A DNA stretch of 64,000 bases, from NCBI GenBank assembly GCA_949317995.1, contig OX439050.1:23013839-23077838 (forward strand). The letters run 5' to 3'. The translations under genes were made by a program, and so were the position numbers. The DNA comes from Acholoe squamosa. Its lineage: Eukaryota > Annelida > Polychaeta > Phyllodocida > Polynoidae. Positions 1-64,000 of the stretch are shown here, in pieces (within the stretch, counting starts at the first letter, position 1; every line of letters begins with the position of its first letter). The notes under the pieces are model-generated. The model did no database searches. It was given only the letters and a program-made list of their open reading frames with translations, and was not told the origin of the DNA.

Positions 1-471
1 TCATGAGGGGGTTTCTGGTTAAATATGCAAGAGGTAGCAACATATTTAATGTTATAGAAGGTGACGTAAAATCAAATTTCCAAGAATAGATACGTCCATA
101 GTAACAGTCGATCTAATGCTGACAAAATGCATTATCACATTTGCTTAGAAAATTCAGCAAAATATGCTGGAACCAATGTTGCTTTCAAACTTGCTGTAGT
201 TAAAATAAAAGTAAAACGGCTACGTCTATATTATGATACCGCTTCCTCCTTATTAAGGAAATGATACATGTACAAGCATGATTGATTCATCGCATTTCTC
301 GGGTGAAATATTTTTTTTTATTATGAGTTTGTAACATCTGTGGTAACATCCTGTTGTTTCCCCATATTGTGATCGCCTTTGGGTCAGTCAATCGATTTCT
401 CAACTATGTGATGTTTTTTTTGTTGGTGTTGTTGTTATGAACAAAGGTTAGGAAGACTATCAGTAAATCTA
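1..471. other. Unannotated AT-rich sequence
   Basis: No gene or repeat recognised. Confidence 0.5.
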
Positions 472-1181
472 TACACTGCAAAAGAGGTGTTTAACGATAC
501 ACACAAAATTATCTCCAGCACCAGCATTTAAACACCCGACGACTTGAAGTGTTGAGGCGTTTAGCTTTTGCACACTTGTCTCTCAAACACCTAAACACTG
601 GAGTGTTTGAGTTTTAGCATTCAAACACTTAGTTAAAACTTTTGCGTTTATCACTAAAGAAGCATATAGAAAAGTGTGAGAAATAAGTGTTAAATTTAAG
701 TTCAAAACACTGCTGTTTTAATCCCCAAACACCGGTGGATCAACACGGTAAAAGGTATTTTTTTTTGTTTTAACGATCTTTATTGCCAATAAAATATGTT
801 ACCGGTACAAAAGTAGTTGCATCTTTATATAAATGCCATAATTTCGAGTGTATGTGCTGTAGTAAGGTGATGATACAATATGATATGATAAGCAGAAGCT
901 TCACAAGTCTTCTGTCTAAGTTCATATCAAGATAAATAATGCTTAAAACAGCAGGAAATTTGACAATGTACATAATATGACAAGATTTCATGTGGCAGAA
1001 AGACAGCTATGGACCTCATCCCCACTAGTTAAAGTGTTATGGGTTGATCCTTCTGGTCCTAGCTAATTAATCCTTTTACTAGAGTAGGAAACTAGACACA
1101 AATGAACATAAGATAGTAGTTTGGAGGGTAGGGGAGGGAATTTATAGAGAATTAGTAAGGTGTGCAATAATCTGTTTTAGG

Positions 1182-2126
1182 TTAAGTATAGGGTAGAAGG
1201 GATTTGAGGTATATTCTGGTTTCCTTTTTAAATATTTCTAAAGTTTGTGCGTTCCTTCTACCACATGATAGAGCATTCCATGTTATGGCACCATGAAACT
1301 CCACACTTCTAATATAAGACAAACAGTTTGGAGTAATTGTTTTACATAAGGGTGCATCATGTTGCCTGGTTTGGAGCCTTTGTATAGTTTTATAGTCTAT
1401 AGATCTCGAGCGACTATACATATAGTTTACAGTATGAGCAAATCTTCTGTCCTTTAATTTATTACAACCAGTAATATTATGTATAAAGTTTGTGTTTGTA
1501 ATATGGGGTACCTTCAGACATATTTTCAGGCATCTATTTTGAGCATATTGTAGTGAATCCAAATATTTACCATAAGTAGTTGAAAAACAGATATCTGCAT
1601 AATCCATATAAGGAAGTATCGTGGTTTTATAAATTTTCACAGATAATTTGACATCTAGATATTTTCTTAGCAGACACAGTTTATATGTTTTGTAGGCGAT
1701 GGTTTTGTTCTGATTCTTTAAATGAAATTTGTAAGAGAGAAGTGGGTCTAGAGTTACACCGAGATACTTGTAACTGGGGACAATTTGCAGTAATTGGTTA
1801 TTCATGGAGATATTTGCTTCCAAGGTTTTTAGTTTCCGGTTTGATGAAGTAAATAACATGATTTTGGTTTTTGTAATATTAATCGATAGTTTGTTTTGTA
1901 TACACCAGGTATAATAATTTTCTAGGTCACATTGTAATTCTCTTTTAGCTTGTATAAAGCTAATGTGTGAAGAATAAATCACTGTGTCGTCTGCATAAAG
2001 TCTAATATTACATGTCTTGATACATTTAATTACATCAAGTCTTGCAGCATTACAACGACTGCGAAATGGAGCTCTTAGAGTTTTCTGAAATGCAATATTA
2101 GACGGTATAGTGTTAAGGAGTTGCAT
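1182..2126 (-). pseudogene. Non-LTR retrotransposon reverse transcriptase, 5'-truncated fragment
   Basis: A 314-residue open frame. RLYADDTVIYSS near residue 42 is the RT catalytic motif (YADD). After it come the thumb-like KLSINITKTKIM block, SYKYLGVTLDPLLSYKFHL and the C-terminal FHGAITWNAL motif found at the end of many Jockey/CR1-type proteins. The fingers, the earlier palm motifs and any endonuclease are absent, so it cannot be active. The fragment is still open. Its 3' tail shows AATAAA and an A-run near 760-795 on this strand. Confidence 0.85.
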
Positions 2127-2432
2127 GAAATTTGCAAGGTTTCAGTGTTAGAGAAAAGATTTGACATGCTATTATTATGCTTAATGTATAAGAAATCAAA
2201 GACTGTGTTAAATAGACCACAATCCTATAATACAAGGTCTCAAAAGAAGATTGTTTTTGAACTACCTAGGGTTATTACTAGACACTATAAAAGATCGCCA
2301 TGGTTTAGAGGGGTGGCTCTCTGGAATACTCTACCTGAGGAGATTCAGAAAGCTACGACAAAGGTAAAATTCAAGGAGGGTGTGATGAGGATAGAAAATA
2401 TAAGTTTGAACCTGAAATTAGGTTATAATTGA
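2121..2432 (+). pseudogene. Non-LTR retrotransposon ORF2 C-terminal fragment, opposite orientation
   Basis: 103 residues that include PQSYNTRSQKKIVFELPRV and SPWFRGVALWNTLPEEIQKA, the conserved C-terminal region downstream of RT in Jockey/CR1/RTE-like elements. It abuts the minus-strand fragment head to head at about 2121. The two fragments share this terminal domain at low identity, so they derive from different elements rather than from one inverted copy. A-rich sequence near 2896-2914 may be its tail. Confidence 0.75.
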
Positions 2433-2979
2433 CAATGAGAAGCAGGTGTAGAAACCGCGCCGCTTCATATTCATATCCCTTTTCATGTTTACATCCATAT
2501 TGATATTGTTGATGTTCCCATATGCATATAACAGCATATGCCACCAACTCTTATCACTTATTTGAACTAAAAACAAGCTGTATCTAGCTGTAATAATGAT
2601 GTACTGAAATAACGTGTAGAGATGCAAATCTCTATGTTTGACACATTATTTTCTTTCTATTTATTTTGCTTTCAGTTTGTTTGTCTGTACTTTCTATGTT
2701 AATAACCTATTGTGTGAATATTGCCAGCCCCTAATTTTCCATCTCCTGATTGTGTTTATATTGACATTTGTCAAGAACTATGAAGTATTGTACCGTTTCA
2801 TTTGTGACTTTCCTTTGAATAATCAATAAAACTTGGTCTGCTCTATTTCATTATTTAAATGAACATAGCAGTTCATTAATGCAATGAGCAAGGCCAAAAA
2901 AAATAATAAATAAAATGCCCACAAGGGGGTGAGCGGACGTACCTTTTACCGTGTTAATCCACACCGTTTTTACAGTGTA

Positions 2980-3717
2980 TTTCAGGACATTCCATTCCAG
3001 CCAGGATGTAGATGCTGGAGGTCAATAGGATGTGAGTCACAGGGTCACTTCTAATCTCTTAGACGATATCTAGAGGTGACCAATATTAAAGTTTAAAAGT
3101 TTTGTTATCTGATATCATGCAATAAATACCTGTGTGCAGGGGTAGTAATCAGTCCCTAGTAAGTATAGAAAACTGAACTGAAAAGCTCTCTAAATTTTAT
3201 GGCGATACTCTCAATAATATACACATTTAAAAGAAAAAAAACAAACTTATATCTAAGCATACGGAGCTGAATCAAATTCCCACCATCTGTTTACAAACTT
3301 TTGAATGACATGCCCCTGAAGGCAAACACACAATATGAAGGGTCCTTTTATAGCCATTACAGGGGATGTATTACAGTGCCAAATATTGCATCAAAATCAT
3401 AATAAAAATAATGTCATCATGATGTATAGGTTAATGCACCGCTGTATCTATACATGTACTGCTCTGGAGGGTATTTTCAAAAATTCTGATTAACATTCTT
3501 AGGAAATGCCCTGTGGTCCGTATGGGATGGATATCAACTTCTGAATGGTCGGCATAATTATGTGCATCAATACAGTGCTGGCACTGCATTGATGCATTAT
3601 GAGGAAATGGAACCTGAACCTGAATGCATCATGGCGAGGAAAACTGCGAAGAGCCGTAGTGGCGATTCCAATGCGATTCCGATCAGGAAAAAAGGTCACA
3701 TTGATGCAATCCACAAT
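2980..3717. other. Intergenic sequence
   Basis: No gene. At 3541-3610 there is a degenerate copy of the dispersed GCATGAATGCAGCCCTGG palindrome family. Confidence 0.4.
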
Positions 3718-3870
3718 GGGGTCATCCATAAATGAACATTTTTGATCCCCCCCTGTCATGTTTTTTTGGTGCCATTTTGGCAATGTTGATGGGGAATGGA
3801 AAATTAGTCCTGACATGCCGGGCCTACCCCGCCATCCCCCTCCAGCAAGACGTCATTTGTGGATGGCCCC
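3718..3870. mobile_element. Small MITE with GGGGYCATCCAYAAATGA ends
   Basis: Left GGGGTCATCCATAAATGA and right GGGGCCATCCACAAATGA (reverse complement) agree at 16 of 18 positions. The same right end recurs at 8041-8063. No clear target duplication. Confidence 0.55.
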
Positions 3871-3877
3871 AGTGATC

Positions 3878-5012
3878 CAGGGGCGGATCCAGGAGGTGTT
3901 GGTGGTATACAAGGGGGTATTGGAGGTGGTTAATCAAGTGGGGCAGCAAATCTCCATTTTGGAGAGGCATGGTTGGGTGTTGGAAGGCATGACTGAAGAT
4001 GGGAAAGTTTGCGCGGTTGATTGATGAGAGGCATGGAGGTTTGGAGAGGGGAAGGGTGAAAGGTTGGGAAATGGGAATGTTGTTGTTGTTGTTGTTGTTT
4101 CATAGCAAGGGGCATCATCACAAGTAAAAAATGAAAACGTGAATGATAAAACTGGGATTTCACCCGTCTCTACCTCGGAAAATAGTACTTAAATTCCCAA
4201 CATATCACATATTTCGTGAACGCCTGTGTCTATATTATGTATCTGATGGTGTATAAGGGTATATTGCCTATCTCCAATACTGGTCAGTGACCAGTGAGAT
4301 AAACAGGAACGCCTCTTGGACGCTGTACTGATATTAGACGTAACAATAACATATACCCATGGCACTATACCTGTATTATAGGCATACTTTTAATAGGCCA
4401 CGAAAAAAAACTTTTTTTCTTGCATAAGGGGCCAATGATCTATGCATTGTAGCCCTACCGTGCATGTGTATAAAGTGCATTATAATAGTAAAGTTATCAT
4501 TGACATTCTAAAAGTGTGAGAATATTCATTATTGATTGTCAACTGCAATCCTCGGGCTATAACCTTCCATTTGATATGAGACTTTGATTTCTTTTGTCCA
4601 TGCTGATCAAAAGTTCTACAAAAGAAGAGATCTCAAAAGACATTTTATTTCAAGCAAGGGCGGTGATGAGAAACAACTTTTTTTTTAGAGTGGCCTCAGG
4701 AAATGGTAAATTCTTAACGCCCCATTCTTCCTGTCCAGATGCCCCCAGGTTCATGTTCCTTTGTTGTCATGCATAAACCAAATAGGATGGTCTGGTGCAT
4801 GAATGCAGTACTGGTTTAACATTCTCCACGGCCCTCTACCCATGCATCCTGACGACCAATGGTCACAATGCAGTTTGTGGCCCTTGAATGGTTCTCTGAT
4901 AAAACTGTCCCCTATTTTTGAGCAAATTTTGGGGTCCAAAATGTGTAATTAATTTCCTAAGTACTGGGAAAAGGGGGGGGGGGTGCGCGCACCCCCTCTA
5001 AATCCGCCACTG
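3878..5012. mobile_element. hAT-like termini (CAGNGGCGGATYYAG), possible 1.1 kb element
   Basis: Left end CAGGGGCGGATCCAGGAGG; the right end reverse complement is CAGTGGCGGATTTAGAGGGG. These termini resemble widespread hAT MITEs. The 8-bp flanks do not match, so the two ends may belong to different insertions. The interior has a (GTT)n tract near 4079-4100 and no recognised ORF. Confidence 0.4.
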
Positions 5013-6089
5013 TTAGCAGTTTTTGAACCATTGCATTTATGTGTCATGATGGGATGGTAGTTGGCCAGCTTTCAATTAATCTTTTGAGCAATCGAATTGT
5101 GAATACCCTGCTGTTGATTGATTTACCTCTTGGTAAAATATCAATATGAAGGCTTCTCCGTTAATGGGGGGCTAGCATGGGTTACTACTGATACAGCCAA
5201 AATAGGTATGTCTTAGCCAACTATACCATGTGACCAACTCCTGACCAATGGGAGAATTGTTCTGATTGAGGCACCTGCTTCTGGTTTCTTTTTCAAAATT
5301 TGGGTATATAGAAACAGACGTTTGTAGCTTGTCTTTCTCTTTAGATTTCATTGTAATCTCAGTTTTTATATTAATCTAATGGGTGTTAGGGACATAATCA
5401 ATCTTGTCAGGGTTGATTTCATTATGGGGTGAAAAGAAGGGTTAAAACTGGAAATTCTGATCGTGAGCAGTGATTTTAGCATACATGTATAATGTTTTTT
5501 ACTGCTGAGAACTTTGTTGGTGCCCTGCTCACTCTAGTGATGTTTATGGGGTGGCACTACAAAGTCCTGTTTGTGGTGTACCCATCCCATCCCCCCCCCC
5601 TTTAAAAGAAAGTAGGACCAGCAAAAGAACATGTAACTTTTTGTCAAACATTTGGCCAAATATTTCAATCTCAAGAGCTGAACAGTGTTAAGCTACAATG
5701 GTAGTGACTGTTCTCTTCCATTTTATAAACTCAAAAGAGTAAGACTCCCAATCATATAACATAATTAAATGGATATGAATTAGAGGCAGCTGGTAATAAA
5801 ATGTTGGGCAGAATTATAGCTAGAATTATTACTGAAAACTAAATAGTTCAAATTCGTGACAATTGTGCTTTGTCATAAAATTTGCATCACATTGGCAAAT
5901 ATGGAATGAGTTGAAAAAATGACCCCCCCTCTAAGAATAGGTTGGAAAAAAATGACCCCCTTTAGAAAAGGTTGAAAAAAAGACCCCCCTTCTCTGAATA
6001 CCTCCAAAAAAATGACCCCCCCCTTCATTTGGTCATCTCCCGACCCCTGCCATAAATATTGAATGCTCCTTAAAGTTGACTTGTCCTTA
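5013..6089. repeat. Intergenic sequence with a ~32-bp minisatellite
   Basis: Between about 5912 and 6022 a unit like GTTGAAAAAATGACCCCCC recurs four times with varying length. The rest shows nothing recognisable. Confidence 0.5.
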
Positions 6090-6297
6090 CAGTGGCCAGC
6101 TGTGGGTGTTCCGTCCCTCCACTATAGTATACAGCACATGGCTATTGTATTACTGACCAATGGGAAGCATCCCTGGCATTTACTGTGGAGACGGGGGCTG
6201 AAGGTGTTAGTCATAGTGCAGTCGGAGTCTAATGGCGGCCTCCATAGCCTAATGTGCTAATGCAATGGAGGGACAGAACACCCACAGCTGGCCAGTG
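6090..6297. mobile_element. MITE with 32-bp TIRs enclosing dispersed element X
   Basis: The ends read CAGTGGCCAGCTGTGGGTGT at 6090 and its near reverse complement ending at 6297. The interior (about 6125-6260) is a ~140-bp sequence that recurs at 11508-11655 and, inverted, at 13240-13395. Confidence 0.65.
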
Positions 6298-7191
6298 TAC
6301 CTGGTCCTTATGGTTACGTGGACGTAAATGCTGCCCTCTCGTGAGTCAGGACTGCACTGAAGGGTGTTCTGACTGCTGATTGGTTTAGAATTAGACAGAA
6401 GAAATATTGGTAAAATTATGAAAAAAATCACAGGTGTTCCCAAATAGTTGATAAATGGAATAGTAGGTGTGCTTTTATATTATGCCAGGCCTTGGGGATT
6501 TTATGAGGCATGCAAAAGTTAATCTGGCCAATGGAGATTTTTAGGCCCAAAATAGGGTAAAATGGCACTCACTGCACATATCATTCCCTTATTTAAGATT
6601 TTTAGGGTTAAGCCTATCCAACATTCTGTCAGATTGTGTATGAGGGATGAGTTAACCATGCTATGGTTAAAATTTTTACCAACGAACATTTTAGGCGGCT
6701 GTTTTTGTGTGTTATGCTATATAGAAACATAGAGGAAATGGATTTAGTTCCATGTGACCTTATCACAGACTGCTTCAATTGGGCTAGTTTGCTGATAATA
6801 CGACAGATGGCAGCAGTGTGACAAGAAACGTGTGTGCTGCATATGATTATATGTAGTTGATATGTTAATTTTATTGTTAAAAAAAAAAAAAAATGCATAC
6901 ATGAGCCATCATATCTGTGGACATGTATACATCAACACGTTGGTGACAGGATGAAATGCAAGATAAAATGCCATTATATCACTCGCATGTCGTATGTGGG
7001 GAGATTATTCCACTGTCCACGATCCTAGACATTAAGCTATACGGATGAACTAAGATACCAGCTGAGCTTACACTGGAATAATATCAAAACATAGACCTCG
7101 TTCTGTGCAGGTTCGTGAATAAATATTGTCTCTGCAATGTCCTTATGCCCCCCCCCCATAATACAGAATGTGCCTTCCCACGCTTCTTAGA
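6298..7191. other. Intergenic sequence
   Basis: No gene or clear repeat apart from a poly(A) tract near 6880-6892. Confidence 0.4.
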
Positions 7192-7280
7192 CAGGGGCGT
7201 AGGAAAAGGGGGGGCCAGGGGGGCCTGGGCCCCCCTAACCACAGAGGAGGTGGGGCCTGAATATGCCTGGCCCCCCCCCA
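7192..7280 (+). repeat. Dispersed GGGGCGTAGGAAAAGGGGG repeat, copy 1
   Basis: CAGGGGCGTAGGAAAAGGGG followed by GGCCTGGGCCCCCCTAA and GAGGAGGTGGGGCCTGA. It recurs inverted at 9782-9864 with about 85% identity by eye. Confidence 0.6.
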
Positions 7281-9781
7281 AAAAAAAGAAATGTGTCAAG
7301 CCCCATTATAAAATGTACAAGATTCCCTCAGCTCACCACTCAAATTGGACAAATATGTCATTAAGATAGGGAAAATGGCAGCATCGTTTAAAGATGAGCC
7401 TTCAAAGAATAACTTTTTATATAAATCCCATACAGCAATGCATCAACACCAGCATGCTCAAGCCGATTATTAATGGTGGCTGGGGGGGATTTGCTTCCTA
7501 CGCCTCTGTTCTATTGTATGTATCTATTTAGAGTAGCATACGCCAGGCTACATAATATACCAGCAAGTTTAGACATTATGTGCCTTATGTAAGCCTAAAG
7601 CAGACCAAAGTATATATAAAGGTTTCATTGAAATTGTAAATAGTCATGGCAGCCTTGCGCATCGTACACGTTCCATCATATTGATATAATGCATGCATGG
7701 ACCACGTTGTTGAATACATTATCCCTACATTGCATAGCATAGCTCAGAATGCCACCATTGCATGTGGAGTGGAATAGATATATTGGCAGATAAATATCAA
7801 ATTCCATGGGGGCATGATGGGACCAAACACATCCACATAGCATGAATGCCCCCCCCCCTCCCCTTTCAGAGCAGCTTGTAAGCGGAGTCGCTATGGCATC
7901 ACCCCATTTTCATCAGAACAGACGTTAGGGACCATCAATAAAATTACCTTATGCCAAATTAGACCATTTTTTTTACCCCCCCCCCCCTGGTCGTGTACGG
8001 AAAATCAATCCCATCACGGCGGGCTTGGCCCCCTCCAACATGACATCATTTGTGGATGGCCCCTTATTTTTCTGTCCTGGGCGGATCCACAAAGAGTGGA
8101 CTAGGTGGGTTACAGCCAGGAAGATTTGGTCGTGGGTGGGGGCTGTCGCATCACCTACAATTAAGACAGGCTTATCAGGCCCATTTTCACGGGGATTATG
8201 GGGCACCTCCCCCCTCCCTGGATCGGCCCCTGGTCTTTAACAACCACATGAGTGCAGGCAACAACCTTGTGACATTTTCGGCAACAGACGGATGTGGATG
8301 GATAACTGCCTTTCCATAGATGATATGTCCCGCTATCACACAAAAACCGACTATAAGAGAACCCAACTCTTTCACAAACATTCATTTCTTGTGGTTGTAA
8401 TAGAAGCCCACTGAAGTCATCAAATTCTTTTTGATATGAAGTCTCGTAGGCCTACAATAATGCATCCAGGGTGATTTATGAGTAATAGGTGTAGACCTAC
8501 ATAATAATTGATTAAAACACTAGATAGGCCTAGTTGTTATAGATCAGCTCAATACATCCTATTAAATGTATTCCATAACATGCTCACGCCTACACTACTT
8601 ATTTCAGAAATCGTGAATGTAAATGAAATCGTGAAGTTTGTTGTTTATGGGAGTGTATAGAAAGGGATGGGGTCCAATAATCATGGGTCTCCATGTGTAG
8701 TTCTAATCCTCTTTTCTTCAGCTAAGGCCTAAGTTGACCTCAGCCAGGACACCCTCGGTCCATTCAAGCTGATGTTGGATGGAGCTGAGCATGCTTATAT
8801 CTTAATTCCCGAGAGTATGTATACATTGGCTTTATAGGTTGAGTTTCTGTTGTAGGCTAGGACCCAGATGTGCTTCCCGAACGTGCTTTAACATGTCCCG
8901 TTCACGATCCTGGTACCCTTATACAATATCCATTGTATAAGGGTATCAAGTAACCATAACTAGAGTATCTAAGCCGCCCCCGTGCAAATGTCACCCCCCC
9001 CCCCCCACAACAGCAGAGGCGGGGGGGGGGGGGCAAGAGGGGCCCCTCCTCGACCACCTTGCATTGTTAGCTCAAGGGTAATAGCGCATATACTTAGGTC
9101 CCTACCTATATAAATATGTATAAAAAGTAATCTTTGATGAATTTTAGATCTGATTTGAGGCCCAGGCCCCCATTTTCCTAGGCCGAGCCCTCTGCCGACT
9201 CTTCCTATGGGAACGGCAGAGCGCAAAGCCCTCTGTTGCAGTTTAATTTTCGGTACCAAGGGTACCGAATCATTTTAAACATACTTCCCCTTGATGTCTG
9301 CTTTTGAAATTTCAGGCATGCAACTATCAGATACTTTACTAGCCACATGAGCTTTGATGGAAAGATCGGACCTTTGATTGACTTAAAATCCTCTATTTTG
9401 TATCTGCTGGTTGCAGCAAAAGCCTTGCCTTGGCTCTGTGCCAAGTTCAACTTCATGGCCTTAAACTTCTAATTTTTTTACTAAAATATAAATAATGAAG
9501 ACTACAACAGTAAAGATTAAGTACTGCAAGGGTAGAATCAAATGTCACATAAGGTATATGACAAGTTTAAAGAAGGACAGTGAGGGGAAAGTGCATTTTC
9601 ACATGACTTTTTTTTGCCTATGAGGCCAGCCAACTTTGCTGTCAGCCGTTAGCGGGAGCGAGAGGCTGTCTTCGTCTGGCCTACCATTTTCCCTATCCCA
9701 TTGCTATAATATCAATTTAATTTGAGATGCAAAGTTTTAGCTTCTTGTTCAATTCATTATGAATTCTTGGCATTTTTTTTT
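7281..9781. other. Intergenic sequence with G/C-run repeats
   Basis: No gene. Several long C or G homopolymers mark decayed repeat termini (7849-7860, 7976-7987, 8994-9006, 9020-9033). The fragment at 8041-8063 repeats the right end of the 3718-3870 MITE. Confidence 0.4.
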
Positions 9782-9864
9782 GGAGGCCCATACAGACTCA
9801 GGCCCCACCTCCTCTATGATTGGGGGGCCCAGGACCCCCTGCCCCCTTTTCCTATGCCCCTGAA
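9782..9864 (-). repeat. Dispersed GGGGCGTAGGAAAAGGGGG repeat, copy 2
   Basis: Reverse complement of the 7192-7280 family, beginning CAGGGGCATAGGAAAAGGGG. Confidence 0.6.
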
Positions 9865-10062
9865 CAGGCCTCAGAGATGCTTTAGGGCCTAAGCAGCAGC
9901 TTAGGCCTATACCGGTGTCGCATGCGAAATCTGGTCCATGCGAAATCTGGTCGGTCATTCTCCAAACAGACTCCTTAAGTTGTAATCCAATGCCGACAGG
10001 TACAATTATCTGCTTGGAGAGTGATAAGTCTTTCATAACATCGAAATGATTAATACCTAACC

Positions 10063-10633
10063 CCCGGGGGGGGGGGCACTCATGGAGTTATGGCTGCCAT
10101 GTGCGTACACAAACTAGCGGGAAAGGGGGTACTTTTTGGCCCCATGAGCGGACCCCCCTGGACCCGTTAGAAGGGGTTCATTTGGGGCCAATTTGGGCAA
10201 AAAGGGGTACCCTTTTCAAGGGCTTACTAATGGCGAAAGAATTTTTGAAATATTCCAACTAGAACCAAAGTTAGGTTCAATATTAAGAGGCATTACTTTT
10301 CTCAAATTCCCGACTTCATTTAAAGCAAATCCTAACATTTTGGCCGGAAAAGGGGTACTTTTTCCCAGGGAATTATCAATTTTTTTGGCTGGGAAAGGGG
10401 TACCATTTTTAAAAAGATCTCAAAATATGGTCGGGAAAGGGGTAGATTTTATGAAAGTGTTCCATTGAAAGGGTGCCCAATTTGAGAATTTTTCTATTTC
10501 CAAGGTAATTCCCTTCAAAAGGGGTATCTTTTGGTTGATTTCCCCCCGCTAAAAGGGGTACCAAGTCAAGGGCCGTGTACGCACATGGTTACTATAGGAC
10601 AGATAGGGAGTGCCCCCCCCCCCCCCCCCCGGG
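10063..10633. mobile_element. hAT-like non-autonomous element with 8-bp target duplication
   Basis: Termini CCCGGGGG...GCACTC and their inverted counterpart GAGTGCCCC...CCGGG are flanked by ACCTAACC at 10055-10062 and 10634-10641. The subterminal GTGCGTACAC (10102) and GTGTACGCAC (10575) also pair. The interior repeats GGGGTACC-like blocks. An 8-bp duplication is typical of hAT elements. No transposase is present. Confidence 0.75.
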
Positions 10634-10955
10634 ACCTAACCCTTATGATACTGTCCCTACGGCCCACCCGTGACACAGACGATACTCAGTCTAGTCTGAC
10701 AGTCAACCACAGTCAACACACAGCGGCGACGCCCACTTTTTAGGGAGATTCCCTGAAGCCTCACTTTGGTATTTTATGACGTCATTGACCCAGTCGGTGG
10801 TTTCCCACCACAAAAACACTTGGAACAGTAATAGTCAAATGATCCAGACTCCCTTCTATCTCATGAATGGTCTGTTGCCTGCTGCACTTTTCATATCAGT
10901 GCCCTTCCTAGTCGAATCAAGACAGTTGTAACCTCACGGTAATTGTCTATCGGCG
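10634..10955 (+). promoter_or_regulatory. Putative promoter and 5'UTR of SLC12A9
   Basis: About 320 bp lie between the end of a hAT-like element and the start codon. The perfect palindrome TGACGTCA (CREB/ATF consensus) is at 10777-10784. No clear TATA box is visible. Promoter activity is inferred from position alone. Confidence 0.4.
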
Positions 10956-11322
10956 ATGTCGGACGGACGATATGGAAGGCAGGGGCCAGTGGCCGCCTCT
11001 CCGAGCCTGCACTCTCCGAGCCTGCAGAGACGGGGGTCTGGGTTTGGAAATCAGGCTGGAGACGCTTTTTCAGACTTAAACACAATAGTTCCCAGTGACA
11101 GGGCAGGATTGGTGTATTCTGAAGACGAAGGGACAGAAACAAACGCTGTGTTGGTGTTAAATCGGAGTTTGTCCCACGACCATGGCGCCTTGCCGAAGGT
11201 TCAGCATATTGAAGGAGGCGGGGGTGGCGGGATGCCCAACCGGCGCACCCTGTCCACTATCCCTGGGGTCTTCTGTCCTGTGGCCCTGTCTATGTTTAGC
11301 ACCGTTGTCTTCTTACGAATAG
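10956..11322 (+). CDS. SLC12A9: SLC12A9 exon 1 (start codon, N-terminal tail, TM1)
   Basis: Encodes residues 1-122 plus the first base of Gly123. The ATG has G at -3, and an in-frame TAA lies 27 bases upstream (10929), which fixes the start. The tail of about 95 residues is rich in Ser and Gly, holds a run of six glycines (87-92), and is longer than the human tail. The family-like segment begins near [13 protein letters not shown] (96-108) and continues into TM1. The donor AG|GTGAGT at 11323 is strong. The ORF would continue only six codons past it. Confidence 0.95.
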
Positions 11323-14300
11323 GTGAGTATATTAAATTATGGTAAAGTGAAACTTAGGGAGTGGTAATTATTTATCAACAGGGGGGGTGGTGGGTTTTTC
11401 GCGTGGACGCACAGAATTTTTTACGCCCCCCCCCCTCGACGGCAGTCAAAATATTTTGAGCCCCCCTCGCGCTGGAGGCACAGAGAGTTTTTGCGCCCCT
11501 CTTTGATCTATACGGCACATGGCTATTGTATTATTGAACAATGGGAGGCATCCCTGGCATATACTGCGGAGTCGGGGGCTGAAGGTGTTAGTCATAGTGC
11601 CGTCAGGGTCTAATGGCGGCCCCCAGCTGATAATGGCTATGTGAGCTATAGTAGCGCGAGGGCTTTTTTGCTAAAAAGAGGGTGAATTTTTTTAGCTCCC
11701 CCCTCAAGAGGGGTCAACATTTTTTTAGCCCCCCCCTCGGGAGGGGTCTGAAAATTTTATGCCCCCCCCTCAAACCCACCCCCCTGTTGATAGATAATGA
11801 CCACTCCCTTAGGCTTACCTGGCCTAAAGTTAGGTCTATAGGTGGTAGGAGGAACTGGAAAAAAAGTCTTCAGTTTTTATAGATTGTGGTCCCTATCATT
11901 TTATTTCATGTTGATATGCCCGAGATACTGACAGCCCATAGCTCTAGCACTTGAGGGCCGTATCGCACACCCCCCGTGCGATAACCCGCGAAAATATCAC
12001 ACGCCGAGGTCACGTGACCATTTGATGATGTCATAGGTCCAAGATGGCGATGTAAACAATACCTATGACGAGTAATTCTGTTAAATTTGATTCTATTTAG
12101 GGAGTGGTCATTATTTATCAACAGGGGGGGTAGGGTGGGTTTGAGGGGGGGGGGCGTAAAATTTTCAGACCCCTCCTGGGGGGGGCTAAAAAAATTTTGA
12201 CCCCTCTTGAGGGGGGGCTAAAAAAATTTACCCTTGTCCCTGCGGGCGTCGTGCGATACAGCACCTGATCGGCAAGTGCGATAACCCCCCGACATTCCTC
12301 CAACTCGTGAACCTTTGCTTATGTATCATCCTATTCTTGGGAGCAGCAGTGACGTCATAGCAACCAGCGCGGCCCTTATCAGCCGTATCTGCCTACTGAT
12401 AAGAAGCCTCATGAAGGGTTAAATTAAATAGGAAATGTACTAGAAAAAGGTGTTAAACCCCTTAGGCCATGTTATTCTAGTAACTTGGATTACAGGTTTT
12501 TTCAGTCAACATTTTGGTCGGTCAGGGGCAAAAAAAAAAAAAAAAAAAAAAAGTTCCAAAACTGAGTCCAAAAAGACCATCGGCCAGGGGCAAAAAAAAA
12601 GACCATAATATGTCACCAAACTAACTTTTAAGCCAACAAAATGTACATTTTTTACAAGTTTATATCGGATGGGTGGATCAATAATGGATATTTGCTGGTC
12701 TTCAAGGTCTTTTTTGAAATTTTTTACCCCTGAATGCTGAAAAAAAAGGTCGGGCAGAGGCAAAAAAAAAAAAAAAGTTGTGTTCAGGTATCCCGACCTA
12801 CCCTAATTTTTTGGCCCAACCCTAATTTTTTTTTAGAATTTTTTTTAGAACTTTTTGGTAAATATGACCCAAAATTCAAGAAAAATGAGAAAAAAGTCAA
12901 TATATAGGCATGTTTGGTATCAAATTAAAGCCCACGGTTTTTTTTTTCAGTTGGTTAATCTTTTGAACCATGTTTAATAGCATTTTGGCAGTTTTTGGCA
13001 TCCAGGAACTTTAAAAAAAGAAATCTGACCTACCTACCCTAATCATTTGGGCTATGTTGTTACCTGAACACAAGAATTTTATTTTTAGGCCTTATCAGAA
13101 AAGATCTAGACATCAGATGAGCTACAAATTCTGAAAGATATTAAATATGCATCACATACTTGATCCCCTGGCTTGATCCAATATTTTCTAACCCCAATAT
13201 TAGAAAAGAAAATAGCAAAAAGGTTAGTTTTTCTAGTACATTGCCTATAGCTCACATAGCCATTATCAGCTGGGGGCCGCCATTAGACCCCGACTCCACT
13301 ATGACTAACACCTTCAGCCCCCGACTTCGCAGTTTATGCCAGGGATGCCTCCCATTGGTCAATAATACAATAGCCATGTGCCGTATACGGACTTAGCAGG
13401 TTTAATTATTAGCCAATGAGAGAACTCCAATCTATTCACTGTGGTCCTTCGGTGACTGGGAGCCACAATGTCTCATGCCCACTAGATTCTATTGTCCGCT
13501 AGATTCTATTGTCTGCTAGATTCTATCGTCCGCTAGATTCTATCACCTGCTAGATTCTATTGCCTGCTAAAATCTATCGCCTGCTAGATTCTATCACCCG
13601 CTAGAATCTATCGCCCACTACATTCTATCGCCCGCTAGATTCTAATGCCCACTAGATCTAGCGGGCGATAGAATCTTGCCGGCGATAGATTTTAGCGGGC
13701 GATAGATTCCAGTGGGCATGAGAGAAAAACTAGTGGGTGAAGAATCATTTATAGTGGACGATGGAATCTGATGATCATCTGACAAAGGTTAGAATCTAGC
13801 AGGCATGGAATGAAAATCTGACAGAGCTTAGAATCTAGTGGGTGTAGAATCAAAATCTGATGGAGGTAAGAATCTAGTGGGCATAGAATAAACATTTGAC
13901 AGAGGCTAGAATCTAGCAGGCATAAAATTAAAATCTGACAGAGATTATAATCTAGTGGGCGTAGAATACTTGAAAAGTATAGAAATCTGACGGAGGGTAG
14001 AATCTAGCGGGTGTAGAATAAACATTTGACGGATGTTAGAATCTAGCGGGCATAAAATGAAAATCTAGGGGATACGAGATTGAATAGAGATAACTGTCGG
14101 GCGTTAGACAATAATTGAGATAATCTAGTGGGCATAGGCTGACGGGCGTTATAAAGAATGGCCTCTGGTCCTGGTGGCCATTTGTCCAGGGCCTTCTTTT
14201 CAGGTGGCCATAAATCCTGAGGGCTGTTCATCCGAGGGCCTCTTGTTCTAGGGCCTCTGGTCAGGGGGCTACCAATCCAGGGGGCCGTTTGCCCTGATAC

Positions 14301-14807
14301 CCCTGCGGTTTGCAGGAGGGCTCGACATATCAGTTTGGAACCAGTTTGTTCACAGGGATTTGTCGAGCCCTGATTCCTTCCAACCTCTGTGCCACAAATT
14401 ATTACGGTACTGCCGTAATGATAGCTGTTCCTAATGGTATGCACCCCTCACCACCCCCCCTCAAAAATGAAATCAAATAAAAACGGTCAACAAACATCAA
14501 AGCAAACAAAAGTAACAATAAAAAGATCCTTTGGCTTACCCCATTATAAGATAGTCGCACAGCGTATTAATGACCTATCCCACCTACTCCATTCAACGCC
14601 CCTGACATGGCATTGGACACACAGGAATACACAGTATCCTATACACAATGTACTCGAGCTATAAGGCGCCATATCATAAACATATTTATTGACCCATTTC
14701 TATGGCGTTGATGTAAGCCTGGACACTGATAAGGCTGTTTGTCGATAGATGTGTCATAAATGCATCTATTCCCTTTCTGTCAGATGTGCTGGTACTCTAC
14801 CACAATC

Positions 14808-14906
<99 letters not shown>

Positions 14907-17900
14907 TGTAAAACATGCACATTGGACAAACACCAATCTGCTTCATTTCCCGAACCAGTGAGGTTTTTGATAAGATTCTATGCTAATCAGCGGAATATAA
15001 TTGGGCCACGCTGAAAAAATCTGTTTCTGGTTGAGAGGATGAGGATTTTAAACGTCAGTAGGAATAGGCTTACTGGTTTCCGATGAGGTATGGTTTATAC
15101 AGGGATTACGACAGTCTTTAGATGTAATGCAGGATGCATCCTATTTATATAACCATAGTGCATGATATATTGACCCATGTTTTCAATAATACTATTGTAT
15201 CCCAAGGCCTGTATGCTGCTGATTTGTGTACTTAGTGCCAAAGGGCCTACTGGATTAATGCACTCTGAGGACCTTAAAGGGTTCGTACTGAGACAAATAT
15301 ACCAGTACTCTGGCCACTGTAGGGCCTATACTACTCTGTCACCTAGATAGGTCAGTCCCTGAGGTCAGTGCCCTTGGATTAATCCTCTGAGGACAGCAAA
15401 AGTCTTTCATGGTCATTTGTTGTCGTGATGTGCCAGCGCAACATCAGAGATTAATTTGTCGGCACTGTGTTGGTGCATCATGCGTCTATCAATGATGCAT
15501 GAATGCAGTCGTGCTACGTTACTCACCAGGGCTTCATTCATACATCAATCCATGAAGCTGCACTATATAATATGATACAGTTGCATGCTCAAGCAAACAA
15601 AGTGTTTAATCCATGAATTATCTGGGTACCATGGAGGGGTCGTCATGGGGTTGCGGACCTGGGAGTACGGTAGTTAAACCAGTGTTTGGTAGGTAGGTTT
15701 GGCTGGGCCTGGCTAGTACTGGGTATATATGTGGGTGTGTTGGTGCCCCAGAGCCTGGCTCTATGTCTAGGACAGAGTCCTGTTGTAATGCCAAGTACCG
15801 TAATACTTCACATATAAGGCGCACCATGCCTATAAGGCGCACCCCGAGTTTAAATGAATACACAGCTAAGACTTACCTTTGATATCATTACCGTAATCTC
15901 CCGCGTATAAGACGCGTCTTATACGAGGGGTTTTAGTTCTCCTTGGATCCACAAGGGGGACACCAAGACCTTTCTTTTGATATGTTACATGCCATAATGG
16001 TCATAATAGGGCATAAGGGGGCCCAGGGGGGGGGGGGTCCAGGGGGCCCAAGCTACACACAGGTTTTTAAATTTTGAAAATTCACTCAGTAGAACCAAAG
16101 TTATGAATTTTTCATTTTTTTGAGAATTTTCCAAAACTCTAGGTTCGTCTTATACGCGCACTGCGTCTTATACGCGGGAGATTACGGTAGTACTGTTCTA
16201 TGATATAATGTCCTTGCATTTAAGGCGCACCCCTAACTTTTGCTGATTCTATAAGGCGCCGTAGGAGTTCATTCTGGCATATAAGCCGCGCTTCATATGC
16301 GGGGTATTACGGAGTATGGTATGCCATGTCCCACATCCAGGCCGCACAAACAAATGCCACTGTATGGTTCTGTTCTGTTCTGCCATTCATCTACATGTAG
16401 ATCTACATCCAGCAAACCTGCTTCATTTTTTCTTTAACTACATACCATTGGCAAGGCTCTATGTGAGTGGCCACACAGAAAGGATGCAGCACAAAGGGTG
16501 TGCTTGGCTACTCATTCTATTGAATGAGTAGACCTATCTCATCAAATAGAAACAGACAGAAAGAAATAAGTGTTAGGATTCAGTGGGATATCAAAACAAT
16601 GCACTGTACTACGCCGTGTATAAGGTGCGCCTTACACGTGAAACCAACCCTTGACTTTTTTACTTATTTCAAAAATGTATTACCCTGGTAGTTTTGGTAG
16701 AAAGAAGAGTGTACATAACAGGCTGGGGGGGGGGGTATAGGGCTTACAGCTACCCTTATACAAGGACCATACTACAGTTAGAGCGCTGTATAATAAATAC
16801 AAATTAAACCACGGGTTTCTATGGTAAATATGATCTTCTCAAAAACATAGCGTGGCATTTGTGAGATATTCACCAGCTTAGAAAAGAACTGAAAAATTTA
16901 AAAGCTAAACCAAGGTTGTGCTTTCTAGGATCGTCCTGAAGACAGGGTACACCTAATATGTGAGAGAAGCCTTATATGCTGTGTTTTTTTATGGTATGAT
17001 GAGGTAGACAGGGTGGGACACTAGTACGGTCATCCACATATCATCATTCCTAATAGAAACTGAGAGCGAAACTCAAAGATATTGCTCTTTGAGATATTGT
17101 AGACATTTGATACGACAATCATCTTTTCCAAACATAATGTCCTGCTTACACAGGAAAAAATATGATTTTTACAGCTTCTAGGAAGTTGTATAAGTCCAGT
17201 TGCCACTCATGAGGTGTCAAAACAGTAAAGACCTGATGTGAGACATGGAATGTCAAACTCCAAGTGAAATCTATTGCATTTTCACAGAATTAGGATGCCC
17301 CCTTTTACGCAGGATGTGCCTAATAAAACATGGGGGTTTATGTTACTACTAGTGTACAGAAAACCTACATGACAGGGCTACAGTGGATCAGAAAATCGGG
17401 CAATTTACAACACTGGTAGTATTCTATTGCCAAGTTCTTTAATGGCATAGGTCCACCTGGTTTCTCTGAGCTACTGCCTAGATATATAACTTCCAGTTGA
17501 CTTCTGTTCAGTGGTAGATATACTTAGAATTACCATTGTGGAATCATTTCTAACTATGATCTGCTGTATAATTTGCCGCTAAATGGCTATATGATGGTAA
17601 ACATAAAGGAAACCGTTATAGACATTATGTTACTCAGTTCTCATTTTTGGATTGGTGTCCTCAATAAAAGCCACTAGCGGAATGTACTGGTAATAGATTA
17701 TGTGATAGATTAATAAACGTTACATGTACCGGGTACTACATGTGCAGATAAGAAATGGTCTGGTGGGCGTCTTGAAGAAAGAAGTGATGTAGATAAGAGA
17801 ATGTCACGAGAAGGATCTTATTAACAGTCTACAAAACTTTCCATACAAAATCAACTTTATTTAATGTAATGGCAATCCATGCTTTTAAACTTTACCAGCT

Positions 17901-20900
17901 GTTTGCTGTAAAAGAAAAAAGAGAGCACATTTCAAATCTAGATCATTTTTTCTAAAGATTGTATGTATGGAAGAAATGAGTATGGTGGGAAAGAATTCCC
18001 TGTCAGTCGTGTAAAAGAATCGAGGAAGGAGGAATTATGTGAATTATGTCGGCGTTTTAAAAATGAATAAAGGATATTTAGAGCCCCAAAATCTGTTTTT
18101 TTCTCTTTAAATAAGTATTATTTTTGCATTGAATCAGTGGAAAGTGAAGTACTTTTTGAAGACTGGTAACGCAGGTGATGTCTTCTCTTTGGTGGAGAGT
18201 GCAGGGGCTGGGGGCGGGTACAATGATCTTCTTTATCAAACCTAATGTTTGTCCCTTTATCCAAATTTGAAAAAGAGTAGAGGTGGCAGTAAACGTCAGT
18301 AGACTATATGGAATACATATTGTACCGTAAAACATGTAGCCTACATAGGGAAAAGAGGCTTATTGAAGCTTAAAGGAACGTGCCTAAGTTGAACATACAA
18401 TCACGACAAATATATCACTAAAATGATAATTTAGATCATACCAAAATGGCCTAAAAACATGCAATTTCTTTAATAGCGAATAAAAAAATCTAGGGTAAGC
18501 CCTGTTTTGCTAGGTGGGCCTGAGCATTGTCCGGAGCATTGTATATTTGGTTAGTCTAACCGCCAGGGGCAGAATAGGATTGGAATTCACAAGTACCAGG
18601 GCGCTTAATCAAACAGGGGACCAAGATAAACCATTGATTCCTCAGTCACATTACAATAACTGTATCTCCTTATCCTACTGTTATCAGTAAACTCTGATAC
18701 CTTCCGAGAAGTCGGACCACCTGACTGTGGTATCTCATCAATGGTAACCCTTAACCACGTGAAGGTCAATCTCAGCCTCAGCTCGGCAAATATTTTCCAT
18801 TTCAAACCCAGCACATAGACACATTAAAAACAGTGCGCATCTGAGACTTGATTTAGTTCACTGTAGTGCAGTCCATGATATGCTATCCTTGTATATAACG
18901 TGCAGCCACAATCTTTGCCAGTGTTGCCCAAATCTTTTTCTCAACACAGGCCAAAGTGGCCTGCGTCTTGGCATCTTACGCAGGCCATTTTTCTTTTACG
19001 CAGGCAAGATCAACTTAAAAAATTTGAATTATGTATTGAAGACAAAATTGATCATAACTTCCCTTCTATTAGGCCGATTTGAAAAATTCTTTCACTAGTA
19101 TGATGCTGAAATCATGACAGGCCATTCTGCCATTACGCCATTACGATTCTACACCAGCAAAAGCTGGCATGCCGGTGTCATTTCAGCAACACTGCCTTTG
19201 CTGATGGTATAAGGCGCATGTATGCGGGGTATAACGGTATGTATAAGTAAAGGCCATAGTTGGCAATAAGACGCTGATTCATAACTAGGCTAATGCTGAT
19301 ACACAGGGTATAGCTTGAAATGCCACTGACTCAAAGAGCGGGGGGGGGGGGGTGGGGGTCAAAGCAAAGGTTCACAAATCAGAGAACTCAGACAATACTT
19401 TAGGTGGATACAGTCATGTAGCCTAATCCAGATAACTGGTCAGTAAACCAGATCATTGACCAGACCAGGGTCAGTTCTGTGCTCCACTCGGACATGTGAG
19501 GTTTGGCCTAGGCATGGTGAATTCAATCTGACATATTATGACTCTTAACTATTCTCATGGAACTACAATCCTTCAGATCATTATGACATAACGGCAGTTT
19601 TCTTTATTCAGTTTTACATGTAGAATCTTTTTTGATACGGCTATGGGTTGATAGCTGTACATATGTATGTACTTTTAATTCAAGGAAAAGTAAAGACAAC
19701 ACTTTATGTACCTAAAATGGGTGACTGGTCTGGAGACTTAGAATTCCTTTAAAACAGGAGTGGATGCCCGTAGTAAGAGAATCTTTACCGTGATTTCATC
19801 TATTGACAGGTGGTCCCTCGTCCAGGTCCTGTTTGGTATCTATATTTCTCCCAATTTGTGTTTCTGTGAATGGTTGGGATCTTTAAGGACCGAGGAGTAG
19901 TACATCGTGCCCATTGGTCGGCATGATGCATCAATGACCTACTGGCAAGTCTGGAACATCATGCCGACCCTCCAGGAGCATATCAAATCCATAGGGTCGG
20001 CATAAATGCATGAATGTAGCCTTGATGAGTTACTCACCAGGGCTGCATTTATGCATCATGACGCATGATGCCTTTATACATGAGCAGCCCATGTCAGAGG
20101 CAGACCCAGCTGTCTACTAATCTGCCCCGACTACTGGTCGTATAGCTTGTGCGCCTTTTTACCTGCCAGTGATGGAACACATCATGCAATGGAGGCATTA
20201 TGTGCCATTTCTGTCTGCCATTTATCAACTCTAATGGAGACTAGGCTAGCCATGTATGGGTAGGCACACAAGATGGAGGTATGGTGGAAGGGCGTGTGTA
20301 CATGCGGAAGGGCTGGTTAGAGCAGAGAGGTTCTATATAACTTCTGTGGTTAGAGGGACGAAATTTGTTAGAATATTGCTCGAGAATTTTATACATGCAT
20401 GCATGGTTTACTCAAAGTTCCTTGATTTGATCTAAATTCAGTAGTACTCTACAATGGATTTAGGACTTCTGCGAATGTCTTAAGAATTTTCCATACACCC
20501 ATCTTGCATCCCTTATCAACCCATGTTGATAGCTGGTAGTCTATCAACTATCATATCCAGTGTCAATTTAAGTCATGCACGCTCGTAAAAAGAAATAGTG
20601 ACTTTTTCACATTGACGTCAGCAATATGCATTATGAACGGCTAAGGTATTGGAAAATTGTGTTGAATAATAGCTGTTTGTCTTTTGAATAAGGCAGTAGT
20701 TAGGACAAGTGACAGCATTGGCAGTGTAGTGTTGTTAACCTTAGGCCACACCAAAAAAATAAGTTGGTCTACGGATTTCCCTCTCAATATTTTCAGAAAT
20801 ATAAATTTTTTTTTCTTTGAAAAAAATCTTGTCTACGGATTTCGCTCGCTTTACTTTCTACAAGTTTTCTCTTTGTGGTGTTTGGCAATTTATTTTTTTT

Positions 20901-23900
20901 TAAATGAAATTTTTTCGCTTGCCTTACTTTTCCAGCAAGGAATCCATTGAACACCAAAAAATTCTTAAAAAAAAAAAAAAAAAAAGAAATTCGCTCGCTC
21001 GCACCATTTTTTCAAAACCAAAATCCGTAGACCAACTTATTTTTTTGGTGTGGCCTTACATATAATTGTGCCACCTTCCCTCACCTCATACATCATCTTT
21101 GTCTTTTGAGGGGGGTGATGATTATGAATGCTAACACACTCATCCACCCTGATACTGCTACCGCTCTTGAAGTGGTACCAATAGCCGCTGGCCGAGGCTG
21201 GTAAACCGTGGTGTAACATGGAATTTTACAGTGTATGGAAGACAGTAACCCACCCAAGCCTGTCATATACAGCATGTGATCCGTGATGTTATTATTTCAG
21301 TCACATCTCACAAAGCCCCAGTAACTCTATTTAGCTAAACTGGGCTGACTCTGATTTCTCCTTTGGTAATTCTATAGACATTATTGAGTTTTAAGAATGT
21401 TGAAGTAAAAAAAAATAAAATAAAATAAGAAAGTGGACACTAAATTAAGTTATCTAACATTTTACCTGAGGTGTCCTATTAGGGGTGCGCTTCTAGATAC
21501 TGCCGGTAGTCTAGTGAAGAAGTATAACATTTAATATGGTCTATCATTAAGGGGCACTGCATGCTATTGATATACTTATCAAAAGGGCGGTACCCCTGAT
21601 ATGATATCGTATATATCGTAGATTCTCACCAATAAGCTGCACCCTGACTTTGTCCTCAATTAAGCCCCATCTGGAATATGGTTTCCCCGCAGGTTAGATA
21701 GAGTTAAATGCATGAAATGTCACACGTATTAGTAGCATTCTAACTTAATAAGGAATCTATAAGCAGCACCTGGTTTTTTTGATTCGATATTCATAAGCCC
21801 TCATTTACACACAAAGATTTAAGGTAATATTCTGCATGATAGTGTACATGTATTACCTGGTATTATCCTAAACAGTCTATTAGAGAGGTACCCTGTATGC
21901 GGTAGTCTATTTTAGAAAGCTATTCAGCGACAGGGGATAAAATCATGGCCCTACCGTAATATTGACCATCAATAAGACCTCCTTCACTGTGGCCTTTAGT
22001 ATTGATCTGTTTGTGACTTTATAGTACAAACCTCCTCACCCCCCCCCCCTCCGTGTAATCTGCTCCTTTGGGAGTGGACATTTTAAATGGACAGGGGCTG
22101 GTAATTTCCAATGCAAGCTTGTAGTATCTTTACATTCCTCCTCCCCTTAACAGGAGGTGAACTTGGATAACTAAAAATAAAACGATATTCAAACCATGTA
22201 TACATAATGTGATGATTTATGTTTTCCCCCTCACACTCACATGCCACAACATTAATGGATAATCAAATGAGAAAAGAAAAAAACGATGATACAATGTAAG
22301 AGTTAAGTTCTACCTCTGCCCACACCCCATTTGTGACATTCTAAAAATTGTATGATCAGAATCAAAATGAGAATTGTGCGTGGTTTAGGTACGTCTTGTA
22401 CCTGGACCAGGTTCAGCAGTTAGGGGTGAGGCTTATATGCAAGGTTTATCTAAAAAACCGATCCAGAGGCTGTAGGTGCGCCTTCTACACAGACCTGCCT
22501 TTTCTGAGCTATGGGTGTGCCTTCTACGCGAGAGTTTACGGTAGATCTCTTTCATGAATAGTGTATACCCCTGGTATTAAATACGCATTGGTATATTTTA
22601 CAATAGTATTTGCTTAGAATGATTTAAGATCAAGCCTAAGGGGCGAGGCTCCTATGTGCGCTGCATGGCTTTCAAGTGACGTTTCATTGTAGTAACGCAC
22701 AGGTCTTTTTGCTCGAGAGGGGTAAAAGCAAAATCCAGGCCCCTTGCCTTTTAAGAAATAGTATCTCTCTCACACATATTGTGGCGTATGTAAGATAAGT
22801 AATCTAATATCACCATAGACAAGTAGGAGTATATTGAGGAACTGATAAGGGGTAGGGGGAAGGACTAGGGAAATCTAAGATCACTCAATATCTGAAGGCT
22901 ATGCATTAATGATATGGAGATGCCCTGTTTTTTTACTGTCTATCATGCCATGATGTATCGCTATTAGGATTAAAGGGAAGATTTGAGGATGAATCAAAGA
23001 AATGGAGGAGGTTAAACAGGTCTAGTTTCAACCAAGGAAAACTATGTGTGGGAAATGCCTTTTCCTATTTCCTATTTACATGTTGGCCAATGTGGTTATA
23101 TTCGGAAGCAAGGAACATTATTTTCCAAACATAAAAGTCAGTCAGGTATCAGTATGGATAAAAGACAAAGGGTTACAAGTATTGTATAGGAATCCATATT
23201 AATGTTGAGTGTAGAGCTTGTATGTATTCACTAGTATGTGCTCAGCCACACATGTGGTCTCCAGTTATGAGTGAATGGACCACTGAATTCGACATGGTGA
23301 CATGGCCATTTATCAAAATCAACATGTGACAACATAGGCACAGACATGGTGCAAAAACTAGTGACTGGACATACATATATAGGTCCTTTCTCAAATTCAA
23401 CATGGGACCTTACAGGTTCTTAGATGACAGCGGGCATGGGGATTTTACTTGACATGTGATATGAGTATTTGTTAAAATCGACATGTAACATGGGGAACAC
23501 CCATCCAGGGCCCCAGTACTAAGTGAATCATACACCCGGGTCATGGAGTGGATGTTAGTACAGCTCCTACTTCCCCGGTCACATGACCACCGCATGGGGT
23601 CACATGCTACACCCACTCAACTAACATGTCTCCTATTATTAACCCTTTAAGGACCACTTAATGCCGCAAGGTTTCTGTTCCCTACTTGACAGGGGTGTCG
23701 GAAGCAATTTGATATTAATTACATCTGTAGTGATGGTTTGATATGCCCTCACAGTGAGAACTGTATTTGAAGATTATTTCCAATACCATTCAAGATATCT
23801 CTAGTATATAAATATATCAAAATGATATAGTGTGTAAGTACTACATGTACAATTTACAACCCTATGTGTAGTCTTTTTATATGGGCCTGTCAATTGACTC

Positions 23901-26900
23901 AATACCCTGACCTAATACATTTCTAGGTATGAGAGTGTACCCACTCATAAAACAGTGGTAATAAGGACCCCTATATCAGTGTTTATGTACAAGTAGTGTG
24001 TTACAGCACCGTGTTGAGTGTTCCCAACAAGTGGGAGCACACACCATTACTGTAGTGGCCCATTTAAGCGGCCAGACGCTTATGAATTCCAATACAGTAC
24101 TACCATGTACCCTATGCCCTTATTTGAAACTAGCGCTTATTTTTTTAATACTGTTTTAGCGCTTAAGTTAAGATTGATTTCAATACCCCTTACCCCCGGT
24201 GCTTATTAAAGAACGACACTTATTTGAGACCCCTGTGGTTAACCTAAACAAGGCACGACGGTAGTCCTCTTCAATACTCACGCCGATCATATAGTTCAGA
24301 TCAGGGCAGGTCAGAGTAGGTTATGAGGACTTAGGTAGTATCAGCATACATATACACAATACAATTATAATGTATCAAAATGTATCACCCCCTCAGATTC
24401 TGTGCGGGTACTTTATTGGAAAGGGAATTTCCCATGGCACTCTAGTTTAATAAGGGAATGTGCACCCCTACTTTTAGTATAAATCAGTCAACAAATCCAT
24501 ACCCGGGGTAATACATGCAAGTTATGTATGTAAACGGGTGACAAGTATGTCCTTTTCATGTTATTTCTGAGGTGAAGTTGTCTCAATATTTGGTCTTTTC
24601 ATCAAGCTATAGAGATTTCTCCTGGGGATCCAGATACAAAATTAATATAATTTTAACCCCTCCTATAATGCGTACCCGTGATACCACTGTTAGCTACATA
24701 CATACAGAAGCATATTCAATGACCATGGAATATTTTTGTATCATATTCCCCGAGGTGGGGCTAGTGTATTCTATGAAGCCATTATATGGCTGAGTAATGG
24801 GAGTTGACGTTTGCATTTATGTCATGTCTACACAGGTTTGAAAGCTTTGAGATAATGGAAACATGACAATATTTACTCAGCATGTCACATAATCACCAGC
24901 CAAGGCCCCCCCCCTTGACTATGGCGGTTCTAGTACTAATCTATAGTGACGTTCGTATCAGCCATGGCATTAATGGTTGGTTGCGCGGATAAATTGCACC
25001 TTATATGCAGGGCATTATTCTAACATACATGTGTGCGCGTAGCTAATATCAATGCACTATTAGTACCTACTGGGTACTTGTGTTTCAGGGTTTACCGTTG
25101 GACAGTACTCGGCTACCTCATCCTCTATATGACTGATAACCATGTACTGACTGTATGTGTTTTGTGTTTCAGGTTTTATCGTGGGACAGGCGGGGTTAGT
25201 ACAGGCGTTAGTACAGCTAGTACTCGGCTACCTCATCCTCTATATGACTGATAACCATGTACTGACTGTATGTGTTTTGTGTTTCAGGTTTTATCGTGGG
25301 ACAGGCGGGGTTACTACAGGCGTTAGTACAGCTAGTACTAGGCTACCTCATCCTCTATATGACTGATAACCATGTACTGACTGTATGTGTTTTGTGTTTC
25401 AGGTTTTATCGTGGGACAGGCGGGGTTAGTACAGGCGTTAGTACAGCTAGTACTCGGCTACCTCATCCTCTATATGACTGATAACCATGTACTGACTGTA
25501 TGTATTTTGTGTTTCAGGTTTTATCGTGGGACAGGCGGGGTTACTACAGGCGTTAGTACAGCTAGTACTAGGCTACCTCATCCTCTATATGACTGATAAC
25601 CATGTACTGACTGTATGTATTTTGTGTTTCAGGCTTTATTGTGGGACAGGCGGGGTTAGTACAGGCGTTAGTACAGCTAGTACTCGGCTACCTCATCCTC
25701 TATATGACTGATAACCATGTACTGACTGTATGTGTTTTGTGTTTCAGGTTTTATCGTGGGATAGGCGGGGTTAGTACAGGCGTTAGTACAGCTAGTACTC
25801 GGCTACCTCATCCTCTATATGACTGATAACCATGTACTGACTGTATGTGTTTTGTGTTTCAGGTTTTATCGTGGGACAGGCGGGGTTAGTACAGGCGTTA
25901 GTACAGCTAGTACTCGGCTACCTCATCCTCTATATGACTGATAACCATGTACTGACTGTATGTGTTTTGTGTTTCAGGTTTTATCGTGGGACAGGCAGGG
26001 TTAGTACAGGCGTTAGTACAGCTAGTACTCGGCTACCTCATCCTCTACATGACCATCCTCTCCATCTGTGCCATCTCTACAAATGGAGCTGTGGAAGGAG
26101 GCGGAGCATACTGTACCCTTTCTAACCCTTTAAGGGTCACATAGTAGTTCAATGCACTACATGGATATCATGATATATGGATGCAAAAAGAAAGTCTACT
26201 TCAAAGAGCTGCACCCCATGCATCATGATGCACCAATACCGCGCTTGTGAGTAACTCACCAGCACTACTTTGCTGAATCATGACGACAAAGAAGCATGAA
26301 CCTGGAGGCATCATTAGTTGTCCAAGAGACTGCTGCCCGATTTGTGATGTTAGATCACCCATTTTGTATTGCCAGACAAATTCAAAAAACAAATTGGCTG
26401 AACTTATAAAAAAGAAAGGGAAGAATTTGGTCAATAGATTTTTTAGATCATCAGATTTTTAAATTCAATCTATTAGCTAAAAACTTTAAATCGGTTATTA
26501 AATATTATTGTGATTGTGATGAATTTTGCCCTTAACCAGTGTTAGTTATGATTAGTCGTGCGCTAGGACCGGAGTTCGGTGGCAGTATCGGAGTACTTTT
26601 CTTCTTGGCAAACATCATCTCTTGTGCACTCTACGTGTCAGGATGCGTGGAAGGAATTCAAGAAAACTTTGGTCCCGGCGGTAAGTCATTTAGATTTATA
26701 AAGTTGATGATAAATTGTCACTACAAATTGTCAATGATAAAGTTGCAAGTAGCGACATATCAGACGGTTGCTATAATTAAAATTACACATCCCTCCTCTA
26801 TATAGATGGGGGACCTTCATACTGGGACTGATTTGGTTTGGTTGATTTAACCTCCACTAATGTGCATGAAGGGTACCTTCCAGATTAAATATCATATCCC

Positions 26901-29900
26901 ATGAAACTCAAAGACTGGACAAGAAGTTGAAGATGATCAATATGAGGGATAGATAAGACAGAACATGGAGCAGATAATTTGTGGATGACAGCTTATAATA
27001 CTTATCCTATTAGGCCCCTATATGGTTTGTATGTCTCCTCAGCAGTCCATGGTACAGGCATGGAAATACTGTCTCACGACAGTAAAACTAATTCCAGCTA
27101 AGACTAATTCCAGCTAATACTCGGTAGGATGTTTACTGATGACAGGGGGCGCCTGAGGTATTGCAGGTATTAATGTATGACTGGTATAAGCTTCCTAAGA
27201 AATATTTGTCATTGCATCAAGCCATGAAAATTTATCTTTGGTGATGAAAAGTAGATGTGTGCAGAGAAATGTATAAGTATGTATTCATCTGTCATTAAGA
27301 GATGCCGTCAGGAAACAGTGAGTAAACTACAGTTTACGTTTACAAACCCAAACAAATAGTGCCTGAGTGACCATCGTTATTTGGTGCTACCATATCTTTT
27401 ATACTTTACATGTGCTATATATCCTACATGTGCTATACTCCCTTGTATTATTGCAACTCCTTACTGAATGAGCCCAGTTGATTAAATCAACTAAAAAGTT
27501 GTATTTACTAACATGATGTGCCCTGCCCTTTTGACTCGGATTTTTTTATGTTTCGTTTGGTTTATTAGTATTCATGATGGCCCATATTATCGTTGACCAG
27601 TAATGGCTAGTCCTTTCGGTGTCCTACATGGTCGTCATGATGTATGAATGTAGCCCTGGCGAGTTTCTCACCAGGGCTATCCATTCACCAAGATGACAAA
27701 TGTGCATACTGCATTGAAGCATCACTTAAAATGGTGTACACTGTTTATGCATAATAAAGACTAAAAGTGTTTCCCTTGCCAATAGTTTGGTATACTTAAG
27801 TATACACTAGCCCCATAGATCATGCAGTGCTATTTCATAAAGTGTTGTGTCCCCATAGGTGCCATATTGTAGACAGATAAGTTTCAATGTCGCTTTCTTT
27901 TGATACATGTTCATAATGTTTAAATGTATATCTTTATATTTTTTCACTTTCAAATCTTTGTACATTCGGCTATAGGGATATTCTAGCTGTATATATGGCG
28001 GCTTTATTACCCGGTGATCTAGGTGTAGAAATAGTCGCAACATAATTCAGCAAATAAACACCCAGATATTCCTATATACCAATGCGTATAAAAAATTTCC
28101 CATTATAATATATTGAAAACGTTAAAAGAAAAAGAAGCAATATGTTGACTTTGGTGGGGTAACCATAAGAAGCCAAATTCACGCTTGAGGCTTGAATAGG
28201 AAGTGGAAAGCCTATCACAGTCCCACAAAAAAAGTAAAGAACTGAAACGTAACCCTTTTTATCCGAAGATGAAAACAAGTAAAATTTCCCCAACTGATTT
28301 GTGCTATTCCTCTTACAGGTACAATAGGGAGTTTCCTACCTGGTGGGAACCAATGGTGGACGTATCTCTACGCGACATGCGTCCTCGCCTTCTGCCTTAT
28401 TATTTGCCTTATCGGGGGCTCCATGTTCGCTCGCACCTCCATCTTTATCCTTGTGGTAAGTCGGATTTTGTGAAATTCTAAGTAATCTGTAGTGCAAAGA
28501 AAAAAAATATATATGAAAAGATCAGTTTCGTAGAATTCTTTGTCTAAAGTAAAGGCAAAATAAAAAAATCACTACAGCTATGCTGTATCTTCCTTAAAAT
28601 ATCTAACAATCCTTGAATAAGAGGATCCTCGCTGACTCTTTTCTTTTCCTGCCATAATCCCCTTTCACTAAAGTAAAGATCAGCGAATCAAGAGTTTGGT
28701 ACAAGATATAAACCTTGAAAAATACAGACAAAACAAATTTATTCTTGGGTGAGATGTTGACTACACCACCTGTCTTACAGGTAACTCTAGAGTAGGCAGA
28801 ATGTTTACCAACTGAAAACTAAATAAATGGATCAGGAGATACTTGTCTCTCCAGGCAAACATTTATTAACCTATTTTTTTTCCGAGAGTCACCTTGGAAA
28901 AAACAAAGGGCCGTGGAGCATTTTTCTCATACATACATGTGTTATGTTGCCAAAACTAGTGAGTGATATGACCTATCTGACCTTTGACCTGTGACCTTAA
29001 CACACTGAGAGAGCCTGGCACAGGAGACAACACTGGGCTGTATGTCCACTCATACATCAGTGAGAAGATGGTGCATAGGCGTATGCCCTGGCTTGAGTAT
29101 CTAAAAAAATATATATATATCTTTAATATGAAAAATAATTTTTGTATCACCTTAGGCAGATGGCAGGTAAGGTTAACTAGTTTTATCAAAAGTAAGGGAA
29201 AAGGCAAAAAAAAAAAAAAAAGAAAAAAAGAAGATAATAAACGATATTAGGGTGGCGGTCAGATTGGATTGCAAGATTTCCATTCCTATTGTGATTGTTC
29301 TCTTTCCTCTAAATCCTGGTTTACCTTTATCAATCCATTAGATAGGTCAGTCTGAACACAATGTCTAATTGTGGACATAGGCCAAGCCTAAAGTAGTCTA
29401 ATTAATTAATATCGATCTGCAGACGTAGACAGGAGGTTAATACTCTACCCACAGACAATTAAATGAATTGAGGATTAGACTTATTTTGGGGTGAGGAAGT
29501 AATTACCACAGTTATTGAATCTTTATCTATATTAATGATGTTGTATCTACAGATGTAGTATCAGCAGATAATAAGTGATAAGTGATTCATGATATATCTG
29601 GATCCCTACCAAGTGGCCAATGGACACCTCAGGGATTCCTGGGACCTACTTTTTACCAGTAGTTTTGATATCAGATGGTCCATAATTACAATTTTGAAAA
29701 GAATTAAACATTTTAATAAATACCGTAATCCCCTACGCATAAGGAGCATCCCGCCTATAAGATACACTTAAGTGGTTTTAGAATTTGGTCAGAAAAATAC
29801 AAAATTCATAGCTTTTGTTTTACTTGAATTTTCAAATCTTATAAAGCTGCATGTAGCTAGAGCCTCCTGGCACCCCTAGAATTAAGGGGGAGTGTAACAT

Positions 29901-32900
29901 ATCAAAAGCAAGGTCTTGATGTCCCCCCTTGCGGATCCAGGGTGAACTAAAACCTTGCTTATAAGACACGCCTTATATGTGGGAGATTACGATATGTATG
30001 ATCGATTTGGACCAGTTTAGTAGAATATCCTCGCGTTAAAGGTGCCCCATGACTTGTGGCAGATTTAACGGTCTATCCTTGTGTATTGGCTGCACCTTAT
30101 ACACTGTCAGTGACTACTGTACTGTAAAACCTTAATATGTAATGTCAAGGCGAACGAAAGTCAGGGTGCGTTTTTTTTTAAGCTGTGCCTTATATTTGAG
30201 GTGCTACTGTAGTGTGCCTTAAAAGGTTTTCCTAAAGTCAGGGTGCTTATTATATGGTACATGCACCAGTAAATCACACTGTACTACAGTACAACACTAA
30301 AATAACCAGGAGAATCATGATCAGAACATACATATTCAAACTACATGTAGTAAACTGTTCACCTGGCGCTTATAGATGCAAGACCAGCACTCATTCCTCA
30401 GTCAAGGAATGAGATTTTTGAATTTTAATGCCATTGTACCCATGGCGCTTATTTTGAGGGTTGATTACTCCTGGCGCTTATACAAGACAGGTGCTTATTT
30501 AAAACCCGACGTGAAATGCTGTGAAACAATGCGTGCCATTTCAATACTTGTGTAAAAACATTTTACCTTTGCTGTGTTGTAGAGCATACCGTAATCTCCC
30601 GTGTACAAGATGTGCCTTATATGTGGGAGGTTACAGGGATTTAGTTCTCCCTGGATCCACAAAGTGGACACCAAGGCCGTATTTTGATATGTTACATGCC
30701 CCCTAAGTCAAAATAGGACATACGGGTGACCCTGGGGGGGGGGGGGTTTGGAGGACCAAAGCTACACATATCTTTTTGAATTTTTAAAATCCATTCAATA
30801 GAACAAAAGTTTTTAATTTTTTTTTGACCATTTCTGAAACTAGCTGCGACTTACATGAAGGGTGCACCTCATATGCGGAAGATTACGGGTACCGGTACTA
30901 CCATAATCTCCTGCGTAGAAGGATCAGCTTGCGTAGAAGGCGCACCCCTGAGGGCAGATTTTTGTCAGTTTAGTACTGTTCTATAGTAAAAAAAACACTC
31001 CTATAAGGCGCACCCCAAACTCAAGGCAATGTCCCTCCCACGTATAAGACCCAGCAGCATTTTGTTTGGCTTAGAAGACGCGCCTTATACGCGGGAGATT
31101 ACGGTAACAATGGTCTGTCAGCTGTCAGTACCACAGTTATACAGACTGTATGTATATAGCAGATCCTGTTCCTATTGTTAGTCTAAGGACAGATGTTAAA
31201 TAATCATCAATATGGGGTGATTCACGGATATGTACCAGGTACAACTTTGTGTCAGAGACATAGACCGATCAACCAAATCACCATTTGTTTCATGTGATTA
31301 TTGATCAATTCTACCAAAAATGTGTCACTTACAAATTAGTTTCACAGCTACTTTGATAAAGGCATGGTGGAAAAACAAGTCTGTAAAAACTATAATAATG
31401 GAGAATGAAATTCACTTTCTTCACGCCCCCATGAAGAATGAGTCTTCCCCATACAAAATGGTATGGCGTGAAGAAACTGGATCTTGTTATTCATGGCCCC
31501 ATACTCCACTGTGAAGCCATCAAAATAGCATTGAATGCTATCTCATTACTTAAGTACTTCATGTATAAGCGGTTGTTTGTAAAACCAGGCAACGCTGCTC
31601 GTTATATTCATGGTAAAATCACGCTAATGTTGTATGAAACTACCAGGTCCTCAAAATCAAACCCTAGCTGCGTCTCATAGCGTCTGCTTGAAGATAATGA
31701 GCGGCTTATACGTAGGATTGCCTTATATATACAGGATGTCGGCAGAGGTTCACAGTAATCTGTCCAGACGAACATGAGTGAAGAAAATGAGAGTTGGGGA
31801 AGATTTTAGTGAATTTTTGTAGTTATTTCATGTTTAAAATGAATGAGATAGCAATATAAAGACTGGACCCAAGGCTATTTTGATGACTACTCAGTGGAGA
31901 ATGGGGCCCTGAATAACGGGATCTAGTTTCTTCACGCCCTAGTGGAGATTGGCTTTGCCTATGCTTTACTATAGGGACTGTCATTCTCAACATGAAATAA
32001 ATTTCACAGGTCTCCTCCACATGAAATAAACTGTTTCATCCTTCTGTACCTATGTACCTTACACTTACAGGTGGTGATCACGTGTATATTAACAGTCGTC
32101 ATCTCCATGTTCGTCACTGGGCCGTTCTGTGTCGACTATGCTGTCGCGAGCTACCCAGCACCTGCAAAGAACGACACAAACTTCACCATTCCATGTGGCA
32201 ACTACACTGGCTTCAGCGCCGAAACCTTTGTTAGCAACCTCGGTTGTGAGTATACCATTTTCCTAACTCTTGGGCTAAAAATTAGATTTTTACCGATTTT
32301 CATTTGTCAGAGCGAGGAGGTGACTTCACATCGTGGAGATAGATCCTTATTTCCTAAATGAGCTTCAAGTTAAATCTGAAGCAGATGCTTATTATGATTT
32401 AGAGGAATTTTCTCTCTCAGGTCATAGTAAGGCTCATATGATAGCTTATAAGAGAAATCAAAGTCAGAGAGTTGCTTATATGAGACAAAGGGGTTATATG
32501 TGAAAAATTAAGAAACTTACAGGTACATCTTTAAGTCCTTAGCTTTGATAATATAGCAAAAGTTGGATGAGCTATGTCTAAATTTTTTCATGGTCCGTGA
32601 TATTGGGGATAGAGCCTGCTTTAAGAAGAGCTTACTCCTTAACAGTAGTTAATGTTTGAATATTTCATTATATGGGATTGTTTTATCTTACAGCGGACTA
32701 TGGCAAGGACTACCAGTCGGGTGATATAATGACCTTCGCTACCGTGTTTGCCGTTCTCTTCAGCAGCGTTACCGGTATCATGAATGGTGCCAACATGTCT
32801 GGTAAGGAACTCTTCAGAAGTCACTTCTCTTTATGCTATGGGTGTTTAAGATATTACAAGAGCTCATAGCCACTACCATATGGAGCTTTGGCTTCCCTAG

Positions 32901-35900
32901 CCCACTTAAAAGGGTCTATATCTCCTCTTTCCTATCCCCTCAGGATGTGTGTGGTGCACATATGCGCGAGCACTGACACATTCCTCTGTTAAATTATCAA
33001 CCTGTGAAGCACGGGATAGCCACTTAGTGCCGCTAAAGTGCTGTAAAACACAAATCAATCAATCAATTCCCTAGCCCACTAAAAGGGTCTTTCCTATCCA
33101 GTCAGATGTCTGTGGTGCACCCATGCGTGGGCACCGAAACATTCCATGAATATGACCTTAAATGGCATATATACATCTAATACTGTCTCCCTCACCATAT
33201 GGAGCTGCAATAGATAAGTCCTATTGCAGTTTATTGTGTGGGTGCGCAGTGCGATTTCACATTGAGAATGTGATTTAGATATTTTCCAAGCATTGCCCCC
33301 TCCCCAAAAAAATAAACAGGAGATAAATCTAAAAAGAAAACAACTAAAAAAAAGACATGTTGTTGGGCTGTACCACTGATAATTGCTAGAAGTAAAGTCC
33401 ATAGTCTAAACTCCTTTGGACTCTAAGTTTCTGTGACTAGCCTTATGTGCAAAGTTATTCGGAGAGATAGCCCAGAGATTTAAAGTTGTTCTATTGGCCT
33501 CGCAGTTCAGAAAAAAAAAACACCTTGTGAATTGGAAATGCTCGCTTTAAAAACCCAAGCTTTGTTTTGACCTTTAATGAGGTTTAGCTTTTATTGTGGC
33601 TGCATGACCGGGCCTGTGTGCATCCTGATGACCTTTCCGTGAGAGCTCAACTGAAAGGTCAACATTTGGAGCGCACCGGCCAGCTGCATGCATATTCGCT
33701 AATTTGGTAGAGAAAAAGGGTAATGGTGTTAGCATTACATAAAGTAGAGTTTAACCATCCCTTTTAATCATCAAGTCTTAAAATTATAGACTAAGAGATA
33801 AGGAAATGTATGGGGAACATTTTTGTAATTCAAAATTTCTGTTTGTGTACATAGGTGAGTTGAAGGACCCAAGTAAAGCGATTCCCCGCGGTACACTGTC
33901 GGCCGCCACCTTCACCTTCATGACCTACGTCTTCTTGGCGCTAGTCACTGCAGCCACTACCACAAGGTAATATACAACTCTGATAAAAACTGTCATCTCA
34001 ATTAAATCTTTTTTTATTTTTAAAGATATTTTTACTTTAATATACTGGAGTTTAGTATCAGATTTGGTTTCTGTTAATACTTTTCTCTTATGATTTTACC
34101 CCCTCCTCTAATGTGCTACCATGTACTGAAGAGACTTGTTCTTTCCAACCCTGTCCTCATCTTCTGCTGGCCTACCATGTCCTGTCTTGTCTAATGCTGA
34201 ACTGAAGAGACCTGGTCCTTTTGTCCTACCTAGTCCTAGCTCACAGTCATCAGCCCTGGTCTCTCATCCCCTTTTTTATGTGATAGCTGTCTACTATGGT
34301 TATTCTTTTAGATTTTACAAAAAGAAGGTTAAAATATGCCACATACGAACTTGAAGAAATAATCATTTTATGTACTTGTGCAATAATTTAATTCTACATA
34401 AAAAACAAACACACAAAAAAAAAAAAAAAAAAAACAACAACCGTCGCCTACACTCCTCCCTTTGCATTCTGTATCATTCCTGATATGGTCTCTTACCTAC
34501 TTCACGGATGCCCTCTGCTGCCCCGCCCCTCCCCTTATCACTTGTCTAATGACTTAAGACACTTGAATCTGTGACTCTATTATTTATATCATTGAGTAAT
34601 GAGTATTTTGGATAAATTTAGTCCTGAAGAAGGTTCGAAAGAGCCGAAACATGAACCACCTGTAACCCAATTGTAGCTTTAGTGATTATTTTTTCATCTA
34701 GTACTGCTGAAAAGGGGTTTGAGAATATATCCCTACCATTTTTCAACTATATAATTTCCACAGACCGCTGCTGCTCAACAATTACCTCTTCATGCTGCCT
34801 ATAAGTGTGTGGCACCCAATTGTCGTGATCGGCATCATGGCTGCCACGCTCTCTGCTGCACTAGGCAACCTCATCGGGGCATCCCGCATCTTGGAAGCAC
34901 TCGCAAATGATAAATTATTCTGTAAGTATTCATCATATCATAGTGACCTTTTCCTGTGTGCATGTTACATTTTCGTGAGGTAAAATATTTTCAATTTCAA
35001 TCTACACACATAGAATATGCACACATGTATAGATGCAACTATTCATTGGAAAAATATTTCCAGTGGAATAAACGAACTAGTTTTAGGAAGCTGAGCTGCA
35101 AAAATCATAAACATTAGTGCGATGGTTATACTGAAAAAAATCACTTCACCCCCTCCCCCGGGTCACTATTATAGAGTATTAGTGTTTGACAGGTACTACA
35201 GGTGGCAGCACTATTCAGTCACAGAATTGGACATTCTGATTGATGTGGGCTATTTTGACACAGGTTTAGTGTAGGCAGTACCTCACGTCTAAGGCGCATT
35301 CTGTGTTAACCTTCTCATGGTCATGAATTCCTGCGGGCAGCAAATTGCTGTTATGGATGGAAGACCATTAACATGAAATTTACCAATAAAAGATTGTCAA
35401 ACTCGAACTCAGCAAATGAACTCAACTTTTGCAAATATCTGAAATGACTATTATTCAGTATCATAGCTAGTTTTCTATATCAAGTGAAATGATAACTTGG
35501 TCATAATAACCTAGGTTTGCTATCATTAGACTGGTATTGAATGCTAGCGTGTCTTAAGCCGACTAGTCTCCGCTTTCCTTTGCAAATGATAAAGTCGGAC
35601 AGAAGTGCGAGCAGAGTAGCACATAATTATCAAAAGTTATTGATTTTTTTTTGTGAATCTTGTCGGATATCGCTCATCTGCAGTGGCAATGCGTTGTAAC
35701 CCTGCCACAGGAGGGATCCACTGATGGAAACTTTTTGTCTGTTTCTGCTCGGTGACTAGAAACACAGTCTCCGTTGCAATAGTGGATCCCACCCTTTAAA
35801 CCTAGCACGTTACATCAGACACCCACAGTGCGAGCCGCGTGTGGTGTCAACATGAGCATCACTCATATACAAGTGTCATATTGACATATAGTGACAGGCA

Positions 35901-38900
35901 GCCATAGGGGCTGTATAATGCACAGCTAGACTCAACATCAACTCATACCCGCATGGTCATAATACGTCTGTGGAATAGGCTGAAAATTAAGTGAGAAAAA
36001 AAAAAGATGATATATTTTTTTTTCATATTTATGATGTAAGGGCCTATAATGATATAGACCCATATACCAGCTGATTTATTGGTCATACCATAATATCCAG
36101 TGTATAAGGCGCACCCTGAGTTCAGGAACAATCCACTAGGGGCGTCTTAAGTCATTCTGGTCATTTTAGTACTGTACTATAGCATTAAATCCTTACAGAG
36201 AAGAACCGTGACCTCAATAGGGTACAGCAGCAGCATAGAGTCCCCATGTATTACAAGGTGCACATTTTTTTGCTATGGGATTATAAGTGTAACGGCTTGT
36301 ATATTGGTACCTTGAACCTGGGGTTAAGTCAAGAGTGCATATTATTATGAGGTAGGTGACTCTGAGGTAGGATCCTCTCTTCTTTCAAACCAAAATGCGC
36401 TAGGCCCTGTATCCCCTTCTGGCTCAATCTCCTGTAGATAAAAGACCTTTGCCTAACCCTCGACATATTCCAGAGCTTTAACACCTCTATGGTAAAAGTA
36501 TACCGCTTTATGTGAATTCCTTTGCATAATTGTTGATTTTAGGGAAGTTGCTGAACCCAGCGGCGATAACGACGCGTGGCGGGAACCCCATCCCTGCAGT
36601 CATCATCTCATGGGTCTTAGTACAGGTAGGTGCAGTCTGAGGGAGTAACCCTTACAGGGCCGCCAATACATTAGGGCATCATGCCCATCTGTCTTCATTG
36701 ACGCGTCATACCGACCCTCTGCGAGTGTACCAGCCTGTAGTGTAGGGTTGGCATGAAGCATGATTGCAGCTCTGGTGAGTTACTTGCCAGGGCTGCTTTC
36801 ATGCATCATGCACCACCTATAGGTCTGATGCATTAAGGCATTAGCTGCCTTAAACAATTGATGCTTGGGGAAGATCTTACCAAGTTCATAATCACAAGTA
36901 AAGGACAACATGACGTCAAGTGATCTTAAGAGGGGGCTAAAGGAATGGTCGGTTTAACCTGCATAGCGCATTAATGCACCATGCTGACTACCTCATATGG
37001 AATTATGGCAAAGGGTTGGCATGATACACCAATGCAGCAAGGGAGTAGACTAGCCAGCCCTGCTTTGGAGTTTCATGATCAGTGTTGCTTTTATGTAACA
37101 CACCGCTCCTGGACGGTTTAACAGAAACTAACCCAAGTTTGAAATGGGATTTGTTGAATGTAGAGGGTTTTAAGAATTATTTGTTTGAAATTCTAATCAA
37201 AATTTGTATTCACCTGTATGTTTCTTTGTTGTCAGCTTGTGCTGCTTATCGGGTCGCTGAACGCCATCTCCCCGCTTGCCTCTGTGTTCTTCCTGCTGTC
37301 TTATGCTGCGACAAATCTTGCCAGTCTTGGTCTTGAACTGGCCTCTGCCCCCAACTTCAGGTAATTGTATTGTGTAGATGTTATCTGGAATAGGGTAATC
37401 TAGAATCATTGTTGAGATCAAGAAAATAAGGTTCACAAATTTCTATTTTCTATTGCCATGTTGACAACAGTTGTGCTTATCTTGGTAACTTAACAAGTAA
37501 ATGTGTCAAGAATATTAACTTGGAGACTACTTTAATTGTAAAATAAGTGAGGTTTTTATGGTTCCAGATTTATCAATTCACTTTTTATATGGTATGCATA
37601 GTCTCCTAGCAACATTTTTATAATTATAAACGGTCATTCTAACGATGCATACTATGCCTGGAGCTTAAATGTCTATATAAGTGATGTGAATGATCAGTTT
37701 ATCAATTATTCATTTGGCCTATCAAATTCTCTGATGTGACACAAAAATGCATCATTTCTTTCTTCCTCCACCAGGCCGACATTTAAGTACTTCAGTTGGC
37801 ACACGGCATTGCTGGGCTTTATAAGCTCCATCGCCATGGTGTTCCTAATTAATCCGATCTACGGCTCGGTGTCGGTCTCCATGTGTATGGTGCTGGTCAT
37901 CGTGCTGCACTTCCGCACCTTCCCCACCTCCTGGGGCTCCATCAGCCAGGCCCTTATCTTCCATCAGGTATGTAGGGCAACACAGCCCTTTTGTAGTACA
38001 AAGATTCTGTTTTTTCCTGCTTTTAAGGAAATTCCTGCCACATTCACATGGATTTTCTGTCATTGAATTATGTTATCTTAATGGTCCCTTTCTTGTATAA
38101 TCTGCAAAACTTAAAATAATCCCTGAATCTGAACAGTTGATTAAAGATTTTCCTCTCTATAGTAACAACCAAAGACTTTGAAAAGGAGATCACTGACCGA
38201 ATGAGATTTTGGATATCATTTGACTCAAAGATGCCTACCGGTAGTTGTATTACCTTGAGTGAAATATTGTACATTTTTATTTCAGGTCCGTAAATACCTA
38301 CTGATGCTGGACAGTCGTAAGGACCATGTCAAATTCTGGCGGCCTCAGATCCTGCTTATGGTGTCCAACCCTCGTGCCGCCATCCCACTGATGGACTTTG
38401 TAAATGACGTGAAAAAAGGCGGCCTCTATGTTCTGGGTCATGTCAGTGTCGGGACACTCGACCAATACCAAGAAGACCCTTCTATAACCGAGATGCCCCA
38501 TTGGATGAACCTAATCGACTACCTTAAGGTAAAGGCATTTGTCGAGGTGACTCTGGCTACCTCCATCAGGGAGGGCATGCACCATTTGGTCCGCCTATCA
38601 GGGCTCGGCGGGATGAAACCAAACACAATCTGCCTTGGCTTCTATGATGAGACTAAACCTGAGGATATCCTAGCTAAGAAGGCGGCTACTGGGCGGGCCA
38701 AACGCAGGATACGCTTTTATGGAAGTGAGGAGGCACCATCAGTGATCCATGAGAGTTTCCCTGATCTTCGACAGGCGGAGACTCAGAAGCATCTAAAGGA
38801 GGATGAGTATGTGATGATGGTGGTGGACTCATTAAAGATGAACAAGAACCTGTGTCTGTGCCGGCACTTCCACCTCTGGGACAAGGAAGCTGTCATCAAG

Positions 38901-39470
38901 AGCAAGAAGCAGCAGTACATCGATGTGTGGCCTGTCAACTTTTTCCGCCCGGAGACATCAAACACTTTTGACAATACATGTCTATTCATGCTGCAGCTGG
39001 CATGTATCCTTAACATGGTCCCAGGATGGAAGAACCACACCACGCTCCGCGTCTTCCTCTGTGTCAATGCACAGAGCGACGACACTTTGCGCAAGGAACG
39101 CAGACTGGATCAGTTATTACGCCAGCTCCGCATCATGGGTCAAATCAAAATTGTCACCTGGGAGAATGTCATCCACTTGCGTGGCAGCGAGGTGATGTCG
39201 GAAGCTGAAGCAGATGCAGCTGCAACGCAGACCTCGCCGTTAGATTCTGTATTCCCGATTGATGTACCGGAGGCGTATGTCCAGGGTATTAACCAGTTGG
39301 TGAAGGTTCAGTGCAGTAACACAGCTATTACCTTCATGTACCTTCCCAAGCCACCCATAGCACATCAGTACCACTCACTATACCTACAGCAGCTTAGGCT
39401 ACTGAGTGAGGACCTACCGCCTACTGTCTTTGTTAACGGTATTCACCCGGTCACCTCAACCACCCTCTAA
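10956..39470 (+). CDS. SLC12A9: SLC12A9-like cation-chloride cotransporter family member (12 exons, 970 aa)
   Basis: Orthologue of SLC12A9 (CCC6, CIP1), a 12-TM APC-superfamily member. In mammals it was first described as a modulator of NKCC1 and has more recently been linked to lysosomal ammonium/chloride handling. CDS is the join of 10956-11322, 25978-26112, 26546-26680, 28319-28455, 32071-32245, 32694-32801, 33855-33966, 34764-34921, 36543-36625, 37236-37360, 37775-37967 and 38286-39470: 2913 nt, phases consistent throughout. Family marks seen: [11 protein letters not shown] (about residues 157-167), GANMSGELKDP (348-358), [40 protein letters not shown] at the start of the cytosolic C-terminus, [10 protein letters not shown], and a C-terminus close to the vertebrate one ([10 protein letters not shown]). 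Three N-glycosylation sequons (N292, N295, N302) lie in a loop in exon 5. Human SLC12A9 is 914 aa; the excess is a longer N-terminus. The family call is near certain; individual splice sites are inferred from phase and homology. Confidence 0.96.
11354..11812. mobile_element. TIR element with TTAGGGAGTGGT ends, copy A
   Basis: TTAGGGAGTGGTAATTATTT at 11354 and ATAATGACCACTCCCTTA near 11794-11811 form inverted ends, followed inward by ATCAACAGGGGGG. Element X (about 11508-11655) is nested inside. Further copies are at 12097 and ending at 63506. Confidence 0.7.
11508..11655 (+). repeat. Dispersed element X, copy 2
   Basis: Shares CACATGGCTATTGTATTA, GGCATCCCTGGCAT and CTGAAGGTGTTAGTCATAG with 6125-6260. 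It sits inside the 11354-11812 element. Confidence 0.65.
12097..12236 (+). mobile_element. TTAGGGAGTGGT element, truncated copy B
   Basis: Left end TTAGGGAGTGGTCATTATTT, then the same internal CCCCTC...GGGGGCTAAAAAAATTT blocks as copy A. The right end is missing. Confidence 0.6.
12778..13073. mobile_element. MITE with TTGTGTTCAGGTA ends
   Basis: TTGTGTTCAGGTA at 12778 and TACCTGAACACAA at 13061 are a perfect 13-bp TIR. CCGACCTACCCTAAT and GACCTACCTACCCTAATCA both occur inside as direct copies. Confidence 0.65.
13240..13395 (-). repeat. Dispersed element X, copy 3 (inverted)
   Basis: Reverse complement of the 11508-11655 copy, from GCCTATAGCTCACATAGCC to GCCATGTGCCGTATA. The match is close to full length. 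Confidence 0.65.
13484..14130. repeat. Minisatellite (CTAGATTCTATCGCCCG) with internal orientation switch
   Basis: About ten 17-bp units run forward from 13484. The palindrome CTAGATCTAG at 13652-13661 marks a switch, after which the reverse-complement units (GGGCGATAGAATCT) follow. Then come looser ~55-bp units containing AATCTAGCGGGCATA up to about 14130. Confidence 0.8.
14811..14903. repeat. (TA)n microsatellite
   Basis: An uninterrupted AT dinucleotide run of about 93 bp. Confidence 0.98.
15889..16189. mobile_element. MITE with TACCGTAATCTCCCGCGTAT termini (301 bp)
   Basis: The first 27 bases are perfectly inverted at the right end (...GCGGGAGATTACGGTA). TATAAGACGC is repeated subterminally. 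The interior contains TTCTCCTTGGATCCACAAG, shared with the copies in intron 4. The ends resemble pogo/Tigger-type MITEs; the class is inferred. Confidence 0.75.
19998..20070. repeat. Dispersed hairpin repeat (GCATGAATGCAGCC family)
   Basis: GCATAAATGCATGAATGTAG, then TTACTCACCAGGGCTGCATT and ATGCATCATG, form a near-palindrome. Related copies lie at 15474-15560, 27631-27706, 36751-36810 and elsewhere. Confidence 0.65.
20743..21056. mobile_element. MITE with perfect 36-bp TIRs
   Basis: AGGCCACACCAAAAAAATAA at 20743, continuing through GTTGGTCTACGGATTT, is exactly inverted at 21021-21056. TTA lies on both flanks. The interior carries partial extra copies (TCTACGGATTTCGCTCGCTT) between A/T runs. 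Confidence 0.8.
25079..25977 (+). repeat. 115-bp tandem array of the exon 2 splice-acceptor module
   Basis: Eight acceptors TTTGTGTTTCAG|GT end at 25172, 25287, 25402, 25517, 25632, 25747, 25862 and 25977, exactly 115 bp apart. A degenerate, internally deleted copy has its AG at 25088. Each unit carries TACTGAC (branch-point-like), a T/G-rich tract, AG, and 76 bases matching the start of exon 2, then GATAACCATG before the next module. Only the last unit continues into the true exon. Confidence 0.95.
25978..26112 (+). CDS. SLC12A9: SLC12A9 exon 2 (end of TM1 region to TM2-3 loop)
   Basis: Encodes [15 protein letters not shown] and on through the [11 protein letters not shown] motif. It uses the last of nine tandem acceptors. 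It must end at 26112 (T of a split Phe codon) to join exon 3 as AYFMISR, which matches the family. The donor at 26113 is GTACCC, weak beside the other introns. Reading through it reaches a TAG at about 26141. Confidence 0.9.
26113..26545 (+). other. SLC12A9 intron 2
   Basis: GTACCC donor, GTTAG acceptor. Contains a degenerate hairpin-family copy at about 26205-26285. Confidence 0.8.
26546..26680 (+). CDS. SLC12A9: SLC12A9 exon 3
   Basis: Starts after GTTAG (AG at 26544-26545) and continues [15 protein letters not shown], the conserved TM3 entry of the family. The donor G|GTAAGT at 26681 is strong. An alternative AG at 26538-26539 would not restore the AYFMISR junction. Confidence 0.92.
26681..28318 (+). 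other. SLC12A9 intron 3
   Basis: No ORF recognised. A copy of the GCATGAATGCAGCC hairpin repeat lies at 27631-27706. Confidence 0.8.
28319..28455 (+). CDS. SLC12A9: SLC12A9 exon 4
   Basis: Acceptor TCTTACAG, donor GTG|GTAAGT. Encodes a short loop ([14 protein letters not shown]) and a hydrophobic helix ending in [14 protein letters not shown], matching the human helix that contains LYARASFLTFLLV. Enters at phase 1 and leaves at phase 0. Confidence 0.93.
29721..29994. mobile_element. CCGTAATC-type MITE in intron 4, copy 1
   Basis: Begins TACCGTAATCCCCTACGCAT and ends ATGTGGGAGATTACG. On the other strand the interior shares GGATCC and GGTCTTG-type blocks with the 15889 element. Confidence 0.6.
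30587..30889. mobile_element. CCGTAATC-type MITE in intron 4, copy 2
   Basis: Begins TACCGTAATCTCCCGTGTAC, contains TTAGTTCTCCCTGGATCCAC as in the 15889 copy, and ends GCGGAAGATTACGG. Confidence 0.65.
30899..31106. mobile_element. CCGTAATC-type MITE in intron 4, copy 3
   Basis: Begins TACCATAATCTCCTGCGTAG and ends TACGCGGGAGATTACGGTA. It lies immediately after copy 2. Confidence 0.65.
31466..31938. repeat. Inverted repeat pair in intron 4
   Basis: 31466-31533 (GCGTGAAGAAACTGGATC...) and the reverse complement of 31870-31938 (GCGTGAAGAAACTAGATC...) match over about 68 bp at roughly 80-85%, separated by about 336 bp. Possibly the arms of a foldback element. Confidence 0.6.
32071..32245 (+). 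CDS. SLC12A9: SLC12A9 exon 5 (helix plus glycosylated loop)
   Basis: Acceptor CACTTACAG, donor GTT|GTGAGT. A hydrophobic helix is followed by a loop carrying sequons NDT, NFT and NYT (N292, N295, N302), then [12 protein letters not shown], equivalent to human GFNSSTLKDNLG. Ends at phase 1. Confidence 0.93.
32246..32693 (+). other. SLC12A9 intron 5
   Basis: Nothing recognisable inside. Confidence 0.8.
32694..32801 (+). CDS. SLC12A9: SLC12A9 exon 6 (GANMSG motif)
   Basis: Acceptor TATCTTACAG, donor G|GTAAGG. Encodes [20 protein letters not shown] and on to [10 protein letters not shown], the best-conserved core motif of SLC12 proteins. Phase 1 on both sides. Confidence 0.95.
32802..33854 (+). 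other. SLC12A9 intron 6 with a partial tandem duplication
   Basis: TTCCCTAGCCCACTTAAAAG with GTGTGGTGCACATATGCGCG (about 32892-32985) recurs in diverged form at about 33067-33145. Confidence 0.7.
33855..33966 (+). CDS. SLC12A9: SLC12A9 exon 7
   Basis: Acceptor TACATAG, donor AAG|GTAATA. Encodes [17 protein letters not shown] and a hydrophobic helix ending LVTAATTTR. It completes the GANMSGELKDP signature split across intron 6. Confidence 0.94.
33967..34763 (+). other. SLC12A9 intron 7
   Basis: A CCATGTCCTG/ACTGAAGAGACCTGGTCC low-complexity stretch (34120-34270) and a poly(A) tract (34409-34432). No gene. Confidence 0.8.
34764..34921 (+). CDS. SLC12A9: SLC12A9 exon 8
   Basis: Acceptor TTTCCACAG, donor T|GTAAGT. 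Encodes [10 protein letters not shown], then a helix with [20 protein letters not shown] and [16 protein letters not shown], which aligns with human [20 protein letters not shown]. Leaves at phase 1. Confidence 0.95.
34922..36542 (+). other. SLC12A9 intron 8
   Basis: No ORF recognised. A fragment of the TAAGGCGCACC MITE family is at about 36086-36120. Confidence 0.8.
36543..36625 (+). CDS. SLC12A9: SLC12A9 exon 9
   Basis: Acceptor TTGATTTTAG, donor CAG|GTAGGT. Encodes [19 protein letters not shown] and the start of the next helix (IISWVLVQ). RGGNP matches the human sequence. Confidence 0.94.
36626..37235 (+). other. SLC12A9 intron 9
   Basis: Contains a good copy of the hairpin family at 36751-36810 (CTGGTGAGTTACTTGCCAG at its centre) and a diverged one near 37010-37080. 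Confidence 0.8.
37236..37360 (+). CDS. SLC12A9: SLC12A9 exon 10
   Basis: Acceptor TTTGTTGTCAG, donor CAG|GTAATT. Encodes [20 protein letters not shown], then a helix ending [15 protein letters not shown]. Human SLC12A9 has LSLEWASAPNFR here. Confidence 0.95.
37361..37774 (+). other. SLC12A9 intron 10
   Basis: Nothing recognisable inside. Confidence 0.8.
37775..37967 (+). CDS. SLC12A9: SLC12A9 exon 11 (last two TM helices)
   Basis: Acceptor CTCCACCAG, donor CAG|GTATGT. Encodes [15 protein letters not shown], two hydrophobic helices and the conserved exit [13 protein letters not shown]. Phase 0 donor. Confidence 0.95.
37968..38285 (+). other. SLC12A9 intron 11
   Basis: Nothing recognisable inside. 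Confidence 0.8.
38286..39470 (+). CDS. SLC12A9: SLC12A9 exon 12 (cytosolic C-terminal domain, stop)
   Basis: One long 3' exon encoding residues 577-970, the entire soluble domain, from [18 protein letters not shown] to the TAA at 39468. Conserved blocks: [66 protein letters not shown] and LRVFLCV. Acceptor TATTTCAG. No frameshift or stop interrupts it, and the G+C content is visibly above its surroundings. Confidence 0.97.
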   Translation, partial: VRKYLLMLDSRKDHVKFWRPQILLMVSNPRAAIPLMDFVNDVKKGGLYVLGHVSVGTLDQYQEDPSITEMPHWMNLIDYLKVKAFVEVTLATSIREGMHHLVRLSGLGGMKPNTICLGFYDETKPEDILAKKAATGRAKRRIRFYGSEEAPSVIHESFPDLRQAETQKHLKEDEYVMMVVDSLKMNKNLCLCRHFHLWDKEAVIKSKKQQYIDVWPVNFFRPETSNTFDNTCLFMLQLACILNMVPGWKNHTTLRVFLCVNAQSDDTLRKERRLDQLLRQLRIMGQIKIVTWENVIHLRGSEVMSEAEADAAATQTSPLDSVFPIDVPEAYVQGINQLVKVQCSNTAITFMYLPKPPIAHQYHSLYLQQLRLLSEDLPPTVFVNGIHPVTSTTL

Positions 39471-42400
39471 TACTGTTATTGCCTCAGGTTAGGCACTGCT
39501 GGCTAGCAGTAGTCTTAACATTTATACCACAGTTTACCATAGACTTAGTTTTACATAGATATACATAGGAATTTCAAGTGGTTGGGTTTAAGTTTTAATG
39601 CTGCAAACTAGAATATTGGGGAGATTATCTTATATGTACTATGTGGTCAGAGTGTGACTTTTATCTTAGAAAATCTATTAGGTATAGAATTCCTCAGTCA
39701 GATTTAAGCTGTCAAATAAGGTAGGCAGAGGGGCTAAAATTATTTAAGAAAAGTCATAAATGCATAATAAACTGAGAACTAAATTATTAAAGTCTGTCCC
39801 ATATACGATAGAAACTCATTGAAGCAGACTTAAAGCTACAAGCCTATTAGTCAATTTGGGATGAAATTATTTTTTTAGAGATGCAGGCCTTGGCTTTCTC
39901 CTAGAGCAATAGTGCTCCCAGAGCAATAAACCAAATGCATGGAAAGTAGCCAGTCACCATCATTCCCACAGGCAAGTATCCAACTAAAGCACCAATGTGA
40001 TATGTCTTATAGGTAGGGGTTGCATATCGTCTTATCTGCACATGTTAATGTATTGTCGACTAGTCTAGATGGCTCACTTGAACAGAAGGGGTGTTCGACA
40101 TATGTAACCACAGTTGACTCGCCTTTGTGCTTTAAGTCGCATTAAATGGTCACTGGTTATATTAGTTTAACGCACCAGTAAAGGATATATGGAAAGCCCA
40201 TGGGAACAATGTAACCATTATCAAGAAAATAGAATAGGGAATATGGATGATGTATATATACTCAATTTATTTATATAACAAACTATATGAAATTATATCA
40301 CCAGTGGGTCGAAACATTAGCAAAATCATGGATATATTGCAGCATAATGTGCAGGAAAAAGATATGTCAACTGTGAGTATTTCATGGGAAATATATTCTA
40401 AGGTTGAGATATGTCTTGAGATATTTTCATCATTTAACTTGCAGGAATTCTACCACTTAAAACTCACTCAAGGGCAGCAGTGTGGCACATGGGATGTTGA
40501 TATATAATGTGTTCTGTTAAATGTATACTTTAATGAGTGGAGTCTAAAATAGTATGTAATTGATAAATATACAATTCTTATGATAACTTGGTGTGCTTTG
40601 TTGTATATTGCTTTTGAATATAAACTTTAAGCGTTTTTATGTGTCTTTAAAATCAAGTTAGAAATTGAAATTAGGACATTGGCATTAGGAGTTTTGCAGA
40701 TGTGTTTTTAAATTAAATGGTGCAAGAAAATGCATTCTTCTATATTTATGTGTTTATGCATTTTAAAAAGAAAATGATATTGCATAAGGCTTTCAAGTGG
40801 AATAAAATCAAATCTCTATCAAATAAGAAATACCGTAAATAGTACAGCAAGTTACATTCAATGTTTTACAGAGTACAGAAAATTCAAGGTAAACTACCTG
40901 GTTTACTTCTATAGTATGCTAAGCATTCATCGCTCATCATGTGCCATACACAAAAATAGATGTTCATGTATGTATACACTGTAATACATTACGCGAATTG
41001 TCAGTGCAAAGCACACCCGTTTGTCTAATATGGGCCAATTCTAGCTCACCAACCTCTGGTAATGTCAATAGATGCTCAAACTCATCCACTCTGATCCTCA
41101 GTCAGCTTGCATTATATTTCAGATATGTGATTCTATGTGCACCTCTAAATTGTTCTTTAACCTAATTTTTTCCCTTTTGCTATACCCCAGCTTGTTCTAT
41201 CTGGAGCTTACTTTCTAGACAGCTTATTTGGACAATTCTACCACATAACTAGATTTTAACTCATGTAGAGCAGACTTAGACATTAGTTATGAGATAATCA
41301 TGTTAAGCTATCCTGGTGATGTGAAGGGTTTATGTGCATCCTCTAACTCCATAGTAAAGGATACTACCTCCGCGACTATTTCGCTATGCATGAAAAATGT
41401 TCAAATAGAAGATTTGTGTATCTTACGCCAACTAAGATAAGTCGATAGGTTAAAGAGTGTCTGACTGTAAAGAAGAAATCTATATCTGTTTCAGACTTAT
41501 CCAAATCAAATCAGCATTTACTATTACTATATGAGCAGCTACACCATGTACCTGTATGGTGTGGTGCCACCTAGTGTTGTATGGTGGTAATTCCGGGCTG
41601 GTACAGTATGTTATACACTTTAGACCCTCCACACTGATGCACAAGTTGAATGTGAGTGGAGAGTTAACATAGCGTAGGTGAGGTAGTATCCTAAGGCGGA
41701 GGCTGGAGGAGTTTGGACAAGTTGACTCCGGTGTGGTATGATTACAGATGGTCAATTCTGTGCTGAATTAATGTTAAGGTAGATATTTGCTCACACATAT
41801 CTCAGAGAATCCCTTGCCCCAATTGCTTAGTGAGGTAATAGCGTCCCTAGAAATAATAGAGAGTCACGAGGTTATAGTATAATAGTGTTAACAGTTTGGA
41901 ATTAATTCAAACAGACTTTACTGTAAGAACTTGTGCATAGGGCATGGTATATACCAGTGAGCCTTACAGGGTTGGACTTTGATAACTTGAAATGTTATAC
42001 AAGTGATATTATCAAGTAATAAGGGAAGTGGAATTGCCACATTCCATTGCTATGATGACTGTGAAATATGAAGAAATTCCAAAGACAAATGTTTTAATTC
42101 GGTATGTATGGTAAATTTCGCTATGATGATATAGCCAAAGATTTTATTGTTCTACTGCACCATAAGTAAAAATATAAATACTTACATAGATATGGAGAGA
42201 TATATATTAGCAGAAAAATAAACCATGGTGTGGAAAGGTGAATAACTAACTTCAGTAACCATTGTATTTGCTAGGTTGTTAAAATTAATCAAGTAAATCA
42301 GACCCCATGATACTCTCTGTAATTATAATTTATTATTTTTATGGATTTGTGAAAATGTAATATGTAGTACATTAAATCTTTTGAACAAATTTTCATCAGG

Positions 42401-43090
42401 GCTGAGTCCAATCATACAAACTAAATAGTGTTGTATTCACAACTGCTTCAACAAAGGTGCATTGTAGAGATTTATATATCAGCAATAGTGATGTTTGGTA
42501 GCTATTTTTGTCTTAATACAAAGATGTTTGATGGTATTATATAGTATCACATTATTGTATCATTAATTATTATTATTAGAAATCTATGCTTTAGAATACA
42601 ATGGTTTTACCTATGTCCTGTTTTTATGTAAAATGTATTGTTGGGGTTATTAGGCTACACCTGAAAAAGGCTGGTCGAAAGGTGTCCTCTTAAAAATAAG
42701 TTTCATACATGGATGTTCTAGATTCATGGATGATGGTATGATTTGTCAAAGTAGTTTAGATTGCATGGGGTTGGGGGAGGTGGTCAAAGGAGTGGATGAA
42801 AAAGTATTTGGTACTAGTATTTGCATTTCTTGAAAATTCCTAAAAACTGCAAAGGAGAAGTTGTGGAAAATGTCCAGTGTGTTAATCATCGACAACACCT
42901 CTCTTATGCTTAATCCTATGAAAAACAAAATGAAAACAAATTGTACAAGAAATGAAAGACCAGCTTTTTGTCTAGTGTGGCCTTACTGAGTGTCTTGTAT
43001 GTGGGGCTGTGCAATACATTGTAACAACACAGATTTATGTCTGATGTAAAACAGTGATGCAATAAAGTGGTTTACTCAAAGACACCATTC
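39471..43090 (+). other. Probable 3'UTR of SLC12A9
   Basis: AT-rich unique sequence with no convincing ORF and no recognised transposon. AATAAA occurs at 39766, 39925, 40801 and 43061. The last one sits in a typical context shortly before the first downstream MITE, so a UTR of about 3.6 kb is plausible. Short isoforms could use the earlier signals. Confidence 0.45.
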
Positions 43091-43151
43091 TATGTGTTAG
43101 AAAGTTGTTTTATCAATTTATATGAATTTCTGACAGAAAATGTCACTTTAA

Positions 43152-43467
43152 CAGGGTTCCCATTGATCAGTTAAAAGTGAGTTAAACCTATTTTTTTAAA
43201 GGTCAGTTACAAAGATATTTTGGGAAAAGGTCAGTTAAAATGATATTTTAAATAATTTAGGGGGGGGGGTGATTTTCACACCAATTTGCAAAATTTCTTT
43301 AATATCTTCTCTCGAGAGTGGATGGATTTTTTTTTTTAGCTTTGTATATTATCCAATGTTTGGTGAGTTAAAAGTTGATTAATGTGAGTTAAAAGTCACA
43401 CTTTGCTCCCGTAAATTTTTGTCAGGTAGATCATTTTGTTTCTGACCCATAAATAGTGGGAACCCTG
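43152..43467. mobile_element. MITE with CAGGGTTCCCA termini
   Basis: CAGGGTTCCCATTGATCAG at the left and AATAGTGGGAACCCTG at the right are inverted ends. CTTTAA flanks both sides (43146-43151, 43468-43473). A G-run and repeated AGTTAAAAGT lie inside. Confidence 0.7.
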
Positions 43468-43979
43468 CTTTAAGGTTACCATTTTATGTGACATCCCTGT
43501 AATGTCAGTTGTAACATTGGCAGTGCTGTTTATCTGTACTCTTTTATAGAACTCAGTTACAACCAATACCGATGTTGGAAGCTTTTATCTGTTGTAACTG
43601 GAGGGGTAAGGGACATCCATGACTACTCTACCTATTTCTCACTAGAGGGCTCTACAGTGGAAGGTACCCTAGCATTTATAATTCAGGTATTTGCCACAGG
43701 GATGCGCAGCGGAGATGTTGAGGTGCTCACGTCTCTTTTGCCTGGCTTTATCAAGTGAGATTAGAAGGGAGCTAGGTCCATGCTAATAGTAAATGATGAT
43801 TAATTTGTGTAAATAGGCTAGATACCTACTATTGTTGACTACTGGAGAAAGGGTCATTCAGTTCCCATATATGAAATCTCACTTATGCTTTATAGGAAAA
43901 TATGTTGTTAAACATAACATCAATGCTGGTCCATAATCCATCTTGACATGATGACACTGACTGGTTGCCAACTATTCAT

Positions 43980-44222
43980 GACCATGCCTAAAGGGTCTTT
44001 ATGGCCATACCTAAAGGGTCTTCATGGCCATACCTAAAGGGTCTTCATGGCCATACCTAAAAGGTCTTTATGCCATACCTAAAGGGTCTTTATGGCCATA
44101 CCTAAAGGGTCTTTATGCCATACCTAAAGGGTCTTCATGGCCATACCTAAAGGGTCTTCATGGCCATACCTAAAGGGTCTTCATGGCCATACCTAAAGGG
44201 TCTTTATGGCCATACTCCAAGG
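43980..44222 (+). repeat. 23-bp minisatellite (CCATACCTAAAGGGTCTTCATGG)
   Basis: About ten units at 23-bp steps (44005, 44028, 44051...), with single-base deletions in some units. Confidence 0.95.
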
Positions 44223-44282
44223 GCCATGTCCTTTTATTGGGTGTTATGATGCAGCATTGGGTATTGGTGAATCTACCCACCG

Positions 44283-44690
44283 GCACTGCATTGATATGAA
44301 TGCACCCTGAGCGACTATATCACCAGCACTGCATTGGTATGAATGCACCCTGAGCGACTATATCACCAGGGCTGCATTGGTATGAATGCACCCTGAGCGA
44401 CTATATCACCAGCACTGCATTGGTATGAATGCACCCTGAGCGACTATATCACCAGGGGTGCATTGGTATGAATGCACCCTGAGCGACTATATCACCAGGG
44501 GTGCATTGGTATGAATACACCCTGAGCGACTATATCACCAGCACTGCATTGGTATGAATGCACCCTGAGCGACTATATCACCAGCACTGCATTGGTATGA
44601 ATGCACCCTGAGTGACTATATCACCAGCACTGCATTGGTATGAATGCACCCTGAGTGACTATATCACCAGGGCTGCATTCATGCACATGG
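44283..44690 (+). repeat. 43-bp minisatellite derived from the dispersed hairpin repeat
   Basis: Nine full units begin at 44283, 44326, 44369, 44412, 44455, 44498, 44541, 44584 and 44627, plus a partial one. Each reads GCACTGCATTGGTATGAATG, then CACCCTGAGCGACTATATCACCA. The last unit ends GGGCTGCATTCATGCAC, the right arm of the hairpin family. Confidence 0.95.
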
Positions 44691-47600
44691 TTATCATTAA
44701 AGGTTTAAGGGCAGAACAAAAATCGTTGTCCTGGTCATGGGGACGGCCTCTAAAAAAAGTATAGTTCCTAGAGGACAGTGAATGAACCTATTTTCAATTC
44801 CTATACAAATCCTATAAAATGGGTGTCGACTATAGTCAAAGCTAGGCCCACCATGGTGTCGACCATAGTCAATGCTAGCCGTCAATGGGTTTTAAATTAA
44901 ATTGACCCACCCAATATGCTGTATCAGCTCATAAACCCACTGACTAACCAACTAACCCATTACTCACTCACACATACTGGGTACTACTGCTGTGTACAGG
45001 GGTGCTGATGGGTGGGACTGGAGGCTGGAGGAGCAGGAGGCAGGTGGGGCAGGGTGAGTGTTGAGCAGGCTGCTGGAGCTGGCAGTAGCAGTGGTACATA
45101 AGGTACAGGAGGAGGTTACTCCATGGTGTACACCCATCTACCTACACACCTACCAGGTACCACAGTGTGTACCTAGTAGTGGTGGTGTCTTCTTATTATA
45201 TACCACACCACCACCACTTCACAAGGTGACCACCACCACCCACCACCATCGTCAGGAGGGGACCACTAAGTACTAGATCAGCAGCAGGAGCAGGAGGACC
45301 TGTACACCTCACCTGTTACCCCAACAGGAGGACCTGTGAACCAGCTGCAGACTACAGCTAAGGTATAGTAGGATATTTTCTGATTTTCCCATCTTTTTTC
45401 TTAACAAAGTTTCATTCATTGGGTTAATCAAGGCAGAGACACAAAAAAGTAAAATATGTGCCTCTGCAGAAAACCAAAAGGCACAGAGACATGATATACT
45501 ACTTTCATGGGCCTCTGTCTGAAATATACAAGCTAAGGGTCTATTGCCTGAGTTCTGTCAGATAGGTCCCTCATACTAGGGTATAGGTTCCATCACTTGT
45601 CCTTGTACAGAATCTGACTGTATAGGATGTTCCACTACCCTGGGCAAAAACTTAGTTGAAGATAATATACCCCTGTTTAACAACTGAGCCTCATGGGTTG
45701 TTCAAGTAAAGATGAATTGTGTAATTTCAGTTACTTTTAAGGGAGTGGGAGAATAATAGAGGAGTATTGGAAGGCAAAATGCACATGATTGAACCAGCCC
45801 TCCACCCTTGCACTGCATCCATCCTGGAGATGCATGGAGACAGATGAGGAGACTGCTGACTGATGGGTGCAGAGGTACTGAAGGACTGGACATATCATTA
45901 TTAGATGTGTCTCCTATGTTTGACTGACTTAAATTGCTAAGATGCTCATGTTGTGGGAGAAAGGGTGAACACTTGGAGGGGAATCTAAGGTCACAATGAC
46001 ATCAGTGATACCATACTAGGCTGCATCTCCTGAAGTTCTGTCTCTTTTTATATAAATGAAAATGGGTGACATTTGAATTGTACTATAGATGGACTACATA
46101 ATATGCTTCTGTGCAACAATGTCTTTATCAACATAGCTAAGATACGTACTAAGAGCATCTAGTGGACCTTTCACTGGTAGTGACTTTGGGGAGCTGCTGG
46201 GTATTGGATATTACCTCATGTTAAGCATCTATAGGTGTTCTGCAGTTAATATGCTGGAAAAAAAACCCTCACAGTTGTAGCCTTAATCTTACCATATTGC
46301 ACCAAATGTCACAAATGTACCATGGTTACATTTATACATCAAAGTGGTTCAATAGCCAAGTGAAGGTAAGCCTAAAGCGTATATGGCATGCAATGTCTTT
46401 TATGCAAAGCAGGTAGCTGGAAACCCAGATTTAAGTCAAACTTTAGTGATTAATCATTTCACAATTGTTACTTCTATTCCTACTTTGACCTTCCCCCCAA
46501 GTTTACAAGGGGACCTATTATCACCCATTGATAATATTATTTTTACTTCTATTCCTGCCTCTACCCTTGCTTTACCTACATATGCAATGTGAGTAACTTA
46601 AGGGTACCATGAGGTGTTCCTGAGGTGCTCAGCATGGGTGCAGAGTACATCCAGGTAGGCAGGAAGGGTACAGGACGTACTCCAGGGGCACCTGCAGAGG
46701 CAGGAGGAGCAGAATCTATTTACACACTGGAGGTAACCGTATCTGCACTGCTGGCTGAAGCTACAGGCCGTCCAGGCAGGCAGATGATGATACAGAGATG
46801 TAACTGATGGTAATGTGGAAGCTGCTATCCTCTCATCCTAGTGGCCTCTACAGTACTGTAACTGGTCTTGCAATGCACCCTGCTAGGCCCTGCTATAATG
46901 TCTAAACACTGTGATTGGTGATTTTGTGTAGCCTACCATCTTGTCATCTGGGAGACAATAGTATTAGACTTGGTGTTTCCAGGTGGTGCAAAACATAGAT
47001 TGAGGGGCTTGGGAAAACACAATGCCTATTAAGCCACTATATTTCTAGTTCACTAAAGCTATAGGACACGGCGGAGGCTACCTGCCTAGTTTACAACACT
47101 TTGGAAGGTACTGTAGCTGATGATTATGTATAGGTGAATCTCTTCAGGTCGACATCTTGTCATCGCCTTAGAGGAAACTCAGATGTCTTAACTGGATGTA
47201 GGCAGACATCTTGTCCCCCCTACAGGAGGGAGGCCAAATCGCCATATAGTTACACTCTCAGCCCCAACTATAAATGGACTATAAAGACCGCTGTACTGGG
47301 TACAGGGCAATCCACATCAAGGCATTGGATTCGTACTAACAACAACTACAACTATTTTCCAAAAATAAGAGCAATCTACTGTAAAACGCTTGCCGCATTC
47401 TAACAGTGTAGTGATCATCCTGTGTAGGCTGACATCTTGTTCTCCTGTTGGAGCTCATGGCCCTGCACCCTGTCCATGGTTTGGAGCATCACATCATATT
47501 CAAAACCTTCAAAAATGAATGATAATATAGACTCCACATCTATCATTATTGAAACATGTCAAGCCTCATTTCGCTGGTTCTTGACCAGTAAATGCATGTC

Positions 47601-48139
47601 TATACCCAAAGGGCCTCATTCATGCTAGGACCTAGCAACCTGGGTTACCGTTACCATGAAAACACTTTGGGAATTGTGTTGTGCTACCTGAGGGTGTCCT
47701 ATGGGATTTGGGATGTAATAAAACAGGAAGTAAAGAGGCTGTGGGCGATATTAGATCAATCATAGAGATTAGTGTGGATCTATGGCTACTCACACTGACA
47801 TGCAAGGGTGGATTTTGTGTCGTGCATGTAATATGGATGGATAGGTATGCTCATAGATATACACATTAGGTATAATCATATTGGTATACATGTATTTATA
47901 TAAACCAATAGTCTGATCATTTGGCACAGGGTATCCAAGGGAAGGCGTTGGAGGAAAACACGTATTTTGATAACAAACTCACAGTTATACACCTTAAAGG
48001 TGGAATTTCCTAAACTTCAAAGGTATGTTGGTAGGGCATGACATGCGTGTTTCACGATCAGTATAATAGTCTCAAAATCTAAACATTCACATGAGCTATT
48101 AGGCCTAATACACCATCTCAAAGACCTCTCTGACGACTG
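44691..48139. other. Intergenic sequence without recognised gene
   Basis: 45000-45360 is rich in AGGAGG and CCACCACC. Short open frames at 45058-45276 and 46625-46807 resemble no family I know and lack supporting splice or start context. No clear transposon ends were seen. Confidence 0.4.
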
Positions 48140-48394
48140 TAGACTGCAAAAAAGGTGTTTAAGATACACACCAAATTTTCTCAACACCCGCACACTTGAA
48201 GTGTTTAAGTGTTTAGCTTTTGCACACTTGTACTTAAACATCTAAACACTGAAGTGTTTAAGTGTTTAGCAATTAAACATTTGGTTAAACACTTTGTAGT
48301 TAAATGCGTTTAAAATTGAACATGTTTAGCACTAAAAAAGCGTTTAAGTCTTAAACATTGGTGTCCAATCCCTAAACACTGTTTTTAGATTGTA
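48140..48394 (+). mobile_element. AACACT-type MITE, copy
   Basis: TAGACTGCAAAAAAGGTGTT to GTTTTTAGATTGTA, with the internal GTGTTTAAGTGTTTAGC and ACTAAAAAAGCGTTTA blocks of the family. Confidence 0.8.
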
Positions 48395-48828
48395 GACATA
48401 TCAAAATGAAGATTAAATGATAAGCAAAAATCTAGCAGTATCATAAACGTTCATGGACGATTGGGGGCTTGCTTTGGTTTCTATGGTATAGTCTAGCAAT
48501 GCGTAAAGTACTCTGTGCTATTTAGTGTGACTTAATTCACTATGAACCTTCCACATGTATCATATAAATTGTAGCAGGCTGGCTTACATCACATCATACA
48601 GTACATAATGTGTTGTGTGGACTCAGGCTGACAAGTCAACCTGCCCGGCGCCATGCTGCATTGATTATCAATAACAGACGTTACATGTGTGTCTAAATAC
48701 AACCTATGTGAAACTGTTCCGGTTATTAATACTCAAACAGGGTTTTTGTACATTGAAAGTTGTGTATCGGTGTTCTATTTCGGGATCAGAAATCAAGGGC
48801 TCAGCTGTCAACCGGCTGTCAACCCTTA

Positions 48829-49135
48829 TACACTGCAAAAAAGGTGTTTAAAGATACACACCAAATTTTCTCAACACCCGCATTTAAACACCTAAACACT
48901 TGAAGTGTTTAGGTGCTTAGCTTTTGCACACTTGTACTTAAACATCTAAACACTGAAGTGTTTAAGTGTTTAGCATTTAAACACTTGGTTAAACACTTAG
49001 TAGTTAAATGCGTTTAAAATTAAACGCATTTAGCACTAAAGAAGCGTTTAGAAAAGTGGGACAAATAAGTGTTTAAACAAGTGTTTAAGTCTTAAACACT
49101 GGTGTTCAATCCCTAAACACTGTTTTTACAGTGTA
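48829..49135 (+). mobile_element. AACACT-type MITE, intact copy (307 bp)
   Basis: TACACTGCAAAAAAGGTGTT at the left and AAACACTGTTTTTACAGTGTA at the right are inverted ends. The interior alternates TTTAAACACTT and AAGTGTTTAAGTG blocks that can fold on themselves. Used as the reference copy here. Confidence 0.85.
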
Positions 49136-49243
49136 AATGTATTATGGTTTAGAAGAGATGATTAGAACAAGAACAAAGACAGGTGATGAACGAGGGAGGA
49201 AAGAGAGAGTAAGGCCAATGAGTAAAAGAATAAAGGAAGGAAT

Positions 49244-49245
<2 letters not shown>

Positions 49246-49299
<54 letters not shown>
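49246..49299. repeat. (GA)n microsatellite
   Basis: About 54 bp of AG dinucleotides with GA-rich flanks. Confidence 0.97.
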
Positions 49300-49305
<6 letters not shown>

Positions 49306-49707
49306 GAGAAAGAGATAGGGAGAGAGGGAAGGGGAGACTTAATAGATAGACCTGACTTAACCCATTAAGGGTTTCATAGTACATTAATGCATTATGCTGT
49401 CTCCATGATGCATGGATGGTGAGTGGTCAGTAACAGGGCTGCACTCAAGTACCATGGACACAACACACCTAAAATACTGCGGTATGTAGCCCTTGCAGGG
49501 TTAAGCCATGTGATAGGCATGGAGACATGCATGTAAAGTATAGTGGTGGACACTGACTGATAACTGACTGATGACCATAGGTAGTAGAACTAAACGCCCA
49601 ATGAAGCTTTCCTCCTTAAACAAATTCTTCCTCCATTTCATATAGAGACCGAGGGTTTCCCACGCCCCATGTTCTCACTGTGAAGGGTAATTAGTTCTGT
49701 GCTGCAC

Positions 49708-49915
49708 TGTAAAAAAGTACCTCGTAAAATTTAAAATTGAACCACCGTAATTATATAGCTAGTGCAGTGTTTACAAGAAGCCCTAGGTGGCAGCATGGTG
49801 CAACAAAGAATTTCTGTGAAAATAATGACATCTAAGTGAAAATAACGATGGATCTCTGGCAACTTTGGGACGAGGATTCTGTTGTTTTTTCGACAACATT
49901 TTTTTTTTACAGTGT
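49708..49915 (+). mobile_element. CACTGTAAAAAA MITE family 2, copy 1
   Basis: Ends CACTGTAAAAAAGTACC and TTTTTTTTTACAGTG. The interior GAACCACCGTAATT and GGATCTCTGGCAACTTTGGG recur in the 57369-57552 copy. Confidence 0.7.
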
Positions 49916-50577
49916 AACTAATAAAAAATATATGAGCAGTCAGGTAGAAAGGATAGTCAATAACAGGGCAAATGAGCTATCCATTTTGCTTGTCTGGTCT
50001 ATGTTCTACCCCAGTTGTGTGTGCCTTCACAAACAACAGGGATAAAACATGAATCATGGAGTTGACAAAAATGTTTTCAACGTTTAAGAATGTACACGGT
50101 TTGACTGAAGAGGTCTAAAACGAAACTCTTACTACATTGTTAAGACACAAGTGTCTAGCTCCAAATGTTATCAAACGTTACCGCAAGGTTTTCAGACACA
50201 ATGAACATTAACTAATCTGGCACTGATGTTATTACATAGCATATTTGCTTGCAACAGTTAGTCTTTTATATCATTTAAACTTAGTGTCAAGATTTAATAT
50301 TAAACAACCTTATTTTTACAGGGAAAAATATCGTTTTTTTTTTTCATTCTTACACAGTGGAGGGGCTTACGGAAGACAAGTTTATATAGGCTTATCTCAC
50401 GATTCTGGCCTCTACAGTGCTTTTTTGGTCATAACCCCGTGCCGTTATCGGGGTATAACCGCACTCTCAGAGTCCATTTTTTTTCTAAGACGATCTTGGT
50501 TAGAACCTGAGCAGGTTAATAAATTGGAGAAGGATATGAAGCCACCCACGCCATAGTTTTCCAGTTAAAACCGTTAA

Positions 50578-50649
50578 GGTTCAACGGGGAATTGATCCCC
50601 GGCCGCTGGGGCAGGAGGCGAGCTCGCTGTCCACTATACCAAGCCGACC
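50578..50649 (-). repeat. tRNA-like sequence, probable SINE head or tRNA pseudogene
   Basis: On the minus strand GGTCGGCTTGGTATAGTGGA contains an A-box match (TGGTATAGTGG), and CGGGGATCAATTCCCCG forms a 5-bp T-stem with a B-box-like loop. The acceptor stem pairs poorly and the anticodon arm is weak, so a functional tRNA is unlikely. Confidence 0.5.
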
Positions 50650-50700
50650 GGTGGTAGAACCAAATACACATGGAAGATATGAAAAATTTTTCCCACATAC

Positions 50701-50883
50701 CTGATGTTTGCAGACCTCGTTACCATAGATTTCAATGGGGCCTGGTGGAGTTATTAACAGAGAACCATCCTTAGATATCCTATATGAACATGCCATGCCT
50801 AAATTCTCCATTTTCTTCGAAATAAATAAGAATCCATTGATTTTCCACATCGATACGAGTCGGGACCCGCCCCGTCCGGCCAT
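50701..50883 (-). CDS. Possible first coding exon of an unrecognised gene (minus)
   Basis: The open frame starts ATG at 50883 and runs exactly 61 codons to CATCAG, followed by the strong donor GTATGTGGG. The product starts MAGRGGSRLVSMWKINGFLF and ends IEIYGNEVCKHQ. I do not recognise the family. It shares WKINGFLFISKKME with the divergent frame at 50953-51241 because of a 42-bp inverted repeat. The downstream partner exon was not found. It could equally be part of an inverted mobile element. Confidence 0.3.
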
Positions 50884-50952
50884 TCCTTGCTCGACGCGTG
50901 GCTGACCTAGTTTTTACATCCGGGCACCTACCCACTCTGTCAACAAGAAGCA

Positions 50953-51241
50953 ATGGCCGTGTACCGGGCCGTGTGCGTTGGATCGTTATGGAAAATCAAT
51001 GGGTTCTTATTTATTTCGAAGAAAATGGAGACAAAATGTAGGCGAACACCAACTAGAGATCGTATATTTGGCGTTGCTAGAATAACAGGGCTTGACATCC
51101 TTGGATTATACCTGAAAATTCGTTGGAAATACGAGGGTTTGACGGGTGGACTAAAAACAATGGCTACGCTGGCTTGTCAAACCGTGCGGATCGGATGCAC
51201 TTACAAAATGTCTTCTCATGGATTAATTCTGGGGTTATTAG
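50953..51241 (+). CDS. Possible first coding exon of an unrecognised gene (plus)
   Basis: ATG at 50953, 96 codons plus one base, then the donor G|GTAAGA at 51242. The product begins MAVYRAVCVGSLWKINGFLF and later has GLDILGLYLKIRWKYEG. Family not recognised. It diverges from the minus-strand frame, with ATGs only 69 bp apart across a G+C-richer interval. No continuation exon was identified. Confidence 0.3.
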
Positions 51242-51284
51242 GTAAGAAATTAATACATAATGTATGAATAAGTGCGATAAACGC

Positions 51285-51405
51285 ATTAATGTATTAATAT
51301 CGTAGGACTCGGTGAGGTTAGCTGGAAATAATCGCCCTCCCGCTGCGCGGTCGGGCGATTATTTCCAGCAAACCTCACCTCGTCCTACGATATCAATACA
51401 TTAAT
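51285..51405. repeat. Long hairpin (about 53-bp arms, short loop)
   Basis: ATTAATGTATTAATATCGTA at 51285, continuing to GGAAATAATCGCCC, is mirrored by GGGCGATTATTTCC and on to ATACATTAAT ending at 51405, with about 4 mismatches. The loop is about 15 nt and contains GCTGCGCGG. Confidence 0.85.
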
Positions 51406-53505
51406 AGCTTAATATAGCGGTTAAAAATGAAACTCAGGTGCACACATTAGAATTTAGCTGAACCCATTAAGCGGCTTATATGCGGGTAAATCTTACATTA
51501 CTAAATTGTTCTAAAATCAAGTCCTAGGTTTGCCTTATAGCATTGGGTTGAACACTGGATGCGTCTTATATGCAAGGTGCGCCTTATACACGAGTTACTA
51601 TTAGGTTTTTCTGTGGCCATAATACATGTTGTGTGATGCATTAATGCATTATACTGCTTCTTCAGGAGTGCACCAACCCTGTATGGTCGGCATGATGCAT
51701 GAATCCGATCCGAGAAGACTAGCTAATACCAACACAGGCATTAATATGACAGTAAATTGACAAAATATTTATAAGAACCATGTGTCTCTAATAATATAAA
51801 TAGGATTTGAGTACAGGAAGGCCACAATGAGGTGGGACACAGGAGGTGGGTGGGTGGGTGGTGGGTTGAAGGACAAGGGGTGCTAAATAGGTGCAATGTT
51901 AAACATTGTACAAAGGTCCATAGTCTGGGGCAGAAGGCACAAGGTTGGGACCCGTTCTGACTTAGAGGTGTGTTTGAAGCAAAGGGGTAAGGGAGCTGCA
52001 GTTGAAGGAAGCAGTGTCATCAAAGGACGCATACACTAAAATAATAGAGGGCCACCAGGGCTAGTGCCAATCCTTATTTATGAACAAGTTGGATTTACTT
52101 TAAAATCACTCTATGCACTAAAATAATAGAGGGCCACCCCAGTTCCAATCCTTATTGATGAACATGTTAGATTTACTTTTAAAGATAAAACTTGTGAGAG
52201 ACGCTGCCATTCAAAGGTTATCTGAGGTCAACTAATTTTTTTTCCTACTGGCTCGATTTTATTTCAAGTTTCCCAGAATACAACAGATTGAGGCACTTGG
52301 CTGGACTTCTAGCCCATTTGCACTGACTAAGATTGAGTGAGTCATTATCAATTATTGGTGGTCTTGGAGATAAACCAATTTGATACCAGAAATGCCCTCC
52401 CAATATTGGGTATTAATGTACAAGCCGTATTTGAGCAGTTTGTACACGATCAACTTAGGTGGATGTTTTAATAAAACCGTAGTGTTATAGATTTTAATAG
52501 AATAGTAGAGAATAGACCTGTGAGACATAGCGCGGCAACTTGTAATCTTGTGTCTAGTGATAGAATAATAGGAAAGCTAACTTCAAAGGCAATTAAAGGT
52601 TGTACCATCTGGCTCACCCTGTAACTCTTGTGCTGCCTTGTACTACTAGGTCTACTACCAAGAAGTTCTGCCTGCCCATAGATGACCACTACAAATGGTA
52701 GAGGTGGGCATGTTCAATGACCCAGAACCATATGCACCAAGGACCCCAGAATGACTAGGGTTGTGTGTGGCAGTCTTACCAACCCCAACAGCATACAGCT
52801 GGTCACAACCCCCTCCCCACCAAACTGGTAACCCCCTCCCCTCTGTAGACAGGGTACACCAAGTTTAGCATTTGTCTCTCCATAGAGATTTATAGAGATT
52901 CTAAACAGTAAATATCTTCTTCAAATACAGAATATATGATCCAAATGTACCATAACCCCGTGAGATGAAACCTTTAGTACATATATACAGCAATTTCAGA
53001 CCACAGAATTATCAGATAAAGCCTACAGAGATGTATTGGTGAATCTTAATTTTTTCTTATGCTAATCTTCCATAGAGCTCCAGGAGCTGAAATGTCTAAT
53101 ATAATCATAAAACCCAAACTAAACATATATCACAAAAACAAGTTATCTACCATTAGTACATACATATGCTGATAACAATGCCTCAATATTGTGCCAAAAT
53201 AGTCCATAGGAGAAGAACAGTGAACGAAAATAGAAATCAGGGATCCCCTATCCCTTACACCGTGGCGACTCTGAACCATTGACTAGTCTACAAGTCTCAC
53301 TAGTAGGACTTAGAGTCGCCGCGCTAAAAAGTTTTTTTTTGTCATGGTTAGAAAATATCTTCCACGAACGACTTTTACCCAAACCTTCCCAACGTTATAG
53401 ATACTTTTTCTTCCCTTTTATATACGCAGCCAGACTACCCCAAATCTCCTCAATCACATGTTACCCCTTTTAGTTCACCTATACTGCTTGGCTTACTTAG
53501 AAGTC
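51406..53505. other. Intergenic sequence
   Basis: Contains an 82-bp tandem duplication at about 52033-52191 (CACTAAAATAATAGAGGGCC), a hairpin near 53258-53322 (GTGGCGACTC/GAGTCGCC) and MITE scraps near 51470-51600. No gene seen. Confidence 0.4.
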
Positions 53506-53716
53506 TACACTGAAAAAAACAGTATTTAGGGATTAAACACCTAGTGTTAGAACTTAAACACTTGGTTAAACACCTCTTTAGTGGTGAATGTGTCAATTTT
53601 AAACCTGTTTAACTATGAGGTGCTTAACCAAGTGTTTAAATGCTAAAAACGTAAACACTTCAAGTGTTTAGGTGTATAATTGCTGGTGTTTTGGTGTACT
53701 GGCGCTTTGCAGAGTA
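53506..53716 (-). mobile_element. AACACT-type MITE, diverged inverted copy
   Basis: TACACTGAAAAAAACAGTAT at the left; CACTTCAAGTGTTTAGGTGT and GCTGGTGTTTTGGTGTA toward the right follow the family order on the minus strand. Confidence 0.65.
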
Positions 53717-53776
53717 TGTGGGAGTATGCCACCTGGACAGGCTAAACAATTCCACCTACAGATGTATACTGAGACT

Positions 53777-54010
53777 GCACTGTAAAAAAGGTGTTTAAAA
53801 ATACACACCAAATTTTCTCAACACCAGCATTTAAACACCTAAACACTTGAAGTGTTTAAGTGTTTAGCTTTTAAACACTTTCTGTCAAACACCTGAACAC
53901 TAAAGTGTTTAAGTGTTTAGAATTTAAACACTTAGTCAAACACTTCATCATTAAACACGTTTAAAATTGAACGCGTTTAGCCCAAAATAAGTGTTTAGAA
54001 AAATGGGACA
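53777..54010 (+). mobile_element. AACACT-type MITE, 3'-truncated copy at a duplication edge
   Basis: Begins CACTGTAAAAAAGGTGTTTA and follows the family to GTGTTTAGAAAAATGGGAC. The right terminus is missing. The same 3' truncation is present in the second segmental copy. Confidence 0.75.
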
Positions 54011-55309
54011 AATAAGATGCCTGATTTGAAATCAAAATTAAAGGACACCATTATACCAGTTAACAGAGTATATTTGTTCTGTGGAGTGTTATCTTTTATT
54101 ATTTTATCCCTCTCACCTGAGGATATCTCAGAAGAAATAAAAGGAGAAGAATCAGAGAGGGACAGCTAATCAGAATGATATGAGTAGGTAGATTGCAAGA
54201 TGTTGGTAGATTGCAAGATGTACAAGCAGGTAGCTAGATAGTAGTTAACTGTGCCAGAGCACCTCCCCAACAAAAATACCGGCCACTAGCCAGCTCCCTT
54301 TTTTCTACACTGCTGGTATTTACCTACCAGGGTGTGCCGGGAATGGGGGGGGGGGTGAGACCAAATGAAAAAAAAAACCAACAGTGTTTCTGATCCCGCC
54401 TAGCAAAACAGGGCTGACTTTAAAGCATCTTTAGCGAATATTGTCATTCACTTTATGTCATTTTGGGGCTGTTTCTGAGTAGTTATCCCAGCCAAAAAGC
54501 CTGTGCCTTAATGTGCGAGTCATTATTATGAGCTAACAGTCAATTATGGTATACTGCCCAGGCCACAAAAGGCTCTGACTGATTGTCTTTGCCGTGGCCT
54601 AAGTGAAAAAAGAGGATCCGACCTATCTACCCAAGATTATCAGATCATTTAACCTGAAATGCATTTTTTTTGCCTAAGGGATCCAACAAGAGAAGATGCA
54701 AGGGGTCGAAGGACATTGACAAAGGCTTGCACAGCCAACATAATTCTTCAAGGAAAGGGTGGGATCAAAGCATGTTTTGACACCTGGAAGCCACAGAGAA
54801 AGTTCATTTTAGTTCTGCTCAGTGAAAAATTCTCTCTCTATTTGTGCATTGTTTTATTCTTATGTACGCTCTTTACTTTCTTCCCTTCTACTTCTTGAAG
54901 CGTTCTGGAAGATATCAGTAATTTGTTTTCTTGCCAAGTAGACCTACCCTAACTAAATATTGTACTTGGTTGACATATAAGATATTTGGACAGGAGGGTA
55001 CAACTATCATTTTTACTCGGATCATTTTTTGCAAACCTTGTTATTTGTAGGATACAGGATATGAGGGATACCACTGCTATATCCCGCCATCCGATCTAGC
55101 CATTGGTGCAGCATTGAAAAAGAAAGAAATAAAAACTCAACCAACAAGAGTTTTTTTGCCGATACAAAATTGTATGAAGCTCAACTCATCACGGAGCAAT
55201 AAACCCCAGTACATTCATTGTACGTCTGGTCAAGAAAAACGAATTTGGGAATGTCTACTACTGACCTAGGCTGACTGCAGTCCAAGAAAAATATTTGTCT
55301 ACTTCCATG
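53841..55309 (+). repeat. Segmental tandem duplication, copy 1 (~1.47 kb)
   Basis: From AAACACTTGAAGTGTTTAAG to CTACTTCCATG. It repeats at 55328-56791 with an offset of about 1483-1487 and only scattered substitutions and small indels. It holds MITE sequence and a 79-codon ORF (54659-54898) of unknown origin. Confidence 0.95.
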
Positions 55310-55327
55310 AATGTAAGCTAAACACTT

Positions 55328-56791
55328 AAACACTTGAAGTGTTTAAGTGTTTAGCTTTTAAACACTTTCTGTCAAACACCTGAACACTAAAGTGTTTAAG
55401 TGTTTAGAATGTAAACACTTAGTCAAACACTTCATCATTAAACACGTTTAAAATTGAACGCGTTTAGCCCAAAATAAGTGTTTAGAAAAATGGGACAAAT
55501 AAGATGCCTGATTTGAAATCAAAATTAAAGGACACCATTATACCAGTTAACAGAGTATATTTGTTCTGTGGAGTGTTATCTTTTATTATTTTATCCCTCT
55601 CACCTGAGGATATCTCAGAAGAAATAAAAGGAGAAGAATCAGAGAGGGACAGCTAATCAGAATGATATGAGTAGGTAGATTGCAAGATGTTGGTAGATTG
55701 CAAGATGTACAAGCAGGTAGCTAGATAGTAGTTAACTGTGCCAGAGCACCTCCCCAACAAAAATTACCAGCCACTAGCCAGCTCCCTTTTTTCTACACTG
55801 CTGGTATTTACCTACCAGGGTGTGCCGGGATTGGGGGGGTGAGACCAAATGAAAAAAAAAACAACAGTGTTTCTGATCCCGCCTAGCAAAACAGGGCTGA
55901 CTTTAAAGAATCTTTAGCGAATATTGTCATTCACTTTATGTCATTTTGGGGCTGTTTCTGAGTAGTTATCCCGGCCAAAAAGCCCGTGCCTTAATGTGCG
56001 AGTCATTATTATGAGTTAACAGTCAATTATGGTATACTGCCCAGGCCACAAAAGGCTCTGACTGATTGTCTTTGCCGTGGCCTAAGTGAAAAAAGAGGAT
56101 CCGACCTATCTACCCAAGATTATCAGATCATTTAACCTGAAATGCATTTTTTTTGCCTAAGGGATCCAACAAGAGAAGATGCAAGGGGTCGAAGGACATT
56201 GACAAAGGCTTGCACAGCCAAAATAATTCTTCAAGGAAAGGGTGGGATCAAAGCATGTTTTGACACCTGGAAGCCACAGAGAAAGTTCATTTTAGTTCTG
56301 CTCAGTGAAAAATTCTCCCTCTACTTGTGCATTGTTTTATTCTTATGTACGCTCTTTACTTTCTTCCCTTCTACTTCTTGAAGCGTTCTGGAAGATATCA
56401 GTAATTTGTTTTCTTGCCAAGTAGACCTACCCTAACTAAATATTGTACTTGGTTGACATATAAGATTTTTGGACAGGAGGGTACAACTATCATTTTTACT
56501 AGGATCATTTTTTGCAAACCTTGTTATTTGTAGGATACAGGATATGAGGGATACCACTGCTATATCCCGCCATCCGATCTAGTCATTGGTGCAGCATTGA
56601 AAAGAAGCACATAAAAACTCAACCAACAAGAGTTTTTTTGCCGATACAAAATTTTATGAAGCTCAACTCATCACGGAGCAATAAACCCCAGTACATTCAT
56701 TGTACGTCTGGTCAAGAAAAACGAATTTGGGAATGTCTACTACTGACCTAGGCTTACTGCAGTCCAAGAAAAATATTTTTCTACTTCCATG
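55328..56791 (+). repeat. Segmental tandem duplication, copy 2 (~1.46 kb)
   Basis: Near-identical to 53841-55309 by eye (roughly 98%). It starts within the MITE palindrome, so the 5' part of the MITE is absent here. The matching 79-codon ORF is at 56142-56381. Confidence 0.95.
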
Positions 56792-57368
56792 TCCCTCGGT
56801 ATGCCTAGACAGCATAAAGGCGGCTATCGTACCCTTCTCCAGTGTTATCTTCCCTCTCCACCCAGGGCGTTAGGCTTTCTAAAAACCATCACCACTTATT
56901 ACTAAAATCCAGAATTATAGCTCAAAATCACCGACTTGGGCAAGTTGACTTCAAGGTATGAGTAGTTCAGAAAAGGTCAGAGAGTTTTCTTTTTCAGAGG
57001 AGCTAAGACGCAAGTAAGTTATAGTGGATTTCTAGGAGTGCTTAATAGTTTTTGAGGGTCCCCATCACTCATTGAAGCAACTGACAGGAGCAGCTAACGA
57101 TGTGGTGAGCAGAATACTTCACATAACATCAAACAGAGAAGGCACTTTTATTATTAGTACACATGGTAGTACATATATCAAAGGACATCAGCATATATAT
57201 CGGCAATTAGGTGAGCTCCTAGGTTAGCAAAGAGAATAGAAAATTGAGTAACTCACGATTTAGAAAATAAAGCACAGGGCATAGCATCTACGTGTATAGA
57301 GCAGTTGGCAATATAGCTCACAGAGTAGCTCAAAGTGTAGCTCACACACTGTTCATAGCTTAATTATA

Positions 57369-57552
57369 CACTGTAAAAAATAACTGTTGAAATTACCAGG
57401 AATCCTCGTGAAACTGAACAGTGAACCACCGTAATTTTATTGAAGTAAAGCAGTGTGACAGTATGGAGGTACATAAGGTTCAAGGAAAATAACAATGGAT
57501 CTTTGGCTTCTTTGGGATGAGGATTCCATCATTATTTTTATGGTGCACTGTA
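57369..57552 (+). mobile_element. CACTGTAAAAAA MITE family 2, copy 2
   Basis: ACACTGTAAAAAATAACTG to ATGGTGCACTGTA. Shares GAACCACCGTAATTTTAT and ATGGATCTTTGGC with 49708-49915. Confidence 0.65.
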
Positions 57553-58219
57553 GCACACAGAAAATAGCTCGGATAGTAACTCACAGAACAGCCACTTGAG
57601 AAGTTCACAGAGTTACATATGGAATACATAAGTTGAGGGTAGCTAAGTTAGTATTATATCAACATCACTTGCATTGAGATTTTATCTGACCCTGACCTAT
57701 GACAACATTAAATAAAACTAGTGGAAGCTTTCCTGATTTGTAATATATGAGATGTAGACTCCTGAATTGTTAGCAAATTCCATGTAGTGTAGCTGAGGGT
57801 TGCGTTACACACATGTTAACCCAAGATAAAGCTGTCTATCAGTCATGGGTCATGTTTACATGTCAGCCCATCCCTCACAATAGGGGTGAATTCTCTGGAA
57901 TCAGAGAGTAGTCACTATGGGGTAAGAGCATGGAATATCACTGCTATATACAAGTACAGCTCTTGTATTTCTATTTTGAACTATTTAAGTCACATTAAGA
58001 TCACTGTATTCCACATTTTAAAGACGGGGTTAATATCTTTTTCTAAAAAAATTCGTATTTGCTTGCTTCGATCACAAAATGTCGGTTAGAAAAATCAATG
58101 GTTCGCCCCTCCCCCTAAATTCTATATGAGGGTATGAAACTAGGTCAGTAAATGTTACAACAAACATGTAGTCCATACTTCATAAAACACTTATCAAATC
58201 TGATTCAGATCAAAGCTGT

Positions 58220-58342
58220 CCCACTTGGCAAAAAACGTTTTTAAACGTTTTTTTTCAACCAATTTTCAACCAAATAACCAATAGGGAAACAAAAAAAAAC
58301 CGTTGTTTTTTTAACGTAAAAAATGTTTTTATTCCAAGTGGG
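58220..58342. mobile_element. Small MITE (CCCACTTGG termini)
   Basis: CCCACTTGGCAAAAAACG at the left and ATTCCAAGTGGG at the right are inverted ends. Inside are AACGTTTTTT-type runs. About 123 bp. Confidence 0.7.
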
Positions 58343-59158
58343 GTCTCCCTCAGCACAACACTGACATCCCTCATTGGGAAATGCAATAAGGGTTATACTA
58401 GGCGCTCTCTAAGATCCTTTAGGTCACAAATCATAGAAGGTTTGCATATGACAAATTTGGATGTATTCCAGCTCCTACACTTAGGATTTTAGTTTTCCCT
58501 CTAATTCTTTTGGCTCAAAATGTAGGGCTCATTGAGATCTTCATGTTACATATGGGTTTTGATGGTCCAATATGCATATTTTGGGCACCAGGGGGTTAAA
58601 ATAGGCCCAAAATGACCAATTTTGTAGGGAAAAATCAATAAATCCGTTATTTTTCATAATTTTTTAAAAATTTGACAATAGGAATGGGTCCTTCCATTTA
58701 TTTCCACTCAAATCTGAAGGGAAACCGAAATTTTGGACCTAAGATTGCCTTGCTAGGGGCAGTTGGTCTATATTTTTTGAGAAATTAACTTTTTGTAAAG
58801 CAGTTTGTCTGGGCGAAAATTTTAGTGCATATGACCCTCTCCTAAAATATCTATAATGTATATGGGTTAATTTTCTGTGCTAACATTTAGAGTTAGTGCC
58901 ATGCTAAAGTAATCTGGAAAAATAATTGGAATTGCTCCATTATCTTGGCTGTGAGCAGGCCATGAGTATTTTTTCAGCCAGACAGCCCTTTTTTTGGTGT
59001 CTTCCCGAAATAGCACATTCCTTCTCATCCTGGCTGGGGTTTACATATTTAACTATATTAACTATGTCAGTTATTTACCCCCCACATATATCTAAGTGCC
59101 ATAGTGTAAAACAGATAAATTATCCCTCATGGTTTGGAATAGCAGGGGGAAAAGTCTA
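58343..59158. other. Intergenic sequence
   Basis: AT-rich. No gene or repeat recognised. Confidence 0.4.
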
Positions 59159-59640
59159 AAAAATGTCTTGCCGAATGACATGTCTTGCCGAATGACATTT
59201 TAGAGATATTATCATCATACCTCCATGGAAATCTCTAGTCTGGACCATTCTGACCTGTACATTATAAAAATTGTATTAGCATTTATGTCAGATGCGTTCT
59301 TCTTATCCTAGAATGCATTCTTCTTATCATAGAATGAAGGTTCTTGTGATAAACCTTTATCGCGAATCTATGGATCTGTCTTTCCGAATGACATTTGAGG
59401 TACAGCCATGGTGAGGGCTTGGTTTCCTAGAGAAATTATCATCATACTTCCATGGAAATCTCTGGTCTGGACCATTTTGACCTCTAGATTATGGAAATTG
59501 TATCAGTGTTTATGTCAGATGTGATCTTCCTATCCTAGAATGAACGTTTTTGAGATAAACTTTTATCACAATTCTGGGAATCTGTCTTCCCGAATGACAT
59601 TTGAGTTACATGCCATGCTGAGGACCTCGATTGTGAGGTG
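59159..59640 (+). repeat. Diverged ~240-bp tandem duplication
   Basis: CCGAATGACATTTNAG, ATTATCATCATACNTCCATG and TCTGGTCTGGACCATT occur in the same order in two adjacent units (about 59170-59385 and 59386-59600). CCGAATGACATTTGAG recurs at 59591. Confidence 0.8.
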
Positions 59641-60860
59641 TTCACATATTTTTGGCCCATTAAACCTATATACCACCTGAAAGTACACATGATGGGCATT
59701 GTCTTCCACATGATTAAAAGTAACTACCTAAGACTGTGTCACTTTTATGTATACCAGCAAGTTTTGAAATTACCTGAACCAGGAATTTCAAGGAATTCAG
59801 TGAAAATGCCATTTCAGGCCTGAAGAAAAAGGATTCAAGTGTAGGACAAAAGTCCAAGTCCTTTAGCTGCAGCTCTCTGAATCCTACCCTTAGACCCAGT
59901 AGTCAACAAAAGTTAACATAAAAGTTGACCAAATACATAAAGAATTAATTTTGCATGGCTTAAGGGAAAATACCCCCCTAATGTCATTCGGCAAGACACC
60001 TTTCCTGGGTCTTCCAGAGTAGAGATGTTCAGGGTGTTGCCACAGCAACGGATTTCATATTTAACTGAAAATATTTCGTGGGTAGTTACCCCAACACCTA
60101 TACATTATCCACAAAAAATATCTTTCAGATACTCCAGGGTTTAATTTCCGGCCCCCAAACTCCACGGGAGGCCCCATCTGCCAATTTTCTATGATTTTCG
60201 ACCTTTAATATCAGAAAACATGGTAATCCAAATTGTGGCCGACAAGGAAATGGACATTCTCCTATGCAGCTTCCAGTAAATTGGTATTTGTGTGGATTCA
60301 TGTGTACGTAAAAGCAGCTAAACCAACTTCATGTAATTAATATTCGAAATAGCCTTATATAAGCCATCTGATTAATATAATATGATGTTATGATTATTGA
60401 CACTTTAGTATTACAATTAAGGACATGGTTGCAACAGCTTCCAAGCTTAAACAATGCACCAGTTGGTGCATTTGGACCAATTGTGACGTCATACCATGCA
60501 TCAGAAAGGCCAGCTCCCTGCCCTTATCATAGCAGATGGGACACTGATGATGGCACAGTGTTTTTCTTCTAGAGAAAACCTACCAAATGAAATATGAAAA
60601 TAGGGTGTTCTTTTTTTTCTATTTCATGGTAAGAACGTAGTCCACTATAGATTAGTATAGGAATCCCATTCCAGGTGGAGGTGGGTGAAATATGTTTCTC
60701 TTTCCTCACGGTCTGTGTTTTCCGACCCCTCCGGGGTTTGTGCAAATGCGCGGTGCAGTACCTTACAAAAGTCAAGATGGCAACAATAACATTGCCGATC
60801 GGGGAAGACGGTGAATAAAATGTGAGTTTTTCTCTAATTGCTACTGTAAAACCATGAAAT

Positions 60861-61001
60861 AAATACAGAGTTCCACTGTAAAGTATCTCGACAACCAATT
60901 TCTTCACTAGTGGGTGACACTCCAGGCTTGTTGGGAACAGACTGTCACCCTCGCGTGAAGAAATGGTCGTCTCGACACTTTACCATGCAACTCTGTCTAT
61001 T
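60861..61001. repeat. Inverted repeat with ~60-bp arms
   Basis: AAATACAGAGTTCCACTGTA, then CGACAACCAATTTCTTCAC, pairs with GTGAAGAAATGGTCGTCTCG, then CAACTCTGTCTATT. TGGGTGACA and TGTCACCC close the arms around a ~23-nt loop. Confidence 0.75.
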
Positions 61002-61009
61002 AACTGTCT

Positions 61010-61210
61010 CCTTAGACTGACTACAGTCCCTGGACTGATTAGACTGACTGCAGTCCATGAACTGCCATCTACTGTTAGCTTAGACTGACCTGACCATAGT
61101 CCCTGAACAGCCTTCTACTGCTGACTAAATCTAACTGCAGTCAATAAACTGCCTTCTACTTCTGACTTTGCAGTCCCTGAATTGCCTTCTAGTGTTGACC
61201 CAGACCGACT
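61010..61210. repeat. Degenerate tandem repeat (GACTGCAGTCC...CTGCCTTCTACTG)
   Basis: Four to five loose units of about 40-55 bp containing AGACTGACTGCAGTCC and AACTGCCTTCTACT. Confidence 0.65.
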
Positions 61211-63249
61211 GCCTCTTTCTCTATACTGATTGTTGTCTTGATCAGCCCCCATTTTTGACACCTGTGCCTGAGACTGGTTGCAGTCCTTGGGTTGCCTTGT
61301 GACCCAGGCCTTGTGATGAGAAATTCTGTACTTATTAAATTGATCAAACATGGCTAAGGTCATGGCATATTCTGGTCATAGTGATCACTGGCCTCACTGG
61401 AGTGATCCATTGTAAAGATAACTAGGTAGTAAACCCTAAACTTCCAAGACGATATCTGTATGGATCGCTTTTTTGTAGGACCTAGTCTCATGGCTAGTGC
61501 AATATGGTGCAGAGGATGTCATGCCTAGTCCTGTCTTTGCACCACCCATACCTTTACCTTCCGAGCCCGGGGACTGCAGTGTATATTTACCGCCAGGATA
61601 ACAGTGTCCGAAAATATCCCCACACCCCAGGCCTTGCCACTGCTCTACCACCCTACCCTACTCTCTCACCCATCCTACCATGCCTACCCATCCCCATCTA
61701 CACTACCACAGCCCGGGAGGACCTGGGGGACCCAGATAGATAGATGCCCAGGCATCCATGATCCTATGAGTCCCAACCCATGCCAACCAGTAGTCCCCCT
61801 TACCTAACTGTTGTAATCTGTAGCGATGTTAGATGGAAAATGCTGCATTCCACGTGGTCAGTTCAAAACACCCTGCACTACACATACAGGTGGGGACGGG
61901 AGCTAAAAAAAGGGAGGCAATTTTTCCCCATCTCTACCATTTTCTTGGGGTTTAGAGTGTGGAGGATAAATCAATCAATTTAAAAACTATCTTAGTTAGG
62001 AATAGTTGTTATCTAGCAGTCTTGGAAAACTGATAAAGGGTCAAGCCGATTAAGATGCCCCTGTGAAATGTATAATATATATCTCAAGCTTCAATTTTTT
62101 AGGAGAAAATGATGACTGTGCAGATTATGAGTTTCTAAGAAAGATACCTAAAACGAATTTAACAATCATCTGATTCCAATATGATAGTCAATGACCTGGT
62201 AGTCTTACGATTTCGTATAGTGAACGGTGTGACACATCTATAACCAAGGAAAAGACTATTTTGGAAGATAAGGAAGAAAGCAGTGATTAAAATGTGTTTT
62301 TTTTTTCTTTTGTGGTGGTGGTTGGCGGGGGGGTATTGCCCGGGGGGTATTGTTAGGTATTGCGTTGACCTGCATAAGCGGCCAGGCTTGTGAAACTTAG
62401 ATACCGTCTTTAATATTACTTAAATGAGAAAAGTGCTCATTTGACATCTAGAAAATAGGTATTGCATTCATTTATTTTAGCATCCCTCTACCAATGCATG
62501 CATTATTTGAGAAACTTAATTCAGACGCTGGCGCTTCTACAGGCCAATGCAGCATGTCGTTAGTGAAGGGGATGGGTTGCCCTGAGGGAGGGTGACGGTT
62601 ACAATACTCAAGGGATACCAGCCAATCTAACAATGGACGCAGAATTAGCTGATAACCATGATTATAAGGATGTACATGTAACATGCAAAGGAGCTACCCA
62701 CAGGTGCCAGTGTTAATGAAGCCTTTCTTAGAAACTGGAAAGAAAAAGGCAACATTTTTCTTTACATTAAGACTGAAAGACAGAGCCCAATCTATATTTG
62801 TCATGCAGAAATAGAAGCCACCCAGTGCAAGTCTATACTCATATATGATTTTATGTAAAATCACAATGCGTTCTGTATGCAGAATAAACTTGCACTATAT
62901 GCGTGGTACATAGAATGGAGTACGACTCTGCATACCAGTAGCTCGGTCATGCAGAATGGGAGTCATGCAGAACCGAAGCAAAGCCCATGCTGTGTGAGTC
63001 ATAAAAATGGAAGTCAAAACAGCTGTTTTAAAGAAATAAGAGCTAATTGTGGGTGGGTTACATGTAATAGGAGTCCATTTTATATAACATCATACTGAAT
63101 AAGAGTGAATCAGGCTCGATATTTGACAAATGTTTGACTATTATTGTTTCATAAGCATAGAAGTCATGTAGAATGAGGCAAGTAGGACGTCCATTTCGTA
63201 TCTAGAATGTAGAAAAGAAAACTATGCAAGAGTAATTCAGTTTCAGAAG
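61211..63249. other. Intergenic sequence
   Basis: No gene recognised. 62850-63190 loosely repeats CATGCAGAATGGGAGTCATG-like phrases. Confidence 0.4.
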
Positions 63250-63506
63250 TGTAATTGAGGGGGTGGCGGGTTCGAGGGAGGGCGTAAAAATTTTAGACCC
63301 CTCCTGAGGGGGGGGGCATCAAAACTTTTGGCGCCTCTTGAAAGAGGGGGCATAACATAATTACCCTTCATTTAGCAAAAAAGCCTGCACACTAAGTACT
63401 ATATATATCAAAGAGGGGTGCAGGGAGGGGGCGGTGTAAAAAGATTTGGACACGTCCATGTGAAAAACCCACCACCCCCTGTTGATAAATAATGACCACT
63501 CCCTAA
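63250..63506 (-). mobile_element. TTAGGGAGTGGT element, copy C
   Basis: The right end, CCTGTTGATAAATAATGACC then ACTCCCTAA (to 63506), and the internal AAATTTTAGACCCCTCC blocks match the elements at 11354 and 12097. The left end is unclear. Confidence 0.6.
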
Positions 63507-64000
63507 CATTGAAAGTTTTTGTGTTTATAAATTTATGATTAAACTGTTTTACTTACAGTTAACCCCAATTTACATGATTGATGGATCAACTCATGGACTA
63601 TATTTAGGCATTATTGATTGAATTGGCCGGAATGACAATGACATATTGTATCCAAAAACAAATTCGGCAATTTATACAGCTTAGCTATGCATTGGACTAG
63701 ATCAATAGTTTATCATAATCACCCACAAATAATCATAATGGCAGGGTAAGGAGGGGCTTTTTGGTGTTCATACCAGCTGCATTTGGTGTAGCTCTGATAT
63801 GAACATTAAAAGCAGAGACCCTAAACTGGATACAGTCTCTACCCAGCAAATTGTCGTTATCTGTCGCCATGATTGGTCATCAATGGTGACTCCTTTTTGA
63901 GTGATAATTCACTGTGTCATCTTTCGCCACTGTGTGTCAGTCTCACATGGCATGGCAATTTATCACAACAGTCACCAACATGATCTCACTCACTGCGTGA
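63507..64000. other. Unannotated end of window
   Basis: No gene or repeat recognised. Confidence 0.4.

Follow-up and report, generated by a model that had tools for sequence, protein, structure and literature searches.

The window examined, a stretch of 64,000 nt from the polynoid annelid Acholoe squamosa, contains a plus-strand gene of 12 exons (10956-39470) whose joined exons form a single open frame of 970 amino acids (Table 1). The predicted protein matches the Pfam families AA_permease (PF00324, 5.9e-72) and SLC12 (PF03522, 1e-18). It also matches 35 distinct sequences in the PDB, of which SLC12A2 is the best (4.9e-86) and none is named SLC12A9. The label SLC12A9 derives from an earlier reading of the same DNA (the original prediction), from a human sequence that served as guide and from the U12 intron of human SLC12A9; as judged from the sequence this identity is plausible, not proven. 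A protein search of the species' own genome (1.48 Gb in 63 contigs) gave 23 matches, 19 of them at the gene itself, and of these 19 seven fall on the array units that precede the true exon. The other four are weaker (47-52% identity) and lie on other contigs, and neither a second copy nor a retrocopy was seen in this search, in which the best candidates only were scored. The genome also includes a mitochondrial contig of 15.6 kb, on which 23 of 24 tRNA calls and the recognised protein genes lie on the plus strand, in an order of the annelid pattern that suggests an annelid host. A long AT-dinucleotide-like tract at about 4420-4870 of that contig lies in the presumed control region, between tRNA-Ala and tRNA-Ser.

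Table 1. Features of the SLC12A9-like gene and of the array at its intron 1/exon 2 boundary (window coordinates).
Feature	Position	Strand	Basis or remark
Exon 1, coding part	10956-11322	+	Donor ATAG/GTGAGT; phase 1, frame continuous into exon 2; own-genome protein match
Intron 1, 14,655 nt, major type	11323-25977	+	3′ end holds the array
Degenerate leftmost copy	25050-25133 (left limit approximate)	+	Alignment; diverged intron part, acceptor end 25088
Array, eight 115-bp units	25134-26053	+	Per unit, 39 nt of intron end and 76 nt of exon 2 start
Donor-like GTATGT to AG, 20 nt (example, unit 1)	25153-25172	+	Generic donor score -0.1
Last base of intron 1, sole acceptor giving full-length protein	25977	+	Each acceptor tried in the spliced gene
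Exon 2, 135 nt (45 codons)	25978-26112	+	Spliced frame
Intron 2, 433 nt, phase 1	26113-26545	+	U12-type signals: donor GTACCCTTTC at 26113, CCTTAAC at 26530-26536, acceptor GTTAG
Exon 3, 135 nt	26546-26680	+	Spliced frame
Exon 4	28319-28455	+	Spliced frame
Exon 5	32071-32245	+	Spliced frame
Exon 6	32694-32801	+	Spliced frame
Exon 7	33855-33966	+	Spliced frame
Exon 8	34764-34921	+	Spliced frame
Exon 9	36543-36625	+	Spliced frame
Exon 10	37236-37360	+	Spliced frame
Exon 11	37775-37967	+	Spliced frame
Exon 12 with stop; SLC12 domain	38286-39470	+	Spliced frame, domain match

The junction between intron 1 and exon 2 is covered by a tandem array, delimited by TRF as 25104-26053 with a period of 115, 8.3 copies, 97% matches and no indels. 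Its score is 1823, against 699 for the next best of the 26 TRF rows in the window. Each of the eight full units contains the candidate branch site TACTGAC, a T/G-rich tract, TTTCAG and then 76 nt from the start of exon 2, in agreement with the original prediction, and the eighth holds the true intron 1/exon 2 boundary. In all eight units the A of TACTGAC precedes the final base of the intron by 22 nt, and no AG occurs between this A and the acceptor AG. Nine TTTCAG acceptors are found between 24901 and 26100, ending at 25088, 25172, 25287, 25402, 25517, 25632, 25747, 25862 and 25977. A gap of 84 nt separates the first two (25088 and 25172), and from the second onwards the spacing is exactly 115 nt. 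The exon part of the degenerate leftmost copy carries a 31-nt deletion. An eightfold repeat in such perfect register is not the product of chance, and an array of boundary units is of a kind already described as ‘mirages’ in lancelets.

Pairwise identity among the eight units is 95.7-100% (mean 97.8%), which bears out the predicted eight near-identical acceptors accompanied by one degenerate one. Only eight columns vary. Units 1, 3 and 7 are identical and represent the commonest form, units 2 and 4 have in common substitutions at +27 and +53, units 4 and 5 have in common a substitution at -14, and in unit 6 a CAG is changed to TAG. The true exon 2 is unlike all other units at +20 and +71; both changes are synonymous and, from -39 to +76, they are the sole difference between the last unit and the commonest form. 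On sequence grounds, this mosaic of substitutions is the pattern that unequal exchange would leave. That an assembler inserted the extra copies is highly improbable: the evidence comes from a single assembly, but the copies carry private and shared substitutions together with a degenerate edge, and 1.48 Gb in 63 contigs suggests that long accurate reads were used.

The genomic background was sampled as 200 kb from the same genome, in 20 stretches at hand-picked round coordinates, and contained two arrays with a period of at least 60, at least four copies and at least 85% matches. By this small sample minisatellites as such are common in the genome, and it is not improbable that one should cover an exon edge. 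Inspected by eye, the open frames near five sampled arrays elsewhere in the genome showed nothing decisive. Within intron 1 a 17-bp array (13477-13717) consists of 10.6 copies of GCCCGCTAGATTCTATC followed directly by 3.6 copies that read as the reverse complement, forming a potential hairpin. Downstream of the gene two minisatellites lie near each other at 43975-44679, one with 10.6 copies of 23 bp and one with 9.3 copies of 43 bp, at 94-95% matches. A tandem duplication of a segment of about 1.48 kb occupies 53832-56791 (97-99% identity in three blocks), and the open reading frames 54653-54895 and 55051-55266 within it have no Pfam match. A reverse-transcriptase fragment on the minus strand (1182-2141; RVT_1, 1.9e-08) is probably a retroelement remnant.

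Scored with a matrix built from the acceptors of the gene's ten other introns, the eight unit acceptors reach 10.2-10.8 and the degenerate acceptor 4.25. The two that were checked against the 822 AGs of intron 1, 25172 and 25977, both lie at the 99.8th percentile. With scores this similar, local strength gives no basis for a choice among the eight. As the last unit has no distinguishing change from -39 to +76 except the two synonymous ones, the choice must come from its place. RNA folding gave no signal, either for two units (z 0.84) or for the last unit with exon 2 and its donor (z -0.90).

The consequences of the choice are set by the reading frame. Only acceptor 25977 gives the full-length protein of 970 amino acids, as had been argued in the original prediction, and a coding use of the array is rejected on this basis. 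The other eight acceptors lead to truncation at 127-208 residues. The predicted length of about 185 residues holds for five of these eight (25172, 25287, 25402, 25517 and 25632), from which the stop comes after 186 residues. It does not hold for 25088 (136 residues), for 25747 (127 residues, caused by the TAG of unit 6) or for 25862 (208 residues, the stop lying beyond exon 2).

All eight of these stops fall 1219-2209 nt before the last junction, and by the distance rule for decay it is the position of a stop relative to that junction which counts. Together with the equal scores of the acceptors (10.2-10.8, with the two checked at the 99.8th percentile), and with the rare-class appearance of the donor that defines the true exon, this would fit an expression dial, in which transcripts spliced at upstream acceptors are lost or useless and the number of copies sets SLC12A9 output; the sequenced individual would then perhaps carry a weakened allele. 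We consider the dial unlikely, since splicing is reportedly undisturbed at the amphioxus mirages and, in one study, isoforms with early stops around minor introns escaped decay (PMC8034651). The frame, intact over 12 exons, also speaks against it, although the array is young by unit identity and the frame therefore says little about present expression. Such control by copy number had been the second alternative of the original prediction.

Each of the eight units also carries a donor-like site of its own, a modest U2-type ACT/GTATGT located 20 nt before the AG ends (GTATGTG in six units, GTATGTA in units 4 and 5). A unit acceptor combined with the GTATGT site 95 nt downstream could define frameshifting decoy exons and so make the array a source of poison cassettes; when one decoy exon was included (seven were tested) the stop came after 162 residues in six cases and after 127 in the unit with TAG. 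This is very improbable. With generic weights for the major class the site scores -0.1, which is above 85.8% of the 784 GTs of intron 1 and below the gene's 10 donors other than that of exon 2 (1.27 to 6.88). An intron ending at the next AG would be just 20 nt long, and the site falls among the branch and T/G elements of that acceptor, so that only acceptors further on would be usable by decoy donors.

Exon 2 begins with GT, and splicing would regenerate a GT in seven of the eight units (unit 5 has GC). The AG/GT unit starts might in principle be re-used as donors, with the array removed stepwise, yet GTTTTA scores -3.92 as a donor by the same weights and such recursive splicing is extremely unlikely. 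A recursive splice site, or ratchet point, needs a usable donor directly after the acceptor and was rejected as a candidate on the same score.

The downstream side of exon 2 is formed by an intron that looks, from its splice signals, to be of the U12 type. The donor of intron 2, GTACCCTTT, agrees with the consensus RTATCCTTT at eight of nine positions, the mismatch being at +4, against 3-5 of nine in the other ten introns; seven of the 3788 plus-strand GTs in the window reach 8/9, this donor included. Near the 3′ end of the intron the core CCTTAAC is exact (7/9 against the branch consensus TTCCTTRAC), and its A lies 10 nt ahead of the final base of the intron. A match of 7/9 also occurs within the last 45 nt of introns 3, 8, 10 and 11, where the exact core is missing. 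The joint chance of the intron 2 donor and branch is 7.5e-6, or 8.3e-5 over 11 introns, in a post hoc test based on the window's own GT and AG backgrounds with the intron 2 sites included.

As a major-class donor that of exon 2 (ACT/GTACCC) scores -5.96, the worst of 11 and at the 29.8th percentile of the 784 intron-1 GTs, and the acceptor of intron 2 has the worst score as well (-1.34). Both values would be explained if intron 2 is U12-type. The contrary view, of a major intron whose very weak donor makes exon 2 poorly defined, was dropped on the U12-type signals. With a U12-type intron 2, exon 2 would be a major/minor hybrid exon.

The genome contains two U11 and two U12 genes above the Rfam gathering score, and at gathering scores Rfam has no match in the window. 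One U11 starts with AAAAAGGG, and six Watson-Crick pairs are possible between it and donor positions +4 to +9. The C at +4 of the intron 2 donor is a Watson-Crick partner for a U11 G, where the consensus T would wobble. Human SLC12A9 and SLC12A4 appear among the U12-intron genes listed in a 2025 preprint, which leaves the intron unspecified.

Taken together, these features make it quite likely that the locus is a mirage-type minisatellite whose pre-mRNA offers eight equivalent acceptors, with the last mainly used through bridging from U11. The array would be a tandem duplication, young and evolving in concert, of the boundary between intron 1 and exon 2 in an otherwise intact SLC12A9-like gene, presenting eight equivalent acceptors of the major class. 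Acceptor 25977 yields an exon of 135 nt and the next upstream acceptors exons of 250, 365 nt and longer. U11/U12 on the donor at 26113 may bridge the shortest of these to U2AF at 25977. Under exon definition the splice sites nearest to each other across the exon are described as favoured (the cross-exon proximity rule). In addition, U11-59K is reported to bind U2AF in bridging across exons that join major and minor introns (PMC8034651), and a U2-type 3′ site can be activated by U11/U12 bound at a U12-type 5′ site downstream of it, apparently within limits of distance (PMC8329584). From these three lines 25977 is expected to dominate, and it is on them that we infer both its use and its dominance. 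The ‘strong bias to the most distal site’ of the original prediction is likewise favoured, by analogy with the published amphioxus cases and by exon definition. The existing mirage class, the apparent U12-type donor of exon 2 and the donor-like site in each unit had been missed there.

Mis-choices among the acceptors would give truncated, probably non-functional products, a leak that may be tolerated, as the array itself mostly would be. Its length is expected to vary between alleles. Should bridging fail, the expected outcome of major splicing is that exons 2 and 3 are both skipped, with the in-frame loss of 90 codons.

Several points count against this reading. Competing 3′ sites are described as showing a general upstream preference, which under exon definition with long flanking introns is reduced and not shown to be reversed, and this weighs against dominance of 25977. 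Lang and Spritz, working with duplicated sites in 1983, reportedly found 5′ to 3′ scanning, which would favour the upstream acceptors. The departure of the intron 2 donor from the U12 consensus at +4 counts against it too, as does the U2-type donor-like site in each unit with the decoy exons it could make. Finally, amphioxus is a distant chordate, which weakens its use as an analogy.

If U11 does bridge to 25977, the array might further act as a copy-number-tuned sensor of minor-spliceosome activity, although this is improbable. Less U11, or less of its partners, would then favour the upstream acceptors and their early stops, or transcripts lacking exons 2 and 3 in frame; SLC12A9 output would thus report on U11 activity, and array length would set the gain. 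Competition between acceptors is hard to read when site strengths differ. At this locus the eight acceptors are almost the same in branch site, tract and AG as well as in 76 nt of exon, leaving position and the downstream donor, which seems to be of the minor class, as nearly the sole variables. It therefore represents a natural test that could separate first-come selection from cross-exon bridging between two spliceosomes. It also bears on the fate of mirages outside lancelets and on intron change from boundary repeats, as proposed for lancelets, humans and potato (PMC3087553, PMC2812944, PMC4974935).

By analogy, the locus is most probably a mirage in an animal other than lancelets. The amphioxus mirages lie in the globins BflGb6 and BflGb9, Adh3, TnC and PGBD5, the last two being added by the PGBD5 paper, and are reported to be variable in length without disturbing regular splicing (PMC3087553, PMC3902484). 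In both settings a minisatellite-like tandem duplication lies over an intron-exon boundary, and the array resembles the BflGb6 mirage in joining the intron end to the start of exon 2, in unit size, in high identity and in its divergent edge. Of four features listed for mirages two were tested and both are found here, namely tandem units that span the boundary (39 nt of intron and 76 nt of exon, eight times) and homogenised units (mean 97.8%) with a diverged edge copy; the other two are length variation between haplotypes or somatic cells and undisturbed splicing. Unlike the amphioxus cases, the present one concerns another animal and gene, has eight full units and a U12-type donor ending exon 2, and was studied in one genome assembly. 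In a literature search of partial coverage ‘mirage’ as a name for such repeats was met only in the two lancelet papers, and no first is claimed; in PMC7960049 ‘Mirage’ is the name of a transposon.

The potato RdRp gene (PMC4974935; Rogers model) similarly has a duplicated segment that crosses intron 1/exon 2 and includes the AG together with its branch site and tract. In potato a single duplication produced a new spliced intron, whereas here there are eight copies and no sign of a new intron. Internal tandem repeats of human segmental duplications (PMC2812944) are minisatellites, described as sometimes placed at exon-intron boundaries and as a possible source of new introns; they have on average 30-bp units in four copies, in recent paralogs and with half in coding sequence, unlike the array described here. 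In the U11-binding splicing enhancer (USSE) and in U11-59K/U2AF bridging (PMC8329584, PMC8034651), as proposed here, a U11-bound U12-type 5′ site aids an upstream U2-type 3′ site. In contrast to the USSE, the U12-type site at this locus is a presumed real donor that faces eight rival acceptors, and the combination of mirage and U12-type donor is the new element.
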